A DNA stretch of 64,000 bases from Pontibacterium granulatum (GTDB taxonomy: Bacteria; Pseudomonadota; Gammaproteobacteria; Pseudomonadales; Balneatricaceae): contig NZ_JASBRH010000018.1 in the NCBI RefSeq assembly GCF_029961155.1, positions 1 to 64,000 of the forward strand. Reading direction: 5' to 3'. The translations under genes were made by a program, and so were the position numbers. Below the pieces are notes generated by a model. It saw nothing but the letters and a program-made list of their open reading frames with translations. It was not told the origin of the DNA and ran no database searches. Positions 1-64,000 of the stretch are shown in pieces. Each line of letters starts with the position of its first letter. Position 1 is the first letter of the stretch.

Positions 1-113
1 GTCGTAAAGGCGACACTGAATTCGAACTGGTTGTACGTCGCAGCTTTGCCGACTACATCTGGCTGTGGATTCAGGATGCCAGCCGCGAGTTTGGTCTGGT
101 TGTAGACGCCTGA
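1..113 (+). CDS. soxG: Sarcosine oxidase gamma subunit, 3' end only
   Basis: Only the last 36 codons lie in the window; the reading frame enters at base 3 and stops with TGA at 111-113. The visible tail contains RRSFADYIWLWIQDA followed by a short hydrophobic end, the usual C-terminus of SoxG, the folate-side subunit of heterotetrameric sarcosine oxidase. That enzyme converts sarcosine to glycine with release of the methyl group to tetrahydrofolate. The next gene is purU about 100 bp downstream, the same order found in pseudomonad glycine betaine gene clusters, which supports the call. The rest of soxBDA is presumably just upstream of the window. Confidence 0.8.
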   Translation, partial: RKGDTEFELVVRRSFADYIWLWIQDASREFGLVVDA

Positions 114-214
114 TCTGAGAAAGCTTTTTTCAGAACCAGTTTTTCAGAACTAGGTTTTCAGGATCAAGGGGCGGCACCGTTGTAGGTGTGGCCCCTATTT
201 TTCGAGAGGTTGCT

Positions 215-1078
215 ATGAAATCGAAGACCAATTGGATCTTTACCGCGAGCTGTCCAAGTACGCTGGGTACCGTCGATGTGGTAACCCGCTACATGGCAGA
301 AGCCGGTAACTACGTTGATGAGATTCACTCGTTCGACGACCGTGAAGCATGCCGCTTCTTTATCCGTATCGAGTTCCGCCCAGAGTCTGAAGACTTCTCT
401 GCCGAGAAGTTTGCAGAAGAGTTCGCGCCACGTGCTGATGAATTCCAGATGGAGTGGGAACTGACTGCTCCGGATCACCGCCCGCGCGTGGCGATTCTGG
501 TGTCCAAATACGATCACTGTCTGAACGACCTATTGTACCGCCACCGTACCGGTCAGCTGGATATCGAAGTACCGGTGATCATCTCCAACCATCCGGACCT
601 GGAGCATCTGGCCGAGTGGCACGGTATCCCGTACTACCACCTGCCGATCACGCCAGATACCAAACCACAGCAGGAAGCGGAAATCGTTAAACTGCTGGAG
701 CAGTACGACATCGAGCTGGTTCTGCTGGCGCGTTACATGCAGGTACTGTCACCGGAACTGTGTGAATACCTGGATGGTAAAGCGATCAACATCCACCACT
801 CTCTGCTGCCGGGTTTCAAGGGCGCACGTCCTTACCACCAGGCATGGGAGAAGGGTGTGAAGATGGTCGGTGCGACCGCGCACTACGTGAACAACGACCT
901 GGATGAAGGCCCGATCATTGCGCAGGGCATCCAGCAGGTTGATCACGCGCACTATCCGGAAGACCTGGTGGCGAAAGGACAGGATATCGAGCGTATCACC
1001 CTGTTCAACGCAGTGCGTTACCACATCAACAAGCGCGTGTTCCTGAACGGACAGCGCACGGTTGTGTTCACGGACTAA
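215..1078 (+). CDS. purU: Formyltetrahydrofolate deformylase PurU
   Basis: A 287-residue protein that hydrolyses 10-formyl-THF to formate and THF. The N-terminal ~85 residues form an ACT-type domain (start MKSKTNWIFTASCPSTLGTVD). The rest is a formyltransferase-like domain with the NIHHSLLPGFKGA motif near residue 192 and the DLDEGPI motif near residue 229, which carry the Asn/His/Asp catalytic set. The ATG at 215 is chosen because GAGAGG lies 7 bases upstream; an in-frame GTG at 188 would add nine unlikely residues. It follows soxG, so its probable job is to recycle folate loaded with C1 units by sarcosine oxidase. A strong hairpin follows the stop codon. Confidence 0.93.
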   Translation: MKSKTNWIFTASCPSTLGTVDVVTRYMAEAGNYVDEIHSFDDREACRFFIRIEFRPESEDFSAEKFAEEFAPRADEFQMEWELTAPDHRPRVAILVSKYDHCLNDLLYRHRTGQLDIEVPVIISNHPDLEHLAEWHGIPYYHLPITPDTKPQQEAEIVKLLEQYDIELVLLARYMQVLSPELCEYLDGKAINIHHSLLPGFKGARPYHQAWEKGVKMVGATAHYVNNDLDEGPIIAQGIQQVDHAHYPEDLVAKGQDIERITLFNAVRYHINKRVFLNGQRTVVFTD

Positions 1079-1097
1079 GATTCCGACTCAGTGATAA

Positions 1098-1128
1098 GGG
1101 CCTGTTAAGACAACAGGCCCTGATTTGA
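1098..1128 (+). terminator. Hairpin terminator after purU
   Basis: A perfect 9-bp stem, GGGCCTGTT/AACAGGCCC, with a 5-nt loop begins 20 bp after the purU stop. The following run (TGATTTGACCTT) is only moderately T-rich, so termination may be partial. It marks the likely end of the sox-purU transcript. Confidence 0.6.
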
Positions 1129-1519
1129 CCTTGTTTGCGTTCTGATAAGCGCGACCCTTTGAGGCTGGCCAACTGTACTTGTCTCGTTCGTACAGTATCC
1201 CCCCAAACTCGGGCCAGCCTCGCTCTTTTCTTTCGCTTGATCGGTATCGGCGACAGCGTTACTGGCTAGCCTTTTCGGTATTGCCTCTCCAGATACAGCT
1301 TGAGCCAAGTCTAGATACCGTACCTTACTTTGCCTCATTCGTATCCGGGAGTGCTTTCTGCAGGGCTCTGAGTGCTCGAGCTTAGCGCTTTCCGGCGCTG
1401 GGCACGCGATGATGTCCTTGGCGACAAATATGGCTGTGCCACGACACCGAAGAACTAAACTTATAGGTGATGCCGTTTCTCTTCGTTGGTAAACCAACGG
1501 TAACCAGAGGAGTGATTCA
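1129..1519. other. Gene-free interval between purU and the AhpD-like gene
   Basis: About 390 bp without a convincing coding frame. I see no repeat or strong palindrome here. The last 30 bases hold the promoter-proximal leader and ribosome binding site (CAGAGGAGTG) of the next gene. Confidence 0.5.
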
Positions 1520-1918
1520 ATGAACACCTTCTATAAGATCGCTTCACTCGCCGTCATCTCGGCCTTTTCTTTATGCGTTTCCGCAGCTGAACCACCAGGT
1601 TTTTACAAGAATACCTATCCGGAGCATGCACTGAGTTCCAAATTGCAGGCGGACGGTGTGCTGATGGGTAAAGATGCTGCTTTACCTGCGAAGACACGGG
1701 AATTGATTGCATTGGGCGTTGCGGCGCAGATCCCGTGCCGTTATTGCGTTTATGCACATACACAATTCGCCCGGGCGGCGGGCGCGACTGATGCCGAAAT
1801 TCGTGAAGCTGTAGCTGTTGCCGGTCATGTAAGGGACTGGAGTACGGTGTTGAATGGCATGGGGTATGACTTTGAGGCATTTAAAGCGGAGTTGGATGCC
1901 ATGATGAAATCCGAGTGA
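1520..1918 (+). CDS. Exported AhpD/carboxymuconolactone decarboxylase-family protein
   Basis: A 132-residue protein with an obvious signal peptide (about residues 1-22, hydrophobic core followed by SAAEPPG), so it is probably periplasmic. The mature part carries the AhpD-type signature CRYCVYAH with Cys73, Cys76 and His80, then an EAVAVAGHVRDWS helix. In cytoplasmic AhpD relatives this CxxC motif does peroxidase or disulfide chemistry. An exported single-domain version is less common and its substrate is unknown. GAGGAG lies 8 bases before the ATG. It stands alone between the purU terminator and a REP cluster. Family assignment is good; the function is not known. Confidence 0.75.
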   Translation: MNTFYKIASLAVISAFSLCVSAAEPPGFYKNTYPEHALSSKLQADGVLMGKDAALPAKTRELIALGVAAQIPCRYCVYAHTQFARAAGATDAEIREAVAVAGHVRDWSTVLNGMGYDFEAFKAELDAMMKSE

Positions 1919-1931
1919 TAGTACTTGGTTG

Positions 1932-2193
1932 TGTAGCAGCGCTCTCTGAGCGCGACCACATCGTGTGAATTAACTGCCAAAGTGTCGCGAACAGAGTTCG
2001 CTGCTACAAAAGGTTGGGCGCTTTCGTAGCAGCCCGCTCCGAGGGCGGCATCTTGGTAGTTCTGACATACCTCTTTGTCGCGGTCGAAGCCCGCTGCTAC
2101 AAACTCGTGCCATTCCCGTAGCAGCGAACTCCGTTCGCGACATCATCGCATGACGCAACCGTCGATATGCCGCCCTCGGCGCGGGCGGCTACA
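1932..2193. repeat. Three tandem REP-type palindromic elements (93-bp period)
   Basis: Three elements of about 77 bp lie at 1932-2008, 2025-2101 and 2118-2193, separated by 16-17 bp. Each starts with GTAGCAGC, forms a small hairpin such as GCGAAC-TCC-GTTCGC, and ends with the inverted unit GCTGCTAC. The GTAG head followed by an imperfect palindrome is the hallmark of REP sequences mobilised by RAYT (TnpA-REP) proteins. No RAYT gene is in the window. The same family recurs at 11138-11317. Confidence 0.75.
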
Positions 2194-2298
2194 AGGCACT
2201 TCCCTACCTCCCAGCGTCGTAAATCACAAATGCGACGCCCTGATTTTTCCTCAAAATTCCGCTGCAGGCCGCAATATACGGTTGATGACCCTTTGGTT

Positions 2299-2335
2299 GG
2301 TCGGTTTTAGTAATCAGCGAGTCGTTTCCAGCCCC
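2299..2335 (+). promoter_or_regulatory. Degenerate TGTCG-type half sites upstream of the dgc operon
   Basis: Two loosely matching half sites (GTCGGTTTTAGTAA and GTCGTTTCCAGCC) have their GTCG cores exactly 21 bp apart (2300 and 2321). They resemble the TGTCGYTNNNRGTYA box seen at four other promoters here. AraC-family activators often bind half sites about two helical turns apart, so this could be the activator site of the dgc operon. The match is weak. Confidence 0.35.
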
Positions 2336-2474
2336 TTACCGTTTTTTCCGAAAAATTACACTGAATGAAGTTTGGAAAGTTAGCCATCTTTCCCGCTTTC
2401 TTGCCCATCTGCCGTTAGAGGGCGAGAAGCACATCCGGTTTAAGTCAGTTAGGTATAGAAAAAGGATAACAACA

Positions 2475-3452
2475 ATGAACGCAGCCGATCTGCACAATGA
2501 TTCCATCGTTATCGATGGCCTGATCTGCGCGAAGTGGAATCGCGAACTGTTTGAAGACATGAGCAAGGGCGGGCTGACCGCAGCGAACTGCACTGTGTCC
2601 TTCTGGGAAAACTTCGAAGGTACGGTTAAGAACATTGTAGAGATGAACCAACTGATCGAAGCGAACAGCGATCTGCTGATGAAAGTACGCACCACCCGTG
2701 ACATCTACCGCGCGAAAGAAGCGGGTGTGACCGGTGTGATGATGGGCTTCCAGAATGCGCATGCGTACGAAGATCAGATCGGCAACGTACAGATCTTTAA
2801 AGACCTGGGCGTGGGTATCACTCAGATGTGTTACAACACCCAGAACCTGGTGGGTACTGGCTGCTACGAGCGCGACGGTGGTTTGTCTGGTTTCGGTCAC
2901 GAGATCGTAGCTGAGATGAACCGCGTTGGTGTTTTGTGTGACCTGTCTCACGTTGGTCCTAACACTGCGAAAGAAGTTATCGACGCATCCAACAAGCCAG
3001 TGGCGTACTCCCACTGTCTGCCTGCTGGCCTGAAAGAACACCCACGTAACCGTACTGACGAAGAACTGAAGTACATCGCTGATAACGGCGGTTTCGTCGG
3101 TGTGACCATGTTTACTCCGTTCCTGCGTGCAGGTGTGAACGCGACCGTAGAAGACTACGTGGAAGCGATTCAGTACATCTACAACATCGTGGGTGAAGAC
3201 GCGATCGGTATCGGTACCGACTTTACTCAGGGGCACGGCCAGGACTTCTTCGAATACCTGACTCACGACAAGGGCTACGCCCGTCGTCTGACTCGCTTCG
3301 GCGAAATTATCAACCCTAAAGGCATCCGTACAGTTGGTGAGTTCCCGAACCTGACTGAAGCGCTGCTGAAAGCTGGTTTCTCTGAAACTCAGGTTCGCAA
3401 GATCATGGGTGAAAACTGGGTGAACCTGCTGAAAGAGGTTTGGGGCGAGTAA
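2475..3452 (+). CDS. M19 membrane-dipeptidase-like protein of the dgc operon (PA5396 family)
   Basis: A 325-residue protein of the renal/membrane dipeptidase (M19) amidohydrolase family. Likely metal ligands are visible: the His-x-Asp pair near the N-terminus (LHND, His7/Asp9), DLSHVG near residue 159, SHC near residue 179 and GIGTDF near residue 248. The length is normal. Orthologues (PA5396) precede dgcA in pseudomonads, so it is tied to dimethylglycine metabolism by context, but its substrate is not established. It is the first gene of the operon, with AAAGGA 9 bases before ATG. An inverted repeat, CCCCGT..ACGGGG, follows the stop. Confidence 0.85.
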   Translation: MNAADLHNDSIVIDGLICAKWNRELFEDMSKGGLTAANCTVSFWENFEGTVKNIVEMNQLIEANSDLLMKVRTTRDIYRAKEAGVTGVMMGFQNAHAYEDQIGNVQIFKDLGVGITQMCYNTQNLVGTGCYERDGGLSGFGHEIVAEMNRVGVLCDLSHVGPNTAKEVIDASNKPVAYSHCLPAGLKEHPRNRTDEELKYIADNGGFVGVTMFTPFLRAGVNATVEDYVEAIQYIYNIVGEDAIGIGTDFTQGHGQDFFEYLTHDKGYARRLTRFGEIINPKGIRTVGEFPNLTEALLKAGFSETQVRKIMGENWVNLLKEVWGE

Positions 3453-3459
3453 TTAAGCA

Positions 3460-3486
3460 GCCCCGTTACAGAGTATGTGACGGGGC
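3460..3486 (+). other. Intercistronic hairpin after the dipeptidase gene
   Basis: GCCCCGTTAC pairs with GTGACGGGGC around a 6-7 nt loop. There is no T run after it, so it is more likely an mRNA-stability or attenuation hairpin than a full terminator. Confidence 0.45.
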
Positions 3487-3613
3487 ATAGGTTGCCGGGT
3501 GATTGGGCTCCCCGTCGACTTTTGCCCCGTCGCTCCTTATCCGCGTAATCAGGTCTCACATCGAATCAAAACCGATTACGCCCGACAACAGAATTGAATT
3601 TGAGGTTTTAAAA

Positions 3614-4144
3614 ATGGGTGTACACGCTCCAGAAATGCCAATCAACGTAGATGACGAAACCGGCGTATGGACTACCGACGCACTGCCAATGTTGTACGTT
3701 CCACGTCACTTCTTCGTGAACAACCACATGGCGATCGAAGACGAGATCGGCGCCGAGAAGTACGCTGAGATCCTGTACAAGGCCGGTTACAAATCTGCGC
3801 ACTACTGGTGTGAAAAGGAAGCAGCTGAGCACGGCATCAGCGGCGCAGACGTCTGGGAGCACTACATGAAGCGTTTGTCCCAGCGTGGCTGGGGCTTCTT
3901 CATCACTGAAGAGCTGGATCTGGAAAAAGGTACTGCAAAAGTACGTCTGGAAAACTCTGCGTTCGTTTACCAGTACGGCCAGGTAAACCGCAAAGTGGAT
4001 TACATGTTCACTGGCTGGTTTGCAGGTGCAATGGACCAGATCGCAGAAAGCCTGGGTTACGACGTTCGCACTAAAGCGGAACAGACCCAGTGTGCAGCTG
4101 AAGAAGGCTGCGACGTAGGTTACTTCGAAGTAACCCCACTGTAA
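3614..4144 (+). CDS. Conserved dgc-operon protein (PA5397-like, possible V4R/ligand-binding fold)
   Basis: A 176-residue cytoplasmic protein without signal peptide or membrane segment. It lies between the dipeptidase gene and dgcA exactly as PA5397 does in Pseudomonas aeruginosa. The central part (YVPRHFFVNNHMAIEDEIG, then a Trp/Cys-containing helical stretch and a GWGFF strand) resembles small 4-vinyl-reductase (V4R) domains. The C-terminus has two cysteines (TQCAAEEGC). The ATG at 3614 is preferred over an upstream in-frame start at 3503, because TGAGG lies 8 bases before it and similarity begins here. Function is unknown; context suggests a role in dimethylglycine breakdown. Confidence 0.7.
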   Translation: MGVHAPEMPINVDDETGVWTTDALPMLYVPRHFFVNNHMAIEDEIGAEKYAEILYKAGYKSAHYWCEKEAAEHGISGADVWEHYMKRLSQRGWGFFITEELDLEKGTAKVRLENSAFVYQYGQVNRKVDYMFTGWFAGAMDQIAESLGYDVRTKAEQTQCAAEEGCDVGYFEVTPL

Positions 4145-4249
4145 GACGCAAACGACAAGAGCAAAGCAGGTCTTCGGGCCTGCAAAATAAAAACAAAATC
4201 TGGCACTAGGAGTCGAATTACAGCGTAGCGAACGAAGGCCTAGCGAGGC

Positions 4250-4307
4250 ATAAATTTTCGGGGAAGCGGAGTTTACTGTAGTAAATGAGCATTTCACGAA
4301 AATTTAT
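4250..4307. repeat. Nested palindrome between PA5397-like gene and dgcA
   Basis: Outer arms ATAAATTTTCG/CGAAAATTTAT (11 bp) enclose an inner stem TTTACT-gt-AGTAAA. The inner text (GCGGAGTTTACT and AGTAAATGAGC) is the reverse of a GCTCA...CTCCGC palindrome that also occurs at 6463-6551. The element probably forms a stable hairpin in the dgc transcript. Confidence 0.6.
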
Positions 4308-4381
4308 AACACTGCCAGGGCGAGTGCAGTAGCTGTAAACGGCTCCAGCCAAATAAAGAAAATATAAGGTGGGGTCCGATT

Positions 4382-6445
4382 ATGTCCCAGTTTGATGTGC
4401 TGTTTGAGCCGCTCAAGATTAACAAGCTGACCATCCGTAACCGTATTGTCAGCACCGCTCACGCCGAGGTTTACGCGACCGACGGCGGTATGACCACTGA
4501 TCGCTATGTGAAGTACTACGAAGAAAAGGCCAAGGGTGGTTGTGGCCTGTGTATCTGTGGCGGTTCCAGTGTGGTTTCCATCGACAGTCCGCAAAGCTGG
4601 TGGAGTTCTGTAAACCTCTCCACTGATCGGATTATCCCTCACTTCCAGAATCTGGCCGACGCTGTACACAAACACGGCGGCAAGATCATGATCCAGATTA
4701 CCCACATGGGCCGTCGTTCCCGTTGGGACGGTGAAAACTGGCCGAACCTGATGTCTCCATCCGGTATCCGTGAGCCGGTTCACCGCGCAACCTGTAAGAC
4801 CATCGAAGAGGAAGAGATCTGGCGCGTAATCGGCGACTTCGCTCAGGCGGCTCGTCGTGCGAAAGAGGGTGGCCTGGACGGTGTTGAGCTGTCTGCAGTA
4901 CACCAGCACATGATCGACCAGTTCTGGTCTCCACGTGTAAACAAACGTACCGACAAATGGGGCGGTACCTTCGAAAACCGTATGCGTTTCGGTATGGAAG
5001 TGCTGAAAGCAGTTCGCGAAGAAGTGGGTCCTGATTTTGTCGTTGGTCTGCGTATCACCGGTGACGAGTTCCACCCGGACGGTCTGAACCACGACGATAT
5101 GAAAGAGATTGCTGCGTACTACAACGCTACCGGTCAGATTGATTACTTCGGCGTTGTAGGTTCCGGTTGTGACACCCACAACACGCTGGCGAACGTAATC
5201 CCGAACATGAGCTACCCACCAGAGCCGTTCCTGCACCTGGCAGCCGGCATCAAGGAAGTGGTAGACGTGCCAGTTATTCACGCACAGAACATCAAAGACC
5301 CTAACCAGGCGAAACGTATCATCGAAGCCGGTTACGTGGACTTCGTCGGTATGACCCGTGCGCACATCGCTGACCCGCACCTGATCGCGAAGATCAAGAT
5401 GGATCAGGTTGATCAGATCCGTCAGTGTGTCGGTGCGAACTACTGTATCGACCGTCAGTACCAGGGGTTGGATGTTCTGTGTATCCAGAATGCGGCGACC
5501 TCCCGTGAGTACATGGGTCTGCCACACATCATCGAAAAGACCGACGGCCCAATCCGTAAAGTGGTTGTTGTCGGCGGTGGCCCTGGTGGTTTGGAAGCAG
5601 CACGCGTTGCAGCTGAGCGTGGCCACAACGTAACCCTGATCGAAAAAGGTGAAGAGCTGGGTGGTCAGATCACGCTGGCATCTAAAGCGCCGCAGCGTGA
5701 CCAGATTGCAGGTGTGACCCGTTGGCTGGTCATGGAGCTGGAACGTCTGGGTGTAGATATCCGTTTAGGCACTGCAGCCGACGTTGATCTGGTTCGCGAA
5801 CTGAAACCAGACGTATGTGTACTGGCAACCGGTGGTCGTCCATACATCGATCAGAACCCAGAGTGGGGCGCAGAAGAAGGTCTGGTTATCTCCAGTTGGG
5901 ATATCCTGAGCGGTAAAGTGGAGCCAGGTAAGAACATCCTGATCTACGACACCATCTGTGAGTTCTCCGGTATGTCTGCGGCCGACTACGCAGCATCCAA
6001 AGGTTCCCTGGTAGAGCTGGTAACCGACGACATCAAACCGGGTGTAGGTATCGGTGGTACTACATTCCCAACTTACTACCGCTCTCTGTACGAGAAAGAG
6101 GTGATCATGACCTCTGACTTCCTGTTGGAGAAGGTATACCGCGAAGGCGACAACCTGGTAGCTGTACTGGAGAACGAGTACACCGGCCAGAAAGAGGAGC
6201 GCGTGGTAGATCAGGTAGTCGTTGAGAACGGTACCCGTCCAAACGAAGAGCTGTACTACGCACTGAAAGAGGAATCCCGCAATAAGGGTCAGATCGACAA
6301 TGAAGCGTTGTTCGACATCAAACCGCAGCCTGTACTCTCCGAGTCTGGCGACGGCATGATCCTGTGGCGTCTGGGTGACTGTGTATCCCAGCGTAACGTG
6401 CATGCGGCGATGTACGACGCACTGCGTCTCTGCAAAGACCTCTAA
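4382..6445 (+). CDS. dgcA: Dimethylglycine demethylase, FMN/FAD subunit DgcA
   Basis: A 687-residue protein of the trimethylamine dehydrogenase / old-yellow-enzyme type. With DgcB it oxidatively demethylates dimethylglycine to sarcosine plus formaldehyde. Residues 1-345 form the FMN barrel (FEPLKINKLTIRNRIVSTAH start; ITHMGRRSRWDG). The Fe-S region has Cys349, Cys355 and Cys367 (CVGANYC...C), then comes a Rossmann FAD domain with VVVGGGPGGLEAA near residue 394. The Fe-S motif has Ala where TMADH-type enzymes have their second cysteine, as does the paralogue at 17732. Neighbours dgcB-etfA-etfB complete the electron path. A purine-rich AAGGTGGGG precedes ATG. Palindromes flank the gene on both sides. 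Confidence 0.93.
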   Translation: MSQFDVLFEPLKINKLTIRNRIVSTAHAEVYATDGGMTTDRYVKYYEEKAKGGCGLCICGGSSVVSIDSPQSWWSSVNLSTDRIIPHFQNLADAVHKHGGKIMIQITHMGRRSRWDGENWPNLMSPSGIREPVHRATCKTIEEEEIWRVIGDFAQAARRAKEGGLDGVELSAVHQHMIDQFWSPRVNKRTDKWGGTFENRMRFGMEVLKAVREEVGPDFVVGLRITGDEFHPDGLNHDDMKEIAAYYNATGQIDYFGVVGSGCDTHNTLANVIPNMSYPPEPFLHLAAGIKEVVDVPVIHAQNIKDPNQAKRIIEAGYVDFVGMTRAHIADPHLIAKIKMDQVDQIRQCVGANYCIDRQYQGLDVLCIQNAATSREYMGLPHIIEKTDGPIRKVVVVGGGPGGLEAARVAAERGHNVTLIEKGEELGGQITLASKAPQRDQIAGVTRWLVMELERLGVDIRLGTAADVDLVRELKPDVCVLATGGRPYIDQNPEWGAEEGLVISSWDILSGKVEPGKNILIYDTICEFSGMSAADYAASKGSLVELVTDDIKPGVGIGGTTFPTYYRSLYEKEVIMTSDFLLEKVYREGDNLVAVLENEYTGQKEERVVDQVVVENGTRPNEELYYALKEESRNKGQIDNEALFDIKPQPVLSESGDGMILWRLGDCVSQRNVHAAMYDALRLCKDL

Positions 6446-6462
6446 GTTGGGCCTACTGCGCT

Positions 6463-6551
6463 CGATATAGCAGCGTTAAAAGTCGGTTCGCGGTGCTCAC
6501 GTATTTTATATACGCTCCGCGCCGCTCACCGACTTTCGCCTTGCTCTATCG
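6463..6551. repeat. Large nested palindrome between dgcA and dgcB
   Basis: An ~89-bp hairpin in three tiers: outer CGATATAGCA/TGCTCTATCG, middle AAAGTCGGT/ACCGACTTT, inner GCTCACGTAT with ATACGCTCCGC. It shares the GCTCA...CTCCGC design with the element at 4250-4307. It fills most of the 183-bp dgcA-dgcB gap, with no T run, so it probably tunes mRNA stability or read-through. Confidence 0.65.
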
Positions 6552-6628
6552 CCGTTCGTAACGTCCCAATTAGCTGAAAATAACAGGGCAGGTCCACTGC
6601 CCGTACACCAGTTCTGTGAGGGTGAAAA

Positions 6629-8554
6629 ATGGTTCTCGACTGGTTACCTTCTGTTTTGATCGCCGTCGCACTGTCTCTGGCAGTGATCGGTGCTGTACGC
6701 CGCGTTAGCCTGTGGCGTGCGGGTCAACCTGACAAGGTTGATCTGATCGCCGGTCTGATGGCAATGCCAAAGCGCTACCTGCACGATCTGCACGATGTAG
6801 TTGAGCGCGACAAGTACATGTCCAAAACCCACGCCGCAACCGGTGGTGGTTTTGTTCTCTCCGTAGTGTTGATTCTGGCGGTACACCTGTTCGGTGTAGA
6901 TAACCAGATTCTGGCTTGGGCGCTGTTGGCGGCGTTGGTGCTGATGTTTGTGGGGGCACTGTTTGTGTTCAAGCGCCGCATGGATCCACCAAGCCGTATC
7001 TCCAAAGGCCCTTGGATGCGTCTGCCGAAAAGTCTGCTGGCGTTCTCCTCTGCGTTTATCATCCTGACCCTGCCTGTGGCTGGCATCCTGCCGGAAGGCA
7101 CTGGCGGTTGGGTACTGACGATTATCCTGAGCGTAGTGATAGCAATGGGTCTGGCCGAGATGATGTTCGGTATGACCTGGGGTGGTCCGATGAAGCACGC
7201 CTTTGCGGGTGCGCTGCACCTGGCGTTCCACCGTCGTCAGGAACGTTTTGGCGGTGGTCGTTCCACCGGCCTGAAACCGGTTGATCTGACTGCGAACGAT
7301 GGCAAGCCAGAAATTCTGGGTGTATCCAAGCCAAAAGACTTCAAATGGAACCAGTTGCTGGGCTTTGATGCCTGCGTACAGTGTGGTCGTTGTGAAGCGA
7401 TGTGTCCGGCGTTTGCTGCGGGTCAGCCGCTGAACCCGAAAAAGCTGATCCAGGATATGGTGGTCGGTCTGGCCGGCGGTACTGATGCCAAGTACGCCGG
7501 TAGCCCATACCCGGGTAAGGAAGTGGGCTACGCTAAAGGTGGTCCCGATCAGATCATCACCCAGGGTCTGGTTGATCCTGAAACCCTGTGGTCCTGTACA
7601 ACGTGCCGTGCCTGTGTGGAAGAGTGCCCGATGATGATCGAGCACGTGGATGCGATCGTTGATATGCGCCGCTTCCTGACCATGGAGAAGGGCAGCACCC
7701 CGAACAAGGGTGCTGAAGTGCTGGATAACATCATCGCGACCGATAACCCGAACGGTTATGCTCCGGCGAACCGTGCCAACTGGGCAGCGGACCAGAACCT
7801 GCCGCTGATGCGCGATGTGAAGAAAGCGGATGTGCTGTTCTGGGTATCTGACGGTGCGTTCGACATGCGTAGTCAGCGTATCCTGCGCTCCTTCGTGAAA
7901 CTGATGAAAGCAGCACATGTCGATGTTGCGATCCTGGGTGACGAAGAGCTGGATAGCGGTGATGTGGCGCGCCGTTTGGGTGACGATGCCGCGTTCCAGA
8001 GCCTGGCGAAGCGTAACCTGGAGATTCTGTCCCAGTACGAGTTTAAAACCATCGTGACCACCGACCCGCACGCATACCACTGCCTGCGTAACGAGTACGG
8101 TGACTTCGGTAGCGACGCGCTGGACGGTGTCGAAGTACTGCACCACACCACCTACCTGAACCGTCTGGTACAGGCCGGTAGCCTGAACCTGGAGCCGTTC
8201 AAAGGTGGCACAGTCACCTATCACGACCCATGTTACCTGGGCCGTTACAACGGCGAATACGAAGCACCACGTGAGCTGCTGCGCTCCCTGGGCATCGAGA
8301 TCGCCGAGATGGAACGTTCCGGTTTCCGCTCCCGCTGCTGTGGCGGTGGTGGTGGCGCACCAATCACCGATATTCCGGGTGAACGTCGTATCGCTGACAT
8401 GCGTATGGAAGACGTGAACACCACGGGTGCCGAGCTGGTAGCGGTAGGCTGTCAGCAGTGTACTGCGATGCTGGAAGGTGTGGTTGAGCCGCGTCCGGAA
8501 GTGAAAGACATTGCCGAGATTCTGGCTGATCAGCTGATCGAGGAGGTGCACTGA
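6629..8554 (+). CDS. dgcB: Dimethylglycine demethylase, membrane Fe-S subunit DgcB
   Basis: A 641-residue membrane protein. About four or five hydrophobic segments lie in the first ~190 residues. Two [4Fe-4S] ferredoxin motifs follow, CVQCGRCEAMCP from Cys249 and CTTCRACVEECP from Cys323, then two CCG domains (HDPCYLG...CCGGGGG and GCQQC near the end). This is the heterodisulfide-reductase-like layout of proteins that pass electrons to the quinone pool. It takes electrons from DgcA and/or the EtfAB flavoprotein next door during dimethylglycine oxidation. GAGGG precedes the ATG. The stop overlaps the etfA start (TGATG), which implies translational coupling. Confidence 0.92.
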   Translation: MVLDWLPSVLIAVALSLAVIGAVRRVSLWRAGQPDKVDLIAGLMAMPKRYLHDLHDVVERDKYMSKTHAATGGGFVLSVVLILAVHLFGVDNQILAWALLAALVLMFVGALFVFKRRMDPPSRISKGPWMRLPKSLLAFSSAFIILTLPVAGILPEGTGGWVLTIILSVVIAMGLAEMMFGMTWGGPMKHAFAGALHLAFHRRQERFGGGRSTGLKPVDLTANDGKPEILGVSKPKDFKWNQLLGFDACVQCGRCEAMCPAFAAGQPLNPKKLIQDMVVGLAGGTDAKYAGSPYPGKEVGYAKGGPDQIITQGLVDPETLWSCTTCRACVEECPMMIEHVDAIVDMRRFLTMEKGSTPNKGAEVLDNIIATDNPNGYAPANRANWAADQNLPLMRDVKKADVLFWVSDGAFDMRSQRILRSFVKLMKAAHVDVAILGDEELDSGDVARRLGDDAAFQSLAKRNLEILSQYEFKTIVTTDPHAYHCLRNEYGDFGSDALDGVEVLHHTTYLNRLVQAGSLNLEPFKGGTVTYHDPCYLGRYNGEYEAPRELLRSLGIEIAEMERSGFRSRCCGGGGGAPITDIPGERRIADMRMEDVNTTGAELVAVGCQQCTAMLEGVVEPRPEVKDIAEILADQLIEEVH

Positions 8555-9804
8555 TGAGTGATGTAATTCGTCGCGATCCACGCGCTGAATGGATCGCCCG
8601 TAACCGACTGCACCCGCTGCATGGCACGATTGCGGTGGGTGATGACGCGGAAGTACGTGGCCCGTCTGGCCTGCTGCGTAAGAACCCACACAAAGTTGGC
8701 TTTATCGGTCCAAACGGTATCAAGCGTATCGACCGTCTGAAAGGCAACGGTGCGGCATCCGGTATGGGACGCCGCAGCAGTGGTCCGCAGGAAGTTCAGT
8801 TGCCGCTGCACAGCGTTGAAAATCCGGATTTCTACATTGTCGTGGTACCGGATCTGGTGGGCGGTCGTCTCACCAGCCAGGACAAAGATATCCTGGGTCA
8901 GGCGCATAAGATGGCGAAAGACATTGAAGGCAAGGGCGCTGTCGTCGCCGTCTGCTTTGGTGAAAGCAAAGAAGAAAACTACGACACCGCCGGCGTGGAT
9001 CGTCTGATCCACCTGGAAGGTGAAGAGTACGAAGGCTTCAGCCCTGAACAGCGCCTGGCGGCACTGGTTCAGGTGGAAACCAGCCTGCAGCCGAAACACT
9101 GGTTGTTCCCGGATAGCGTGAACGGCGGAACCGATCTGGGTTCCCGTCTGGCAGCACGTCTGGGCGAACGCCCGGCTGTTCAGGCGTGGCAGGTCACCCA
9201 TGAGACTACCGTAAGCCGTGGCGCATCCCAGAGCCTGGATATCACGCGTGAAACACCACGTATCCTGATGCTGCTGGAAGAGTGCGCGGATGCGATCGAT
9301 GAAACCCGTCATGAGGTGAAAGCGATCGAGCTGGATTCTGTGCCGCGTGCTATCGTTCAGCTGCAGGATCAGGGCCAGGTTGCTGTGGATCCGAATGCTA
9401 TCCCACTAGCCGAAGCCGAGTTTATCCTCTCTGCGGGTAACGGTATTCACAACTGGGATCAGTTCCACGAGACTGCGGCGGCACTGGGTGCTACCGAAGG
9501 TGCGAGTCGTGTGGCGGTGGATGATGGCTTTATGCCGCGTTTCCGTCAGGTGGGTGCAACCGGTACCTGGGTAACCGCGCGTGTTTATCTTGCGGTGGGT
9601 ATCTCCGGTGCGATCCAGCACATGCAGGGTATCGGTCAGTGTGACAAAGTTGTCGCCATCAACACCGATGCTGGCTGTGACATGGTGAAACGTGCTGCAC
9701 TGAGCGCTATTGGTGACAGTGAAGAGATACTGGGCGAGCTGCTGAAGCTGGCGCAGGAACACCGTGCGAACAAGGGTGAGGAGGGCGAACAGAATGCAGC
9801 CTAA
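8554..9804 (+). CDS. etfA: Electron transfer flavoprotein alpha-type subunit of the dgc operon
   Basis: A 416-residue EtfA-family protein, longer than housekeeping EtfA (~310) because of an extra ~90-residue N-terminal segment (MSDVIRRDPRAEWIARNRLH...). The C-terminal FAD domain is typical: FILSAGNGIHNWDQF, VAVDDGFMPRFRQVGATG, YLAVGISGAIQHMQGI and VVAINTDAGC. It corresponds to PA5400 next to dgcB in Pseudomonas. With the following etfB it probably relays electrons in dimethylglycine demethylation. The start ATG overlaps the dgcB stop, and GAGGAGG sits 8 bases upstream. It overlaps etfB by 11 bp. Confidence 0.9.
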   Translation: MSDVIRRDPRAEWIARNRLHPLHGTIAVGDDAEVRGPSGLLRKNPHKVGFIGPNGIKRIDRLKGNGAASGMGRRSSGPQEVQLPLHSVENPDFYIVVVPDLVGGRLTSQDKDILGQAHKMAKDIEGKGAVVAVCFGESKEENYDTAGVDRLIHLEGEEYEGFSPEQRLAALVQVETSLQPKHWLFPDSVNGGTDLGSRLAARLGERPAVQAWQVTHETTVSRGASQSLDITRETPRILMLLEECADAIDETRHEVKAIELDSVPRAIVQLQDQGQVAVDPNAIPLAEAEFILSAGNGIHNWDQFHETAAALGATEGASRVAVDDGFMPRFRQVGATGTWVTARVYLAVGISGAIQHMQGIGQCDKVVAINTDAGCDMVKRAALSAIGDSEEILGELLKLAQEHRANKGEEGEQNAA

Positions 9805-10579
9805 CATTAAGCAGTCATTGGATATCGTCTCCCTGGTCTCCATCGGCCAGCACCCGCAGTCCGGTCGTGTACGCCGTGCCGAGCAGGATGGTCGCGCAGT
9901 AGAGCTGGGTATGAACCTGGGCGGTGACAATCTCACCGTTCTGCATGCCGGTGACCCGCAAGAGCAGGCGCTACGTACCTACGCGGGGATGGGCCTTTCT
10001 TCCATGCAGGTGCTGAACCTGGATACGCAGGACGACGCGGTACCGGCTCTGGCCGACTACCTGCAGCAGCTGCGTCCAGACATTGTTCTGACCGGTGTAC
10101 GGGCAGAAAGCGGTGAGTCCTCTGGTATGGTGCCATATTTGCTGGCGGAGAAGCTGAACTGGCCGGTGGTGGCGCGTATTGCGGATATCGTCTCTGTAGA
10201 AGACGGTGTCGCGGAAGTCATGCTGGCGCTGCCACGTGGTCAGCGTCGTGCACTTAAAGTGGCGCTGCCGTTTGTGGCAAGCGTTGATAACGCGGCACCG
10301 GAAGCACGCCAGAGTGCATACGGTCCGGGTATCCGTGCCCAGATCGAACCGCTGGCTGCGGTGAAGGAAGAGGATGCAGTTCGCAGTAACTGGTCCGAAG
10401 CCAAAGCCAAGCCACGGCCGAAGCGCTTGAAAGTGGTCAAAGCCAAGACCGCAGCAGAGCGATTCAAGGCTGCGACCGCTAAGCCTCAGGGCGAAGCGGG
10501 CAAGGTATTGAAAGGTGTGCCAGCCAAAGAGCAGGCGCAAGAGATCTTCAACCTTCTGCTAGAAGAGAAGGTGATCTAA
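9794..10579 (+). CDS. etfB: Electron transfer flavoprotein beta-type subunit of the dgc operon
   Basis: A 261-residue EtfB-family protein. The core (NLGGDNLTVLHAGD, LRTYAGMGLSSMQVL, IVLTGVRAESGESSGM, LLAEKLNWPVV) is the AMP-binding EtfB fold. The last ~75 residues are an extra Lys/Ala/Glu-rich tail. The start at 9794 is chosen because GAGGAGGGCGAACAG precedes it and because it overlaps etfA by 11 bp, as expected for coupled subunits; the in-frame start at 9764 would lie deep inside etfA. A terminator hairpin follows 16 bp after the stop. Confidence 0.88.
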   Translation: MQPNIKQSLDIVSLVSIGQHPQSGRVRRAEQDGRAVELGMNLGGDNLTVLHAGDPQEQALRTYAGMGLSSMQVLNLDTQDDAVPALADYLQQLRPDIVLTGVRAESGESSGMVPYLLAEKLNWPVVARIADIVSVEDGVAEVMLALPRGQRRALKVALPFVASVDNAAPEARQSAYGPGIRAQIEPLAAVKEEDAVRSNWSEAKAKPRPKRLKVVKAKTAAERFKAATAKPQGEAGKVLKGVPAKEQAQEIFNLLLEEKVI

Positions 10580-10594
10580 AGTACGTGTAAGATC

Positions 10595-10631
10595 AAAAAC
10601 CTGAGGTTGCCTACGTGGCCTCGGGTTTTTT
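10595..10631 (+). terminator. Rho-independent terminator after etfB
   Basis: The stem AACCTGAGG/CCTCGGGTT (one G-T pair) has a 12-nt loop and ends in TTTTTT. It separates the main dgc operon from the two small genes downstream, which start only 23 bp beyond it and may be expressed by read-through. Confidence 0.8.
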
Positions 10632-10653
10632 AGTTTCGGGGGAAACAAACATT

Positions 10654-10896
10654 ATGATGATCGTAGACCTGGTTGATGAACGAGACTTCAACGAAAAACT
10701 GATCGCGCTGGGTGTGGCCATTACACCGGATAACGTGCTCGACGAGAGCAAAGGCGCCGTGCTTGCATGGCTGGCGGATAATGAAGAGGGTAAAGCGGCA
10801 CTTAAGGCGCTTTTTGAAACTCTGGAAAGTGGCGAGATCACCGTGCTTCCAGATGTGAAAGCCGTGATTGAAGAGTTGTCCGTAGCGCTTCAGTAA
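10654..10896 (+). CDS. Small acidic protein of unknown function
   Basis: An 80-residue, acidic, soluble-looking protein (MMIVDLVDERDFNEKLIALG...). It has a pattern of alternating charged and hydrophobic helices and no cysteines, signal or membrane segment. GGGGGA 10 bases before ATG supports translation; a second ATG follows immediately. It sits between the etfB terminator and a 32-codon membrane ORF, so it could be an accessory gene of the dgc operon. I do not recognise the family. Confidence 0.55.
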   Translation: MMIVDLVDERDFNEKLIALGVAITPDNVLDESKGAVLAWLADNEEGKAALKALFETLESGEITVLPDVKAVIEELSVALQ

Positions 10897-10932
10897 TACC
10901 AAGAACGTATAGCAAACAGGAGGCCAGTACAG

Positions 10933-11031
10933 ATGGATAAACACATCGTAAAACAGTGGATCGGTATTCTGCTGCTGGCCTTTATTGTTTGTGGTCTGGG
11001 TTGGCTGGCTTGGATTGATTTGGTGGGATGA
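10933..11031 (+). CDS. 32-residue single-span membrane microprotein
   Basis: An open frame of 32 codons with an excellent ribosome binding site (CAGGAGG, 9 bases before ATG). The peptide begins MDKHIVKQW and then has one hydrophobic stretch (IGILLLAFIVCGLGWLAWI) of transmembrane length, ending DLVGW. The positive N-terminus suggests an N-in orientation. It lies 36 bp after the small acidic gene, so the two are probably co-transcribed. No function is known; such proteins often modulate a nearby membrane complex, here perhaps DgcB. Confidence 0.55.
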   Translation: MDKHIVKQWIGILLLAFIVCGLGWLAWIDLVG

Positions 11032-11048
11032 TTTGATTCATATCCCTC

Positions 11049-11317
11049 TGTAGGGTCGGCTTCAGCCGACCGGCAGCTTGAAAGCTGCCCTACAATGGCG
11101 AAATTTTCTTCGAAAGCTTAATCCGGAGCCTGCACCCTGTAGCAGCGGTCTCCGACCGCGACCTTTCGATGCACGGAATATGTCGCCCTCGGAGCGGGCT
11201 GCTACATCGTACAAATCACCTCCGATGGTAAATTCAGGGCTCGGACCTTGTAGCAGCGGGCTCCGACCGCGACCTTTCGAAGTTCGGAATATGCCGCCCT
11301 CAGAGCGGGCTGCTACA
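11049..11317. repeat. REP cluster downstream of the dgc operon
   Basis: Element 1 (11049-11094) is a cloverleaf palindrome, TGTAGGG...CCCTACA, enclosing TCGGCTtcAGCCGA and GGCAGCTTgaAAGCTGCC. Elements 2 and 3 (11138-11206 and 11249-11317) are near-identical 69-bp copies, 111 bp apart. They start TGTAGCAGCGG, form GCGGTC-TCC-GACCGC, and end GCGGGCTGCTACA. They are the same family as the array at 1932-2193 and carry GTAG heads as RAYT-linked REPs do. Confidence 0.8.
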
Positions 11318-11395
11318 TACACACCATCCCTCGAACACCCAAATCACCCCAAAAAATACTACATCTTTTGCTTCGTATAAATGCTGCTTATTTGT

Positions 11396-11441
11396 GCATT
11401 TATATGCATATTTGGCGCATTTTGAAGCATTTTTTAAGCAT
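11396..11441 (+). promoter_or_regulatory. Five helically phased GCAT repeats upstream of the BCCT gene
   Basis: GCAT occurs at 11396, 11406, 11417, 11427 and 11438, i.e. every 10 or 11 bp, each followed by an A/T-rich run (ATTTAT, ATATTT, TTTGAA, TTTTTA). Repeats in phase with the DNA helix suggest intrinsic curvature or cooperative binding on one face. The last repeat abuts the TGTCG box at 11441. Confidence 0.5.
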
Positions 11442-11485
11442 GTCGATAACGGGCAGCTTTCATCTATATGTGTCGCTAAAAGTCA
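11441..11485 (+). promoter_or_regulatory. Twin TGTCG boxes, candidate GbdR site for the BCCT gene
   Basis: TGTCGATAACGGGCA (11441-11455) and TGTCGCTAAAAGTCA (11471-11485) are direct repeats 30 bp apart. The second fits TGTCGYTNNNRGTYA, also present at gbcA/gbcB, fdhA/gbdR and the second Rieske/AraC pair. A GB-responsive AraC activator is the obvious candidate binder. Confidence 0.55.
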
Positions 11486-11497
11486 CATTCAGAAATT

Positions 11498-11586
11498 CGA
11501 CTCCCCGTAATATGGAGTGGTCTGATCAGGAACCCTAATCGGATTTGCTCACAGGGGCTGTAAGAGCCGGTCCCATGGGGGAGTCG
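11498..11586 (+). ncRNA. Candidate structured leader RNA upstream of the BCCT transporter
   Basis: CGACTCCCC (11498-11506) pairs perfectly with GGGGAGTCG (11578-11586), closing an 89-nt domain. Inside, CTGAT/ATCGG and GGCT/AGCC can form two further hairpins, giving a three-way-junction shape typical of riboswitch aptamers. It lies about 245 nt before the BCCT start codon, downstream of the activator boxes. I cannot match it to a known riboswitch class. Confidence 0.4.
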
Positions 11587-11831
11587 CAATATCTCTATCT
11601 CAGTGCATGCGTTGCCAATCTGCCAAGGGCAATTTGTCGTGCAGAGATATGAATGTTCGCCAAGCCAGATTTGCAGCAAAAACGCTTACGGTTCTACGCA
11701 TTTGATCAGCGAGTTCGTAAACAAAAACTCGACACTACCTATCGCCGTCATGCACTGCCAAGCCGGTTTCGGTTCCCCGGCAGTACCGCTCAGCGGGGAT
11801 AGACATTCTAATAAAAATACGGAGTAGTTCT

Positions 11832-13406
11832 ATGAACCAAATGGCAACAGATCGCCCTAAGTCGCAGGAGTATACCTCCGACTATAAGGCGGGTCAGGAT
11901 AACGTGCAGATCATGGGTATGGATGTCCATAACCCGGTCTTCACTACCAGTGCTCTGGCCATCCTTTCCTTCATCGTACTAGCATTGCTTTTCCCTGCTG
12001 ATGCAAAAGAGATGCTTGTTGGTGCACGTACCTGGTCTATCGAGACTTTCGATTGGCTGTTCATGATCGGCGGTAACGTCTTCGTTCTCTTCTGTCTTGC
12101 TTTGATTTTCCTGCCTGTAGGTAAGGTTCGCTTGGGTGGCGCTTCTGCTAAGCCTGAGTTTAGCCGTATGTCCTGGTTCTCCATGCTGTTTGCTGCAGGT
12201 ATGGGTATCGGCCTGATGTTCTGGAGTGTGGCCGAGCCGGTTGCTTACTACACCGATTGGTGGGGTACTCCACTGAATGCTGAAGCAAAAACGCCGGACG
12301 GCGCGTCTGCTGCGATGGGCGCAACCATGTTCCACTGGGGCCTGCACCCATGGGCGATCTACGGTGTTGTTGCACTGGCACTGGGCTTCTTTACCTACAA
12401 TAAGGGCCTGCCGCTGACCATTCGTTCTGCTTTCTACCCTCTTCTGGGTGAGCGCGTATGGGGTCTGCCGGGTCACATCATCGATATCGTAGCTGTACTG
12501 GCGACTATCTTTGGTCTGGCGACTTCGCTGGGTCTGGGTGCATCCCAGGCGGGTGGTGGTCTGAACTTCCTGTTCGGCATCGAAAATAACATCTCCACGC
12601 AGGTAGGCATCATTGTAGCGGTATCTGCAATCGCGATCTTCTCCGTAGTTCGTGGTCTGGATGGTGGCGTTAAGATCCTGAGTAACATCAACATGACCCT
12701 GGCGGCTGTGCTGATGCTGTTCGTGATTCTGGCGGGTTCCGTTGCAGGTTTCTTCGGCAACCTGTTCGATACTGTCGGTGCATACGCAGAAGATATTATT
12801 CCACTGAGTAACTGGATGGGCCGTGAAGACGAGAAGTTCTACAAAGGCTGGACCGTGTTCTACTGGGCGTGGTGGGTCTCTTGGTCTCCATTTGTAGGTA
12901 TGTTCATCGCGCGCGTATCCAAAGGCCGTACTGTACGTGAGTTCATGATCGCTGTACTGCTGATCCCGACTCTGGTATCCGCTGTATGGATGGCTGCTTT
13001 CGGTGCGCAGGCACTGGATCAGATCCAGAACAACGTTGGTCAGCTGACTAACGGTCTGGGCGATGTATCTCTGGCGATGTTCAAGATGCTGGAAAACCTG
13101 CCAATGGCTGAGATTACTTCTGCTCTGGCCATCGTGTTGGTACTGGTATTCTTCATCACCTCATCCGACTCCGGTTCCCTGGTAATCGACTCCATCACCG
13201 CAGGCGGTAAAGTAAATGCGCCAGTTCCACAGCGTATCTTCTGGGCGGTTCTGCAGGGTGTTATCGCAGGTGTACTGTTGTACGGTGGCGGCTCTGAGGC
13301 GCTGACTGCGCTGCAGGCAGGTGCGATCACCACTGGCCTGCCGTTCACTGCAATCCTGCTGCTGATGTGTGTCAGCATCTACAAAGGCCTGAAAACTGAG
13401 GTTTAA
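11832..13406 (+). CDS. BCCT-family betaine/choline/carnitine transporter
   Basis: A 524-residue, 12-helix secondary transporter. BCCT landmarks are present: GMGIGLMFWSVAEP in the glycine-rich segment, FHWGLHPWAIY, and the Trp-rich signature FYWAWWVSWSPFVGMFIARVSKGRT near residue 343, then ITSSDSGSLVID. It imports glycine betaine or a related trimethylammonium solute, driven by Na+ or H+. The short C-terminus suggests no large osmosensing domain. CGGAG precedes ATG by 8 bases. It lies downstream of the dgc operon with its own promoter region (phased repeats, TGTCG boxes, structured leader), which points to substrate-linked control. A bidirectional terminator follows. Confidence 0.9.
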   Translation: MNQMATDRPKSQEYTSDYKAGQDNVQIMGMDVHNPVFTTSALAILSFIVLALLFPADAKEMLVGARTWSIETFDWLFMIGGNVFVLFCLALIFLPVGKVRLGGASAKPEFSRMSWFSMLFAAGMGIGLMFWSVAEPVAYYTDWWGTPLNAEAKTPDGASAAMGATMFHWGLHPWAIYGVVALALGFFTYNKGLPLTIRSAFYPLLGERVWGLPGHIIDIVAVLATIFGLATSLGLGASQAGGGLNFLFGIENNISTQVGIIVAVSAIAIFSVVRGLDGGVKILSNINMTLAAVLMLFVILAGSVAGFFGNLFDTVGAYAEDIIPLSNWMGREDEKFYKGWTVFYWAWWVSWSPFVGMFIARVSKGRTVREFMIAVLLIPTLVSAVWMAAFGAQALDQIQNNVGQLTNGLGDVSLAMFKMLENLPMAEITSALAIVLVLVFFITSSDSGSLVIDSITAGGKVNAPVPQRIFWAVLQGVIAGVLLYGGGSEALTALQAGAITTGLPFTAILLLMCVSIYKGLKTEV

Positions 13407-13431
13407 GGGTTGTAGCTAACAAGCACGAAAG

Positions 13432-13464
13432 AAAAAGCCGATGGGGAAACTCATCGGCTTTTTT
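13432..13464. terminator. Bidirectional terminator between BCCT gene and ureohydrolase
   Basis: AAAAAGCCGATG / CATCGGCTTTTTT with a short GGGAAACT-like loop. It has A and T runs on both sides and serves the converging genes. Confidence 0.9.
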
Positions 13465-13489
13465 GTGTCTGCACAGCCTAAAGAACGGG

Positions 13490-14467
13490 CTATTTCACTT
13501 CCTTGCTGACTTTCTCAGCTAGCAAACACAGCATCTCCCACATGAGGGTTGCGCCAACCAGGGCCGTAGCGCCACTGGGGTCAAAGGGTGGGGATACCTC
13601 AACCAGATCAGCGCCAATCAGGTTCAATCCGCGTAAACCCCGTACCATCAATTGGGCTTCAACGGTGGTGAGACCGCCAATCTCCGGGGTGCCGGTGCCG
13701 GGTGCAAACACCGGATCGAGACAGTCCACATCAAAACTGATGTAGGTCGCCTGATCACCCACCACTTCACGTGCGACTTCCAGTGCCCTGCTAACGCCAA
13801 GCTCAGTGAATTCTTCTATCCGCATTACACGGATGCCCTGGGCAAGTCCCCAGTCATCATCACTTTCGCTGTAAAGGCCACCTCGGATACCGATCTGAAC
13901 GACACGTTTGGGATCAAGAATACCTTCTTCGATGGCGCGGCGGAAAGGTGTGCCATGGGTGTATTTGCAGTTGCCAAAGTAGCGATCCCAAGTGTCGGTA
14001 TGGGCATCAAAATGAACCATGCCGAGTGGACCGTGCTTTTTGGCGAGTGCTCTTAATACCGGCAGACTGACAAGGTGATCACCACCCGCGCCCAGGGGCA
14101 CGATATCGTGCTCAACCATCTCGGAAACAAAGCCCTCAATCATATCCAGCGTTTCTTCGATCTGGAGTGGATTAACCGGCGCATCACCAAAGTCGGCGCA
14201 TTTTGCCAGCTTAAACGGGCTGAGGTTTAGCACCGGGTGAACCTTGCGCATCAGTGCGGAAGCGTCGCGTATCTGTCGAGGACCGTGGCGGGCGCCGGCA
14301 CGGTTGGTTGTACCGCCATCCCAAGGCAAGCCATATAGCCCGATATCGGCCTGCTTTCCTTCAGCAATGGTGTAGTGGGGCAGACGCATAAAGGTTGCAA
14401 TGCCGGCGTAGCGGGGAACGGTTTCAGATGCCAGAGGGCTGAAGCTGAGCTCGGTTTGTTCAAGCAT
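13490..14467 (-). CDS. Agmatinase/guanidinobutyrase-type ureohydrolase
   Basis: A 325-residue arginase-superfamily enzyme that removes urea from a guanidino compound using two Mn ions. Metal ligand motifs are complete: GAGGDHLVS, HFDAHTDTWD and SFDVDCLDP, followed by GGLTTVEA. Length and the N-terminal extension fit the agmatinase/guanidinobutyrase/guanidinopropionase branch rather than true arginase. The substrate cannot be fixed from sequence alone. It is monocistronic between the bidirectional terminator and a LysR gene on the same strand, whose product may regulate it. Confidence 0.85.
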   Translation of the reverse strand: MLEQTELSFSPLASETVPRYAGIATFMRLPHYTIAEGKQADIGLYGLPWDGGTTNRAGARHGPRQIRDASALMRKVHPVLNLSPFKLAKCADFGDAPVNPLQIEETLDMIEGFVSEMVEHDIVPLGAGGDHLVSLPVLRALAKKHGPLGMVHFDAHTDTWDRYFGNCKYTHGTPFRRAIEEGILDPKRVVQIGIRGGLYSESDDDWGLAQGIRVMRIEEFTELGVSRALEVAREVVGDQATYISFDVDCLDPVFAPGTGTPEIGGLTTVEAQLMVRGLRGLNLIGADLVEVSPPFDPSGATALVGATLMWEMLCLLAEKVSKEVK

Positions 14468-14593
14468 TTTGATTCCTCAACTCGAAGTGTAAAGGTTCAC
14501 TGTATGAGTTGAGGAGGGTGCGATAAATGGCAATTCCGGCAGCTAAAGTTTCCGGAAATGGTAACTAAGCTGATTGGAGTGATTCTATGTCGG

Positions 14594-15535
14594 TTACGTA
14601 GCGGTTTTCGCAAGACTGGTTTTATCGGTGTTTTTGAAAGCGGTCAGCAGGGCCTCGCGTAGTATGTTCGGCCGAGAGTCCCGTTGCACAATGATTTTAA
14701 ACGGCACCTGGTAATTCAGGGTGTCGGGTAACAACGCACGCATCAGTTGTTTATCATTCCAGAGGGCGGCGTAATGCTTGGGCAGAAAGCCGACGTACTG
14801 TCCGCTGAGGATGAGGGTAGCGATGCCTTCTACCTGATAGGAGGTGGCACTGGCCTTCAATTGCGGGAACTGTTCCTTTAGCATCATCGAGTGGGTGTAA
14901 CCTGGTGCGATAAAGTCATGCTGCTTGATGCTGTTGATGTCGAGCTGATCGTTGGGAACGTCATACAACGGATGGTTGTGTCCGCAGTAGAAGAGGGATG
15001 TTTCTTGGTAGAGATCATAGTAGGTCAAACCGGGCAGCTCATGGTGCTGCGGTACGATGCCCATATTGAAACGCCCCTCGATGACGGCGCGCTCAACCTC
15101 GTTGGGTGCCGCCACCTGAAGGTTGATTTTGACCTCAGGCTCCTGCTGGTGAAACGCGCCCAGAACGTTGACCACAGGAGAGTTTGGGTCGGTGAGCATG
15201 TTATCCGTGAGCCCCAGCGTTAGCTCACCGATCAGACGGCTGTGCACTGCATTTACATTGGCCCGAAACTTCTCCAGATCAACCAGTAACTCTTGTGTCG
15301 CTTCATAGACCAGGCGGCCGTGATCGGTGAGCTGAAATCCTGAACGGCCCCGTTGGCACAGGTGCATATCCAGACGGGTTTCCAGATCGGACATCTGGCG
15401 ACTGATCGCAGAGCGGCCGATGTTAAGCTCGACCTCGGCGGCGGAAAAACCTCCGCACTCCACCACGGTTTTAAAGATGCGCAGCAGTTTCAGGTCGATG
15501 TCGGCAACTTGTCCGGAGAGGCTTGTTCTTTTCAT
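14594..15535 (-). CDS. LysR-family transcriptional regulator
   Basis: A 313-residue LysR protein. The N-terminal winged helix-turn-helix covers DLKLLRIFKTVVECGGFSAA and the ISRQMSDLETRLDMHLCQR recognition segment; the effector domain spans about residues 90-300. The ATG at 15535 (MKRTSLSG) is preferred, because the 21 residues added by the upstream start at 15598 overlap a terminator flank and do not look like LysR sequence. It lies upstream of, and in the same direction as, the ureohydrolase gene and downstream of an orphan dctP. Target unknown. Confidence 0.82.
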   Translation of the reverse strand: MKRTSLSGQVADIDLKLLRIFKTVVECGGFSAAEVELNIGRSAISRQMSDLETRLDMHLCQRGRSGFQLTDHGRLVYEATQELLVDLEKFRANVNAVHSRLIGELTLGLTDNMLTDPNSPVVNVLGAFHQQEPEVKINLQVAAPNEVERAVIEGRFNMGIVPQHHELPGLTYYDLYQETSLFYCGHNHPLYDVPNDQLDINSIKQHDFIAPGYTHSMMLKEQFPQLKASATSYQVEGIATLILSGQYVGFLPKHYAALWNDKQLMRALLPDTLNYQVPFKIIVQRDSRPNILREALLTAFKNTDKTSLAKTAT

Positions 15536-15579
15536 GGGCAGAAGCAGGGCTGTAATAAAGATTTTCTTCAGAGTAACCG

Positions 15580-15612
15580 AAAAAAGCCCTGCGGACACAG
15601 TCGGCAGGGCAA
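15580..15612 (-). terminator. Rho-independent terminator after orphan dctP
   Basis: On the minus strand GCCCTGC...GCAGGGC with an 11-nt loop is followed by TTTTTTC. It lies 25 bp past the dctP stop, so dctP is probably its own transcript. Confidence 0.85.
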
Positions 15613-15636
15613 TTTGGGAGTTGCTCGGTCGAACGT

Positions 15637-16644
15637 TTAGATCTCGTTGCGGCCCAGTAGGCGCAGGATGCGGTTCAGCTTGTCCTTGCCGCCGATGCTG
15701 TCATAGTGTTTTGGCCAGACCGCTGTTGTGGCTTTTTCGATCCACTCTTTTTCGTCGTTGGCCGGATCGCTGATCACCATACCTTTTTTAACCAGCTGCT
15801 GCTTGATACGCGTTTCGTTGGCGGTCAGGAACTCCGCGCTGTACTTGGTTGCCGCTTTACCCGCTTCGATGATTGCTTGCTGTACTTCAGGTTTCTGTTC
15901 CTGAAACAGGGCCTCACTCATGATCAACGGTTCGATAGAGAATATATAGCGGATGTTGGTAACGTACTTCTGAACCGTATCGAATTTCATCGCATCGACG
16001 GTCACATAAGGGTTATCCTGGCCATCCACCACACCCTGCTGTAGTGCCGTAAATGTTTCGGACCACGCCATCGGTGTGGGATTGCCACCCCAAGCTTTAT
16101 AGGTGTCAATCATGATCTCGTTTTTAGGTACTCGCACGATAATCTGCTGCAGATCCTCCAGCGTTCTGACTGGTTGCTTGGAGTTCGTCAGTACTCTAAA
16201 TCCGGTGTAGGCCCAGCCAACAATACGGACGCCCGCATCCCGAACCGTATTTTCAACGAGTTCTTCACCCACTTCCCCTTGGGTTAGCAGTTCGGCTTCT
16301 TCAAGGCTCTGAATAACGTACGGTAGGGTAAAGATACCTACGGTAGGGGAGAACGGGGTGACGTTGTTAATGGCAAGAATGGAAAAATCCAGCGTACCGA
16401 GTCCGGCTTCAACAACAGTATCCTGCTCACTGCCCAACTGACTGTTCATGAACAACTGGCCGGTGTATTTGCCGTCGGTCTTGGCTTCCAGATGCTCCAC
16501 AAACTTCAGGCCAAAGGCATGTTGCGAGCTGCCTTCGGAATCACCACCAGCAATTTTCCAGGTTGTAGCAGCGAAGCTGGAGCTGCTGAAGAGCAGTGCA
16601 GCGGCAAGGGATAAGGCTTTGGCATTATTATTTTTATACTTCAT
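15637..16644 (-). CDS. Orphan TRAP transporter substrate-binding protein (DctP family)
   Basis: A 335-residue periplasmic binding protein with a clear signal peptide (SLAAALLFSSSSFAA). It has DctP-family features: TWKIAGGDSEGSSQHAFGLKF at the mature N-terminus, RVLTNSKQPVRTLEDLQ with the carboxylate-binding Arg, and ALQQGVVDGQDNPYV. It is not close to the two GB-island DctPs (30112 and 62575). No dctQ or dctM gene is adjacent, so it either works with a distant permease or acts as a sensor. The terminator after it confirms a single-gene unit. Substrate unknown, most likely an organic acid. Confidence 0.85.
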   Translation of the reverse strand: MKYKNNNAKALSLAAALLFSSSSFAATTWKIAGGDSEGSSQHAFGLKFVEHLEAKTDGKYTGQLFMNSQLGSEQDTVVEAGLGTLDFSILAINNVTPFSPTVGIFTLPYVIQSLEEAELLTQGEVGEELVENTVRDAGVRIVGWAYTGFRVLTNSKQPVRTLEDLQQIIVRVPKNEIMIDTYKAWGGNPTPMAWSETFTALQQGVVDGQDNPYVTVDAMKFDTVQKYVTNIRYIFSIEPLIMSEALFQEQKPEVQQAIIEAGKAATKYSAEFLTANETRIKQQLVKKGMVISDPANDEKEWIEKATTAVWPKHYDSIGGKDKLNRILRLLGRNEI

Positions 16645-16895
16645 ATCTACCTCAGAGTGGTTGTGTTTATCTCCAAGACCTGTAGCGGAGTCGTCGCCCT
16701 ATATGACAAGTCTGAGATCATCCTGCGCCAATCCTTTCAGTGAATAAATGCAAACATTCGGTTGTTTAGTTGCTTGTTTTGGAAACAGTTGGCCGATTGG
16801 CTAAATCCTCACCAATTCGTTAGACACTTTGAATTGCCACCAGTTTGATAGAGGATCTGGCCCATTAAGGCTTTCCGCAGGTCCCGTTGGGTAGA

Positions 16896-17537
16896 TCACG
16901 ATGAAGCATTGTTTTTATAACCGTGACGGTAGTAGAAACGTTCGAGTTCATTCTGTTTCGGATACTCGCCGGTGAATGTTTTTACATAGTCGGGAATCCT
17001 GATCATGCGATCGGCGAGTGACTCTTTGGTTTGCATCGAAATGTACCCGATTTGAACAAGATAGATCGTTCGGGCGTGGACATCCGCTTGCAGATCACTA
17101 AAGCCAAAGCGACTGAACATCCGGCTTAGCGATTCCAGGCGAATAGCGTCAGCCTGTTTCACTTCACTTTGTATCTCTCTGGATTGCAATGACCAGCTGC
17201 GAATCGCGAATTCAAATCGGGAATCGAACAATGTGTCATCCAGCCAACAGTCAAAGACGTTTAGCGTCGCTTCGGCCAGTGAGTCTGCATAGGCTTCAGA
17301 TTGCGTGATGATGCTGCCGGTATTTTTATCTTTCCATGCGTCGACCAAAGCGCTTAACAGCTCCTCCCTGTCGGCGAAGAACCAATAGAAACTCGTTCGT
17401 GAGATGTTCAGCCGCTTAGCCAGCGTTGAGATCTTTACTGCGTCTACGCCAGATTCGAGCAAAATCTCAATTGCTGCTTGAAACCATACTTCGGGAGACC
17501 CGCGCCATCCGCTGTCGTTTGCTCGTTGCTTCTTCAT
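16896..17537 (-). CDS. TetR-family regulator next to the DgcA paralogue
   Basis: A 213-residue TetR protein. The N-terminal helix-turn-helix is typical (AAIEILLESGVDAVKISTLA, LNISRTSFYWFFADREELLSALVDAW). The ligand domain carries many aromatics and charged residues. It is divergent from the DgcA-like demethylase gene at 17732, with about 195 bp between start codons, so it is the natural candidate to control that gene. Effector unknown. Confidence 0.85.
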   Translation of the reverse strand: MKKQRANDSGWRGSPEVWFQAAIEILLESGVDAVKISTLAKRLNISRTSFYWFFADREELLSALVDAWKDKNTGSIITQSEAYADSLAEATLNVFDCWLDDTLFDSRFEFAIRSWSLQSREIQSEVKQADAIRLESLSRMFSRFGFSDLQADVHARTIYLVQIGYISMQTKESLADRMIRIPDYVKTFTGEYPKQNELERFYYRHGYKNNASS

Positions 17538-17731
17538 AGTGACCTTTTATCTGAAAGAGTCAGTAAATTGTACAGAAACGGCATGGATAAAAATAATTTT
17601 AGAACCTTAATGTTCATTATGGTCATTGTAATTGACAGGTGTGTACATTTATTTTTAGGATCGTTGATAACGGCGCTAGCTTTCAATTTATTTACCGGTG
17701 CCAACATCCCAACGTGGAGAGGAGTTCAACT

Positions 17732-19768
17732 GTGTCGAATGATCCGTTATTGCAACCTTATACACTCAAGCACCTCACACTTCGTAACCGTATCATCATG
17801 ACGTCTCATGAGCCGGCTTACCCGGAAGATGGCATGCCCAAGGGGCGTTACCGTGCCTATCATGTGGAAAGGGCGAAAGGTGGTGTTGCGATGACGATGA
17901 CCGCCGGTTCTGCCGCCGTATCCAAGGATAGTCCCCCTGTGTTCAACAACTTGCTGGTTTACAAAGACGAAGTTGTGCCATGGATGAAAGACCTCACCGA
18001 TGCGGTGCACGAGCAGGGTGCAGCGATCATGATTCAGCTCACCCATTTAGGCCGCCGCACCCGTTGGGACAAGGATAACTGGTTGCCGGTGGTCTCGCCC
18101 TCCCATCACCGGGAAGCCGCTCACCGAGCGTTCCCGAAGAAACTGGAAGACTGGGATATCGAGCGCATTATTAAAGACTATGCTGACGCCGCTGAGCGGA
18201 TGAAGGCGGGTGGCATGGACGGGATCGAACTGCAGGCTTATGGCCATCTTATGGATCAGTTCTGGTCGCCGTTAACAAATGAGCTGGACGGTCCGTATGG
18301 TGGCTCGTTGGACAACCGGATGCGCTTTACATTTGATGTGTTGACGGAGATGCGGAAGCGGGTTGGGCCGGACTTTATTATCGGTGTGCGCTACACCGGC
18401 GATGAGATGCTCGCGGGCGGATTAGAAAAAGAGGATGGTTTGGAGATATCGCGCAGGTTGCAGGAAAGCGGCATGGTCGATTTCCTGAATGTAGTGCGCG
18501 GTCATATCGACACAGATGCCGGATTGACGGACGTTATTCCGATTCAGGGCATGGCAAACAGTCCGCACCTCGACTTTGCAGGTGAAATTCGCAGTGCAAC
18601 CGATTTGCCGGTCTTTCATGCGGCCAAAATTCCGGATGTTGCAACTGCGCGACATGCTGTAGCGTCCGGCAAAGTGGATCTGGTCGGAATGACCCGCGCG
18701 CATATGACCGATCCGCATATTGTGCGCAAAATCATCGACAAGCGTGAAGAAGAGATACGCCCTTGCGTAGGCGCAAACTATTGCCTAGACAGGATCTATC
18801 AGGGCGGTGCGGCATTCTGTATCCATAATGCGGCCACCGGTCGCGAAGAAACCATGCCCCACGAAATCCCCAAGGCGGATGTCAGCAAGAAGGTTGTGAT
18901 TGTGGGTGCGGGGCCTGGTGGTCTCGAAGCGGCGCGGGTTGCAGGTGAACGTGGTCACGATGTGGTTGTCTTTGAGGTGGCGAGTGATCCGGGTGGACAG
19001 GTGCTCCTGACGTCGCAAAGCGAACGCCGCAGGGAGATGATCTCTATCATCGACTGGCGTATGGCGCAGTGCGAGCGGCTTGGCGTCCGTTTCAGGTTTA
19101 ATACGTGGGCAGAGGCTGGAGACGTTGAAGCAGAAAACCCTGACGTGGTCATCATTGCAACCGGCGGTCTCCCGCATACGGAGGTGCTGGAAAAAGGTAA
19201 CGAATATGTGATCTCTGCCTGGGACATCATTTCAGGCGATGTGAAACCGGGCAAAAACGTCCTCATATTCGATGACGCTGGTGATCATGCGGGGCTGCAA
19301 GCTGCGGAAATCATTGCCAAAACCGGTGCCCATGTGGAAGTGATGACGCCCGATCGTTCTTTCGCGCCTGAAGTGATGGCAATGAATCTTGTACCTTATA
19401 TGCGTACGTTGCAGTCGCTGGATACGGTCTTTACGGTTAGTTACCGCCTGGAAGCGCTGGAAAAAGAAGGGGGGATTCTCAGGGCCACGATCGGCAGTGA
19501 TTATGGCGGAGTTGCCAAAGTGCATGAGTACGATCAGGTTGTGATCAATCACGGCGTTATCCCGCTGGATGATCTGTACTTCGAACTTAAACCTAGCTCG
19601 TCAAATCTGGGTGAGATGTCTCATGAACAGCTGATTCTGGGGCAGCCGCAATCCGTCGTGCGTAATCCAGAAGGACAATTCCAGTTGTTCCGTATCGGCG
19701 ATGCGGTATCCACGCGTAATACGCACGCTGCGATTTACGATGCGCTGCGGTTGCTGAAGGATATCTGA
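17732..19768 (+). CDS. DgcA-like N-methyl amino acid demethylase (StcD/HpbA-type candidate)
   Basis: A 678-residue paralogue of dgcA. The FMN barrel begins LLQPYTLKHLTLRNRIIM. The cysteine region CVGANYCLDRIYQGGAAFC (near residues 345-363) and the Rossmann motif VVIVGAGPGGLEAARVAGERG (near residue 393) are kept. Translation most likely begins at the GTG at 17732, 8 bases after GGAGAGGAG; an upstream GTG (17639) has no such site. Related enzymes demethylate N-methylproline in stachydrine breakdown, and a Stc2-like Rieske enzyme is encoded at 36490. That link is inference. Unlike dgcA it has no membrane or ETF partner genes beside it. It is divergent from a TetR gene. Confidence 0.8.
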   Translation: MSNDPLLQPYTLKHLTLRNRIIMTSHEPAYPEDGMPKGRYRAYHVERAKGGVAMTMTAGSAAVSKDSPPVFNNLLVYKDEVVPWMKDLTDAVHEQGAAIMIQLTHLGRRTRWDKDNWLPVVSPSHHREAAHRAFPKKLEDWDIERIIKDYADAAERMKAGGMDGIELQAYGHLMDQFWSPLTNELDGPYGGSLDNRMRFTFDVLTEMRKRVGPDFIIGVRYTGDEMLAGGLEKEDGLEISRRLQESGMVDFLNVVRGHIDTDAGLTDVIPIQGMANSPHLDFAGEIRSATDLPVFHAAKIPDVATARHAVASGKVDLVGMTRAHMTDPHIVRKIIDKREEEIRPCVGANYCLDRIYQGGAAFCIHNAATGREETMPHEIPKADVSKKVVIVGAGPGGLEAARVAGERGHDVVVFEVASDPGGQVLLTSQSERRREMISIIDWRMAQCERLGVRFRFNTWAEAGDVEAENPDVVIIATGGLPHTEVLEKGNEYVISAWDIISGDVKPGKNVLIFDDAGDHAGLQAAEIIAKTGAHVEVMTPDRSFAPEVMAMNLVPYMRTLQSLDTVFTVSYRLEALEKEGGILRATIGSDYGGVAKVHEYDQVVINHGVIPLDDLYFELKPSSSNLGEMSHEQLILGQPQSVVRNPEGQFQLFRIGDAVSTRNTHAAIYDALRLLKDI

Positions 19769-19958
19769 CGGTTGGTGCGGGGTTGGGCATTCTGGTTAGC
19801 CCCGTATTGCAGAGCATGTCTGTGTGCAAGGCGTCATCGCTCAGATAAAGAATGAGGGTTAGTGCATCCGTGTTTGAGTTCCAGGTACTCACGACCTGCG
19901 ATGAAACGCGCTAACCCCCGCCGTTTCTTTGAGCGTTGCCAGAACGGGGCTGGCTGGC

Positions 19959-21059
<1,101 letters not shown>

Positions 21060-22379
21060 TTAGTCCTGAGTCGCGCCGCAATTGAGCTCGACTGAGCTGG
21101 GCAGGACATCCGGGCGTGTATATTCGACACGGTTTCGACCATTCTCTTTTGCGCGATACATCGCCGAATCGGCACGTACCAGAACTTCAGAGATGTTCTC
21201 TTGGCCACTAGCGACAGTAATGCCCACGCTGATGGTGATCGGGCAGATATCACTGATGAAAGCTTTCTGGATCTCGGTACGGATCTTCTCACCGAGTGTG
21301 ATCATATCGTTGAGGGTGCTGTTGTTGGCAAACAGCAAAAACTCCTCGCCGCCCCAGCGACAAATAACGTCAGATGTGCGAACGGTTTTCTTCAGAACCT
21401 TACCAAGCTTTTTGAGGGTATGGTCGCCAACCTGGTGGCCGTGAATATCGTTGATTTTCTTGAAGTGATCCACGTCCAGAAACGCGATGCCCAGCGGGGT
21501 ATCCTGGCGCTGTGCCATGTTCATTTGCGCTTGCAGCTGTGTCATCCCTTCACGTCGGTTCAGCAGATTGGTAAGCGGGTCGTACGACGCCAGTTTCTGC
21601 AGGTTCTGCTCGGTATGTTTTTGGTCGGTGATGTCATTCACCATGCCCACTGCGCGGACAGGCACGCCTTGCTCATCACGCTCACAAATGCGACCTCGAT
21701 CCTGCACCCAAATGTAGTGGCCATTGCGGTTTTTCAGGCGGTAGGTGGCATCGTAACGGGCGCGTTGGCCATTGAGGTGGGCCTGCAGGTTGGCCATCAC
21801 CAGCGGTGCGTCTTCCGGATGGACATTGTCTTTCCAAGTATCCAGAACACCCGGCATTTCATCCGGGCCGTATCCAAGGAGGCGTTTCATCTGGGGGCTG
21901 AAGTTAACTGTGCCTTCTTTGATATTCCAGTCCCAGGTGCCGTCGCTGGCTTCCTTCAGCGCAAACATTTCTGCCGCATTATCAGTCGTGGTTTGTGGCT
22001 GTTGTAGCACGCGGTTAGTGATGTCTCGTGCGACGGATAGGAAGTAGGGATGACCATCCCAGCTAAAGTGAGTGGTGTTAACCTCCACTTCAACCTCATG
22101 GCCGTTTTTATGCAGGTGACGACCAAGGAAGCGGAAACAGTCAGATTTGAAAATCTCGTGGGCGATCACTTCCCAGTGCGGTGCACCATGAACGTCTTTT
22201 TGCAGGCTGAGTACGCTATGGTGGAGGATGTCCTCTTTGCTCATCCCCAGGCTTTTCCAAGCCTGGGTGTTACCCCAAACAATATTGGAGGTTACCGGAT
22301 CAATCAGGTATACGGCATCCGCCAGGTGATCGAACAGAGCTTCCAGAGCAGGCAGTTGGGTAAGGTTCTTTGCGGACAT
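21060..22379 (-). CDS. PAS-PAS-GGDEF diguanylate cyclase
   Basis: A 439-residue cytoplasmic signalling enzyme that makes c-di-GMP. The first PAS domain is at about residues 10-125 (AVYLIDPVTSNIVWGN), the second at about 140-260 with a PAC segment (YRLKNRNGHYIWVQDRGR), and GGDEF from about 270. The active site reads RWGGEEF. The inhibitory I-site RTSD sits just before it, so it should be active and product-inhibited. No membrane segments; the signal is sensed inside the cell. Not obviously linked to its neighbours. Confidence 0.9.
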   Translation of the reverse strand: MSAKNLTQLPALEALFDHLADAVYLIDPVTSNIVWGNTQAWKSLGMSKEDILHHSVLSLQKDVHGAPHWEVIAHEIFKSDCFRFLGRHLHKNGHEVEVEVNTTHFSWDGHPYFLSVARDITNRVLQQPQTTTDNAAEMFALKEASDGTWDWNIKEGTVNFSPQMKRLLGYGPDEMPGVLDTWKDNVHPEDAPLVMANLQAHLNGQRARYDATYRLKNRNGHYIWVQDRGRICERDEQGVPVRAVGMVNDITDQKHTEQNLQKLASYDPLTNLLNRREGMTQLQAQMNMAQRQDTPLGIAFLDVDHFKKINDIHGHQVGDHTLKKLGKVLKKTVRTSDVICRWGGEEFLLFANNSTLNDMITLGEKIRTEIQKAFISDICPITISVGITVASGQENISEVLVRADSAMYRAKENGRNRVEYTRPDVLPSSVELNCGATQD

Positions 22380-22540
22380 CGTGGCTACTACATCATCGGA
22401 TGTGAACCTTCAATTTTATTCGAGTAAACAGTCAATAACCAGACTGAACATGCCGCTTTGGTACATGAAAACACTTAGGTAGAAATAATTATGCTGGCCA
22501 GGGCACTAGCGGCGATTTTGTACCCCTAGAAATGGGAGCA

Positions 22541-23449
22541 TTATGCTGCTTTAGCTCGCGGAGCTCGGCGGTTCTTGATTAAGGTGTAGCCGCCGGAGAT
22601 GACAATTAGAGTGCCACCCAATAACGTCATCAAGTCAGGACGTTCACCGAAAACAAAAATACCCAGAATCAATGCAAAGATAAGACGGGTGTAGCGGAAC
22701 GGTGTGACCACCGATACATCACCGGCACGCATGGCGATGGTTAACGCATTGTAGGCGATTACACCAAAGATGATTGAGCCGAGAATCTGCATGGATGCGC
22801 CTGGATCGAATGAGATCGCTTCACCTGAGTAGAGTAGCAGGGCAAAACCGGTCGGCATTAACACAAAGAACCCGTACACGCCCAGCTGCATATTCGATAA
22901 CACCGGCGGTGCTGCGCGCGTTGCCAGGTCGCGCCCGGCAAATCCCAGAGTACCGATTACCGCGAAGATGGATGCGGGCGTAAAACCTTCCAGGCCAGGT
23001 CGGATAATCATCAACACGCCCACAAAACCCACCAGAATCGCCAACCAACGCTTAATGCCGACTTTTTCCCCGAATAGCAGTGCGGCACCCATTACCACAA
23101 CGAGTGGTGTAGCCTGCAGAATGGCCGAAGCACTCGAAAGCGGTGTGAGCGTGATCGCGAGGGTATAAAACAAACGGCCGGTGATTTCAGACAACGAGCG
23201 CAGCAAGATTGGCTTGGAGAGCAGTGCAGGATGGATGATCTGCTCGCCCCGTTGTTTGGTGAGCAGCATAAAAAGCAGCGTGCCGCCTAAGCCAAACAGT
23301 GCAAGTACCAAACCGGTTGGCATGTTCGCCGAGGCGGCTTTGATAAACATATCCTCCACGGCAAATGCGGCCATGGCAAGGATCATAAAGAGGCTGCCTC
23401 GAGTGTTGTCCAACGGTGTTCTCCTGTGAGTTAAGCGTAAATCATCCAT
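22541..23449 (-). CDS. EamA/DMT-family transporter
   Basis: A 302-residue protein with about ten hydrophobic segments arranged as two EamA repeats (GSLFMILAMAAFAVEDMFIKAA in the first, PASIFAVIGTLGFAGRDLATR in the second). Members of the drug/metabolite transporter superfamily usually export amino acids or metabolites. It is divergent from a LysR gene, with about 240 bp between, a common exporter-regulator arrangement. Substrate unknown. Confidence 0.85.
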   Translation of the reverse strand: MDDLRLTHRRTPLDNTRGSLFMILAMAAFAVEDMFIKAASANMPTGLVLALFGLGGTLLFMLLTKQRGEQIIHPALLSKPILLRSLSEITGRLFYTLAITLTPLSSASAILQATPLVVVMGAALLFGEKVGIKRWLAILVGFVGVLMIIRPGLEGFTPASIFAVIGTLGFAGRDLATRAAPPVLSNMQLGVYGFFVLMPTGFALLLYSGEAISFDPGASMQILGSIIFGVIAYNALTIAMRAGDVSVVTPFRYTRLIFALILGIFVFGERPDLMTLLGGTLIVISGGYTLIKNRRAPRAKAA

Positions 23450-23686
23450 CTTCTGACGACGGTGACAGGGGGGGGGACCTGTGTGCTGCCACCGGTGCTT
23501 ACGGCAGTTAAGACCTGCTCAGATTAATATTGATCAGTGCTCCGAAACAGATACAGGCCGATTATTTTTCCGGGGTACAGCGTGGATAATGGGTCTTAGA
23601 CGTTGAGCTGATCGCTTCTTGCTGATGCTTTTGCTACCGTGATTTATGAATCTTTCAAGGAATATAGTTCATAAAAAGCGAACGGT

Positions 23687-24529
23687 ATGGAAATAGTCGG
23701 ACTGAAAACCTTTAAAGCGGTTGTTGATGAAGGTGGTATCAAAGGCGCTTCCGAAAAGCTGCATACGGTGCAATCTAATATCACTAGCCGTATCCAGAAG
23801 CTGGAAGAGGAGTTGGATGCGAAGCTGTTTGGTATCACCGGGCGCAAGCTGGAGCTCACCCCGACCGGGCAGCTGCTCTATCGCTATGCCCAGGAGATTC
23901 TGCAGCTTGAGCAGCAAGCCGCCTCGGCGATCCGCTTGAGTAAAGGCAGTTATGACCTGCGCGTGGGTACGCCAGAAACTTTTGCTGCGGTTCACCTGCC
24001 ACGGGCCCTGAAAGCGCTGAAGCAGGCCTATCCGCAGATCCGGCCCAAGATCCATACCGCCACCAGTGCTGAGTTGGTGATTGCGGTGCAAAACAATAAA
24101 GTGGATTGTGCGGTGGTGGGCAACGTGACGCCACACGAATCGATTCGCTCCGTGCCCATCGTGGATGAGTCGCTGGTGGTCGTGACGCCGCAGGATGGTG
24201 AATATGAACAGGTGCTCTGTGTGCGGGAAGAGGGCTGTGCCTACCGCAAATGCGCGGAAGCCTGGCAGCAGCAGGCGGGGCGCAGTGATGATCAAAAGCT
24301 GGTGATGAGCAGCGCCGATGGTGTGCTGGGCTGTATCGCGGGTGGCTTGGGCTATACGGTGATCAGTGAGAACATGGTGATCGGCAGTCGATATGAGAAA
24401 GACTTGCTGATGGAGAAGGTCTCGCACGGAGACGAGTATGTGCACGTCTCCATGATCTACCGTAAAGACAATCCTCTGGAAGAGGGGATACAGCAGCTGA
24501 TCGAGATGTTTCCAGCTAAGATCTCCTGA
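23687..24529 (+). CDS. LysR-family regulator, probable control of the EamA transporter
   Basis: A 280-residue LysR protein (MEIVGLKTFKAVVDEGGIKG; HTH with VQSNITSRIQKLEEELDAKLF). Its effector domain is shorter than usual and has three cysteines in a CVREEGCAYRKC stretch. It is divergent from the EamA gene. Its stop lies 9 bp from the stop of the converging P5C-reductase-like gene. Ligand unknown. Confidence 0.85.
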   Translation: MEIVGLKTFKAVVDEGGIKGASEKLHTVQSNITSRIQKLEEELDAKLFGITGRKLELTPTGQLLYRYAQEILQLEQQAASAIRLSKGSYDLRVGTPETFAAVHLPRALKALKQAYPQIRPKIHTATSAELVIAVQNNKVDCAVVGNVTPHESIRSVPIVDESLVVVTPQDGEYEQVLCVREEGCAYRKCAEAWQQQAGRSDDQKLVMSSADGVLGCIAGGLGYTVISENMVIGSRYEKDLLMEKVSHGDEYVHVSMIYRKDNPLEEGIQQLIEMFPAKIS

Positions 24530-24538
24530 CGACCGACT

Positions 24539-25312
24539 TTAGCCTTTAGCTTTCTGCGCAATCAATTCCATTGCAGACTGCCAGCTATCCAGGCCGCCAT
24601 TGGCTTTAATCGCTTCGATGCCTTGCAACGTGAATGTGCCCTCAGTGGCAATCGAACGACCGATTTCGCCGTAGCGCTGTTCGGGTTTGGCTTCAGCAAA
24701 ATCGACAGCGCTGCTGATGGAGTGTGCGACCATTTTGCGAGCGGTGGCTTCATCCATACCCTGTGCGCAGCTCCAGTCGATCAGTTGCTGGATCAGGAAG
24801 TAGCTCCAGCCGTGCAGGCAGGCGTGACTGAGGGCGACGTCAAACAGCTCTTCCGACTCGAGGGGGACTGCGGTGCCCAGTTGGACAAACAGCGCTTCTA
24901 CCACTGGGTTTGCAGGATAAAGTGGGATTGGGCCGGAACACACCTCGGCACTGGTGGAAGGCATAACGCGAACCAATTCGCACTGCCGCAGCTCTGGATG
25001 ACTTCGCAGTTGCTCGATAGTGACACCGGCGAGTGCGGAAATCACGGTCTGACTCGGTTTGAATGTCAGGCCATTTATCAGATCGGACAGTGCATCCGGG
25101 CGCACTGCTAGCAGGACAAGGTCACTCTGATCGATCACTGCTTGGTTATCGGTCGCGATCTCGCAGTTACAGATATCAGCAAGTTTTTTGGCGACCCTCG
25201 CACCGCGTGGCGAGAGGATAATGGTACGGGTGTCGCCGCTGTGGCGAAGTCCTTTTACGGTATAGCTGGCCAGGTGGCCAACGCCGAGAATTCCGAGAGT
25301 TGCTGGTTCCAT
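24539..25312 (-). CDS. Pyrroline-5-carboxylate reductase-like oxidoreductase
   Basis: A 257-residue ProC-family protein. The N-terminal dinucleotide-binding motif GILGVGHLASY is followed by a conserved VISALAGVTIEQL strand, RVMPSTSAEV and a C-terminal helical dimer domain with TARKMVAHS. Housekeeping ProC has MPNTPA where this has MPSTSA, so it may act on another cyclic imine. It sits at the edge of the catabolic island with RidA and a LysR gene on the same strand. A role in reducing pyrroline-type products of proline-betaine breakdown is possible but only inferred. Confidence 0.75.
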   Translation of the reverse strand: MEPATLGILGVGHLASYTVKGLRHSGDTRTIILSPRGARVAKKLADICNCEIATDNQAVIDQSDLVLLAVRPDALSDLINGLTFKPSQTVISALAGVTIEQLRSHPELRQCELVRVMPSTSAEVCSGPIPLYPANPVVEALFVQLGTAVPLESEELFDVALSHACLHGWSYFLIQQLIDWSCAQGMDEATARKMVAHSISSAVDFAEAKPEQRYGEIGRSIATEGTFTLQGIEAIKANGGLDSWQSAMELIAQKAKG

Positions 25313-25413
25313 CAGTTATGCCTTGTTGTGTGAGCGGATATTTATCGTAGCGTACCGATACTTACAGAGGTTGTCTCAAGGCGGCAGAGGTTTTGCTTGG
25401 GAAGCCTGGCAGA

Positions 25414-26337
25414 TTACGTTACCGCTAAATCAATCTCACCGGCGGCTTCAGCCAGAAGCCAGTCACGAAAACATTCAGCCGCCGGGTTTAGTGGGCGTTG
25501 GTTGTTGTAGACCAGATAGTCTGCATGATTTGGGACCAGCGGTTTTTCGCAAGCCAGGCGAAGGGTGCCGTTGGCAAGCTGATCCTGCACGGCAAATTCC
25601 CAACCCAGAGCGATCCCCATATTGTTGCCTGCCGCCTGCAACACGAGAGGCAGGTTGTTAAACAACATAGAGCCGCTCGGAATCTCGTAATCGATCCCAA
25701 ATCCTTTGAACCAGTCAGACCAGCAGGTCCAGCGCCATTTAGACGGTCCCAAGTGAATCAACTCCTGGCCGAGTAGCTGCTCCGGTTCCTGACAGGTCTC
25801 GAACGGATAGGTTGGGCCGCAAACCGCGTAGATCTTCTCATCGAAGAGGTAATGGGAGTTCAGTGGAGCGTCCCAGTCACCATCGCCATACAAGATGCCC
25901 AGATCGTGCTGCAGGCACATCGTTTCATCGATCTGATCGCTGGAGTAGATGTTGATGTTGATGTCGGAAAACTGGGTCTTAAACAAAGCCACCCGAGGGA
26001 ACAACCAGTAGTGGGCAACGGCTACCGTCGCCACGATGGTCAGTTCATGGGTACGGTTGGTGTTCTGGATCCGGGAGCTGACCGCAGAGAGTTTCTCCAA
26101 GGCGGCTTGGGCTTCCAGATAGAGCTCTTTGCCGTCTTCGCTGATCTCCAAACCTTGCGGGCCACGGAGGAACAGCTCGGTGCTTAGAAATTCCTCCAGA
26201 TGCTTGATCTGTTTGCTGACCGCGCTCTGACTGACGCACAACTCTTCGGCGGCTTTGGTAAAGCTGTTGTGGCGTGCCGCGGCTTCGAAAAAGGCAAGGG
26301 CCTGGAGTGGGGGGAGGCGTCGGTAGAGTGGTTTCAT
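25414..26337 (-). CDS. GcvA-like LysR regulator
   Basis: A 307-residue LysR protein. The N-terminus is of the GcvA subgroup (RRLPPLQALAFFEAAARHNSFTKAAEELCVSQSAVSKQIKHL). The ATG at 26337 (MKPLYRRLPP) is used; upstream starts add 37 residues without LysR similarity. It lies just downstream of the island operon terminator and may regulate the island or the P5C-reductase-like gene. Ligand unknown. Confidence 0.85.
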   Translation of the reverse strand: MKPLYRRLPPLQALAFFEAAARHNSFTKAAEELCVSQSAVSKQIKHLEEFLSTELFLRGPQGLEISEDGKELYLEAQAALEKLSAVSSRIQNTNRTHELTIVATVAVAHYWLFPRVALFKTQFSDININIYSSDQIDETMCLQHDLGILYGDGDWDAPLNSHYLFDEKIYAVCGPTYPFETCQEPEQLLGQELIHLGPSKWRWTCWSDWFKGFGIDYEIPSGSMLFNNLPLVLQAAGNNMGIALGWEFAVQDQLANGTLRLACEKPLVPNHADYLVYNNQRPLNPAAECFRDWLLAEAAGEIDLAVT

Positions 26338-26398
26338 CGGTACAGCCAGTTCAATTCCGTTTTCCCAAGTATGGCGTGGGATACAGCGTTTGGAAATG

Positions 26399-26448
26399 AA
26401 AAAAGTGTCAGGCCCTGTAGCCAAAAGAAAAGCCACAAGGCCTGACAC
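26399..26448 (-). terminator. Operon terminator after ridA
   Basis: On the minus strand GTGTCAGGCC...GGCCTGACAC (perfect 10-bp arms, 24-nt loop) is followed by a TTTTTT run. It closes the island operon 35 bp after the ridA stop. Confidence 0.85.
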
Positions 26449-26482
26449 AAATTCCTGATTAAAGGTGCAAACAGGAAGGGGA

Positions 26483-26830
26483 TTATACCGAAGCCGTAGC
26501 GACGATCTCGATCAGCATACCAGGCACAGCCAGGCGAGTTTCTAGCGTGGCACGGGTAGGTTTCGGATGGCCTTCAAACCACGCTTTCCAGACTTTATTC
26601 ATAGTATCGAAACCGCGGATGTCGTTCATGTATACGGTGGTGGTCAGCATCTTTTCCGGGCTGGAACCCACGGCAAGAAGCTGCTTCTTAACGTTTTCCA
26701 ATGCTTGCAACGTTTGTTCTTCCAGTGTTGAACTGTAGTCGTTGGCTACTTGGCCACTGGTGGTAACTACGCCGTTGTAGACGACGGCCTGGCTCATGTA
26801 ATCGTTGCTTTCGGAACGGATGATAGGCAT
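26483..26830 (-). CDS. RidA-family enamine/imine deaminase
   Basis: A 115-residue RidA/YjgF/YER057c protein. Conserved elements include VVTSGQVAND, the TTVYMND segment and PTRATLETRLAVPGMLIEI, with the substrate-binding Arg and the downstream Glu. RidA proteins hydrolyse reactive 2-aminoacrylate-type enamines/imines to keto acids and ammonia. The ATG at 26830 is used because AAAGGAAG lies 6-7 bases upstream. As the last gene of the island it probably clears imines made by the FAD amine oxidase at 31190 or the enolase-superfamily enzyme. Confidence 0.88.
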   Translation of the reverse strand: MPIIRSESNDYMSQAVVYNGVVTTSGQVANDYSSTLEEQTLQALENVKKQLLAVGSSPEKMLTTTVYMNDIRGFDTMNKVWKAWFEGHPKPTRATLETRLAVPGMLIEIVATASV

Positions 26831-26924
26831 GGAACTTCCTTTAGTGTTTTTGACCCGGGCCTTAATCAAGGCCCGGTGTGTTGGGTTACTTAAATGTCAA
26901 ATGTAAGCGGCTTATTTAAGTGAC

Positions 26925-28106
26925 TTAGTTAAGCGGCAGGCGGTTAAATTTTCCGGGTGCTGCCGGGTTGTAGAAATGGTCCAGTGGGCCGTTTTCAACA
27001 AAGTGGCGGTGCCAGTAGGCCAACGCTTCCCGATCCAGGGTGACACCGAGGCCCGGGCCTTCCGGCACCAGCACCACGTTGTTTTTTTGCTTGAACGGAC
27101 CGCCTTCGATCACGTCGCAGATCTGCCAGCGGAACAAGGACTGGCTCGGCTCATGAATCCAAGGCATGGCAGCGGTCATATGCAAGTACGCTGCGGTACA
27201 GATGCCCGCATCGCCGCTGTAACACCAGAAACCCACGCCCATCGCTTCACAAGCACCGATAAAGCGAATTGCGTGGCTGATACCGCCCAGAACTGCGAAG
27301 TTTGTCACGACGTTGTCGGGTGCACCCAGTGCTACGGCACGTCGGATATCAGGTACATGGGTAGAGAATGGAATGGTGCTGTGCTGACGCAGTTGGGCCA
27401 TTTCTTCGAAGGTTGCTACCGGATCTTCGTAGTTGCGGATGTTGTACTCTTCGATTGCACCCAGCACATAACGCGCTGTGGAAAGTGACCACTGCATGTT
27501 GGAATCCAGGCGGATCATGGCATCTTCACCCAGGGTTTCACGCAGCTTTTTCACTGTCGCAATCTCTTTTTGAGGATCGCCCAGGATCAGCTTGCCTTCA
27601 AAATAGGTGGAACCGTGTTCCTCCTTCATGCGCAGACAGTAATCGGCCACCGCCTCAGGGCTCATTTCGCCGCCTTTACCGTTTACTTCAGGACGGAACG
27701 CAAAGTACTCGGTAAATGGAATCTCTTTTCGGACAGCACCGCCCAGCAACTTGTACAGCGGCTGGTCCCAGTGTTTACCGCGAATATCCCAAAGCGCGAT
27801 CTCAATGGCGCCAAAGGCTTTTACCACCGAGGAATCATCGGTGTTTTGCACAATCTGCCACGGTGGAACGCATACCGCTTCGCAGGCTGCAATATCCAGT
27901 GGATCCAGACCGATCAGTCGTTGGCCCATTGCCTCGATAGCGTGCACTACATCGACGGATGGAGCTTCACCCAAGCCGATGATGCCCTCATCAGTTTCCA
28001 CCTCAATGATGGTTTTGGAGGTGCCAGGGTAGTAACCACCAGTCCACCAGAAGGGTGCTTCCAGTGGAATGTTAATTGGGGTTGCTTTGATTGCAGTAAT
28101 TTTCAT
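26925..28106 (-). CDS. Enolase-superfamily (mandelate racemase/MLE-like) enzyme, substrate unknown
   Basis: A 393-residue enolase-superfamily protein with a normal capping domain and (beta/alpha)7 barrel. Metal ligands are visible as RLDSNMQW (Asp), YEDPV (Glu) and a following STHVPD strand. The second-strand base motif reads YFEGKLILG. The His/Asp dyad of glucarate dehydratases is not evident: the expected His region reads WCYSGD. Some relatives (HpbD) epimerise proline betaine, but the second catalytic Lys of HpbD is not obvious either. It lies between the TRAP permease and ridA in the same operon, so it acts on the imported substrate or a product of it. Confidence 0.75.
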   Translation of the reverse strand: MKITAIKATPINIPLEAPFWWTGGYYPGTSKTIIEVETDEGIIGLGEAPSVDVVHAIEAMGQRLIGLDPLDIAACEAVCVPPWQIVQNTDDSSVVKAFGAIEIALWDIRGKHWDQPLYKLLGGAVRKEIPFTEYFAFRPEVNGKGGEMSPEAVADYCLRMKEEHGSTYFEGKLILGDPQKEIATVKKLRETLGEDAMIRLDSNMQWSLSTARYVLGAIEEYNIRNYEDPVATFEEMAQLRQHSTIPFSTHVPDIRRAVALGAPDNVVTNFAVLGGISHAIRFIGACEAMGVGFWCYSGDAGICTAAYLHMTAAMPWIHEPSQSLFRWQICDVIEGGPFKQKNNVVLVPEGPGLGVTLDREALAYWHRHFVENGPLDHFYNPAAPGKFNRLPLN

Positions 28107-28130
28107 AACTCACTCCTAAAGCCAGGCGGA

Positions 28131-29429
28131 TCAGATAAAGCCCAGCCAGCGTGGAATAAACAGGGATAGTTCCGGTACAAATGTGGTGATCATCATCACG
28201 GGCATTCCCACGACCGCGATAAACATCAGCGCAGGCATTACCGCGTTATGGATAGATACGCGGCCTATTCGGCAGGCCATATAGAGGATCGGGGCGACGG
28301 GTGGGCTGTTGGCACCGATCACCACCGAGCACGCGACGATGGAGGCGTAATGCACCGGATGCACGCCAGCATCTACCATCAGTGGCATAAACAGCGGGGC
28401 AATAATGACAGTGACCGAAACGTCATCCATAAGCGCGCCAACGATGATCAGGAAGATGTTGATGGTAATAAGCACGGCTAATGGATCGCTGACAATCGCA
28501 CCCACCGCTTCAGTCAGATCCTGCGGAATACGTTCGGTGGCCAGAATACGGCTGATCATGAACGAGAACAGCAGAATCAGAATGATCGAGCCGGTGGTTT
28601 CTGCCGCACCGATCAATCCGCTCACCAGACGGGAAGGCGTCAGATCGCGGTAGATGAAGAATCCGATCAATACTGCGGCAAATACCGCCACGGCGGCCGC
28701 TTCAGTAGGTGTGAATATGCCGCCATAGATACCGCCAAGAATGATCAGTGGTAGGCTCAGAGCCGGAAACGCTTTTATAGCGGCTTTGGGCTTGCTGATC
28801 TTGTTGTAGATATCGTCGTTAGCCTGGTTAATGACCTCCTTGAATAAACCACCTGCGCAGAAGCGATTGGTCAGGATCAAGCCAATAATCAGTAACAGTG
28901 CTGGCCCGATGGTGGCGGCAAAGCAGGCTGCGACTGACTGACGAGTCACGACCGCAAACAGAATCATGGTGATCGATGGCGGAATCAGGATGCCCAGCAG
29001 GGATGAGATCCCGAGCATTGCAGCGGAGTATCCGCGCGGATAACCCCGTTCTTCCAGCGGTTTGATCATGATGGTGCCGATGGAAGCAACCGCGGCGGTT
29101 GCAGTACCCGCGATGGCTCCAAAGATACCGGAGGCCAGTACCATCGACGCACCCATGCCTCCACGACGGCGACCTACCAGCACTTCAATGAATTCCACCA
29201 AGCGCTTGGCTATACCACCGCTCTGCATCAGGTAGCCGGTGATTACGAACAGCGGCAGGGCGATCAGGATGACCGAGTTAAGGGAGCGGAAGCCCTGTAG
29301 CATCAAAGTGTTCAGGTTGGCATCGTAGGCTATTGAGAGAAAAGCCAGCACTCCGGCAAAGGACCAGGCGACGGGCATTCCAACCGCCATTAGCACGATC
29401 AGAATAGCGACGGCAGTGAGAGCAATCAT
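28131..29429 (-). CDS. dctM: TRAP transporter large membrane subunit
   Basis: A 432-residue, roughly 12-helix DctM protein (SFAGVLAFLSIAYDANLNTL, GIFGAIAGTATAAVASIGTI, the conserved LLGILIPPSITMI segment). It forms the Na+-driven permease with DctQ. Its ATG overlaps the dctQ stop (ATGA), so they are translationally coupled. The partner dctP is at 30112. It belongs to the osmolyte-catabolism island. Confidence 0.9.
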   Translation of the reverse strand: MIALTAVAILIVLMAVGMPVAWSFAGVLAFLSIAYDANLNTLMLQGFRSLNSVILIALPLFVITGYLMQSGGIAKRLVEFIEVLVGRRRGGMGASMVLASGIFGAIAGTATAAVASIGTIMIKPLEERGYPRGYSAAMLGISSLLGILIPPSITMILFAVVTRQSVAACFAATIGPALLLIIGLILTNRFCAGGLFKEVINQANDDIYNKISKPKAAIKAFPALSLPLIILGGIYGGIFTPTEAAAVAVFAAVLIGFFIYRDLTPSRLVSGLIGAAETTGSIILILLFSFMISRILATERIPQDLTEAVGAIVSDPLAVLITINIFLIIVGALMDDVSVTVIIAPLFMPLMVDAGVHPVHYASIVACSVVIGANSPPVAPILYMACRIGRVSIHNAVMPALMFIAVVGMPVMMITTFVPELSLFIPRWLGFI

Positions 29430-29929
29430 GAATCTTTACCTGATTTGAGTTGAGATATACTGCGCAGGGTGTCGCGAACTGCGTAGGCAAAGCAGGTGAC
29501 GGACGCTAGCATGATTGAGGCTTGTGGCAGCCAGAGTGGGATTGATAGCCCCGGTGTGGTTTGTGGGCGTTTCATGCCCCAGGCCAGCATCTTCCAGGAC
29601 CAGACCATAAAGAATATGCAGATCACAGCTGTACCCAAGCCGATGAGCATCTGGTGGATTGCACGGGCACGGTCGGACTGGAGTTGCTGGTAAAGGAAGT
29701 CGACGACAAGGTGTTCGTTCTGATGACTGGCGATCATGGCGCCGGACATGTAAAGCCACATACCCGCAATAATCACGAGTTCCATCACACCAACGACCGA
29801 CCAGCCGAGAATGTAACGGGCCACAACCAGAAACAGCATCAATACAACCACGGCGATACTGCTGACAACCGCCAGTGCTTTGAGTGCACGGTTGCTGAAA
29901 TGGTCAAGATTAGAAAAGAAACGCAACAT
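29426..29929 (-). CDS. dctQ: TRAP transporter small membrane subunit
   Basis: A 167-residue, four-helix DctQ protein. The start at 29929 (MLRFFSNLDH) is chosen because GGA lies 10 bases upstream and because it matches the start of the paralogue at 63649 (MMVRFFTALDKK). It overlaps dctM by four bases. It bridges the binding protein and the large permease subunit. Confidence 0.88.
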   Translation of the reverse strand: MLRFFSNLDHFSNRALKALAVVSSIAVVVLMLFLVVARYILGWSVVGVMELVIIAGMWLYMSGAMIASHQNEHLVVDFLYQQLQSDRARAIHQMLIGLGTAVICIFFMVWSWKMLAWGMKRPQTTPGLSIPLWLPQASIMLASVTCFAYAVRDTLRSISQLKSGKDS

Positions 29930-30021
29930 AACTGAGCATTCCAATTGAGCCTATCGTCATAGACCTGGCCGGTAAGCGGGCAGGTTCTACAACGAGAGGG
30001 AAGTTAACTGCATAGAAAAAT

Positions 30022-30084
30022 GGAGGGCGTACGAGAGCCATCGAAGCCCTCCTAAGAACGCTGTTGCTATGGCTGAGCAACAGC
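30022..30084 (-). other. Paired intercistronic hairpins between dctP and dctQ
   Basis: CGCTGTTGCT/AGCAACAGCG (30059-30084) and GGAGGGC/GCCCTCC (30022-30052) lie in tandem after the dctP stop. On the minus strand the second is followed by ATTTTTC. Partial termination here would give excess binding protein over permease, as is common in TRAP operons. Confidence 0.6.
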
Positions 30085-30111
30085 GGATTCGCTTAAAAAC
30101 AGGAAAAGCGA

Positions 30112-31122
30112 TTAAAGAGGCTTGGCGTTTTTCTCGATGGTAGCCATGATCTTGGTGCCAAATTCATCAGCCATCAGAGGCCATACTTTTTCGCGAGCAG
30201 ATTTTGCCATCGCATTGAGTTGTTCTTCGGTCGGTTCGAAGTACTGTTTGCCCGCTGCCTTCCATTTGGAAACGTAGAGCTCATCGGTCGCTTTGGCGGC
30301 TTTGAACTGGTCATTCATGATCACAGTTGCTGCGTCTGAGATGATCTTCTGATGCTCTTCAGACAGGGATTCGTAGGAGTCGAGGTTCATGGTCAGGATC
30401 GCCGTCATGAACATATGCTTGGTACGTACGTAGTAGTCCAGGGCATCACGAAAGTACTCGTAATCCCAGAAGATTACGTTGCCCGCCTCGCCATCAACCA
30501 CACCGGTCTGCAGGGAGGTGTAGACTTCGCCCCAATCGATACCTGCAGTCTGGTAACCCAGTGCCTGTACAGTTTGAGGGAATGGGAATGCAGGCAGGGT
30601 GCGTACTTTCAGACCTTCTGAGTCTGCCATGTTGACAGAGTACTTGCCGCGGGTTGCAACACCGTTGAACCCTTCAGGCCAAGGACCGAAGAACTTTAGG
30701 CCTGCATCGGCGTAGATGCTACCCAGCATGTTGTTTACCCAACCGCCTGGGCTGTACGCTTTGACTGCTTCTTCCCAGGACAGAGTCATGTACGGTGCGT
30801 ACACTACACCCATACGCTTATCGTAGGAGGTCATTGGCCAGTTGAGCATGATGTCCAGATCACCCGCCATCAACAGGTCAAACATCTCCTGCTGGCCGCC
30901 CAGTTCGTTCTGGTAGAACACCTTTACGTCAATCTCGCCGTTAGAGTTCTTTTCGATCAGATCACCCCACTTGCGCAGTGCTTCACCGGCAGGGGAGTCT
31001 TTTGAGCCTGCTTCAGTCGCAAGTTTCAGGGTTTCAGCAGAAGCCAACTGGGATGCCAACAGGCTGGTGGCCAGTAGACCGGTTACCACCGGTTTCAGGA
31101 GTTTTTTTATAGTTAGTGCCAT
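30112..31122 (-). CDS. dctP: TRAP transporter substrate-binding protein of the catabolic island
   Basis: A 336-residue periplasmic protein with a signal peptide (VVTGLLATSLLASQLASA). The mature part starts ETLKLATEAGSKDSPAGEAL. Key text includes GGWVNNMLG, FNGVATRGKYS, a LKVRT segment with the ligand-binding Arg, and GVVDGEAGNVI. It is strikingly similar (by eye well over half identical) to the DctP at 62575, which implies related substrates. Its operon with a FAD amine oxidase and a BetI-like regulator suggests an amino-acid-like or betaine-like ligand. Confidence 0.9.
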   Translation of the reverse strand: MALTIKKLLKPVVTGLLATSLLASQLASAETLKLATEAGSKDSPAGEALRKWGDLIEKNSNGEIDVKVFYQNELGGQQEMFDLLMAGDLDIMLNWPMTSYDKRMGVVYAPYMTLSWEEAVKAYSPGGWVNNMLGSIYADAGLKFFGPWPEGFNGVATRGKYSVNMADSEGLKVRTLPAFPFPQTVQALGYQTAGIDWGEVYTSLQTGVVDGEAGNVIFWDYEYFRDALDYYVRTKHMFMTAILTMNLDSYESLSEEHQKIISDAATVIMNDQFKAAKATDELYVSKWKAAGKQYFEPTEEQLNAMAKSAREKVWPLMADEFGTKIMATIEKNAKPL

Positions 31123-31189
31123 CAGTGAGTCCTCGATTATTGTTGTCGTTAATGTTTAAGACGTCTTTCGTTGTAACGGGCGGGGAGGT

Positions 31190-32506
31190 TTACACCTCGC
31201 CTTTTGCCAATCGCTCTTCAAATGAGAGGCGGATACGTGCGCCAACACTGCGCAGTGGGTCGGGTGGAACCCAGCTTGGGTTGGAATTACTCAGGATGAA
31301 TTCCAGCTCGGCACTTTTAACGCCTGAGATGTATTCGGCCATGTAGTTACCCAGGTAGGTGCCTTTGGCGACGCCTACGCCGTTCATCGCAGCCACCACG
31401 TAAACACCTGGCGCATGTTGCTTGAATACGGATTCGTGGTTCATGGTCATGCAGAGCATTCCGCCCCAGCTGAACTCGAACGGTACGTCCTTCAGCTGCG
31501 GGAAGCGGGCCAGGTAGGAACGGCGGTGTTTTTCGCGCGCCTTGCCGATCAGTGCTTCTGTGCTGGACAGTTCCGGCAGGAAATCCAGGGTGTTGCGGAT
31601 AAACAGGCGGTTGTCCGACGTCAGACGCACGGTGGTGCCCGCAGGGTGCGCGGAGGTCAGGCCCCACGGCTCAACACCGTCGAACTGAGCCATTTCGCTG
31701 CTGGTGAGCGGACGAGTCATGCTGGCGTAGGTGAATACAGGCGCCAGTTTGTTACGGCAACCACCGAACTCTTCTGTAAACGCGTTGGTGGCCAGTACCA
31801 ATGTGTCTGCTGTAAGTTTCGCTTTATCGGTCTGGAGGGTTTTGCTCTCCAGATCGACGGAACGGATAGGCGTGTTTTCCAGCAGGGTGACATTTTTCGG
31901 TAGGGCGCTGGCAACGGTAATTGCCAGTGCAGCCGGGTTCATCAGAATATTGCCTGGGGTGTATACGGCACGTTTGTAGTACGGGGTGCCCAGCTTTTTA
32001 GCCAGGTCACTACCCTCTAAAACTGCGTACTTTTCGCCCATCGCATCCAGCGTGGTGGTGAACGCCGTCAGGTTGCTGAAGTGTTTCTCTTCATGGGCTG
32101 CAAGGTATTTGCCAGCTGCGTGCCAGCGTACATTCATGCCTTGTTGCTCCTGAATACGTTTCAGGCGCTCGATGGCGAAGCAGTTCAGATCACGGATCTT
32201 GGCATCGTGTTCCGGATTTGGCTCATCCGCATCCAGGTTGTGGGGCAGGTCAATGATAAAACCAGCGTTTCGGCCAGCAGTACCCTGTCCAATCTCAAGG
32301 GCGTCGACCAGTGCGATCTTTGCATCGGGTTGAAGTTCTGCGAGACGTCCGGCCGTCGCCAGACCGGAGAAACCACTGCCTGCCACGATGACGTCAAAGT
32401 GTTCGTCTTTTTCGGCGTTCTGAACCGGCATCGGACGTTGGAAAGGGACGGTTTCATACCAGCCTAACTGACCATCGATGGCAGGTATTCTTTTTATATT
32501 TCGCAT
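31190..32506 (-). CDS. DadA/OrdL-type FAD amine oxidoreductase
   Basis: A 438-residue flavoprotein of the DAO superfamily. The FAD-binding motif DVIVAGSGFSGLATAGRLAEL begins near residue 38. The FAD arm GQGTAGRNAGFI follows, and the C-terminal SWGGMLCMTMNHESVF/MNGVGVAKGTYLG carries the second FAD contact. Relatives oxidise D-amino acids, sarcosine or N-methylated amines to imines. The adjacent TRAP transporter would supply the substrate and RidA would remove the imine. About 180 bp of regulatory DNA precedes it, including a CATTCC-N5-GGAATG palindrome. Confidence 0.82.
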   Translation of the reverse strand: MRNIKRIPAIDGQLGWYETVPFQRPMPVQNAEKDEHFDVIVAGSGFSGLATAGRLAELQPDAKIALVDALEIGQGTAGRNAGFIIDLPHNLDADEPNPEHDAKIRDLNCFAIERLKRIQEQQGMNVRWHAAGKYLAAHEEKHFSNLTAFTTTLDAMGEKYAVLEGSDLAKKLGTPYYKRAVYTPGNILMNPAALAITVASALPKNVTLLENTPIRSVDLESKTLQTDKAKLTADTLVLATNAFTEEFGGCRNKLAPVFTYASMTRPLTSSEMAQFDGVEPWGLTSAHPAGTTVRLTSDNRLFIRNTLDFLPELSSTEALIGKAREKHRRSYLARFPQLKDVPFEFSWGGMLCMTMNHESVFKQHAPGVYVVAAMNGVGVAKGTYLGNYMAEYISGVKSAELEFILSNSNPSWVPPDPLRSVGARIRLSFEERLAKGEV

Positions 32507-32583
32507 TTGATAGCTCCGTACAATCGGTCGTCAAATGCTATTTAGTGCCCGGTTTTCTCACAAACGAATATGCGGCATCTCGA

Positions 32584-32600
32584 CATTCCTTGGTGGAATG
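32584..32600. promoter_or_regulatory. Palindromic operator candidate upstream of the FAD oxidase operon
   Basis: CATTCC-TTGGT-GGAATG is a perfect 6-bp inverted repeat 78 bp upstream of the FAD oxidase start. A further GGAATGG half site follows at 32608. It is a plausible binding site for the TetR/BetI-like protein encoded just upstream. Confidence 0.5.
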
Positions 32601-32686
32601 ATGAAAAGGAATGGCAATAGAAATAATGGGTTATATGAGATTGTTTACGTGCGTTAAATGCCTGTGCGGGAGGGGCTGAAGTTAGG

Positions 32687-33301
32687 TTAACGGGGCAACC
32701 AGATCTGGCCAGTAAAACTCTCAATATTACTGTTGATCATACCCATCGCTTCCTTAACGCTGATGGTGCCCAGGATACTCTGCTCTACCCAGAGGCCGTG
32801 GATCAGCGCACAGGTTTGAGTAGCGTACACACGGGCGAGGTCGCGACGATTACCTGCTGCAACGAAGTCATACATCAGGTTGCTGACCAGTCGGCGGGAG
32901 AAGATTGTACAGAGGCGTTTCACACGCACGTCGTATACCGAGTTACTCCACATCTGGGGCCATACGTTGGCGGCCCCTTTAGTGGTCAGCTCGGGAGTAA
33001 AGCAGAGTTCGGCGGTGTGCTTGAGGCGTTCGACCGGGTCTGGAGTTTCGGTACGCATCTCGGTCATCTGTTCGCGCGCAATGCGGATCAGGTGATCGTA
33101 GGTCTTGTATACCAGGTTGGCTTTGTTATAGAAGTGGTGGTGGACGATACCCACAGAGACGTCAGCGTGGTTGCTGACTTTTCGAATTGTGAGGTTTTCC
33201 AGGCCCAATTCGCCCACGATCTCCAGCGTAGATTCGAGTATTTTCAGCTGTAATCCATCGTAGCGATTTGGCATATTCGGGTCCGGCCTGTTTCCATTCA
33301 T
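32687..33301 (-). CDS. BetI-like TetR-family regulator
   Basis: A 204-residue TetR protein. The DNA-binding part (LKILESTLEIVGELGLENLTIRKVSNHADVSVGIVHHHFYNK) resembles BetI, the choline-responsive repressor. The start at 33301 is uncertain, as no good ribosome site is seen; 33274 is an alternative. It lies between the DddP-like gene and the FAD oxidase in the same orientation and probably controls the island. The effector may be a betaine or choline analogue. Confidence 0.8.
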   Translation of the reverse strand: MNGNRPDPNMPNRYDGLQLKILESTLEIVGELGLENLTIRKVSNHADVSVGIVHHHFYNKANLVYKTYDHLIRIAREQMTEMRTETPDPVERLKHTAELCFTPELTTKGAANVWPQMWSNSVYDVRVKRLCTIFSRRLVSNLMYDFVAAGNRRDLARVYATQTCALIHGLWVEQSILGTISVKEAMGMINSNIESFTGQIWLPR

Positions 33302-33414
33302 GATGTAACGTCTTCAATCATAAAGGGTAAGTGGCAATAGATGAATAGATTGTGGCTGTGCGGTCGCAAACGGGCCGATGCCTGATCCCGTCGCGACCGC
33401 GGTTTAGGTGTTGT

Positions 33415-34668
33415 TTACAACCACTCGGTTTCCCAGCGGAAGGTAGACAGGGGAGCGCAGCCATCTTTGGTGATCAGGACCTGCTCCTCTACTTTCACGC
33501 CTTCTTTGCCGCCTTCTTCGCCTATGTAGCTTTCCACGCAGACGGTCATGTTCTCGTGGAAGACACCGTCATAACCGGCGCTGGCCCAGTCGTTGCCCTG
33601 GTGGGCGACTGCCGGGTATTCGTCGGCCATACCGATGCCGTGAATTACGCAACAGTAACGGTTTTTGTGGAAGTGTTCAGGAATCGGCCAGGCCTTCTCG
33701 GTGAATTCCTTGAAAGTCATGCCTGGTTTTATCATATCCATGTTGTAGTGCACCTGTTCATACGCAGTGGCGTATAGGCGGCGTTGCTCGTCGGTCGGGC
33801 GAGCGTGTCCGACGGTCCAGGTGCGGGAGATATCGGCGCAGTAACCGTACGGGCCGATCATGTCAGTGTCAAAGCCCAGCATTTCGCCTTCTTGCATCAC
33901 CTTGTTGCTGCTCTCCTGCATCCATGGGTTGGTGCGCTCACCGGAGGCCAGCAGGCGGGTTTCGATCCACTCACCGCCGTTGCGAATGTTTTCATAGTGC
34001 AGATACGCCCAGAGTTCATTTTCGGTCATGCCGGCACGCTGTTCCTGATACATCCGTTCCATGGCGTGTTCGCACACGTTGATGGTCCAGCGCATTAACT
34101 CCAACTCGTCGTCAGATTTCAGTGCGCGAGCCATCTCCATCACCGGCTGGCCCTGATGCAGAGAGAACCCTTTCTGTTGCAGACAGAACACGCCTTCCGG
34201 TTCCATCTTGTCGACGGCGAGACGTTTGTTACCGCCACCGTGCTGGTGCATAAGGTCTGCGATTTCGCAGGCCCACTGCTCGGCCTTTTCTGATACACGA
34301 GGGCCGGCACCAAAGTATGCCCAGTTCACTGCCAGGCGGATCTCGTCGATGGTATCCAGATGTGAGGCCAGGTGTTCGCAGTTGTGGAACTCCCAAAGCA
34401 GCACCGGACCGTTGGCAAAGATCATGGCGTAACGGGACGCGTTATGTGCGGTCCAGATCTGCATGTTGGACGAGTCGGTTGCATAACGGATGTTGACTGG
34501 ATCGTAGAGCAGAATCGCGGCGTAATCATTTTCGCGTAGTTGCTGACGCACACGTTCCAGACGGTAGTGCTGAGTGCGGTGCAGGGTCTCGTCGCTCACC
34601 GGGTTTACCAGTGGTGCGTCGCGGGAAACGTCGTTGAGATAGGTTTTTTTATCTGTCAGTACATTCAT
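33415..34668 (-). CDS. dddP: M24-family DddP-like protein, candidate DMSP lyase
   Basis: A 417-residue metallopeptidase-fold (M24/creatinase) protein. DddP cleaves dimethylsulfoniopropionate to acrylate and dimethyl sulfide. From memory of the Roseovarius/Ruegeria DddP numbering, the metal ligands Asp295, Asp297, Asp307, His371, Glu406 and Glu421 correspond here to Asp267, Asp269, Asp279, His343, Glu379 and Glu394. The proposed base Asp377 is Asp349, Tyr366 is Tyr338 and Trp95 is Trp72 (NMQIWTAHN). Texts such as NIRYATDSSNMQ and GGEWIETRLLASG are near-identical. The ATG at 34668 has CGGA about 10 bases before it. The N-terminus is ~25 residues shorter than DddP. A BCCT gene lies upstream. An uncharacterised creatinase-like activity remains the alternative. 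Confidence 0.72.
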   Translation of the reverse strand: MNVLTDKKTYLNDVSRDAPLVNPVSDETLHRTQHYRLERVRQQLRENDYAAILLYDPVNIRYATDSSNMQIWTAHNASRYAMIFANGPVLLWEFHNCEHLASHLDTIDEIRLAVNWAYFGAGPRVSEKAEQWACEIADLMHQHGGGNKRLAVDKMEPEGVFCLQQKGFSLHQGQPVMEMARALKSDDELELMRWTINVCEHAMERMYQEQRAGMTENELWAYLHYENIRNGGEWIETRLLASGERTNPWMQESSNKVMQEGEMLGFDTDMIGPYGYCADISRTWTVGHARPTDEQRRLYATAYEQVHYNMDMIKPGMTFKEFTEKAWPIPEHFHKNRYCCVIHGIGMADEYPAVAHQGNDWASAGYDGVFHENMTVCVESYIGEEGGKEGVKVEEQVLITKDGCAPLSTFRWETEWL

Positions 34669-34681
34669 TGTTTTCATTCCG

Positions 34682-34716
34682 AAAAAAGGGCCGGTGAGGG
34701 GCGCGCCCCACCGGCC
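34682..34716 (-). terminator. Terminator between the BCCT and dddP-like genes
   Basis: On the minus strand GGCCGGTG...CACCGGCC encloses a GC-rich GGGGCGCGCCCC core and is followed by CTTTTTTC. It fills the short BCCT-dddP gap, so the downstream gene is reached by read-through or has its own promoter. Confidence 0.8.
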
Positions 34717-34724
34717 AAAGGCAC

Positions 34725-36299
34725 TCAATAACCCTTGAGGGCATCCCTGATGGTGGAAACACACATTAGAACCATGATCAGCGAGAATGGCAGGGCGCCG
34801 ATGATCATCGCTTTCTGAATCGCGCCGAGGCCGCCGGCGAACATCAATGAGCCAACCACAATGGTCAGCAGAGCGCCCCAGATCACACGGTGGTTAGTGC
34901 CGGGGTTGCTGTCGCCACCAGCCATAATGGTGTTCAGAACCAATACGCCGGAGTCGGCAGAGGTGATGAGGTACGTGAGGATCAGGACTACCACCATCGC
35001 GGACATGATCTGTGCCAGTTCAGGGCTTAGCAGTTGTTGAAGGGTCACAAACATCTGGGATTCGATGGATACGCCGCTGATTGCGCCGTTGGCGTTACCG
35101 TTCAGTTCCAGATCCAGTGCAGTGCCGCCGAGCAGGGCGAACCATACAAAGCACATCAGGGTAGGGATGATCATTGCACCCAATACGAACTGACGCACAG
35201 TCCGACCTTTGGAGATGCGTGCCAGGAACAGCCCTACGAACGGTGCGAATGCGATCCACCATGCCCAATAGTAGATGGTCCAGCCACTCTGCCATTTACC
35301 GAGAGCACTTTCCTGATCCCATACGGTGAAGCTCAGGGCTGGCAGGTTTACCACGTAGTCGAGCAGGCCGTGGAAGTAGGTGTTTGTTGCAAAGGTGATG
35401 GAGCCAAATGCGATAAACACAAACAGTAGGATGAACGACAGGGTCAGGTTGATATTGCTAAGCCATTTCACGCCTTTGCCCACACCGGTCACGGCAGATA
35501 GGGTAGAGAGACCCATTACCGCACCAAGTGCGACCAGCATTGCAGTACCTGTAGGTGTGCCGTCACCGTCTAACAGCCATGTTGCACCCGTAAGGCTTTC
35601 TACACCGGAAACCAGCTGCAATACGCCGGTACCAACTGTGGTCGATACACCCAGTACAGTTGCCACAACTGCAACGATATCGACCACATTGCCTAGTGCA
35701 CCGTTCAGGCGGTCACCAAACAATGGTGCCAGCGTGGTGCGGATAGTCAGTGGCATGTTGTATTTGTAGGCGAAGTACGCCATTGCTAAGCCAACGGCGA
35801 CGTAGATTCCCCAGGCGTGCAGGCCCCAGTGCAGAAAGGAGAAGCGAATTGCTGACTCCACGGTGCTCGGTGAGTTAGCGGCAACCGTACCGGCGATCAC
35901 TTCCGGATTGCCCGCAAAGTGATACATCGGTTCACCGATGGAATAGAACATCAGGCCGATGCCCATACCTGCGCCAAACATCATGGCGAACCATGAAAAG
36001 TTGGAGAATTCCGGGCGATCGTTTTCGCTGCCGAGGCGTACTTTGCCGATCGGGCTGACAGCCATACCGATACAAAAGATCAGGAATAGACTGACGGAGA
36101 AAATGTAGTAGGAGTTAAAGGTTGCGAGCAGTACTGAGTTAATAGAACCGAGCAGTTCGGCAGCTTTGTCCGGAAAGACAATCGCCATAATAACCAGCGC
36201 TGCAATGACGACCTTACTGGTGATGGTAATAATTGGATTCAGGCCCTTATAGAACCCCGAATCGGAGGTGTTAACGTTGATCTGATAATCAGTATTCAT
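34725..36299 (-). CDS. BCCT-family transporter of the catabolic island
   Basis: A 524-residue, 12-helix BCCT protein, paralogous to the one at 11832. It has GMGIGLMFYSIGEPMYHF, FLHWGLHAWGIYVAVG, the Trp signature YYWAWWIAFAPFVGLFLARISKGRT and LITSADSGVLVLN. BCCT proteins import betaines, carnitine, choline or DMSP. Next to a DddP-like lyase it could be a DddT-like DMSP importer; next to a Stc2-like Rieske enzyme it could equally carry proline betaine. No long C-terminal osmosensor is present. Confidence 0.9.
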   Translation of the reverse strand: MNTDYQINVNTSDSGFYKGLNPIITITSKVVIAALVIMAIVFPDKAAELLGSINSVLLATFNSYYIFSVSLFLIFCIGMAVSPIGKVRLGSENDRPEFSNFSWFAMMFGAGMGIGLMFYSIGEPMYHFAGNPEVIAGTVAANSPSTVESAIRFSFLHWGLHAWGIYVAVGLAMAYFAYKYNMPLTIRTTLAPLFGDRLNGALGNVVDIVAVVATVLGVSTTVGTGVLQLVSGVESLTGATWLLDGDGTPTGTAMLVALGAVMGLSTLSAVTGVGKGVKWLSNINLTLSFILLFVFIAFGSITFATNTYFHGLLDYVVNLPALSFTVWDQESALGKWQSGWTIYYWAWWIAFAPFVGLFLARISKGRTVRQFVLGAMIIPTLMCFVWFALLGGTALDLELNGNANGAISGVSIESQMFVTLQQLLSPELAQIMSAMVVVLILTYLITSADSGVLVLNTIMAGGDSNPGTNHRVIWGALLTIVVGSLMFAGGLGAIQKAMIIGALPFSLIMVLMCVSTIRDALKGY

Positions 36300-36434
36300 A
36301 ACGTCTCCATGGATCTTGTTTTTATTGGTTACGGAGTAGATATGTTGTGCTGGGTACGCCGGTTGTTTAGACAGACGGCGGCTTGCCTATGGTTTGCTGG
36401 TTTTGATCTCTCCCTTGCATGGCCGGATTTCAAA

Positions 36435-36472
36435 CCGGTCTGCCCAGCTTTCACCCTGAAAGGGCAGACCGG
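36435..36472. terminator. Hairpin terminator after the Rieske gene
   Basis: A perfect 11-bp stem, CCGGTCTGCCC/GGGCAGACCGG, contains an inner TTTC/GAAA pairing. It lies 18 bp after the Rieske stop. The minus-strand tail is TTTGAAAT, so termination may be incomplete. Confidence 0.65.
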
Positions 36473-36489
36473 CACTCATCTGTTTTGGG

Positions 36490-37728
36490 TTACAGCTGTT
36501 GTTTAATCTGATCGACATACCAGTCGGTGAAGTGCTGCAGCAGGCTTTCGGAGTCTTCCGAGTAAGGGCCTGGGATGTAACCGTCCGTGAGACAGCCAGC
36601 GTGCGTGATTTCCGCCAGCATGCGGTCCTGATCGTTGGTTTGAATCCAGGTGTGAGTCAGGTTGCTGAGGTCGTAGTCTTCGCCCTCTACCGCGTCTTCG
36701 CGCACCATCCAACGTGTACGTACCAGGGTTTTATCTTCCGATAGAGGCAGTACGCTGGTGCTGAGTATGTGGTCGCAGGTGAAGTGCAGCCAGGCATTCG
36801 GGTGAGTCCACATGGAAAGACTGCTGTTATCCGGTTCGCTGAATGGAGGAAGTAATTTCTTAACCGCAGGTTGGCCATCCATTGTCTGGCTTACCGCGCC
36901 CTGGGTCAGCAGCATACGTGCGGCACGGTACCAACGGTTTTCGTCCATTTCGACGATCTCGTATGGCATGCCCATGTTCTGCCACTCTGGAATCTTGGCG
37001 TCGTAGAGTGCGTTCAGTTTTTCTTCGGCTGCCTGTTTTTCCTTGGGATCGTCAGGCCAGCCAAAACCAACGCCGTATGGTGGCCATACGCGCAGCAGTT
37101 CGGGATGGTTAGCGCCGCAGTGGTAACACTCACGGTTGTTCTCGACGACCAGTTTCCAGTTGGCGTTTTCGATCAGGTCCGCTTCATGGGCAACTTTCAA
37201 CTTGTCCAGCTGATAGAAGGCTGCAAACGGCTCCAGTTCAGAGCGCATCTGTTCCAGCGCTGCCATATCCGGGTTTTCGGACAGGTTCATAAACAGCAGA
37301 CCGCCAATCGATTCCAGTGCGACCGGTTTCAGGCCGCTGGCATCGCAGTTGAAACCTTCACCCATACGGGAGGAGTGGATCAGGCTACCATCCAGCTCGT
37401 ATACCCACTGGTGATACGGGCACACCAGCTTTGGTACATGGCCTTTGTCTTCTACGCAGACCTTGGCACCACGGTGGCGACAGGAGTTGTAGAAGGCGCG
37501 TACTTCATCATCCTGCCCGCGTACAATGATGATGGAGTTGTTGTCAATCTGGATGACACGGTAGTCACCCTTTCTCTTCACATCCGCCACTGTACCGACG
37601 TGAATCCAGTGTTTCTTAAAGACGTGTTGCATGTCGAAGTCGAATGCTTCACGTGAGGTATAGAGTTTCTGCGGCAGGCTGAAACCAGATTGGTAGCTTG
37701 CTACTGAGGATTTAACAACGTCGTTCAT
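36490..37728 (-). CDS. Stc2/GbcA-type Rieske oxygenase, candidate betaine demethylase
   Basis: A 412-residue alpha-subunit Rieske oxygenase. The [2Fe-2S] ligands are Cys83, His85, Cys103 and His106 (CRHRG, CPYHQW). The mononuclear iron site has His203 and His208 (NNRECYHCGANHPEL) plus an Asp in TNDQDRM. The N-terminus (SGFSLPQKLYTSREAFDFDMQHVF) resembles stachydrine demethylase Stc2 more than GbcA. It would N-demethylate a quaternary amine with release of formaldehyde. No reductase gene is adjacent, so it may borrow GbcB (46666). It is divergent from a GATase1-AraC regulator, across a region with four palindromes and a TGTCG box. Confidence 0.82.
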   Translation of the reverse strand: MNDVVKSSVASYQSGFSLPQKLYTSREAFDFDMQHVFKKHWIHVGTVADVKRKGDYRVIQIDNNSIIIVRGQDDEVRAFYNSCRHRGAKVCVEDKGHVPKLVCPYHQWVYELDGSLIHSSRMGEGFNCDASGLKPVALESIGGLLFMNLSENPDMAALEQMRSELEPFAAFYQLDKLKVAHEADLIENANWKLVVENNRECYHCGANHPELLRVWPPYGVGFGWPDDPKEKQAAEEKLNALYDAKIPEWQNMGMPYEIVEMDENRWYRAARMLLTQGAVSQTMDGQPAVKKLLPPFSEPDNSSLSMWTHPNAWLHFTCDHILSTSVLPLSEDKTLVRTRWMVREDAVEGEDYDLSNLTHTWIQTNDQDRMLAEITHAGCLTDGYIPGPYSEDSESLLQHFTDWYVDQIKQQL

Positions 37729-37920
37729 ATCTAGCCTCTGGGTACTTTTATTCTTGGTTTAGGGGCTTTGGCTTCACGTATGTATCGTTCGGCTCGTCAT
37801 TAGTGTGTGAACACATGTTCAGTCATCTGCGTGTAAGAGGTGTCTGAACGTGTGTTCAGGCCGTATTTTGCATTTACCGCCTTGGAAGGGAATATGGGCT
37901 GGTAGCTTTGGTTGAGATTT

Positions 37921-37935
37921 TGTCGTTCATGGTCA
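37921..37935 (+). promoter_or_regulatory. TGTCG box between the Rieske and AraC genes
   Basis: TGTCGTTCATGGTCA fits TGTCGYTNNNRGTYA, shared with the gbcA/gbcB, fdhA/gbdR and first BCCT promoters. It suggests this island is partly under the same AraC-type control. Confidence 0.5.
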
Positions 37936-37962
37936 TTTTTCGTGCATTAACGGTAAGTTTAT

Positions 37963-37976
37963 GTGATTGAAATCAA
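37963..37976. promoter_or_regulatory. TGATTGAAATCAA palindrome upstream of the second AraC gene
   Basis: GTGATTGAAATCAA is one base short of the FNR/ANR consensus TTGAT-N4-ATCAA. Thirteen of its bases are identical to the palindrome at 60811-60824 upstream of gbdR, at a similar distance from the start codon (~190-205 bp). Confidence 0.5.
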
Positions 37977-38164
37977 AAAAGGCGTGTGTGATAGTTGATT
38001 GGAGGTGAACGAATGTTCAGTTTGTTTGGTTTTTGTCTCGTTTGAGGGCGTCAAACTCACTGCTTCAAGCCGATTAAAACAACAAAGTCCGAACGATTGT
38101 TCAGTGGTTGGTGAGTGAGTGCGCCAGGTGCTGAATAACAAATGTATTAGAGGTAGGTGTGACG

Positions 38165-39133
38165 ATGGAGACCGTAAAACGGGTAGCTGATCGTTATAGC
38201 TTTTGTTTTTTGCTGTGTGATGGGTATTCGCGGTTGTCGCTAACGATGATGTTGGAGATGCTGCAGGAAGCAAACCGGATACTGGGGGGGGATAAGTATC
38301 AGGTTACAATGGTGTCCGACAGTGTCTGGGGTGTACCCGGGATGTTGGATGTGATGCCGTTAGCGCAACTTTCGGACCAGGCAGAGTTTGATGTGGTGGC
38401 AGTGATTGGCGGGGCGAACCTGTCGGTGGGCTGTTCGATTGAAGCAGAGATCTGTTTGCGCCGCCAACAACGCCGGGGATGTTGTCTGATAGCGGTTGAA
38501 TCCGGCGTACATGTTCTGGCGCAGGCTGGCATGCTGAAGGGGCGTTCGGTGAGCTGTTTTGTAGGGCATCTGAAATACCTGGTAGACCTGTATCCAGATG
38601 TTTCATTTAACACCAATATCTTCAGCAACAGTGGTGGTGTCTTCTCCTGTGCCGGTGGTGTCTCCACGGCGGATATGCTGTTTGAACTGATCGAGCGGTT
38701 TACGCCGTCGATCTACGAAGAGCTGTGTGTGCGCATGGCACTGGACAGACCACGATCCGGTACCGTACAGCAACGCAATATGGTGCACCGACGTTACAGT
38801 GGATTGGGGCAAAGCCTGATCGATGCGATCGAGTTGATGGAAGCCAATATCGACGAGGTGTTGAGCATCGATGAAGTTGCCACACACAGCGGCGTATCAA
38901 AACGTCAGTTGGAGCGGTTGTTTAAGCGACACTTGAATCAGTCTCCCAGTCAGTTCTATCTGCAACTGAGGCTGAAGCGGGCACGTAACCGCATTCTGAA
39001 TACCACCAATCCGGTGCTGGATGTAGCGTTTTCATGTGGTTTTGTCGCCCCAACGCATTTCTCGCGTGCATATAAAGCGTATTTTGGGGTGTCGCCTAAA
39101 AAGGATAGGCAGTTGTTGATGACGGCTTGTTAG
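38165..39133 (+). CDS. GATase1-AraC transcriptional regulator (GbdR-like family)
   Basis: A 322-residue protein with an N-terminal DJ-1/PfpI-like amidotransferase domain (RYSFCFLLCDGYSRLSLTMML ... GVHVLAQAGMLKGRSVSCF) and a C-terminal AraC domain (about 215-315; two HTHs, VATHSGVSKRQLERLFKRHL and AFSCGFVAPTHFSRAYKAYF). It belongs with GbdR, CdhR and ArgR-like activators of betaine and carnitine breakdown. The usual nucleophile region is CLIAVESGVH, without the AICTGA-type cysteine kept in GbdR. The ATG at 38165 has AGAGGTAGG 7 bases before it; the GTG at 38159 does not. It is divergent from the Rieske gene. Confidence 0.88.
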   Translation: METVKRVADRYSFCFLLCDGYSRLSLTMMLEMLQEANRILGGDKYQVTMVSDSVWGVPGMLDVMPLAQLSDQAEFDVVAVIGGANLSVGCSIEAEICLRRQQRRGCCLIAVESGVHVLAQAGMLKGRSVSCFVGHLKYLVDLYPDVSFNTNIFSNSGGVFSCAGGVSTADMLFELIERFTPSIYEELCVRMALDRPRSGTVQQRNMVHRRYSGLGQSLIDAIELMEANIDEVLSIDEVATHSGVSKRQLERLFKRHLNQSPSQFYLQLRLKRARNRILNTTNPVLDVAFSCGFVAPTHFSRAYKAYFGVSPKKDRQLLMTAC

Positions 39134-39213
39134 AGGGTTAGAGGCGATAAACGAAAACCGGGTTGAAAGGCAAAGCTATGAGCCGTCCTGAAATATGTTG
39201 GCGGTTTTCAATA

Positions 39214-39246
39214 CAAGCCAGCTATGTTCCATAGCTGGCTTTTTTA
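39214..39246 (+). terminator. Rho-independent terminator after the AraC gene
   Basis: AAGCCAGCTATG-TTC-CATAGCTGGCTTTTTT is a perfect 12-bp stem with a 3-nt loop and a T run, about 80 bp after the stop. Confidence 0.92.
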
Positions 39247-39468
39247 TGCGCTTCGTACAGCGTTTTTAGGCCAAATTGGGGTGTGATTTTATCCGGTTGT
39301 AGGTTGCTATGGGCGGTCTAGTGAGTGTCTTCAGGATTCTTTTCGGTGTTGCTTGATCATACGGGGGCGAGTCTTTTAGTTACCTTGGATGCAATTGAGA
39401 AACATTATTGATGCGCAGCAATATGATGTATATGAATTGCATTAAATGTGCTAATGTGGTGCACTTTC

Positions 39469-39482
39469 TTGATCTACATCAA
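39469..39482. promoter_or_regulatory. Perfect FNR/ANR box upstream of the HPP-CBS gene
   Basis: TTGATCTACATCAA matches TTGAT-N4-ATCAA exactly and lies about 100 bp before the HPP-CBS start codon. This predicts oxygen-responsive activation by an FNR/ANR protein. Confidence 0.75.
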
Positions 39483-39582
39483 AAAATCTCGGTGACGAGT
39501 AGAGTTATCCGCATTCTGCGTGAGCAGGCATCGTCCGGAAGGTCGCTCTTATCGACTACAGACAACCGGTTTATAGGCTTCA

Positions 39583-40788
39583 ATGAAACTCCGCAAACTC
39601 TTCAGCTACTTCGTTCCGGAACCTTCCACAGTGAGTCTTGCCGAACAGCTGCGTTCGGTAGTGGCAGCGTTCCTCGCCATATCACTGCTAATGATCGCTA
39701 GCCGGTACAGCCAGCAGGGGGAGTCTGCACCGCTTTTACTGGCCTCCATGGGGGCATCTGCCGTTATCCTGTTTGCAGCCTATAACAGTCCGTTGGCGCA
39801 ACCATGGCCATTTGTCGGTAGCCATTTGCTATCGGCGACGATCGGTGTGAGCTGCGCATTGTGGGTTGAGCCCGTCTGGCTAGCCTGTTCCGTCGCGGTT
39901 GCGTTGGCGCTTCTCATCATGCTGCGTTTGCACTGTCTGCATCCACCTGGCTGCGCAACCGCCCTGGTGCCGATCCTGAGCGGCAACGATGTGCATGAGT
40001 TGGGTTACCGATTACTTATTACTCCGGTGCTACTGAACGTGGTGGTGTTGCTGGGGCTGACGTTGTTGCTCAATCGGTTCCTGCTTGGGCGTAAGTACCC
40101 CTATTGGCCAAAAGAATATCGGGAAAATCCGCACCGATTGCGTGATCCGCGGCCACAGGAACGGCTTGGTGTCGGTCAGGTGGATATAGCCGAGGCTCTA
40201 CAGCAATTTGATGGTTATCTGGATGTGTCGGAAGACGACCTGAACAAGGTCTATCGACTGGCCGAGGCAAATGCCCACCAACGCCAGCTGAGTAGGGTGC
40301 TCTGTCGAGAGTTGATGTCAAAGGATTTGGTCACTGTCGCACCGGAAACCAGCCAGCAACATGCCTGGGGGTTACTTCAGAAGCACCGAATAAAAGCGTT
40401 ACCGGTAGTTGATGAAGCCCGTCATGTGGTCGGTATCGTTACATTGATAGATTTTCTCAAGCCGCTGGGTTTGCAGCCGTCGGGAATGAATGCGTCTTGG
40501 CAAGGACAAACGCGAGTGGCGAACCTGGTTCGTCGGTTACCGTTCTTTACCGCTCGATCGGAAAACGTTGCGAGTATCATGACTCCCCACGTGCTGACTG
40601 TCGATCAGGATCAGCCGTTGATGCAGATGATGCCGATGCTGTGTGAAAGTGAGTTGCACCATATCCCTGTGGTCGACCAGAAACAGCGTCTGGTTGGTAT
40701 GATGACCCCATCAGATCTGTTAGCGGCGCTCTATGCCAGTGCCAAAGGCCCTGTTGTTGATGAGACGACTTTAAGAGAATCCGCATAG
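39583..40788 (+). CDS. HPP-family membrane protein with two CBS domains
   Basis: A 401-residue protein. Residues 1-165 form a four- or five-helix HPP transmembrane domain (PLLLASMGASAVILFAAYNSPLAQP, LHPPGCATALVP). Residues ~240-390 carry two CBS motifs (MSKDLVTVAPETSQQHAWGLL and IMTPHVLTVDQDQPLMQMM). HPP proteins are linked to nitrite transport in cyanobacteria and chloroplasts; CBS pairs bind adenine nucleotides. A perfect FNR box upstream suggests use under low oxygen, fitting nitrite or redox physiology. The specific substrate is unproven. It converges with katG. Confidence 0.82.
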   Translation: MKLRKLFSYFVPEPSTVSLAEQLRSVVAAFLAISLLMIASRYSQQGESAPLLLASMGASAVILFAAYNSPLAQPWPFVGSHLLSATIGVSCALWVEPVWLACSVAVALALLIMLRLHCLHPPGCATALVPILSGNDVHELGYRLLITPVLLNVVVLLGLTLLLNRFLLGRKYPYWPKEYRENPHRLRDPRPQERLGVGQVDIAEALQQFDGYLDVSEDDLNKVYRLAEANAHQRQLSRVLCRELMSKDLVTVAPETSQQHAWGLLQKHRIKALPVVDEARHVVGIVTLIDFLKPLGLQPSGMNASWQGQTRVANLVRRLPFFTARSENVASIMTPHVLTVDQDQPLMQMMPMLCESELHHIPVVDQKQRLVGMMTPSDLLAALYASAKGPVVDETTLRESA

Positions 40789-40843
40789 ATAGAGATCCCT
40801 TTCCTGGCAGGTGAGAAAACTGTCGTACTTAGGGCTACTTAGT

Positions 40844-40882
40844 CCCGAAAAAGGCGGTGTAAGGTCACCGTCTTTTCGGGGG
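40844..40882. terminator. Bidirectional terminator between HPP-CBS and katG
   Basis: CCCGAAAAAGGCGGTG pairs with CACCGTCTTTTCGGG across a short loop. The stem itself contains A- and T-rich flanks. It serves the converging genes. Confidence 0.7.
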
Positions 40883-40891
40883 GAGTGGGGA

Positions 40892-43102
40892 TTAAAGTTC
40901 AAAGCGGTCCAGCATCATCACCTTGCTCCAGGCTTTGACAAAGTCCTCAACGAACTTCTCGTTGCCATCGCTTGACGCGTAAGCTTCAGCGATCGCTCGT
41001 AGCTCGGAATTGGAACCAAATATCAGGTCGACGGGGGTTGCCGTGTATTTGACTTTACCGGATGCACGATCAACACCCTCGTAAACCCCATCCTGCTGTG
41101 ACTTCCGCCATGTGGTGGACATATCCAGGAGGTTGACGAAAAAGTCATTACTTAAGGTGCCGGGATTACTGGTCAGTACGCCATGTTTTGAGCCGCCGCT
41201 GTTGGCATTGAGGGCGCGCATGCCGCCTAGCAGCGCAGTCATTTCTGGCGCTGTAAGGTTTAGCAAATCAGCTTTATCAACCAACATTTCGGCTGGTGTG
41301 CCATAGCTGGTACGGTAGTAGTTGCGGAAAGCGTCTGCTGTTGGCTCCAGGTAAGCAAAGGATTCTACATCGGTTTGCTCTGCGGAGGCGTCGGTACGAC
41401 CCGGTGTGAAGGGCACTGCCACAGCGTGCCCGGCATCTTTCGCTGCTTTCTCAATAGCTGCGGCGCCACCAAGGACGATTACATCGGCCAGTGAGACTTT
41501 TTTGCCGCCAGACTTGTCATTGAACGTCTTCTGAATGCCTGTCAGTGTCTGCAGTGCTCTTTCCAGTTCTGCTGGGTCGTTCACTGCCCAGTCCTTCTGC
41601 GGTGCCAGGCGCAGGCGCGCACCGTTTGCACCACCGCGCATATCCGAGCCACGGAAGCTCGAAGCGGATGCCCAGGCTGTTCTTACCAAGTCGGGTACGG
41701 TCAGGCCGGACTCAAGGATCTGGGTTTTCAGTTTGTCAATGTCACTGGCATCAACCAGCGCGTGATCTACCGCAGGCACCGGATCCTGCCAGATAAAAAC
41801 GTCTTGTGGTACTTCGCTACCCACGTAGCGGGAGCGTGGTCCCAAATCGCGATGGGTTAATTTGAACCAGGCACGGGCAAAGGCTTGGTCAAACGCTTTG
41901 GGGTTCTTCAGGAAACGTTCGGAGATTTTGCGGAAGCCCGGATCCATCTTCAACGCAAGATCCGTAGTGAACATGATCGGAGCGTGACGCTTACCCTCTA
42001 TATGTGCATCGGGCACCATTGTTGCTGCGGTTTCGTCGGTGGGGATCCACTGGGTTGCACCAGCAGGACTCTTGGTTTGTTTCCAGTCGAAGCTAAACAG
42101 ATTATCCAGATAGAGAATGGACCAGGCGGTTGGGGTCGATGTCCATGCACCTTCCAGACCACTGGTCATGGTGTCTTCGGCATTACCCTTGCCGCATTTG
42201 TTCTTCCAACCTAATCCCTGGTCTTCAAGTGGAGCAGCAGTAGGTTCAGAGCCAATGCAGTTACCTTTATGGGCACCGTGAGCTTTACCCAGTGTGTGGC
42301 CGCCGGCTACCAGTGCTACGATTTCCTCGTCATTCATGGCCATGCGGCCAAAAGAGAGGCGCATATCCTTAGCGGCATCGAGGGGGTCGTTGTTGCCACC
42401 AGGGCCCTCTGGATTAACATAGATCAGGCCCATTTGTACGGCAGCCAAGGGGGCTTCCAGTTCGCCGTCCTTGTAACGCTCTTTGTGATCGAGCCATTTT
42501 TTCTCTGTGCCCCAATAAACCCGATCCGATTCCCAGTCATCGGCGCGGCCACCGGAAAAACCGAGTGTTTCAAAACCCATGGACTCCAGCGCTACGTTTC
42601 CGGCCAGGATCATCAGGTCACTCCAGGAGACACTGCTTCCGTATTTCTGTTTGACCGGCCATAGGATACGGCGTGCTTTATCGAGGTTGGCGTTGTCGGG
42701 CCAGCTGTTTTGTGGTTCCAGTCGGATCTGGCCGCCATCGGCACCACCTCGGCCATCATGCACGCGATAGGTACCGGCGCTGTGCCATGCCAGACGAATC
42801 ATCAACCCGCCATAATGTCCCCAGTCTGCTGGCCACCAGTCCTGTGAGGTGGTCAGTGTTGTCTCAATATCTTTCTTGAGTGCAGCCATATCAACACTGC
42901 TAAACGCCTTGGCGTAATCGAAGTCCTCCCCATAGGGATTTGAGGCAGGGGCGTGGGCGCGTAATTGATCCAGGTTTAGCTTGTCCGGCCACCAGAATTC
43001 GTTGGTGGTTCCCATACCGCCGGACCAGGCAGGAGTGGTCTGCAAGCCAAGTGAAGCGGCTATGGCAAACGCAGTGAGCAGGCATAAAGGTCGTTTTTTC
43101 AT
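40892..43102 (-). CDS. katG: Catalase-peroxidase KatG with signal peptide (periplasmic type)
   Basis: A 736-residue bifunctional heme catalase-peroxidase. The distal site [11 protein letters not shown] and the proximal [11 protein letters not shown] are intact. Trp in LAWH, Tyr in [10 protein letters not shown] and Met in [10 protein letters not shown] supply the Trp-Tyr-Met adduct. The C-terminal pseudo-peroxidase domain is complete. It begins with a real signal peptide ([20 protein letters not shown]...AWS), and GAGG precedes this ATG, so the enzyme should be exported like KatP. Most KatG are cytoplasmic. It would remove H2O2 in the periplasm. Monocistronic. Confidence 0.93.
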
Positions 43103-43376
43103 GGTAAAACCTCGTAATGGTAAGTGAGGTGTATACCCGATGAGAGTGATTGGGTGGTGCGGCTGCTTTGACCTGAGAAAACGATTTGATCAGCTCTACT
43201 GCGTAGCGGCAATTGTGGGGCTTGGCCAAGTTTGGTGCGAGCCCTTTTACGGTGCACGATCCTATGCTCCCACCGAGTCTTCGTACTTTTAAAATTAGGT
43301 GACGTCCGTACGTTGCACTAAATTAAGAAAATCCATAGGGGCAATAGCGGGGATCTATAGGTGGGAGTTGTGTGGT

Positions 43377-43446
43377 GATAAGCAGGCATTCTGTCTCTTG
43401 GCTTTCGCTTCTTAGACGCAACGCGTTGGCTGAATGGCCTGCTTAT
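43377..43446. other. Long hairpin between katG and the permease gene
   Basis: GATAAGCAGGCATTC and GAATGGCCTGCTTATC are 15-bp arms with one bulged base, enclosing about 40 nt. It starts 15 bp after the permease stop. No T run follows on the minus strand, so it may stabilise the permease mRNA or be the relic of an element. The rest of 43103-43376 holds only the katG promoter region. Confidence 0.5.
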
Positions 43447-43460
43447 CTTTGATGTTACCT

Positions 43461-44420
43461 TCAGAGGATCAAGTGGTTAAAGCTAAATCCTCCAATCACC
43501 GCCATGCTGAAGATTACGGCCAGGAATGCTATCAGTAGCGGCCAGTAGAACAGGCGCTTCAACATAATCACTTCCGGCAGGCTGGCGCCGCCACTGCCGA
43601 TCACCAGGGCGATAATCGCGCCCATACTCACACCTTTTGCTGCAAATGAGCCAACCAGTGGCAGCAGGGCAGTTACACGGATATACAGCGGAATACCAAT
43701 TAGGGCAGCGGCTGGTACGGCCGCAGGGTTATCTGCGCTGGCTACTTCAGCGAAAAAATCCGCCGGTACAAAGCCATGTACGAACGCGCCGATCAGCATT
43801 GCAACCACCATGTACGGCAGCATGGAGCGGAACAGAGACCAGCTCTCTTCCCAGGCTTTTGCCCAGATCGTTGGCTCTTTAGGTTCCGGGGTGCCGCAGC
43901 AGGAGGTGGATTCGCTGCTGTCGCTTTCAGCACTACAGCCAGTGCTGCAGCCGGATGGTTTGTTGGTCAGCATCTCCTGTTTGAGATAGCGTTCAAAGCC
44001 AAAATGCTGCAGCAAGACGCCTGCGATGATGGAGGCGGTCAGTGCGAGTCCTGCATACCAGAGGGTGACGTTCAAACCCAGAACCGGAATGAAGAGGGCG
44101 ATCACAATCGGATTGAGCAGGGGCGACGTGAACAGGAAGGTCATGGTTGGTCCGAAACCTGCGCGTGCCTTCAGCAAGCCGATCAGCATCGGGATGGTGG
44201 AGCAGCTACAAAACGGGGTAACTGCGCCTAGCCCTGCGGCCATCAGGTAGCCGCGGCCTTTACGGGCACCCAGCAAGCGTTGGATCTTTTCTGCAGGCAG
44301 CTTCTGGTTGATCAGGCCTACCGCGAAACTGATCACCAGGAACAGCACGGTCAGTTCGAGAAATAGCTGAACGAACATCTCGGCGCTGTCGATCAGCATC
44401 TGCTGGGTTTGTGGGCTCAT
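43461..44420 (-). CDS. YraQ/ArsP-type permease with Cys-rich loop
   Basis: A 319-residue, eight-helix permease (former DUF318). The family motif TPFCSCSTIPMLIGLL is present, as is the GAFVHGFVP segment. A cytoplasmic loop (about residues 155-180) is rich in Cys and Ser (GCSTGCSAESDSS, then TSCCG). ArsP members export organoarsenicals, while other members have unknown thiol or metal roles. Two palindromes just upstream (44441, 44516) suggest control by an ArsR-like repressor, but no such gene is in the window. Confidence 0.78.
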   Translation of the reverse strand: MSPQTQQMLIDSAEMFVQLFLELTVLFLVISFAVGLINQKLPAEKIQRLLGARKGRGYLMAAGLGAVTPFCSCSTIPMLIGLLKARAGFGPTMTFLFTSPLLNPIVIALFIPVLGLNVTLWYAGLALTASIIAGVLLQHFGFERYLKQEMLTNKPSGCSTGCSAESDSSESTSCCGTPEPKEPTIWAKAWEESWSLFRSMLPYMVVAMLIGAFVHGFVPADFFAEVASADNPAAVPAAALIGIPLYIRVTALLPLVGSFAAKGVSMGAIIALVIGSGGASLPEVIMLKRLFYWPLLIAFLAVIFSMAVIGGFSFNHLIL

Positions 44421-44440
44421 AGGTGAATCTCTCTCTTTAA

Positions 44441-44531
44441 TTCCATAAATATGGAAATATTTGGTTAAAAAAGAGCGACCAGGAAACGGTCGCAGATGGA
44501 TTTATATATTCATAATTCCATATGTATGGAA
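44441..44531. promoter_or_regulatory. Twin TTCCATA-N2-TATGGAA operators upstream of the permease
   Basis: TTCCATAAATATGGAA (44441-44456) and TTCCATATGTATGGAA (44516-44531) are near-identical 16-bp palindromes 75 bp apart. The first ends 20 bp from the permease start codon. Size and symmetry fit a winged-helix dimer such as ArsR/SmtB. Confidence 0.7.
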
Positions 44532-44616
44532 GTATGTTTGCATAAGCTCAGGTAGGAGGTCAATAAATTTCTATAAAGTTAGAAATAACGATTGTAGTCA
44601 GCGGGTGGGCGGGCAC

Positions 44617-44644
44617 AAAAAAGCCAGCGAAATGTCGCTGGCTT
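44617..44644 (-). terminator. Distal terminator for the gbcA transcript
   Basis: On the minus strand AAGCCAGCG-ACATTT-CGCTGGCTT is followed by TTTTTTG. It lies about 450 bp beyond the gbcA stop, so the gbcA mRNA would carry a long 3' untranslated region. Confidence 0.75.
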
Positions 44645-45093
44645 GCCATGCTCCGTGCTGATTTGGAGAGACACCGGGTCAAAGCTCAGGTGGTAGCCGT
44701 TGAGTCAGCCGATTGACCGGCTACGCCCCAAGGCCTGATAAAAGGCACGCTCTGGAGTCAGTTTTGTCTGTCCGTGTCAGCAAAGAGTGCCGCAGCTGTG
44801 TGGGAGTGTGCTGCGGCCAGGCGGAATCATGGAACCTTCGAATAAGTCCAAGACTTTCTCTGCGGTCGATAAAACAGCCTAATGCGCGAAAGGTAGCGCA
44901 GCGGAATGACTGGTCCTTTCCAAGCTGCCTGACAAAGCAGCAGGCTGTTTTAGCGTCCGCCCTACGGGGCTTTAAGGGCAATCCGATATCTGTGTTAGCG
45001 ATTTTCGCCAGGCAACCAGCATGCCTGTAATCGCTGCCTTGATCTCGAATCGCCCTTAAAGCCAGAGTCGTTTTGGACTTGCTCGCAGGTTCC
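44645..45093. other. Structured, apparently non-coding region downstream of gbcA
   Basis: No convincing gene. The region holds several palindromes: GTAGCCG/CGGCTAC (44693-44724), and a nested element at 44968-45063. In the nested element 12-bp arms GGCTTTAAGGGC/GCCCTTAAAGCC enclose AGCGATT/AATCGCT and CAGGC/GCCTG. On the minus strand this would lie in the gbcA 3' UTR and could be a 3'-derived small RNA. Confidence 0.45.
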
Positions 45094-46365
45094 TTAACCC
45101 TTCAGGTTTTTCTGAACGGTTTCAGAGTACCACTCCATGAAGTTGACGATACCGAACTCGAAGGTCTCGGAGTATGGACCTGGCTCGTAGCCGATGGAGT
45201 TGATACCCAGCTGGTTCTCTTCACCCAGGATACGGTCCTGATCGTTGGTTGCATCCCAAACCTCACGCAGACGTGCTGGATCGTAATCAACACCTTCAAC
45301 CGCGTCTTTGTGTACGAACCACTTGGTGGTTACGATCGATTCCTGAGCGGAGATCGGCAGTACACGGAACACGATGAAGTGGTCAGACTGCATGTGGTTC
45401 CAGGAGTTCGGCAGGTGCAGGATACGCATGGAGCCCAGACTTGGGTTCTTGATGCGGCCGAGCATTTTCTTACAACCGGCTTCGCCGTCCAGGGTCATTA
45501 CCTTGGTGCCTTTTTTCAGTGGCATACGAACGATACGGTTACGCAGGCCCGGGCCGTAGCTGCGGTGTTCGTGAGGAATGCCTTCCGCATCCCATTCTGC
45601 AGCCTGTGCCGCGCAGTGCTCTTTGAACTCGTCAGACGCACGTGGATCGTTGGTGTCGTCCCATTCCAGCAGCGTGTTCAGCAGTTCCGGGTGGTTACCG
45701 GCACAGTGGTAGCACTCACGGTTGTTCTCGATAACGAGTTTCCAGTTGGCTTTCTCGTACATGTTGGATTCCACCGCCAGTTTGGTGTTCTCCACATCGT
45801 ACGGTTCCATGTACTCTTCCAGGGTCGCCAGGAACTCGTCGAAATCGCCTTCTGGCTCGTTTTTGCCCAGGCTGACGAAGATGAAACCGCCCGCGGTCTT
45901 GGTGTGTGCTTTCTTCAGACCGTGCTTCTTCATGTCGAAGGCATCGCCCATCTCGGTGCCTGCGAACAGCAGGTTGCCTTTCAGGTCGTAGGTCCACTGG
46001 TGGTATGGGCATACCAGATTCGCTACTTTGCCGCGGTGTTCAGTACAGATGCGGGAACCACGGTGGCGACAGGTGTTGTGGAACGCCTGAACGCCGCCGT
46101 CTGCGTCACGTACAACCAGGACCGGGTTCTGGCCGATCTCAACGGTGAAGTAGTCGCCTTTGTTTGGCACTTCACTGGTCATACCTACGAACAGCCACTC
46201 TTTCTGGAAGACTTCTTCCATGTCGATGCGGAACATCTGTGGATCGTTGTACAGCGGCGCTGGCAGAGAGTAGTTAGCCGGACGCTCTTCAAGCATCTTT
46301 GCCATCTCTTCGCGCGCATCTTCGATGGTCGCGTTACGGGTGTTGAGCAGATCGTTCTGGTTCAT
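45094..46365 (-). CDS. gbcA: Glycine betaine monooxygenase, Rieske oxygenase subunit
   Basis: A 423-residue Rieske non-heme iron oxygenase that demethylates glycine betaine to dimethylglycine and formaldehyde. [2Fe-2S] ligands are Cys99, His101, Cys119 and His122. The catalytic iron is held by His220, His225 (NNRECYHCAGNHPEL) and an Asp in TNDQDR (375/377). Length and motifs match GbcA of Pseudomonas. It is divergent from its reductase gene gbcB, with a 300-bp shared regulatory region containing a TGTCG box. Electrons come from GbcB. Confidence 0.92.
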   Translation of the reverse strand: MNQNDLLNTRNATIEDAREEMAKMLEERPANYSLPAPLYNDPQMFRIDMEEVFQKEWLFVGMTSEVPNKGDYFTVEIGQNPVLVVRDADGGVQAFHNTCRHRGSRICTEHRGKVANLVCPYHQWTYDLKGNLLFAGTEMGDAFDMKKHGLKKAHTKTAGGFIFVSLGKNEPEGDFDEFLATLEEYMEPYDVENTKLAVESNMYEKANWKLVIENNRECYHCAGNHPELLNTLLEWDDTNDPRASDEFKEHCAAQAAEWDAEGIPHEHRSYGPGLRNRIVRMPLKKGTKVMTLDGEAGCKKMLGRIKNPSLGSMRILHLPNSWNHMQSDHFIVFRVLPISAQESIVTTKWFVHKDAVEGVDYDPARLREVWDATNDQDRILGEENQLGINSIGYEPGPYSETFEFGIVNFMEWYSETVQKNLKG

Positions 46366-46580
46366 TGTCTGTTGGTCCTCACCAAAAGCACCGCGGTGCT
46401 ATTTGTTAGATCTATCCATGGTCTTTGGGGTTATTCCCCTACGACCTGTGTTGTTTTTGTTGATGGAGCTATGCTCGCTCAAGAAAGGACCTTGAGAATG
46501 ACCATTCGCGACATGCTGGTGTACATAAATCGACCTCCAGACTGCATGGTTATAGGGAATGGTCGCAATGAGCAACTTCT

Positions 46581-46595
46581 TGTCGTTGGTGGTTA
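46581..46595 (+). promoter_or_regulatory. TGTCG box in the gbcA-gbcB regulatory region
   Basis: TGTCGTTGGTGGTTA fits TGTCGYTNNNRGTYA. A partial GGTCG half site lies 20 bp upstream (46561). It is 70 bp before gbcB and is a candidate GbdR site. The rest of the 300-bp gap shows no other clear motif. Confidence 0.55.
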
Positions 46596-46665
46596 ACTAG
46601 GTCGAAAGTTCTGGAAGGACAATGGCTGAAAAGGTGAATGATCCACCCCGAATGAGAGAATAACT

Positions 46666-47793
46666 ATGACCAATTCAGTTCCAGTGGTTGTCAACAATGA
46701 CAGTTTTGCGCCAGTTAACACACAGACTTGGGTAAATGGTCGCCACAATGTTCGCTGTGTAAAAGTAATCGAAGAAACCTGGGATGTACGTACCTTCTGC
46801 TTTATGTCTGAGCAGCCGGTGATGTACTTCTTCAAGCCGGGCCAGTTTGTAACGCTGGAACTTGAGATCGAAGGTAAGCAGGTGATGCGTTCGTACACGA
46901 TCTCCAGCTCACCATCTGTGCCTTACAGCTTCTCGATTACTGTTAAGCGTGCACCGGGTGGTCTGGTATCTAACTGGCTGCACGACAACATGGTCGAAGG
47001 TAGCGAGTTGGCTGTACACGGACCAGTGGGCCAGTTCAACTGCATCGACTTCCCGGCAGAGAAAGTATTGTTGCTGTCTGGTGGTGTAGGTATTACCCCG
47101 GTAATGTCGATGGCGCGCTGGTGGTTCGACACCAATGGCGACGTAGATATGGTGTTTGTGCACAGTGCACGTACGCCGCGTGACATCGTTTACGCACGTG
47201 AGCTGGATCACATGGCGTCGCGAATCAACAACTTCAGCCTGAACCTGATCTGTGAGCGCATCGAAAACGGTCAGGCGTGGCACGGTTACCGTGGTTACCT
47301 GGATGCGGCGAAGTTGGAGATGATGGCACCAGACTTTATGGAGCGTGAGGTGTTCTGCTGTGGCCCAACGCCATATATGAACGCTGTGAAGAAGCTGCTG
47401 GAAAGCAAAGGCTTCGATATGTCCCGCTACCACGAAGAGTCCTTCGGTGAAGCACCAAGTGGCGTAGTTGAAGATGCACTGGAGCAGGCTGAAACTGCTC
47501 AGGCGGAAGCGGATGCAATTACCCAGGCTGATATGGTGCGTGTAGAATTCACCAATAACGGCAAGAGCGTTCAGGTGGCACCGGGCGAAACCCTGCATGC
47601 GGCGGCAGCTAAGCTGGATCTGAATATCCCGAAAGCCTGCGGTATGGGTATCTGCGGTACCTGTAAGGTGTTGGTGAAAGAGGGTGAAGCCACCATGGAA
47701 CACAACGGCGGTATCACTGATGACGATGTCGAAGCGGGTTACGTGCTGTCTTGCTGTAGTGTGCCGAAGACCGATGTCGTCGTAGAGTACTAA
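46666..47793 (+). CDS. gbcB: Glycine betaine monooxygenase, reductase subunit
   Basis: A 375-residue ferredoxin-reductase-type protein. The N-terminal FAD domain has the VMRSYTISSSPS motif and the NAD domain has LLSGGVGITPVMSM and CCGPTPYMNAV. A linker follows, then a C-terminal plant-type [2Fe-2S] domain (KACGMGICGTCKVLV ... LSCC). It passes NADH electrons to GbcA. It might also serve the second Rieske oxygenase (36490), which lacks a reductase neighbour. It is followed 41 bp downstream by a cNMP-CBS protein gene. Confidence 0.92.
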   Translation: MTNSVPVVVNNDSFAPVNTQTWVNGRHNVRCVKVIEETWDVRTFCFMSEQPVMYFFKPGQFVTLELEIEGKQVMRSYTISSSPSVPYSFSITVKRAPGGLVSNWLHDNMVEGSELAVHGPVGQFNCIDFPAEKVLLLSGGVGITPVMSMARWWFDTNGDVDMVFVHSARTPRDIVYARELDHMASRINNFSLNLICERIENGQAWHGYRGYLDAAKLEMMAPDFMEREVFCCGPTPYMNAVKKLLESKGFDMSRYHEESFGEAPSGVVEDALEQAETAQAEADAITQADMVRVEFTNNGKSVQVAPGETLHAAAAKLDLNIPKACGMGICGTCKVLVKEGEATMEHNGGITDDDVEAGYVLSCCSVPKTDVVVEY

Positions 47794-47834
47794 TCTTTAG
47801 GAAAGCAGCCCCGCTGTCTTTTATGTGAGGTGGA

Positions 47835-49721
47835 ATGGAAGCAGAACAGATCGAGATTGCCGGATTTCTTCGGCAGTATCCGCCCTTTAGTCGGTTGCCA
47901 GAGCAAACGGTTAACTATGTCGCAACGCAGATTGAGATCTCCTATTACCGGGCAGATACCGATGTGTATTGCTTTGGTGATGAGATTCATGACCTGTGTG
48001 TGGTCCGCAGCGGTTCGGTGGAAATATACCGTCGTAACGGCAAGCTCTACAACCGGCTGAGTGAAGGGGATCTGTTTGGGCAACTGGGGATGTTGATGGG
48101 AAACCGGGTGCGCCTGCCTGCGCGCACCATGGAGGATTCCCTGATCTACTTCATCCCTGAAACGGTCTTTACCGAGCTGTGTGATCAGTTTGACGAGTTC
48201 GCCTATTTCGTAGAGATGGACGATAACGGCGGGCTGAGTCACGCGGTTTCCAGCAAAAAAGACAGCAACGATCTGCTGGGCTCCAAGGTTACCAAGCTCA
48301 TCTCCCGCGAGCCGGTAACCATTGATGCTGGATCGACCATTCGTCAGGCAGCTCAGAAAATGACCCAGGAGTCGGTATCCTCCCTGTTGATTATGGAGGA
48401 GGTAGCTGATGTTGAGGACTCAGGGGATATTCGGCGGGCCCTGGCCGGTATTCTGACTGATCGTGATCTGCGTACGCGCGTTGTTGCAACCGGTGCTGAT
48501 CTGGACGGTTCAGTAACCGATGTAATGACCCGCAATCCAGTGACACTGGATGACGATGCCTACGCCTTTGAAGCGTTGCTCACGATGCTTCGCTTTAATC
48601 TTCATCACCTGCCTATTCTGGAGAATCGCCGTCCTATCGGGGTGCTCGCCACGTCCGACATTGTACGTTACGAATCCCAGAACAGCCTGTATATGGGTGG
48701 GACGATTTTACGTCAGAGCAGTGTTGAAGAGCTGGCGCGGGTCGCGACCGAAGTGAAATCCTGTTTTGTGCGCATGGTGCATGAAGATGCTAACTCCCAC
48801 ATGATCGGCAGCGCGATGTCGGTGATTGGGCGTGCATTTAAGCAGCGGTTGTTGGAGCTTGCAGAAGAACAGCTGGGCAAACCGCCGGTGCCGTACTGTT
48901 TTCTGGCGCTGGGCTCCATGGCACGTGACGAACAGTTGGTGGTAACCGACCAGGACAACGCGCTGATTCTGGATAACAGCTACGATCGGGAACAACACGG
49001 TGAATACTTTGAAGGGCTTGCCAAGTTTGTCAGTGACGGCCTTGATGCGTGTGGTTACACCTACTGTACTGGCCTGATTATGGCCACCAATCCTCGCTGG
49101 CGTAAAACGCGCCGCGAGTGGGAAGAATGTTTCTCCGAATGGATCGATAATCCTGATCCGGAAGCATTGCTCAACAGTTCCATCTTCTTTGACCTTGACG
49201 GTGTATACGGCAAAACCGAGTGGGCAGAACAGCTCAACGCCTTTGTTGTTCGTCGTTGCGGTCAGTCACCCCGGTTCCTTGCCTGCCTTGCGCGTAATGC
49301 GCTTAATCGCACACCGCCGCTAGGTTTCTTTAAGGGCTTTGTGATGGAACAGGATGGCAAGCACCGTAAATCCATTAATCTAAAGCGCCGCGGAACGGCG
49401 CCGCTGGCTGATTTGGTGCGCGTCCACGCGTTAGCAGTGGGGTCGACCGCACGCAACTCTTTCGAGCGTCTGGATGACATTATCAAGGCTGGCATTTTGC
49501 CGGCGGATCGAGGTACAGACCTGCGTGATGCGCTGGAGTTTATCTCCATGGTGCGAATTCGCCACCAGGCCTTGGAGCTGGAAGCAGGTAATGAGCCGGA
49601 CAATAACATCGAGCCGGACAACATCTCTGACTTCGAGCGCCGCAATCTTAAAGAAGCCTTTATGGTGCTGAGCAATGCCCAGCGCTTCCTGAAATTCCGT
49701 TATCCATTTACGCGGAAGTAG
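47835..49721 (+). CDS. cNMP-binding / CBS / DUF294 nucleotidyltransferase-like protein
   Basis: A 628-residue multidomain signalling protein. Residues ~10-135 form a cyclic-nucleotide-binding domain (YCFGDEIHDLCVVRSGSVEIY, GDLFGQLGML). Residues ~150-285 hold two CBS domains (PVTIDAGSTIRQAAQKM; VTDVMTRNPVTLDDDAYAF). Then come a nucleotidyltransferase core (GSMARDEQLVVTDQDNAL, the G-S-x9-D-x-D pattern) and DUF294_C. Such proteins, paired with a DnaQ-like exonuclease, often accompany acetate/solute transport genes in marine gammaproteobacteria. Here they follow gbcB and may be co-transcribed. Biochemical role unknown. Confidence 0.82.
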   Translation: MEAEQIEIAGFLRQYPPFSRLPEQTVNYVATQIEISYYRADTDVYCFGDEIHDLCVVRSGSVEIYRRNGKLYNRLSEGDLFGQLGMLMGNRVRLPARTMEDSLIYFIPETVFTELCDQFDEFAYFVEMDDNGGLSHAVSSKKDSNDLLGSKVTKLISREPVTIDAGSTIRQAAQKMTQESVSSLLIMEEVADVEDSGDIRRALAGILTDRDLRTRVVATGADLDGSVTDVMTRNPVTLDDDAYAFEALLTMLRFNLHHLPILENRRPIGVLATSDIVRYESQNSLYMGGTILRQSSVEELARVATEVKSCFVRMVHEDANSHMIGSAMSVIGRAFKQRLLELAEEQLGKPPVPYCFLALGSMARDEQLVVTDQDNALILDNSYDREQHGEYFEGLAKFVSDGLDACGYTYCTGLIMATNPRWRKTRREWEECFSEWIDNPDPEALLNSSIFFDLDGVYGKTEWAEQLNAFVVRRCGQSPRFLACLARNALNRTPPLGFFKGFVMEQDGKHRKSINLKRRGTAPLADLVRVHALAVGSTARNSFERLDDIIKAGILPADRGTDLRDALEFISMVRIRHQALELEAGNEPDNNIEPDNISDFERRNLKEAFMVLSNAQRFLKFRYPFTRK

Positions 49722-49723
49722 TG

Positions 49724-50440
49724 ATGGCGGATTTGAATACCCTGGCTGTTTCCGATTGGTCTGCGCTCTTTAGAGAGCAGTCGCTAATCTGTGAGGACGA
49801 GCGCTTGCAGCTTTTTTACGCTGCGGGTTGTCCGGCCGCAGATACCCCATTATCAGAGGTGCCCTTTGTGGCACTGGACTTCGAAACGACCGGTTTGAAT
49901 GCTGATGTAGACGAGATTGTCAGCATTGGTTTGGTGCCGTTTGATCTGCAGCGTATCCGTGTGCGTGAAGCCAAGCATTGGCTATTGAAACCCCGGCAGG
50001 AGTTGCATGAGCAGTCGGTGGTGATTCATGGCATAACTCACTCTGATGTAGATGATGCGCCAGACTTGAATGCAGTGCTGGGGCCGCTGTTGGAAGCGCT
50101 GTCCGGTCGGGTCGTTGTGGCGCATTACCGTTACATTGAGCGTGAGTTTCTGGATGCGAATGTGCAGCGACGGATCGGGGAGGGGGTTCAGTTCCCGATT
50201 GTCGATACCATGGAGCTGGAAGCGGCCCTGTATCGTAAACGCTTTACGGTATTCTGCAGCAAGTTGATGGGGCGAAAACCGACTTCAATTCGTCTTGCGG
50301 ATAGTCGCGCTCGTTATGGTCTGCCGCACTATGCATCCCATGATGCCTTGGTTGATGCAATTGCTACGGCCGAGTTATTGCAGGCCCAGATCCGTCATCG
50401 CTATAGCGATGACACGCCGATCAAAGAACTCTGGATCTGA
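49724..50440 (+). CDS. DnaQ-like 3'-5' exonuclease
   Basis: A 238-residue DEDDh exonuclease. ExoI is FVALDFETTGLNADVDEIVSIG (Asp-x-Glu), ExoII VVAHYRYIEREFLD, and ExoIII LPHYASHDALVDAIATAEL with the His-x4-Asp pattern. The ATG at 49724 lies 2 bp after the upstream stop, implying coupling to the DUF294 protein. It is a stand-alone exonuclease, not a Pol III epsilon subunit with a long C-terminus. Its target may be RNA or DNA; its physiological role with the CBS protein is not known. Confidence 0.88.
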   Translation: MADLNTLAVSDWSALFREQSLICEDERLQLFYAAGCPAADTPLSEVPFVALDFETTGLNADVDEIVSIGLVPFDLQRIRVREAKHWLLKPRQELHEQSVVIHGITHSDVDDAPDLNAVLGPLLEALSGRVVVAHYRYIEREFLDANVQRRIGEGVQFPIVDTMELEAALYRKRFTVFCSKLMGRKPTSIRLADSRARYGLPHYASHDALVDAIATAELLQAQIRHRYSDDTPIKELWI

Positions 50441-50443
50441 CGA

Positions 50444-50839
50444 TTACTCTTTGTCGAAGCTGTCGACGATAATGGCGCCCATTGATGCGGGCATGCTGAT
50501 AACGATCAGTCTTTTCAGTGCTGTGAGCGGGTCAGATAGGAGCGGAAATTTGTTGAGCGCCAGTAGAACGAGGGCGACAACAATGCCTGCAATCAGATAG
50601 GCGATGCCGATACGGAAGAGAAAGACGGGGATACGGTAGCGGATATTGCCCTGGAAAACACTCTCGTAAGCGAAAAAGCCCAGGAAAAACACCGACAACA
50701 GAAACAGTAACAATAGATTTGTTAGTGGCAGTGTTTCACCCAGTTTCCAGGCTTCTTCTGAAAACGATATTGGTACAGCCAGTGCAAATGCACCGATCAT
50801 CACCTGGCTGGCGTCTTCCAGATTAAAACTGATCTTCAT
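50444..50839 (-). CDS. DUF2391-type integral membrane protein
   Basis: A 131-residue protein with four hydrophobic segments ([69 protein letters not shown]). This fits the small DUF2391 membrane family. The ATG at 50839 ([11 protein letters not shown]) is used; the upstream start adds 15 residues without support. Function unknown. It converges with the exonuclease gene, with stops three bases apart. Confidence 0.65.
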
Positions 50840-51006
50840 CCTGATTCCGATTTTTCTGCCTTGGGTATTCAGCGTAGTTGCCAAATGTCCATTCTACCTG
50901 GCAGAGGTGGCCGGGCCGGAATAGAGGTCCCAGTCGGGTCAGGTCAATTCCGTCTGAGGGCGGGGGATCGCCAGCCCCGTTGCCCTCCTTTGAATTGACT
51001 GTGCAA

Positions 51007-52443
51007 TCAGGAAGCCAGGCAGATAGCACGGCCATGATCGTGAACCTCTACCAGGGCTTTGTGCAGGCTTTGCACGGCCTGGTCGTAATCAGACTCTTCA
51101 ATCGCCAGCTGCATATCAACCTGGCGCATAGATTGGTGAATGGCCAGGACGCTGATGCCACTGGCCGCAACGGAAGCAACCGCATCGGATAGGATGCCCG
51201 GGATTTGCATATCGCTGCCGATGGCGGAAACCAGGGCGAGTTTCTTCTGATTCAACTCTGCTTCAGGATACAATTCTTCCAGGGCCGCACGGATGCGTTT
51301 CACCGTTTTTAGGTTGGTAGCCAGATAGTGGGTCACCGTGTTGGCATTCATATCCTTGGCAACGATCTGTGCTTTGAAGCGCTTTATGGTTGCGAGGATC
51401 TCTCGGTCGTAGTTTGCGATGTTGCCCGCCATGTCCTGGTCAAACAGCTCAAGAGCGTACACACCTTTGCGCCCGGCAATGATCTCTACACAAGGGGTAT
51501 CACTCACGTAATCTCCCGTGATCAAGGTGCCGGTGTGTTCCGGTTCAAAGGTGTTTTTCACGCGCAGCGGTACTTCGTGCTGGCGCAGGCCTTTGGCGGC
51601 TTTGGGGTGGATCGCTTCCATACCCAGATTGGCAAGCTGGTCGGCTACATCGTAGTTGGTGCGGCCGATCGGCACGGCATTGTTCTCGCCCACGAGGCGC
51701 GGGTCGGCGCTGCTCAGGTGAAACTCTTTGTGGATGATTGCTTCCTTTGCCTGGCTGATAACGGTCATGCGGCTGAAAGTCATCTCGCTGTAGCCGCGAT
51801 CAAATGTGGACATCAGGCCGCTTTCGCTGTGGGCATAACCGGTTGCGATCGGCAGCTGGGTGCTCAAGTCGATCTTTTCGAGTGCATTAGAGATGCGTTG
51901 ATCCAACGTGATGTGTTGGTTGGTGTTCCAGCCGGTCAGGTCGAGAAAGACTGCGTTTACGCCATCGCGCTGCAGTAGCTTGGCCATATTCCAGGCGCTG
52001 TGTGCTTCGCCGATACTGGCCAGCATCTCACGGACTGTTGCAAGGTGGGCTTCCAGGCCAAAGTGGCCGTGGTTACACAGGCTGTGCAGGTCAGATAGGC
52101 AGTTGTGGGCTTCATTCAGGCGTTCGAAGATAAATGCATTGGCTTCGTCCAGAAGCGGTGTGCTGCCAAACAGCGTGCTGTTGATTGCTGCAAGTTCCGT
52201 TTTCAGAGCATCAAATGCATCGATCCAGCTGTTGTCTTCAATGCTGCTGGCGAACAGGCCGTAGATGCCGGGTTGGCCGCTCTTTTTGTGTTCCAGGAGT
52301 TTGTCGGTGATACCGCCGTAAGCGGACACAACGAAAATACGGTGATACAGCGACTCGTTGTGCTGGGGTTTGAAGATGATGTTGTCCCTGACCGAGCTAT
52401 AATCGGACATGGAGGTGCCGCCAATTTTTTCTACGGTATGCAT
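51007..52443 (-). CDS. ask: Ectoine-specific aspartokinase Ask_Ect
   Basis: A 478-residue aspartate kinase. The kinase motif VEKIGGTSMSDY is at the N-terminus, DRGYSEMTFSRM in the middle, and two ACT domains near the C-terminus (LALVSAIGSDMQIPG). Ask_Ect enzymes supply L-aspartyl phosphate for ectoine and are less feedback-inhibited than the housekeeping enzyme. It is the last gene of ectABCD-ask, separated from ectD by an 82-bp gap with a very strong GC hairpin. Confidence 0.9.
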   Translation of the reverse strand: MHTVEKIGGTSMSDYSSVRDNIIFKPQHNESLYHRIFVVSAYGGITDKLLEHKKSGQPGIYGLFASSIEDNSWIDAFDALKTELAAINSTLFGSTPLLDEANAFIFERLNEAHNCLSDLHSLCNHGHFGLEAHLATVREMLASIGEAHSAWNMAKLLQRDGVNAVFLDLTGWNTNQHITLDQRISNALEKIDLSTQLPIATGYAHSESGLMSTFDRGYSEMTFSRMTVISQAKEAIIHKEFHLSSADPRLVGENNAVPIGRTNYDVADQLANLGMEAIHPKAAKGLRQHEVPLRVKNTFEPEHTGTLITGDYVSDTPCVEIIAGRKGVYALELFDQDMAGNIANYDREILATIKRFKAQIVAKDMNANTVTHYLATNLKTVKRIRAALEELYPEAELNQKKLALVSAIGSDMQIPGILSDAVASVAASGISVLAIHQSMRQVDMQLAIEESDYDQAVQSLHKALVEVHDHGRAICLAS

Positions 52444-52476
52444 AGTAAGAGTTTGTCGGTTTAATTAGATTCAGTT

Positions 52477-52500
52477 GCCGGCGCCTTGGGCGGCGCCGGC
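52477..52500 (-). other. GC hairpin between ectD and ask
   Basis: GCCGGCGCC/GGCGCCGGC is a perfect 9-bp stem with a 6-nt loop in the ectD-ask gap and no T run. It may act as an attenuator or mRNA-stability element that lowers ask expression relative to ectABCD. Confidence 0.55.
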
Positions 52501-52525
52501 GTTTCGCGGTGCTTTAGACGTGTCG

Positions 52526-53440
52526 TCAGTCACCGGAAGGAAGGGGGTCAATCGTTTGGCGCGTACAGATGTGTTCCGGGCGTGGTGGCTGGCTGCCAAA
52601 CGGTGCTTCGACCCGGTTGCTGATTGCGTTGTACACGAAAAACACGTTGGAGCGTGGATGCGGTGTGATGTTGCCGTTGGAGCCGTGCATCACGTTGCAA
52701 TCAAAGATAATCACGCTGCCCGCTTTGCAGGTGCCGGTCACGATCTCGCTCTGCTCAACCAGTTGCGACAGCATGTTGTCGGATGGTACGCCGTACTCCT
52801 GTTTTTTCAGGGAGTGTTCGTGGTGGTTTTCCGGCGTGTCCCCTTCGCAGACCAGATACTGACGGTGTGAACCAGGAATCAGCATCAATGGGCCGTTCTG
52901 CTCGTAGTTGTCCGTCAGGGTGATCGACATGCTGAGCGCCCGCATACGTGGCATACCGTCTTCGGTGTGCCAGGTTTCGAAATCTGAGTGCCAGTAGAAT
53001 TCCTTGCCGCGAAAGCCCGGTTTGTAATTCACGCGAGACTGGTGAATGTATACCTCATCGTTCAGGAGAAAGCGTGCAATGCCAGCCAGGCGCTGATCCG
53101 CGGCCAGTTTTTTATAGATCCGACTCAGTTGGTGGACCTGGAATACAGAGCGCATTTCGCCGCTATCCAGCTCTGAGATAGTCTCCTGCGGGTGGTCCTG
53201 GGAGGCGTTGTCTTTCAGGCGGGCGAGTTCCTGTTGCAGCTCGGTCAGTTCCTGTTCGCTGAACAGGTTCTCAACGATCAAAAAACCGTTTTCGTCATAG
53301 CTTCGGATCTGGCTTTCGGTCAGTGGGCCCGCGTACCGGTCCGGCGCATAAACGACCGGGTCCTGGCGCTCGATCATCTGTGCAGGCAGTTCACTGCGGG
53401 ATGGGTAGGCGTCGTTTTCGCGTTGGGAGTAATGTGGCAT
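52526..53440 (-). CDS. ectD: Ectoine 5-hydroxylase EctD
   Basis: A 304-residue Fe(II)/2-oxoglutarate dioxygenase that converts ectoine to 5-hydroxyectoine. The signature FYWHSDFETWHTEDGMP carries the His-x-Asp iron ligands. The distal His lies in CNVMHGSNGN, and the 2OG-binding Arg is in the following PHPRSNV. Length is normal. It lies 24 bp after ectC in the operon. Its presence predicts that hydroxyectoine is made as well as ectoine. Confidence 0.95.
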   Translation of the reverse strand: MPHYSQRENDAYPSRSELPAQMIERQDPVVYAPDRYAGPLTESQIRSYDENGFLIVENLFSEQELTELQQELARLKDNASQDHPQETISELDSGEMRSVFQVHQLSRIYKKLAADQRLAGIARFLLNDEVYIHQSRVNYKPGFRGKEFYWHSDFETWHTEDGMPRMRALSMSITLTDNYEQNGPLMLIPGSHRQYLVCEGDTPENHHEHSLKKQEYGVPSDNMLSQLVEQSEIVTGTCKAGSVIIFDCNVMHGSNGNITPHPRSNVFFVYNAISNRVEAPFGSQPPRPEHICTRQTIDPLPSGD

Positions 53441-53464
53441 CAGATTTCCCTCTCTTGGAAGTGC

Positions 53465-53869
53465 TTAGGCTGAGATTGTTTCTGCTTCCAGTTCGTACGC
53501 CCCTTCGGCGTTATGAACTTCTTTTCCGTTCAGCGGTGGGTTGAATACACAGGCCATCTGCATCTCTTCAAAGGCGCGCAGAATGTGTTTGTCGTGCTTG
53601 TCGAGGATGTACAGGGTGCCGGGTTCGATCGGATATTTTTTGCCGTCAGCCAGAGTTTCTACTTCACCCTTGCCGGATACGCAGTACACGGATTCCAGGT
53701 GATTCTGGTAGTGCATCTGGAAGTCTGCATCTTTGTAGATGGTGGTGATATGGAAAGAGAATCCCATGTTGTCATCTTTGAGCAGCATGCGGGCGCTTTC
53801 CCAGTTGCCATCCGGGGATACAATGCGGCGGTCGGATTGTTCGGCGGTTTTCAGGTTGCGTACGATCAT
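53465..53869 (-). CDS. ectC: Ectoine synthase EctC
   Basis: A 134-residue cupin enzyme that cyclises N-gamma-acetyl-diaminobutyrate to ectoine. It starts [20 protein letters not shown]. The cupin core [20 protein letters not shown] and [14 protein letters not shown] hold the iron and substrate residues. The ATG at 53869 gives the standard family length; an upstream start at 53908 would overlap the ectB-ectC spacer. Third gene of the ect operon. Confidence 0.95.
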
Positions 53870-53932
53870 GATCGGTTCTGTCTCTGTGTATTGGGTTTGC
53901 CCGCGCATGGCACGGGCGGGCAGAAGGTGGAT

Positions 53933-55240
53933 TTAGCTGGCGATCTGTTCCGGTGAGAAGTACAGCTTACGTTCCGGAATGCTGTCCTCTTTCAAGCAGA
54001 CTTCGCGGATTGCTTCCTCAACGATATCGATCCCTTTCTTCAGGTTTTCGTCGCTGATCACCAGTGGGCAGAGGAATTTCACTACGTGGTCATCGGCGCC
54101 ACTGGTTTCGATGATCAGGCCTTTTTTGAATGCCTGCTTGGTGATCTTTCCAGCGATCTCGCCGTTTACGCAGTTAATACCCTGGAACATGCCGCGGCCG
54201 CGGGTGGTGAAGTTGCCTTCGCCGTATTTCTCAACGATCTCTTCCAGGCGCTGGGAGACGTATGCGCCTTTGCGCTGGACGTCGTTTGCAAAGCTGTTAT
54301 CCGACCAGTAGTGATCGATAGCGGCTTTGGCGGTGACAAAGGCGAAGTTGTTTCCGCGGAAGGTGCCGTTGTGCTCGCCCGGTTTCCACTGGTCTAGCTC
54401 TGGTTTAAACAATACGACCGCAAACGGCAGGCCGTAACCACCCAGGGATTTAGATAGAGTAACGATGTCCGGTTTGATGCCAGCCTTTTCAAAGCTGAAG
54501 TAGGTGCCCGTGCGGCCACAGCCCGCCTGGATGTCGTCAACAATCAGCAGTACTTCATGCTTTTTGCAAACCGCGTCCAGCGCACGCAACCACTCAAAGC
54601 TACAGGCGTTGATGCCGCCTTCACCCTGTACGGTTTCAACGATTACGGCTGCCGGTTTGTCGATGCCGCTGGAGGAGTCGCACAGAACCTTATCCAGGTA
54701 GACGGTGGTATCGATATCGTCACCGAGGTAGCCCTCGTACGGCATGCGGCTGGTGCCGCTCAGGCTTACACCTGCAGCGCCACGGTGGTGGGAGTTGCCG
54801 GTGGCGGCCAGTGAGCCCAGGCTCACACCGTGGAAGCCATTAGTGAAAGAGATGATATTTTCGCGACCGGTGATGTTGCGTGCCAGCTTCATCGCGGCTT
54901 CAACGGCATTGGTGCCGGTTGGGCCGGTAAACTGCATCACGTAGTCTAACTCACGCGGTTTCAGGATCTTTTCATTGAAGGCTTCCAGAAATTCGCCTTT
55001 GGCCTTGGTGTGCAGATCCAGGCCGTGAGTGATGCCATCCTGGTGGATGTAATCCAGCAGTTTTGCTTTGAAGATCGGGTTGTTGTGACCGTAGTTCAGG
55101 GTGCCTGCACCGGCAAGAAAATCCAGGTACTGGTTGCCCTCTTCATCGTACAGAAATTCGCCTTTGGCTTTGTTAAAGATGCGGGGAAACGCGCGTGCAT
55201 AGCACTGAACTTCAGATTCGATCTCGTCGAAAATTTTCAT
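53933..55240 (-). CDS. ectB: Diaminobutyrate-2-oxoglutarate transaminase EctB
   Basis: A 435-residue class III PLP aminotransferase that makes L-2,4-diaminobutyrate from aspartate semialdehyde and glutamate. Visible motifs include [44 protein letters not shown] and the PLP lysine in [14 protein letters not shown]. Length is standard. Second gene of the operon, 35 bp after ectA. Confidence 0.95.
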
Positions 55241-55275
55241 GTTGATTACCTGTTGGATTGTGGGCGCTGAAAAGG

Positions 55276-55767
55276 TTATTGGGTCTTGTGCAGTGGGCCG
55301 ATACGAGCAAGCAGTTCTGAGTCGTGCTCGTCATTGAAGTGCTGCGCGCGATCGAACATCAAGCTTCGATTTAGCGGAGCGTCATATGTGCGGGCGATAC
55401 TGCGGAACAGCGCCCAGGACGCTTCATTGTCTGCGGTGATGGTGGTTTCGATATAGCGAAACGGAGTGGGGCGTGTGCGCTGCAAGATATCTTTCAGTAG
55501 CTTGCTGGCAAGGCCCTGACCACGTGCCGCACTACTGACAGCGACCTGCCATACAAACAAAGTATCGGGTTGGTCAGGTTTGGCGTAGCCACTTATGAAA
55601 CCGAGGACCTCTTCGTCGGTCACCGCAATGGCCGAGGTATCTGCAAAGTGACTGCACTGCAGGAGGTTACAGTAAGTGGAGTTGTCATCCAGTTGGGGGA
55701 TGCTCGTTACGAGCTGATTTACGTGATGGCCGTCCGTTGTGCTTGGGCGGCGAATTTCAATATCCAT
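55276..55767 (-). CDS. ectA: Diaminobutyrate acetyltransferase EctA
   Basis: A 163-residue GNAT acetyltransferase that acetylates L-2,4-diaminobutyrate. The acetyl-CoA motif [17 protein letters not shown] and the WQVAV strand are present; the N-terminus [17 protein letters not shown] is typical. It is the first gene of ectABCD-ask. A 268-bp AT-rich region with TTCGAA motifs separates it from the divergent MarR gene. Confidence 0.94.
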
Positions 55768-55792
55768 GTTTTTAATATCTAAAGTTTTGGTG

Positions 55793-55958
55793 TTCGAATA
55801 GTTAGAAATTCGAAATGTATTTATATTCTAAAACATATAATTATTTGGGTATCAAGGGCTGAATTAGAATGGTTCTAGGGGTTTGTGCGTATTGTTTGTG
55901 CGATGCGGTATTGAGATTTGTTTAGTTGTTCTAAGTTCTGTATCCTTCGCATTTCGAA
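55793..55958. promoter_or_regulatory. TTCGAA motifs in the ectA-marR regulatory region
   Basis: TTCGAA occurs at 55793-55798, 55809-55814 and 55953-55958 in very AT-rich DNA. The first two are 16 bp apart upstream of ectA; the third is about 80 bp upstream of the MarR gene. They could be operator half sites for the MarR/EctR protein. Confidence 0.4.
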
Positions 55959-56035
55959 ATTAATTTATTCGGGCTGGGTTTTATAGGCTTGGTCCAGGCT
56001 CTCCTTTGCGGTATAAAGCGAGCAACGTAGATTGA

Positions 56036-56533
56036 ATGCTTAGAAATACTATGGAAAACAGTCAGAAAGCGCTGATGCTGATGCGCCAGATTATTCGTTC
56101 CACTGATATGCAGGATAAGGAGATCAGTCGACTGACGGGGCTGACGTTGCCGCAGTTAGTGGTGATGCAAACGCTGCGTGAGTTGGGGCAGGTAACACCG
56201 GGCGAGCTTGCAAAAGAGATTGCGCTGACGCAGGCAACGGTAACCAGTATTCTCGATCGGCTTGAGAAAAAGGAGCTGGTTGTGCGTGAGCGTGGCAAGG
56301 AAGATAAGCGCCGTGTTTGGGTGTCGTTAACTGAGTCGGGTGTAGAGCTGATGAAAGGGGCTCCGGCCACCCGGCAGGAGATCTTCGTCCGCAATTTCGA
56401 GGATATGCAGCCTTGGGAGCAGTCGATGGTGGTTGCCAGTCTCGAACGTGTCTCGTACATGCTGAACGCGCAGCATTTGGATGCAGCGCCGCTGCTGGAT
56501 ATCGGTCAACTGGACAGGCCTCAAGAGTCATAA
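56036..56533 (+). CDS. ectR: MarR-family regulator, probable EctR
   Basis: A 165-residue MarR protein. The winged HTH reads VTPGELAKEIALTQATVTSILDRLEKKELVVRERGKEDKRRVWVSLTESG. It is divergent from ectA. EctR1/CosR proteins of the same family repress ect operons in other halophiles, so control of ectABCD-ask is likely. The start may be 56036 or 56051; neither has a strong ribosome site. Confidence 0.78.
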   Translation: MLRNTMENSQKALMLMRQIIRSTDMQDKEISRLTGLTLPQLVVMQTLRELGQVTPGELAKEIALTQATVTSILDRLEKKELVVRERGKEDKRRVWVSLTESGVELMKGAPATRQEIFVRNFEDMQPWEQSMVVASLERVSYMLNAQHLDAAPLLDIGQLDRPQES

Positions 56534-56764
56534 ATGGGCCTTGCCGTTCAAGGGAGATTTGGGGTGCCTGATGCTTTACTTTCGGGTTTTAGTCGCCTCA
56601 ATGCGGCTTAAGAAACTTGTGGTAATTCAAGCTGGATCGGGTTTAGTATTCAGAATATCGGTCCGGTGACCGAAGTGGACATTGGGGCGGTTCTGAATGC
56701 GCTCTATATGGGTTTTGTAGCATCTCGATGTTGTGTCCAGTGCTAGGAAAGTTAGGACTAGAGC

Positions 56765-58969
56765 GTGTCTATAAATGAGAGCGTAGTTGTCAGTGCAGAC
56801 GAGCTAAGTGAACTCTGTGGCGAGGGTTACTTTAATGTGCTGATGAAAAAGCTTAGCCAGCTTATCGATGCTGATTACACCTTCGTGGCGCGTATTCTCG
56901 ACAGTAGCACGGCCGAAACCGTGTCGCTTTGGGGGAATGGCACACTCCATCCCGCCATCAAATACCATCTGAAAGGTACACCATGTGAGGATCTTCGCTG
57001 TAGTGGAGAATCCTGCATCCTCTATAACGTCGCAGAGCAATACCCTGCCGATCAGTTTCTTAAAGACCTGTCTGTCGAAGGATATATCGGCATTACGCTA
57101 AGTGATGAGCGGGGCGAAGTGATCGGTATACTCTCTGCGTTATTCTGTAAGCCAATTCCTCGCGATCAAGTTGAGTCGATCACCCGTTACTTTATGTCGT
57201 TCGCAAATCGCGCATCGCGCGAGCTAGAGCGTATAAAGTATGAGCGCATGCTGAAGAATGAGATTCAGGGGTTGCAGGCGACTAATGACCGGCTTCAGAT
57301 TGCGCAGCAGGTCTATGACTATTCAAAAGACGGCATTATCGTTACCAATGCGGATAACGAGATCGTTTACGTCAATGCTTCGCTTGAGGCGATGTCTGGT
57401 TATACATTGTCTGAACTGGAGGGGCAGGATCCCCGCGTTCTGAGCTCGGGCCAGCAGGATCGTTTGTTCTACAAAGGACTCTGGAATGATCTGGCATATA
57501 AAGGCTACTGGCAGGGAGAATTTTGGAACCGCAATAAAGAGGGTGAGCTTTATCCGGTGTTTACCTGCATCAGCAGGATTCCCGATGAGCACGGCCGGGT
57601 AAAAAGTTACGTGGCGATTCATCGCGATATCACGTCGGAGAAAGAGGCTCAGGCGCTTATTGCCTATCAGGCCACCCATGATGCCCTGACCGGGATGTTG
57701 AACCGATATGAGTTTAACGGGCAGCTTGACCGTGAGTTGTTCAAGGTTCGGGTGCGTAAAAATCAGGGTGCTTTTATCACGCTGGACGTGGATGACTTTA
57801 AAAGCATCAACGATACGCAGGGTCACAGCATCGGCGATGTGTTGTTGCAGATGATTGCCAAACGCATAAAAGACTGTGTGCGGGAAGGCGACATTATTGC
57901 GCGCCTTGGCGGCGATGAGTTTGCGATCTTTACTGAATTTACCGATATGCACATCGTCGAGCAGCTTATCAGCGACCTGCTTGATGCGTTCAGGCCTGCA
58001 TTCGAGTTTGAAGCACTGCGCCTGCGTTGTAATACCTCTATCGGTGTTAGTATCTTCCCGCAGGATGCGGTCGACAGTCATGAGCTGTTTAAGTGCTCTG
58101 ACCAGGCGTTGTACGAAGCGAAGAACTCTGGTGGTGCAACCTATGCCTTCTTTACACCGGAGCTGAGAGTCGCAGCCGAGCGTCATCAAGAGGTTCGTCT
58201 GCGTTTGGCAGATGCGATTGAGCAAGGGCTGATTGAGGTTAAGTATCAGCCTATCGTCAATCTGGTATCAGGGCGGATGGTGCGCGTCGAGGCCTTGGCA
58301 CGCTGGACTGATGAGGTGTTGGGGCCTGTACGGCCTGATGAATTTATCGAAATTGCCGAGCATTCCGGGCTGATTCAGCTGCTGGGGTGCCAGATCGCCG
58401 AAATAGCGATCAACGACCTTGCGCGGATCAACACGCATCTGAACCAACCGATCGGAGTTTCGATTAACCGCTCCCCGCAGGAGTTTGTGGAACTGGCGGA
58501 CGAATATGACGTACTACCAGATCTCGCCAAGCAAGCGGGTGTGTCGCCAGATCTGATCTCAATCGAGCTGACAGAAAGCCTGATGATGAAAGATCCGGTA
58601 TTGGCTCAGAGGCAGCTCAGTCAGCTTAAGGAGGCTGGGTTCAAGTTGTCTCTGGATGATTTCGGTACCGGTTACTCCTCGCTGGCCTACCTGAAGAATT
58701 TCCCGTTTGATGTGCTGAAAGTGGATCGTTCCTTTGTGAACGATATTACTGAAGACGAAGGGGACTATGTGCTGGTGAAAACCATTCTGGAGATGGCGAA
58801 AAACCTTGGTATGCATTCGGTTGCAGAGGGGGTTGAGACTGAAGGTCAGTTAGCCCTGGTCGAGCAGCTTGGCTGTGAGTGTGTACAGGGTTATTTTTAC
58901 TCTCCGGCTGTCAGTGTTGAAGAGTTGCTGGAATACATTGCTGAGTATTTCCCTTCGCAGCTAAGGTGA
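56765..58969 (+). CDS. GAF-PAS-GGDEF-EAL c-di-GMP protein
   Basis: A 734-residue cytoplasmic protein. A GAF-like domain covers about residues 15-160 and a PAS/PAC domain about 180-300 (DYSKDGIIVTNADNEIVYVN). GGDEF spans ~305-465 with an intact RLGGDEF site and REGD I-site. EAL spans ~475-725 with VEALARW, SLDDFGTGYSSL and AEGVETEGQ. Both cyclase and phosphodiesterase motifs are complete. It probably starts at GTG 56765. It stands alone after ectR. Confidence 0.9.
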   Translation: MSINESVVVSADELSELCGEGYFNVLMKKLSQLIDADYTFVARILDSSTAETVSLWGNGTLHPAIKYHLKGTPCEDLRCSGESCILYNVAEQYPADQFLKDLSVEGYIGITLSDERGEVIGILSALFCKPIPRDQVESITRYFMSFANRASRELERIKYERMLKNEIQGLQATNDRLQIAQQVYDYSKDGIIVTNADNEIVYVNASLEAMSGYTLSELEGQDPRVLSSGQQDRLFYKGLWNDLAYKGYWQGEFWNRNKEGELYPVFTCISRIPDEHGRVKSYVAIHRDITSEKEAQALIAYQATHDALTGMLNRYEFNGQLDRELFKVRVRKNQGAFITLDVDDFKSINDTQGHSIGDVLLQMIAKRIKDCVREGDIIARLGGDEFAIFTEFTDMHIVEQLISDLLDAFRPAFEFEALRLRCNTSIGVSIFPQDAVDSHELFKCSDQALYEAKNSGGATYAFFTPELRVAAERHQEVRLRLADAIEQGLIEVKYQPIVNLVSGRMVRVEALARWTDEVLGPVRPDEFIEIAEHSGLIQLLGCQIAEIAINDLARINTHLNQPIGVSINRSPQEFVELADEYDVLPDLAKQAGVSPDLISIELTESLMMKDPVLAQRQLSQLKEAGFKLSLDDFGTGYSSLAYLKNFPFDVLKVDRSFVNDITEDEGDYVLVKTILEMAKNLGMHSVAEGVETEGQLALVEQLGCECVQGYFYSPAVSVEELLEYIAEYFPSQLR

Positions 58970-59123
58970 TCTGAATCCTCAGATCATTGTTAACCTGTTT
59001 TGATAACCGACGATAAATAGCGTAGCAGGCATGGGTATTGTGCTTGGGCTGCGAGGCGGGTGGTTTTCACTGTTTTGAGTAGCAGCTTAAGCTGTTTTTT
59101 ATGTGGTGGTTATAGAGAGTGTA

Positions 59124-59211
59124 CGCCACTGCGCAGAGTCAGCATACGCAGTGGCGCGGTAGCAGTGGCTTAAGCCCCTGCATCTATTGAGTAGTCGACT
59201 TAAGCCGCTAC
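59124..59211. repeat. Hairpins at the fdhA 3' end, one overlapping the last codons
   Basis: CGCCACTGCG/CGCAGTGGCG (59124-59156) is followed by a GTAG-headed imperfect palindrome (59158-59211; GTAGCAGTGGCTTAAG with CTTAAGCCGCTAC). The right arm overlaps the final codons and stop of fdhA. The GTAG head recalls the REP elements elsewhere in the window, but the stem sequence is different. Confidence 0.5.
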
Positions 59212-60399
59212 ACTGCCGTGTGGGTCGATAACGAATTTCTTCGCTGCACCGCCATCAAAGTCTGCGTAACCTTCAGGCGCCTCATCAAGAGATATCATCT
59301 GAACGTTAACCGCGTCTGCAATTTTAGCCTTATCGAACAGGATCGCCTGCATCAGTGGGCGGTGGTACTTCATCACCGGACACTGACCGGTGTGGAAGGA
59401 GTGGGATTTCGCCCAGCCCAGACCAAAGCGCATGCTCAGAGAGCCCTGTTTCGCTGCATCATCAACCGCGCCTGGATCTTCAGTCACGTACAGGCCTGGA
59501 ATGCCGATCTGGCCGCCTGCGCGGGTGATAGACATCGCAGAGTTCAGTACGGTTGCTGGAGCTTCAATACCGTGGTTACAGCCACATGCATGTGCTTCGA
59601 AGCCTACGCAGTCTACGAATGCATCAACTTCACGCTCACCCAGGATCTGTTCCAGTTTATCTTCCATGTCGCCGTCTTGACGCAGGTCGATGGTTTCACA
59701 ACCGAAGCTACGTGCCTGTTCCAGACGCTCTTCGATCATGTCGCCAACGATCACGCACGCCGCACCCAGCAGCTGTGCGGATACAGCAGCCGCCAGACCG
59801 ACAGGGCCAGCACCTGCGATGTACACGGTGGAACCCGGGCCTACGCCTGCAGTTACACAGCCGTGGAAACCGGTTGGGAAGATATCGGACAGCAGAGTCA
59901 GGTCACGGATCTTCTCCATTGCCTGATCGGAATCCGGGAACTTCAGCAGGTTGAAGTCAGCGTACGGTACCATTACGTACTCAGCCTGGCCGCCAACCCA
60001 GCCACCCATATCCACGTAGCCGTATGCGGCGCCAGGACGGGCAGGGTTTACGTTCAGACAGATGCCGGTGTTGCCTTCTTTGCAGTTGCGGCAGCGGCCA
60101 CATGCGATGTTGAACGGTACGGAAACGATGTCACCTTCTTTCAGGAACTCTACATCGCTACCGCATTCGATGATCTGGCCGGTGATCTCATGGCCCAGTA
60201 CCAGGCCGGATGGAGCTGTGGTGCGGCCGCGCACCATGTGCTGGTCGGAGCCACAGATGTTGGTAGTCAGCACACGGAGGATAACGCCGTGATTGCACTT
60301 ACGCTTGCCCAGAGACAGTTCAGGAAAGGCGATTTTTTCTACTGCGACTTCGCCCGGTCCTTTATAGACGACACCTCGGTTGCCGTGAATACTGCACAT
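59200..60399 (-). CDS. fdhA: Glutathione-independent formaldehyde dehydrogenase FdhA
   Basis: A 399-residue zinc alcohol-dehydrogenase family enzyme that oxidises formaldehyde to formate with NAD+, without free thiol cofactor. It closely matches Pseudomonas putida FDH: NICGSDQHMVRGRT (catalytic zinc Cys), CGRCRNCKEGNTGIC (structural zinc), GAYGYVDMGGWVGGQAEYV, VYIAGAGPVGLAAA and FGLGWAKSHSFHTGQ. The ATG at 60399 has GGAG about 9 bases upstream. It clears formaldehyde released by GbcAB and DgcAB. It is divergent from gbdR across 629 bp with TGTCG boxes. Confidence 0.95.
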   Translation of the reverse strand: MCSIHGNRGVVYKGPGEVAVEKIAFPELSLGKRKCNHGVILRVLTTNICGSDQHMVRGRTTAPSGLVLGHEITGQIIECGSDVEFLKEGDIVSVPFNIACGRCRNCKEGNTGICLNVNPARPGAAYGYVDMGGWVGGQAEYVMVPYADFNLLKFPDSDQAMEKIRDLTLLSDIFPTGFHGCVTAGVGPGSTVYIAGAGPVGLAAAVSAQLLGAACVIVGDMIEERLEQARSFGCETIDLRQDGDMEDKLEQILGEREVDAFVDCVGFEAHACGCNHGIEAPATVLNSAMSITRAGGQIGIPGLYVTEDPGAVDDAAKQGSLSMRFGLGWAKSHSFHTGQCPVMKYHRPLMQAILFDKAKIADAVNVQMISLDEAPEGYADFDGGAAKKFVIDPHGSVAA

Positions 60400-60549
60400 A
60401 GTAACTACTCCTATTATTGTTTTCTTCGAGTACACGCTTCCCATCAGGAGCGTGGCTTTCCACTCTATCCAACGGGCCGTATCCGCGGCTGTCCCGAACC
60501 GCGCCAAAGTTGATCAAGGGCGACACGATTTGCGCAAAATAGGTGCAGT

Positions 60550-60586
60550 TGACCGATAGCGACAAGTGACTTTGCAATCAGCGACG
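60550..60586 (-). promoter_or_regulatory. TGTCG boxes upstream of fdhA
   Basis: On the minus strand TGTCGCTATCGGTCA (60564-60550) fits TGTCGYTNNNRGTYA. A second copy, CGTCGCTGATTG, starts 22 bp upstream. This two-turn spacing suits an AraC dimer activating fdhA; GbdR is encoded on the other side of the gap. Confidence 0.55.
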
Positions 60587-60810
60587 AGCGTTTAATGACC
60601 GGTTGGTTGTCACAGTCGTAAAGTGACAAGTGGTGGCATTTTTTAAGCAAGCCGGAAGGCGTGAATATCGTGAAACCACGCGCCGTTTTGGGGCAGATCA
60701 ATGGCTGGGCACCACTTGCCTAAATTGACCGTGATCAAGTCGCTATTTGAATGGAATGTCGCATACGGGTAACTGGAGGGGTGTAAGTGTCGCTTTTTGA
60801 TTGATGCTAA

Positions 60811-60824
60811 TTGATTGAAATCAA
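60811..60824. promoter_or_regulatory. TTGATTGAAATCAA palindrome upstream of gbdR
   Basis: Perfect match to the FNR/ANR pattern TTGAT-N4-ATCAA, about 205 bp before the gbdR start. The same 13-mer occurs upstream of the other GATase1-AraC gene (37963), so it may be a site for a regulator of both genes rather than FNR. Confidence 0.5.
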
Positions 60825-61028
60825 TAATATAAGTTCTGACGCGATGAACTGTATGAGCCTAAGTACCTTAGACGTACCAAGCAGATCTTATGCGCCAGGC
60901 CTGATGGTGGTGGGGGCTATTCGTTCCCGGGCTGTCCCATATTAGTCCTACATAATAAAAAAAGCGTAGCGGGCGTTAAGCAATCATTTCACGCCTTGCC
61001 CAGCACATACGCACAGAGGGCATACCCA

Positions 61029-62150
61029 ATGACAATTGCTATGAATCGCACCCCGGTTTCTGGGGAGAAGAAGGTTACCCGTGTCGGTTTTCTTCTGCTG
61101 GATAACTTCACAATGATCGCACTGGCATCGGCTGTTGAGCCGCTCAGGATGGCGAATCAACTCTCGGGTGAGGAGTTATACAGTTGGCATATGGTTTCGG
61201 AAACAGGTTCCGATGTGTCTGCCAGCGATGGTCTGACTTTTAAACCGGATTTTTCCTTTCAAGACGTGATCGATCTGGATCTGGTGATTGTGGCAGGTGG
61301 AGTTGATATCACGCGCAGTTTTACGCCCAAGCAGGTGAGCTGGCTGCAACTGATGTCGCGTCGCAACATCAAGATTGGTGCGATATGTACGGGTGCTTAT
61401 GCACTGGCAACTGCCGGGTTGCTTGATGGATACGACTGCAGCGCGCACTGGGAATGTATGGCTGCGTTGCAGGAGCGTTTTCCAAAAGTACGTTGCAACA
61501 GCCGCCTGTTCACGGTGGATCGCAATCGCATGACCTCCTCGGGCGGCAATGCGCCGATGGATATGATGTTGCATATGATATCCAAAGAGCACAGTCCGAA
61601 ACTTTCAAATGCGGTATCGGACATGTTCATTTGCGACCGTATTCGTAGTGAGTTTGATCAGCAGCGTGTACCGCTGCGCCAGCTGCATAATAGTGGTGAG
61701 TCGAAGCCGAAGCTGGTGGAAGTGATCGAGTTGATGGAGAGTAACCTGGAAGAGCCGATCGGGCTGGATGAGCTGGCACAGTTTGTAAATGTGTCGCGAC
61801 GTCAGTTGGAGCGTATGTTCCTGAAATACCTGAGTTGCTCACCGTCACGTTACTACCTGCGCTTGCGACTGGACCGGGCGCGTCAGTTGCTGAAGCAGTC
61901 GAGCATGTCGATTGTTGAAATTGCCGGGGCGTGCGGATTTATCTCAACGCCGCATTTCAGTCGTTGCTACCGTAAACACATCGGCATCTCGCCGAGGGAT
62001 GAGCGTAAGATCGCGTGGGCAGCTGATGGTATATCGCAAAGCACTATTCGTGAGCCACTTCAGGACTCTGGTCTGATGAGCATGGCGCGCTCAGCAAGTG
62101 CGCTGAGCAGTGCGAAAGTAGAGCCAAGCTTCGGTTCCATTGCAGTCTGA
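61029..62150 (+). CDS. gbdR: Glycine betaine-responsive activator GbdR
   Basis: A 373-residue GATase1-AraC activator. The N-terminus VGFLLLDNFTMIALASAVEPLRMANQLSG is characteristic of GbdR. The amidotransferase-like domain has GAICTGAYALA, and the C-terminal AraC part has two HTHs (LAQFVNVSRRQLERMFLKYL; GACGFISTPHFSRCYRKHIG). In Pseudomonas GbdR senses GB or dimethylglycine and activates gbc, dgc and sox genes. The ATG at 61029 follows GAGGG by 10 bases. It is divergent from fdhA. Confidence 0.9.
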   Translation: MTIAMNRTPVSGEKKVTRVGFLLLDNFTMIALASAVEPLRMANQLSGEELYSWHMVSETGSDVSASDGLTFKPDFSFQDVIDLDLVIVAGGVDITRSFTPKQVSWLQLMSRRNIKIGAICTGAYALATAGLLDGYDCSAHWECMAALQERFPKVRCNSRLFTVDRNRMTSSGGNAPMDMMLHMISKEHSPKLSNAVSDMFICDRIRSEFDQQRVPLRQLHNSGESKPKLVEVIELMESNLEEPIGLDELAQFVNVSRRQLERMFLKYLSCSPSRYYLRLRLDRARQLLKQSSMSIVEIAGACGFISTPHFSRCYRKHIGISPRDERKIAWAADGISQSTIREPLQDSGLMSMARSASALSSAKVEPSFGSIAV

Positions 62151-62189
62151 CGCCGCAATACAGGTGGGCTGATTCGCCTGCTTATGACG

Positions 62190-62227
62190 AAAAATCGCAT
62201 TGGGTTACGCTTGGTGCGATTTTTTTA
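62190..62227 (+). terminator. Rho-independent terminator after gbdR
   Basis: AAAATCGCA ... TGCGATTTTTTT with a 14-nt loop and a T run, about 40 bp after the gbdR stop. The remaining ~350 bp to the TRAP gene are AT-rich, with no other clear element. Confidence 0.88.
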
Positions 62228-62574
62228 CTTCTGTTTCCTCATTTCTTCCCCCAGGTTGTTTTGCACCTGATTCTTGCTCTTATTTTCATCACTGAGGCTC
62301 CGCTGTTGGGGCTGTTCTCTTCCGTTTTCAGAAACGACACATTGAGTATTCATTTGCGAAATCGCGTCAAGTTTAGGGTTAGCTAAAGTAAATACCCTTT
62401 TAAAATTACGTGAATTAAAGCTCTGGTTTTGTTTTCTATTAAAGAAATAAATACTACATTAGTGAATTTAATATGGGTTTATTTCCTGTGATTGGGGTGG
62501 TTTGACCGGGGCAATCAGGCTGAGTATCTATGGTGCCACTGACCAACAACATAAAAAAAACGACAGGAAATACC

Positions 62575-63582
62575 ATGGTTAAGACTAAAACGACACTTCG
62601 CTCATTTATGGCTGGACTGGTGACAGCCGGGGTTCTGATGGCATCTTCAGTACAGGCCGCAACGCTGAAAATGGCAACCGACTCCGGTGCAAAAGGATCA
62701 CCAGCCGGCGATACACTGGAACGCTGGGCCGAGCTGATCGAAACCCGTTCTAACGGCGAGATCGACGTGAAGGTGTTCTATCAGAACGAACTGGGCAGTC
62801 AGAACGAAGTCTTCGATCTGCACGTGGCTGGTGACGTCGATGTGATGCTGAACTGGCCGATGACCTCCTACGACAAGCGCATCGGTGTGATCTACACCCC
62901 GTACATGACGCTGTCCTGGGATGAAGCGCTAAAGGCCTATAGTCCGGGTGGTTGGGTAAACAACATGCTGGGGGGTATCTATTCCGATCTGGGTCTGAAG
63001 TTTTTCGGTCCTTGGCCTGAAGGCTTCAACGGTGTAGCGACCCGCGGCAAGTACGCGACCAACATCGCTGAAGCAGATGGGCTGAAAGTACGTACCATGA
63101 CTGTGTTTCCGGCACCGCAGACTATGCAGGCACTGGGCTACCAGACCGCTGCGATCGACTGGGGCGAAGTGTACACCGCACTGCAGACCGGCGTCGTTGA
63201 TGGCGAAGCGGGTAACGTTATCTACTGGGACTACGAGTACTTCCGCGACCAGCTGGACTACTACGTACGCAGCAAGCACTTCTTCATGACCGGCGTACTG
63301 AGCATGAACGCTGAATCTTATGAAGACCTGTCCGAAGAGCATCAGAAGGTTGTGGCGGACGCGGCAAAAGAAGTGATGTTGGCGCAGTTTAAAGCCGCTA
63401 AATCTGCCGATGAGCTGTACGTTAAGAAAGCACAGGACGCGGGGATGAAGTACGTTGAGCTGTCCGACGAGCAGATTAAAGAGTTTGCCCGCGCAGCACG
63501 TGAGAAAGTGTGGCCACTGATGGATGACGAGATTGGCTCCGAGATCATGAACAACATCCGTAACAACGCTACCAAGCTTTAA
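62575..63582 (+). CDS. dctP: TRAP transporter substrate-binding protein (paralogue of 30112)
   Basis: A 335-residue periplasmic DctP protein with a signal peptide (GLVTAGVLMASSVQA). It shares long stretches with the DctP at 30112 (NGEIDVKVFYQNELG, MLNWPMTSYDKR, GGWVNNMLG, FNGVATRGKY, QTGVVDGEAGNVI). Related ligands are therefore expected. The ATG at 62575 has AGGAAA 7 bases upstream; an earlier in-frame ATG at 62530 lacks a site. It begins a second TRAP operon just downstream of gbdR. Confidence 0.9.
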   Translation: MVKTKTTLRSFMAGLVTAGVLMASSVQAATLKMATDSGAKGSPAGDTLERWAELIETRSNGEIDVKVFYQNELGSQNEVFDLHVAGDVDVMLNWPMTSYDKRIGVIYTPYMTLSWDEALKAYSPGGWVNNMLGGIYSDLGLKFFGPWPEGFNGVATRGKYATNIAEADGLKVRTMTVFPAPQTMQALGYQTAAIDWGEVYTALQTGVVDGEAGNVIYWDYEYFRDQLDYYVRSKHFFMTGVLSMNAESYEDLSEEHQKVVADAAKEVMLAQFKAAKSADELYVKKAQDAGMKYVELSDEQIKEFARAAREKVWPLMDDEIGSEIMNNIRNNATKL

Positions 63583-63648
63583 TCCTGGTCCAACCCAAAC
63601 GGCGGTCCGCGACAGCGTGCCGCCGTTCTTGTCTTTCCGAAGGTGCTT

Positions 63649-64000
63649 ATGATGGTGCGTTTCTTTACAGCGCTGGATAAGAAGGTCGGTTGGTGTCTGG
63701 ATGTGGTTGCGTTGATAAGCAGCCTCATGCTGGTAGGACTGATGTTGTTTCTTGTTCTCGCGCGTTACGTTTTTGGTTGGTCGATTGTCGGCCTGCTGGA
63801 AGTGATTATGGTTTTTGGTATGTGGCTCTACATGGTTGGTGCGCTGGTCGCCAGTCGTAAGCGTGAGCACCTGGTGGTCGACTTTGTGCAGACCAATATT
63901 CGCGACCAGCAGATCCGTCGAATCCATCAGGGATTTTTATCGCTGGTGACGCTGCTGATTACCGGTTTCTTTGTGTATCTCTCCTATCGGATGTTGAAGT
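63649..64000 (+). CDS. dctQ: TRAP transporter small membrane subunit, 5' part
   Basis: The first 117 codons of a DctQ protein, cut by the window end. It starts MMVRFFTALDKKVGW and continues with hydrophobic helices (ISSLMLVGLMLFLVLARYVF, VIMVFGMWLYMVGALVASR). It is paralogous to the DctQ at 29426. GAAGG precedes the ATG. dctM should follow outside the window. Confidence 0.88.
   Translation, partial: MMVRFFTALDKKVGWCLDVVALISSLMLVGLMLFLVLARYVFGWSIVGLLEVIMVFGMWLYMVGALVASRKREHLVVDFVQTNIRDQQIRRIHQGFLSLVTLLITGFFVYLSYRMLK

Follow-up and report, generated by a model that had tools for sequence, protein, structure and literature searches.

The window analysed here is a 64,000-nucleotide stretch of Pontibacterium granulatum DNA, which at 33415..34668 on the minus strand encodes an M24-fold DddP-like enzyme of 417 amino acids with no internal stop. 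The gene is part of a minus-strand run with the order Rieske-BCCT-M24-TetR-DAO-TRAP-MR_MLE-Rid-LysR-ProC. Upstream lie the alpha subunit of a GbcA/Stc2-like Rieske oxygenase (36490..37728), scoring 427.1 bits on the GbcA model against a cut-off of 670, and a BCCT onium transporter (34725..36299), with 542.6 bits to Pfam BCCT and 476.5 bits to the glycine-betaine equivalog, below its cut-off of 650. Downstream follow a BetI-like TetR regulator (32687..33301; 115.4 bits versus a cut-off of 118) and an FAD-dependent DAO-family oxidoreductase (31190..32506; Pfam DAO, 142.4 bits), for which there was no solved relative at E 1e-10. Next come the TRAP genes, encoding DctP (30112..31122), a small permease (29426..29944) recognized by a weak match of 27.3 bits to YiaM together with its position, and the large permease DctM (28131..29429). 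The run continues with an enolase-superfamily (MR_MLE) protein (26925..28106), assigned like DctP and DctM by domain or family matches, and a Rid-family protein (26483..26869; 58 bits on TIGR00004, whose cut-off of 106.25 is not reached). At its end lie a LysR regulator (25414..26448), with a 49–51% homologue near the M24 gene in L050, L051, L052 and L143, and a ProC-like reductase (24539..25312), with a 73% homologue beside the M24 gene of Oceanospirillum sediminis (L053). The sequence-only reading had placed a BCCT transporter upstream of the M24 gene, with a Rieske protein, an FAD oxidase and a TRAP system on the same strand, and the domain and family matches, all on the minus strand, bear this out. 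A 258-amino-acid ORF downstream of the ProC-like gene (23669-24445) has no NCBIfam match and is overlapped by an opposite-strand ORF of 280 amino acids.

The best PDB matches of the Rieske protein are 3vca (E 2.7e-105), which we take to be Stc2, and 4qup (E 3.3e-105), titled a 'demethylase'. Its designation as a stachydrine demethylase is suggestive only, as the GbcA model and 3vca/4qup both match. Elsewhere in the window, GbcA, the glycine betaine monooxygenase (45094..46365, minus strand; 709.1 bits, cut-off 670), the GbcB reductase (46666..47793, plus strand; 708.4 bits, cut-off 500) and the GbdR regulator (60996..62150, plus strand; 620.4 bits, cut-off 480) all exceed their cut-offs, confirming that the gene resides in a betaine-catabolism island. 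An OYE-family gene, ETF alpha and beta and a BCCT gene are found at 4.4–13.4 kb, and ectoine genes at 52.5–55.2 kb.

A terminator-like hairpin of 11 pairs, 9 of them G-C, followed by CTTTTTT (34689..34716, minus strand), lies between the BCCT stop codon and the M24 ATG, 20 bases ahead of the latter. Its calculated stability is −23 kcal/mol (z −1.5), a value equalled by 16 of 200 shuffled sequences, and the 4.7 kb examined contained 9 terminator-like sites, against 4.4 expected. Because the hairpin lies between them, BCCT and M24 need not be one transcript; it is a possible attenuator or mark of separate transcription.

To characterize the M24 protein, we compared it with solved structures and curated family models. 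In a phmmer search of PDB sequences, the DddP structures 4rzy, 4s01, 4s00 and 4b28 were the top matches (E 2e-101 to 2.2e-99), and the next match followed at E 2.9e-19. The predicted structure has a pLDDT of 81.6, with residues 70–77, including W72, below 50. The same family provides its top four solved structures, with Z values of 41.5–41.7 and an rmsd of 2.1–2.2 over 394 residues, so that the overall fold is that of DddP. The pita-bread fold is also common to prolidase, DoeA and creatinase, which gave lower Z values (32.5, 30.5 and 30.2, respectively) and 15–19% identity for the best of each. On the DddP equivalog model NF043017 the protein scored 422.6 bits, short of the curated cut-off of 600, and none of the NCBIfam models listed for it reached its cut-off. 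Scores on the M24 hydrolase models were 66.3 bits for PepQ (cut-off 630) and 43.3 and 30.6 bits for DoeA (cut-offs 575 and 613), which rules out membership of the prolidase or ectoine hydrolase families. PDB matches, fold and catalytic residues thus agree that DddP is the nearest characterized family.

The computed alignment with RlDddP (4rzy; 40% identity) equates D295, D297 and D307 with D267, D269 and D279 of the M24 protein, H371 with H343, E406 with E379 and E421 with E394, and all six metal ligands are therefore present, as the sequence-only reading had supposed from the known DddP numbering. The catalytic residues it named are equally in place, with D377 corresponding to D349, Y366 to Y338 and W95 to W72. 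The constant offset of 27–28 residues it proposed is only partly correct: it amounts to 28 as far as D377 and drops to 27 at the two final Glu ligands, but at the Trp it is 23. According to their PDB titles, 4s01 and 4s00 are the D377N and Y366A mutants of DddP. The Roseobacter-type enzymes RlDddP and RdDddP (4b28) thus have the fold, all metal ligands and W95/Y366/D377 in common with the window protein, whose N-terminus is shorter (first Asp at 267, versus 295 in RlDddP) and whose H-to-E spacing is 36 instead of 35. Relative to the Roseobacter-type enzymes, the window protein has Thr for Trp at position 313, Tyr for Trp at 379, Ala for Cys at 376 and Tyr for Ala/Leu at 408.

For the phylogenetic analysis, a first tree was built from 83 proteins, after 12 short or broken sequences of 130 hits were omitted, and a second from 75 rows, after removal of eleven long-branch or outgroup rows and addition of three. 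In the first tree, the window gene is one of 31 proteins that group together (94/99), and the Roseobacter-type and gammaproteobacterial DddP belong to a separate side of 34 (92/77); in the second, the window side (32 rows) has support of 98/89 and the DddP side (33 rows) of 99/98. An AU test rejected a constraint joining the window gene with 23 DddP rows alone (p 1.3e-5). Trees and AU test therefore place the gene outside the clade of DddP sequences that exceed the NF043017 cut-off, which was surpassed by a protein in 17 of the 398 genomes of a phylum scan. The nine catalytic positions are invariant across the 31 window-side and 34 DddP-side rows, and for this reason the catalytic residues are not diagnostic for DddP. 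In the whole 83-row set D377 is kept in 71 rows and replaced by Gly in 9, and W95 is kept in 68. Clades with other gene contexts have these residues too, and their conservation was therefore rejected as proof of DMSP lyase function. The alignment and tree that the sequence-only reading had asked for gave a divided answer: DddP is indeed the nearest characterized family, but the protein lies in a sister clade in which no characterized member could be placed, an outcome that this reading had itself named as refuting. With a score of 422.6 bits, a supported sister clade and the AU result, orthology to DddP does not hold; the M24 protein is a member of a separate sister clade.

In both trees DddP has as its nearest group a set of nine f81 M24 proteins and not the window clade. 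These share the catalytic residues and a betaine context with the window protein, being encoded beside MttB, DMGDH-like and bmt genes, and branch as the sister group of DddP rather than of the window clade. The Rieske and reductase neighbours in the f81 genomes G198 and G342 are 74–94% identical to those of Rhizobium beringeri, and we therefore take f81 for Rhizobiaceae. The gammaproteobacterial DddP (Oceanisphaera plasmid NZ_CP136857 and its kin) is 48–51% identical to the window protein and likewise has Tyr at 379 and 408; it differs in forming a separate clade, in its long N-terminus and in its score of 626–635 bits versus 422.6. The window genome also encodes a second DddP-superfamily M24 (C75:8931-10091, L041), 39–40% identical to the first, in which Phe replaces Trp95. 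In Marinobacter sp. X15-166B (L052) and Halomonas sp. KAO (L070), the M24 coding sequence is divided between two ORFs, which is a broken gene or an assembly error.

The gene context was surveyed at 68 loci in eight groups, scoring homologues of eight reference genes within 9 kb at an identity of at least 35%. Proteins were grouped by tree where they were in one, and otherwise by score and neighbours; eight of the 10 gammaproteobacterial DddP loci score 626–635 bits, and two (L032, L033) were assigned by tree only. As the groups were drawn from search returns and assigned partly by context, the counts cannot be read as unbiased frequencies, and a locus near the end of a contig shows less of its surroundings. 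Duplicate stretches (L022, L023, L025, L026, L028, L127, L198, L202) and short contigs (L147, L048, L049, L058) were omitted from the counts, L147 being one that holds a CntA-like Rieske cluster. Also omitted, as lying outside the eight groups, were L030, L031, L034, L040-L047, L122, L124, L128, L188, L192, L195, L196, L199 and L205; among these, L122 has MttB and sarcosine oxidase genes, and L030 and L031 have no demethylating gene.

A betaine-demethylating gene was found within 9 kb at 5/6 loci of the window group, 11/17 of the Oceanospirillaceae/Pseudomonas/Halomonas group, 3/3 in Burkholderiales, 4/6 of the rhizobial/Terrarubrum group, 4/4 of f81 and 5/10 of gammaproteobacterial DddP. The context of Roseobacter-type DddP differs: such a gene occurs at one of 16 loci (Loktanella, L126), and the other 15 have none of the Rieske, DAO or BCCT betaine-demethylation genes within 9 kb. 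A clade without the Asp base has a demethylating gene at none of six loci and a BCCT gene at all six. Two Halomonas loci, L054 and L070, were put in the Oceanospirillaceae/Pseudomonas/Halomonas group by their cluster, although in both trees the L054 protein (L112) is closer to the window gene; moving both loci to the window group changes the counts to 7/8 and 9/15. Four GbcA-model matches in the 4.66 Mb of the window genome imply that a GbcA-type neighbour would occur within 9 kb by chance at about 2% of loci, a figure that is arithmetic on one model, the true chance being somewhat higher for the eight-gene set. Genes of the DMSP pathway (DddD, DddB, DddC or AcuI) were present within 9 kb at 1/17 loci of the Oceanospirillaceae/Pseudomonas/Halomonas group and 2/10 of gammaproteobacterial DddP. 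None was found within this distance at the six window-group loci (L050 offering only 1.8 kb on one side), nor in Burkholderiales (0/3), the rhizobial/Terrarubrum group (0/6), Roseobacter-type DddP (0/16), f81 (0/4) or the clade without the Asp base (0/6).

Homologues of the window Rieske, BCCT and DAO genes (54–76%) surround the M24 gene in Oceanisphaera, Zobellella, Marinobacter X15-166B and G536, and were not found, nor was LysR, around the orthologue in G045 (L021). The set is constant and the order varies, from Rieske-BCCT-M24 in the window to Rieske-M24-BCCT in L050, L051, L052 and L143. In Rhizobium beringeri, the M24 gene has a Rieske and reductase pair on one side and, on the other, genes for 4-hydroxyproline epimerase and a betaine ABC transporter. 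The 11 of 17 Oceanospirillaceae/Pseudomonas/Halomonas loci combine M24 with a CntA-like Rieske (carnitine monooxygenase is its closest solved relative, at 124 bits), a betaine-aldehyde-dehydrogenase-like ALDH, a rubredoxin-reductase fusion and, in most cases, a DAO. BCCT alone accompanies M24 at two further loci of this group (L029, L061), and four (L027, L056, L059, L063) have no reference gene within 9 kb; L190 and L191 have none of the demethylating reference genes in that range. Overall, the window clade often accompanies betaine-demethylation genes, namely Rieske oxygenases with DAO and BCCT.

The CntA-like cluster also accommodates the other M24 type. In Oceanisphaera-type genomes it contains an M24 that exceeds the DddP cut-off (L145, L146, L148, L203, L204), and in part of its loci the gammaproteobacterial DddP thus fills the Rieske-ALDH-BCCT slot of the window-type protein. 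The exchange of two M24 types in one cluster suggests related chemistry, because each fills the same slot. It is the best argument for possible DMSP cleavage by the window protein, and it argues equally for a possible betaine role of the gammaproteobacterial DddP. At L032/L202 (G034:C39), a gammaproteobacterial DddP-type M24 directly adjoins a DddD-like gene, and G536, which shares its genus with G487, the source of the Oceanisphaera record L050, has three DddP-family genes together with DddD. In the window organism, DddD and AcuI are located elsewhere in the genome; the full-length DddD-like protein (C44:232979-235486, L150) has 76% identity to its counterpart on a plasmid of Pseudomonas sp. 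MPC6, from an Antarctic base. This plasmid (NZ_CP034782.1), typed as conjugative, carries in parts of 155000-228000 (L073, L127, L128) a dddD-dddT-dddB-dddC-like set, a Rieske-ALDH-M24-BCCT cluster and a second M24 gene near a betaine ABC transporter; the region is a mobile osmolyte-catabolism island. Its window-clade M24 adjoins a dddD-like CoA transferase, a BCCT, an Fe-alcohol dehydrogenase and a CoA-acylating dehydrogenase of the dddDTBC kind. Given the dddDTBC-like set in MPC6 and DddD in the window genome, DMSP use is likely in both organisms.

A further clue comes from a DddP of a scallop symbiont, which is reported to be active when expressed in E. coli, has the ligands D263, D265, D275, H339, 'E385' and E390, and is 55% identical to Oceanimonas doudoroffii DddP2, itself called distinct from most DddPs (PMC10989825). 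The H-to-last-E spacing of 51 that these published positions give occurs in 23 of our 83 rows, 21 of them within the 25-row window core group and two, L100 and L085, outside it; L100, which is outside the window clade, is about 52–56% identical to members of both M24 types. The first Asp lies at about 257–278 in the window group by likely starts, mostly at 263–268, and at about 291–296 in most Roseobacter DddP, so that the 263 given for the symbiont fits the window group better, with the reservation that start sites vary. The position printed as 'E385' is matched by none of the 83 rows. On these indirect, positional likenesses, the active symbiont lyase may belong to the window clade.

In DddP, the metals hold the carboxylate, aromatic residues hold the sulfonium and Asp377 takes the alpha proton. 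Because the residues are the same, the window protein should likewise accommodate an onium carboxylate and generate an alpha-carbanion from it. Its two metal ions would hold the substrate carboxylate, the Trp/Tyr pocket would hold the positively charged onium group, and Asp349 would take the proton to give the alpha-carbanion, leading presumably to beta-elimination or another route through this intermediate. The substrate would be of the class of quaternary-ammonium betaines or their breakdown intermediates, with the neighbouring BCCT importing the betaine and the neighbouring Rieske and DAO carrying out demethylation. DMSP, being alike in shape, could well be a further substrate, and its cleavage is plausible, but it is probably not the main reason why the gene is kept here. 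We thus favour, with a probability of roughly 0.48, a DddP-mechanism onium-carboxylate enzyme that acts mainly in quaternary-ammonium catabolism, with DMSP as a possible secondary substrate. A quaternary-ammonium substrate is rated above DMSP because genes for import and demethylation adjoin M24. Against this reading count the loci with a BCCT alone or with none of the demethylating genes, the dddDTBC-like set beside the M24 gene of MPC6, DddD in the window genome, and the clue from the active symbiont lyase. The neighbours (Rieske, DAO and BCCT) could also serve a pathway that is merely co-regulated with M24.

The alternative closest to the sequence-only reading takes the protein for a true DMSP lyase, a second and divergent DddP type with DMSP as its main substrate. 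All catalytic residues are kept, DddD occurs in both MPC6 and the window genome, and the window-type M24 and the gammaproteobacterial DddP look interchangeable in the CntA-like cluster (11/17 versus 5/10 loci); the ligand spacing and first Asp reported for the active symbiont enzyme would also suit the window core group, although the spacing of 51 recurs in L100 and L085, both outside that core. Against this stand the score below the equivalog cut-off, the position outside the DddP clade, the scarcity of DMSP genes within 9 kb (0/6 loci in its own group and 1/17 in the next), a DddD already in the genome, and the occurrence of the clade in Caballeronia and Trinickia, bacteria of soil habit. 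On balance we find it doubtful that DMSP is the main substrate.

The M24 fold is equally that of prolidase, creatinase and DoeA, and a hydrolase of this type could act ahead of demethylation, cleaving an amide or conjugate to release a betaine or N-methyl amino acid. The family accompanies GbcA/Stc2-like Rieske proteins, CntA-like Rieske proteins and MttB with betaine-homocysteine methyltransferase, and such varied demethylating partners would be expected of an enzyme whose step, before or after demethylation, is shared by these systems. The hydrolases, however, lie 9 Z units below DddP, 71/83 rows retain the Asp that serves as base in DddP, and none of the 65 window-side and DddP-side rows lacks Trp95, Tyr366 or Asp377, making a hydrolase improbable. 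An epimerase of proline-betaine or hydroxyproline-betaine breakdown, which would remove and restore the alpha proton of a chiral betaine, would have the same first chemical step as DddP. It would account for the 4-hydroxyproline epimerase and Rieske genes adjoining M24 in L123 and L194 and for the ProC-like genes near it in the window and L053, but glycine betaine has no chiral centre and the window cluster already includes an enolase-superfamily protein, the superfamily of HpbD, a known kind of betaine epimerase; we regard this as very improbable.

Members of the window clade appear to have been named dddP in print already, by homology: L061 is a record of M. profundum PAMC 27536, whose genome gave three matches to the window protein, the one among the matches listed being this window-clade M24 gene at 7e-197, and L058, titled 'Neptuniibacter sp. 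isolate bin.36', is probably the MAG of the published account. A literature search, made partly on titles and abstract openings, returned no paper linking an M24 enzyme to Rieske or betaine clusters. Identity cut-offs of 40–50% have been used in surveys (PMC6309047, PMC9327192). If the sister clade, at 40% identity to RlDddP and 48–51% to gammaproteobacterial DddP, mainly serves betaines, such cut-offs can miscount enzymes. If, on the other hand, the window clade does cleave DMSP, the likely DMS producers extend to genera such as Caballeronia and Trinickia. More tentatively, DddP may have arisen within a wider, so far unrecognized M24 onium-carboxylate family that originally served a step of betaine catabolism, in which case the window gene would represent the betaine branch and some dddP genes counted in ocean surveys would be betaine enzymes. 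A betaine role of the sister clade, if true, would hint at the origin of DddP and at an as yet unassigned step of betaine catabolism.
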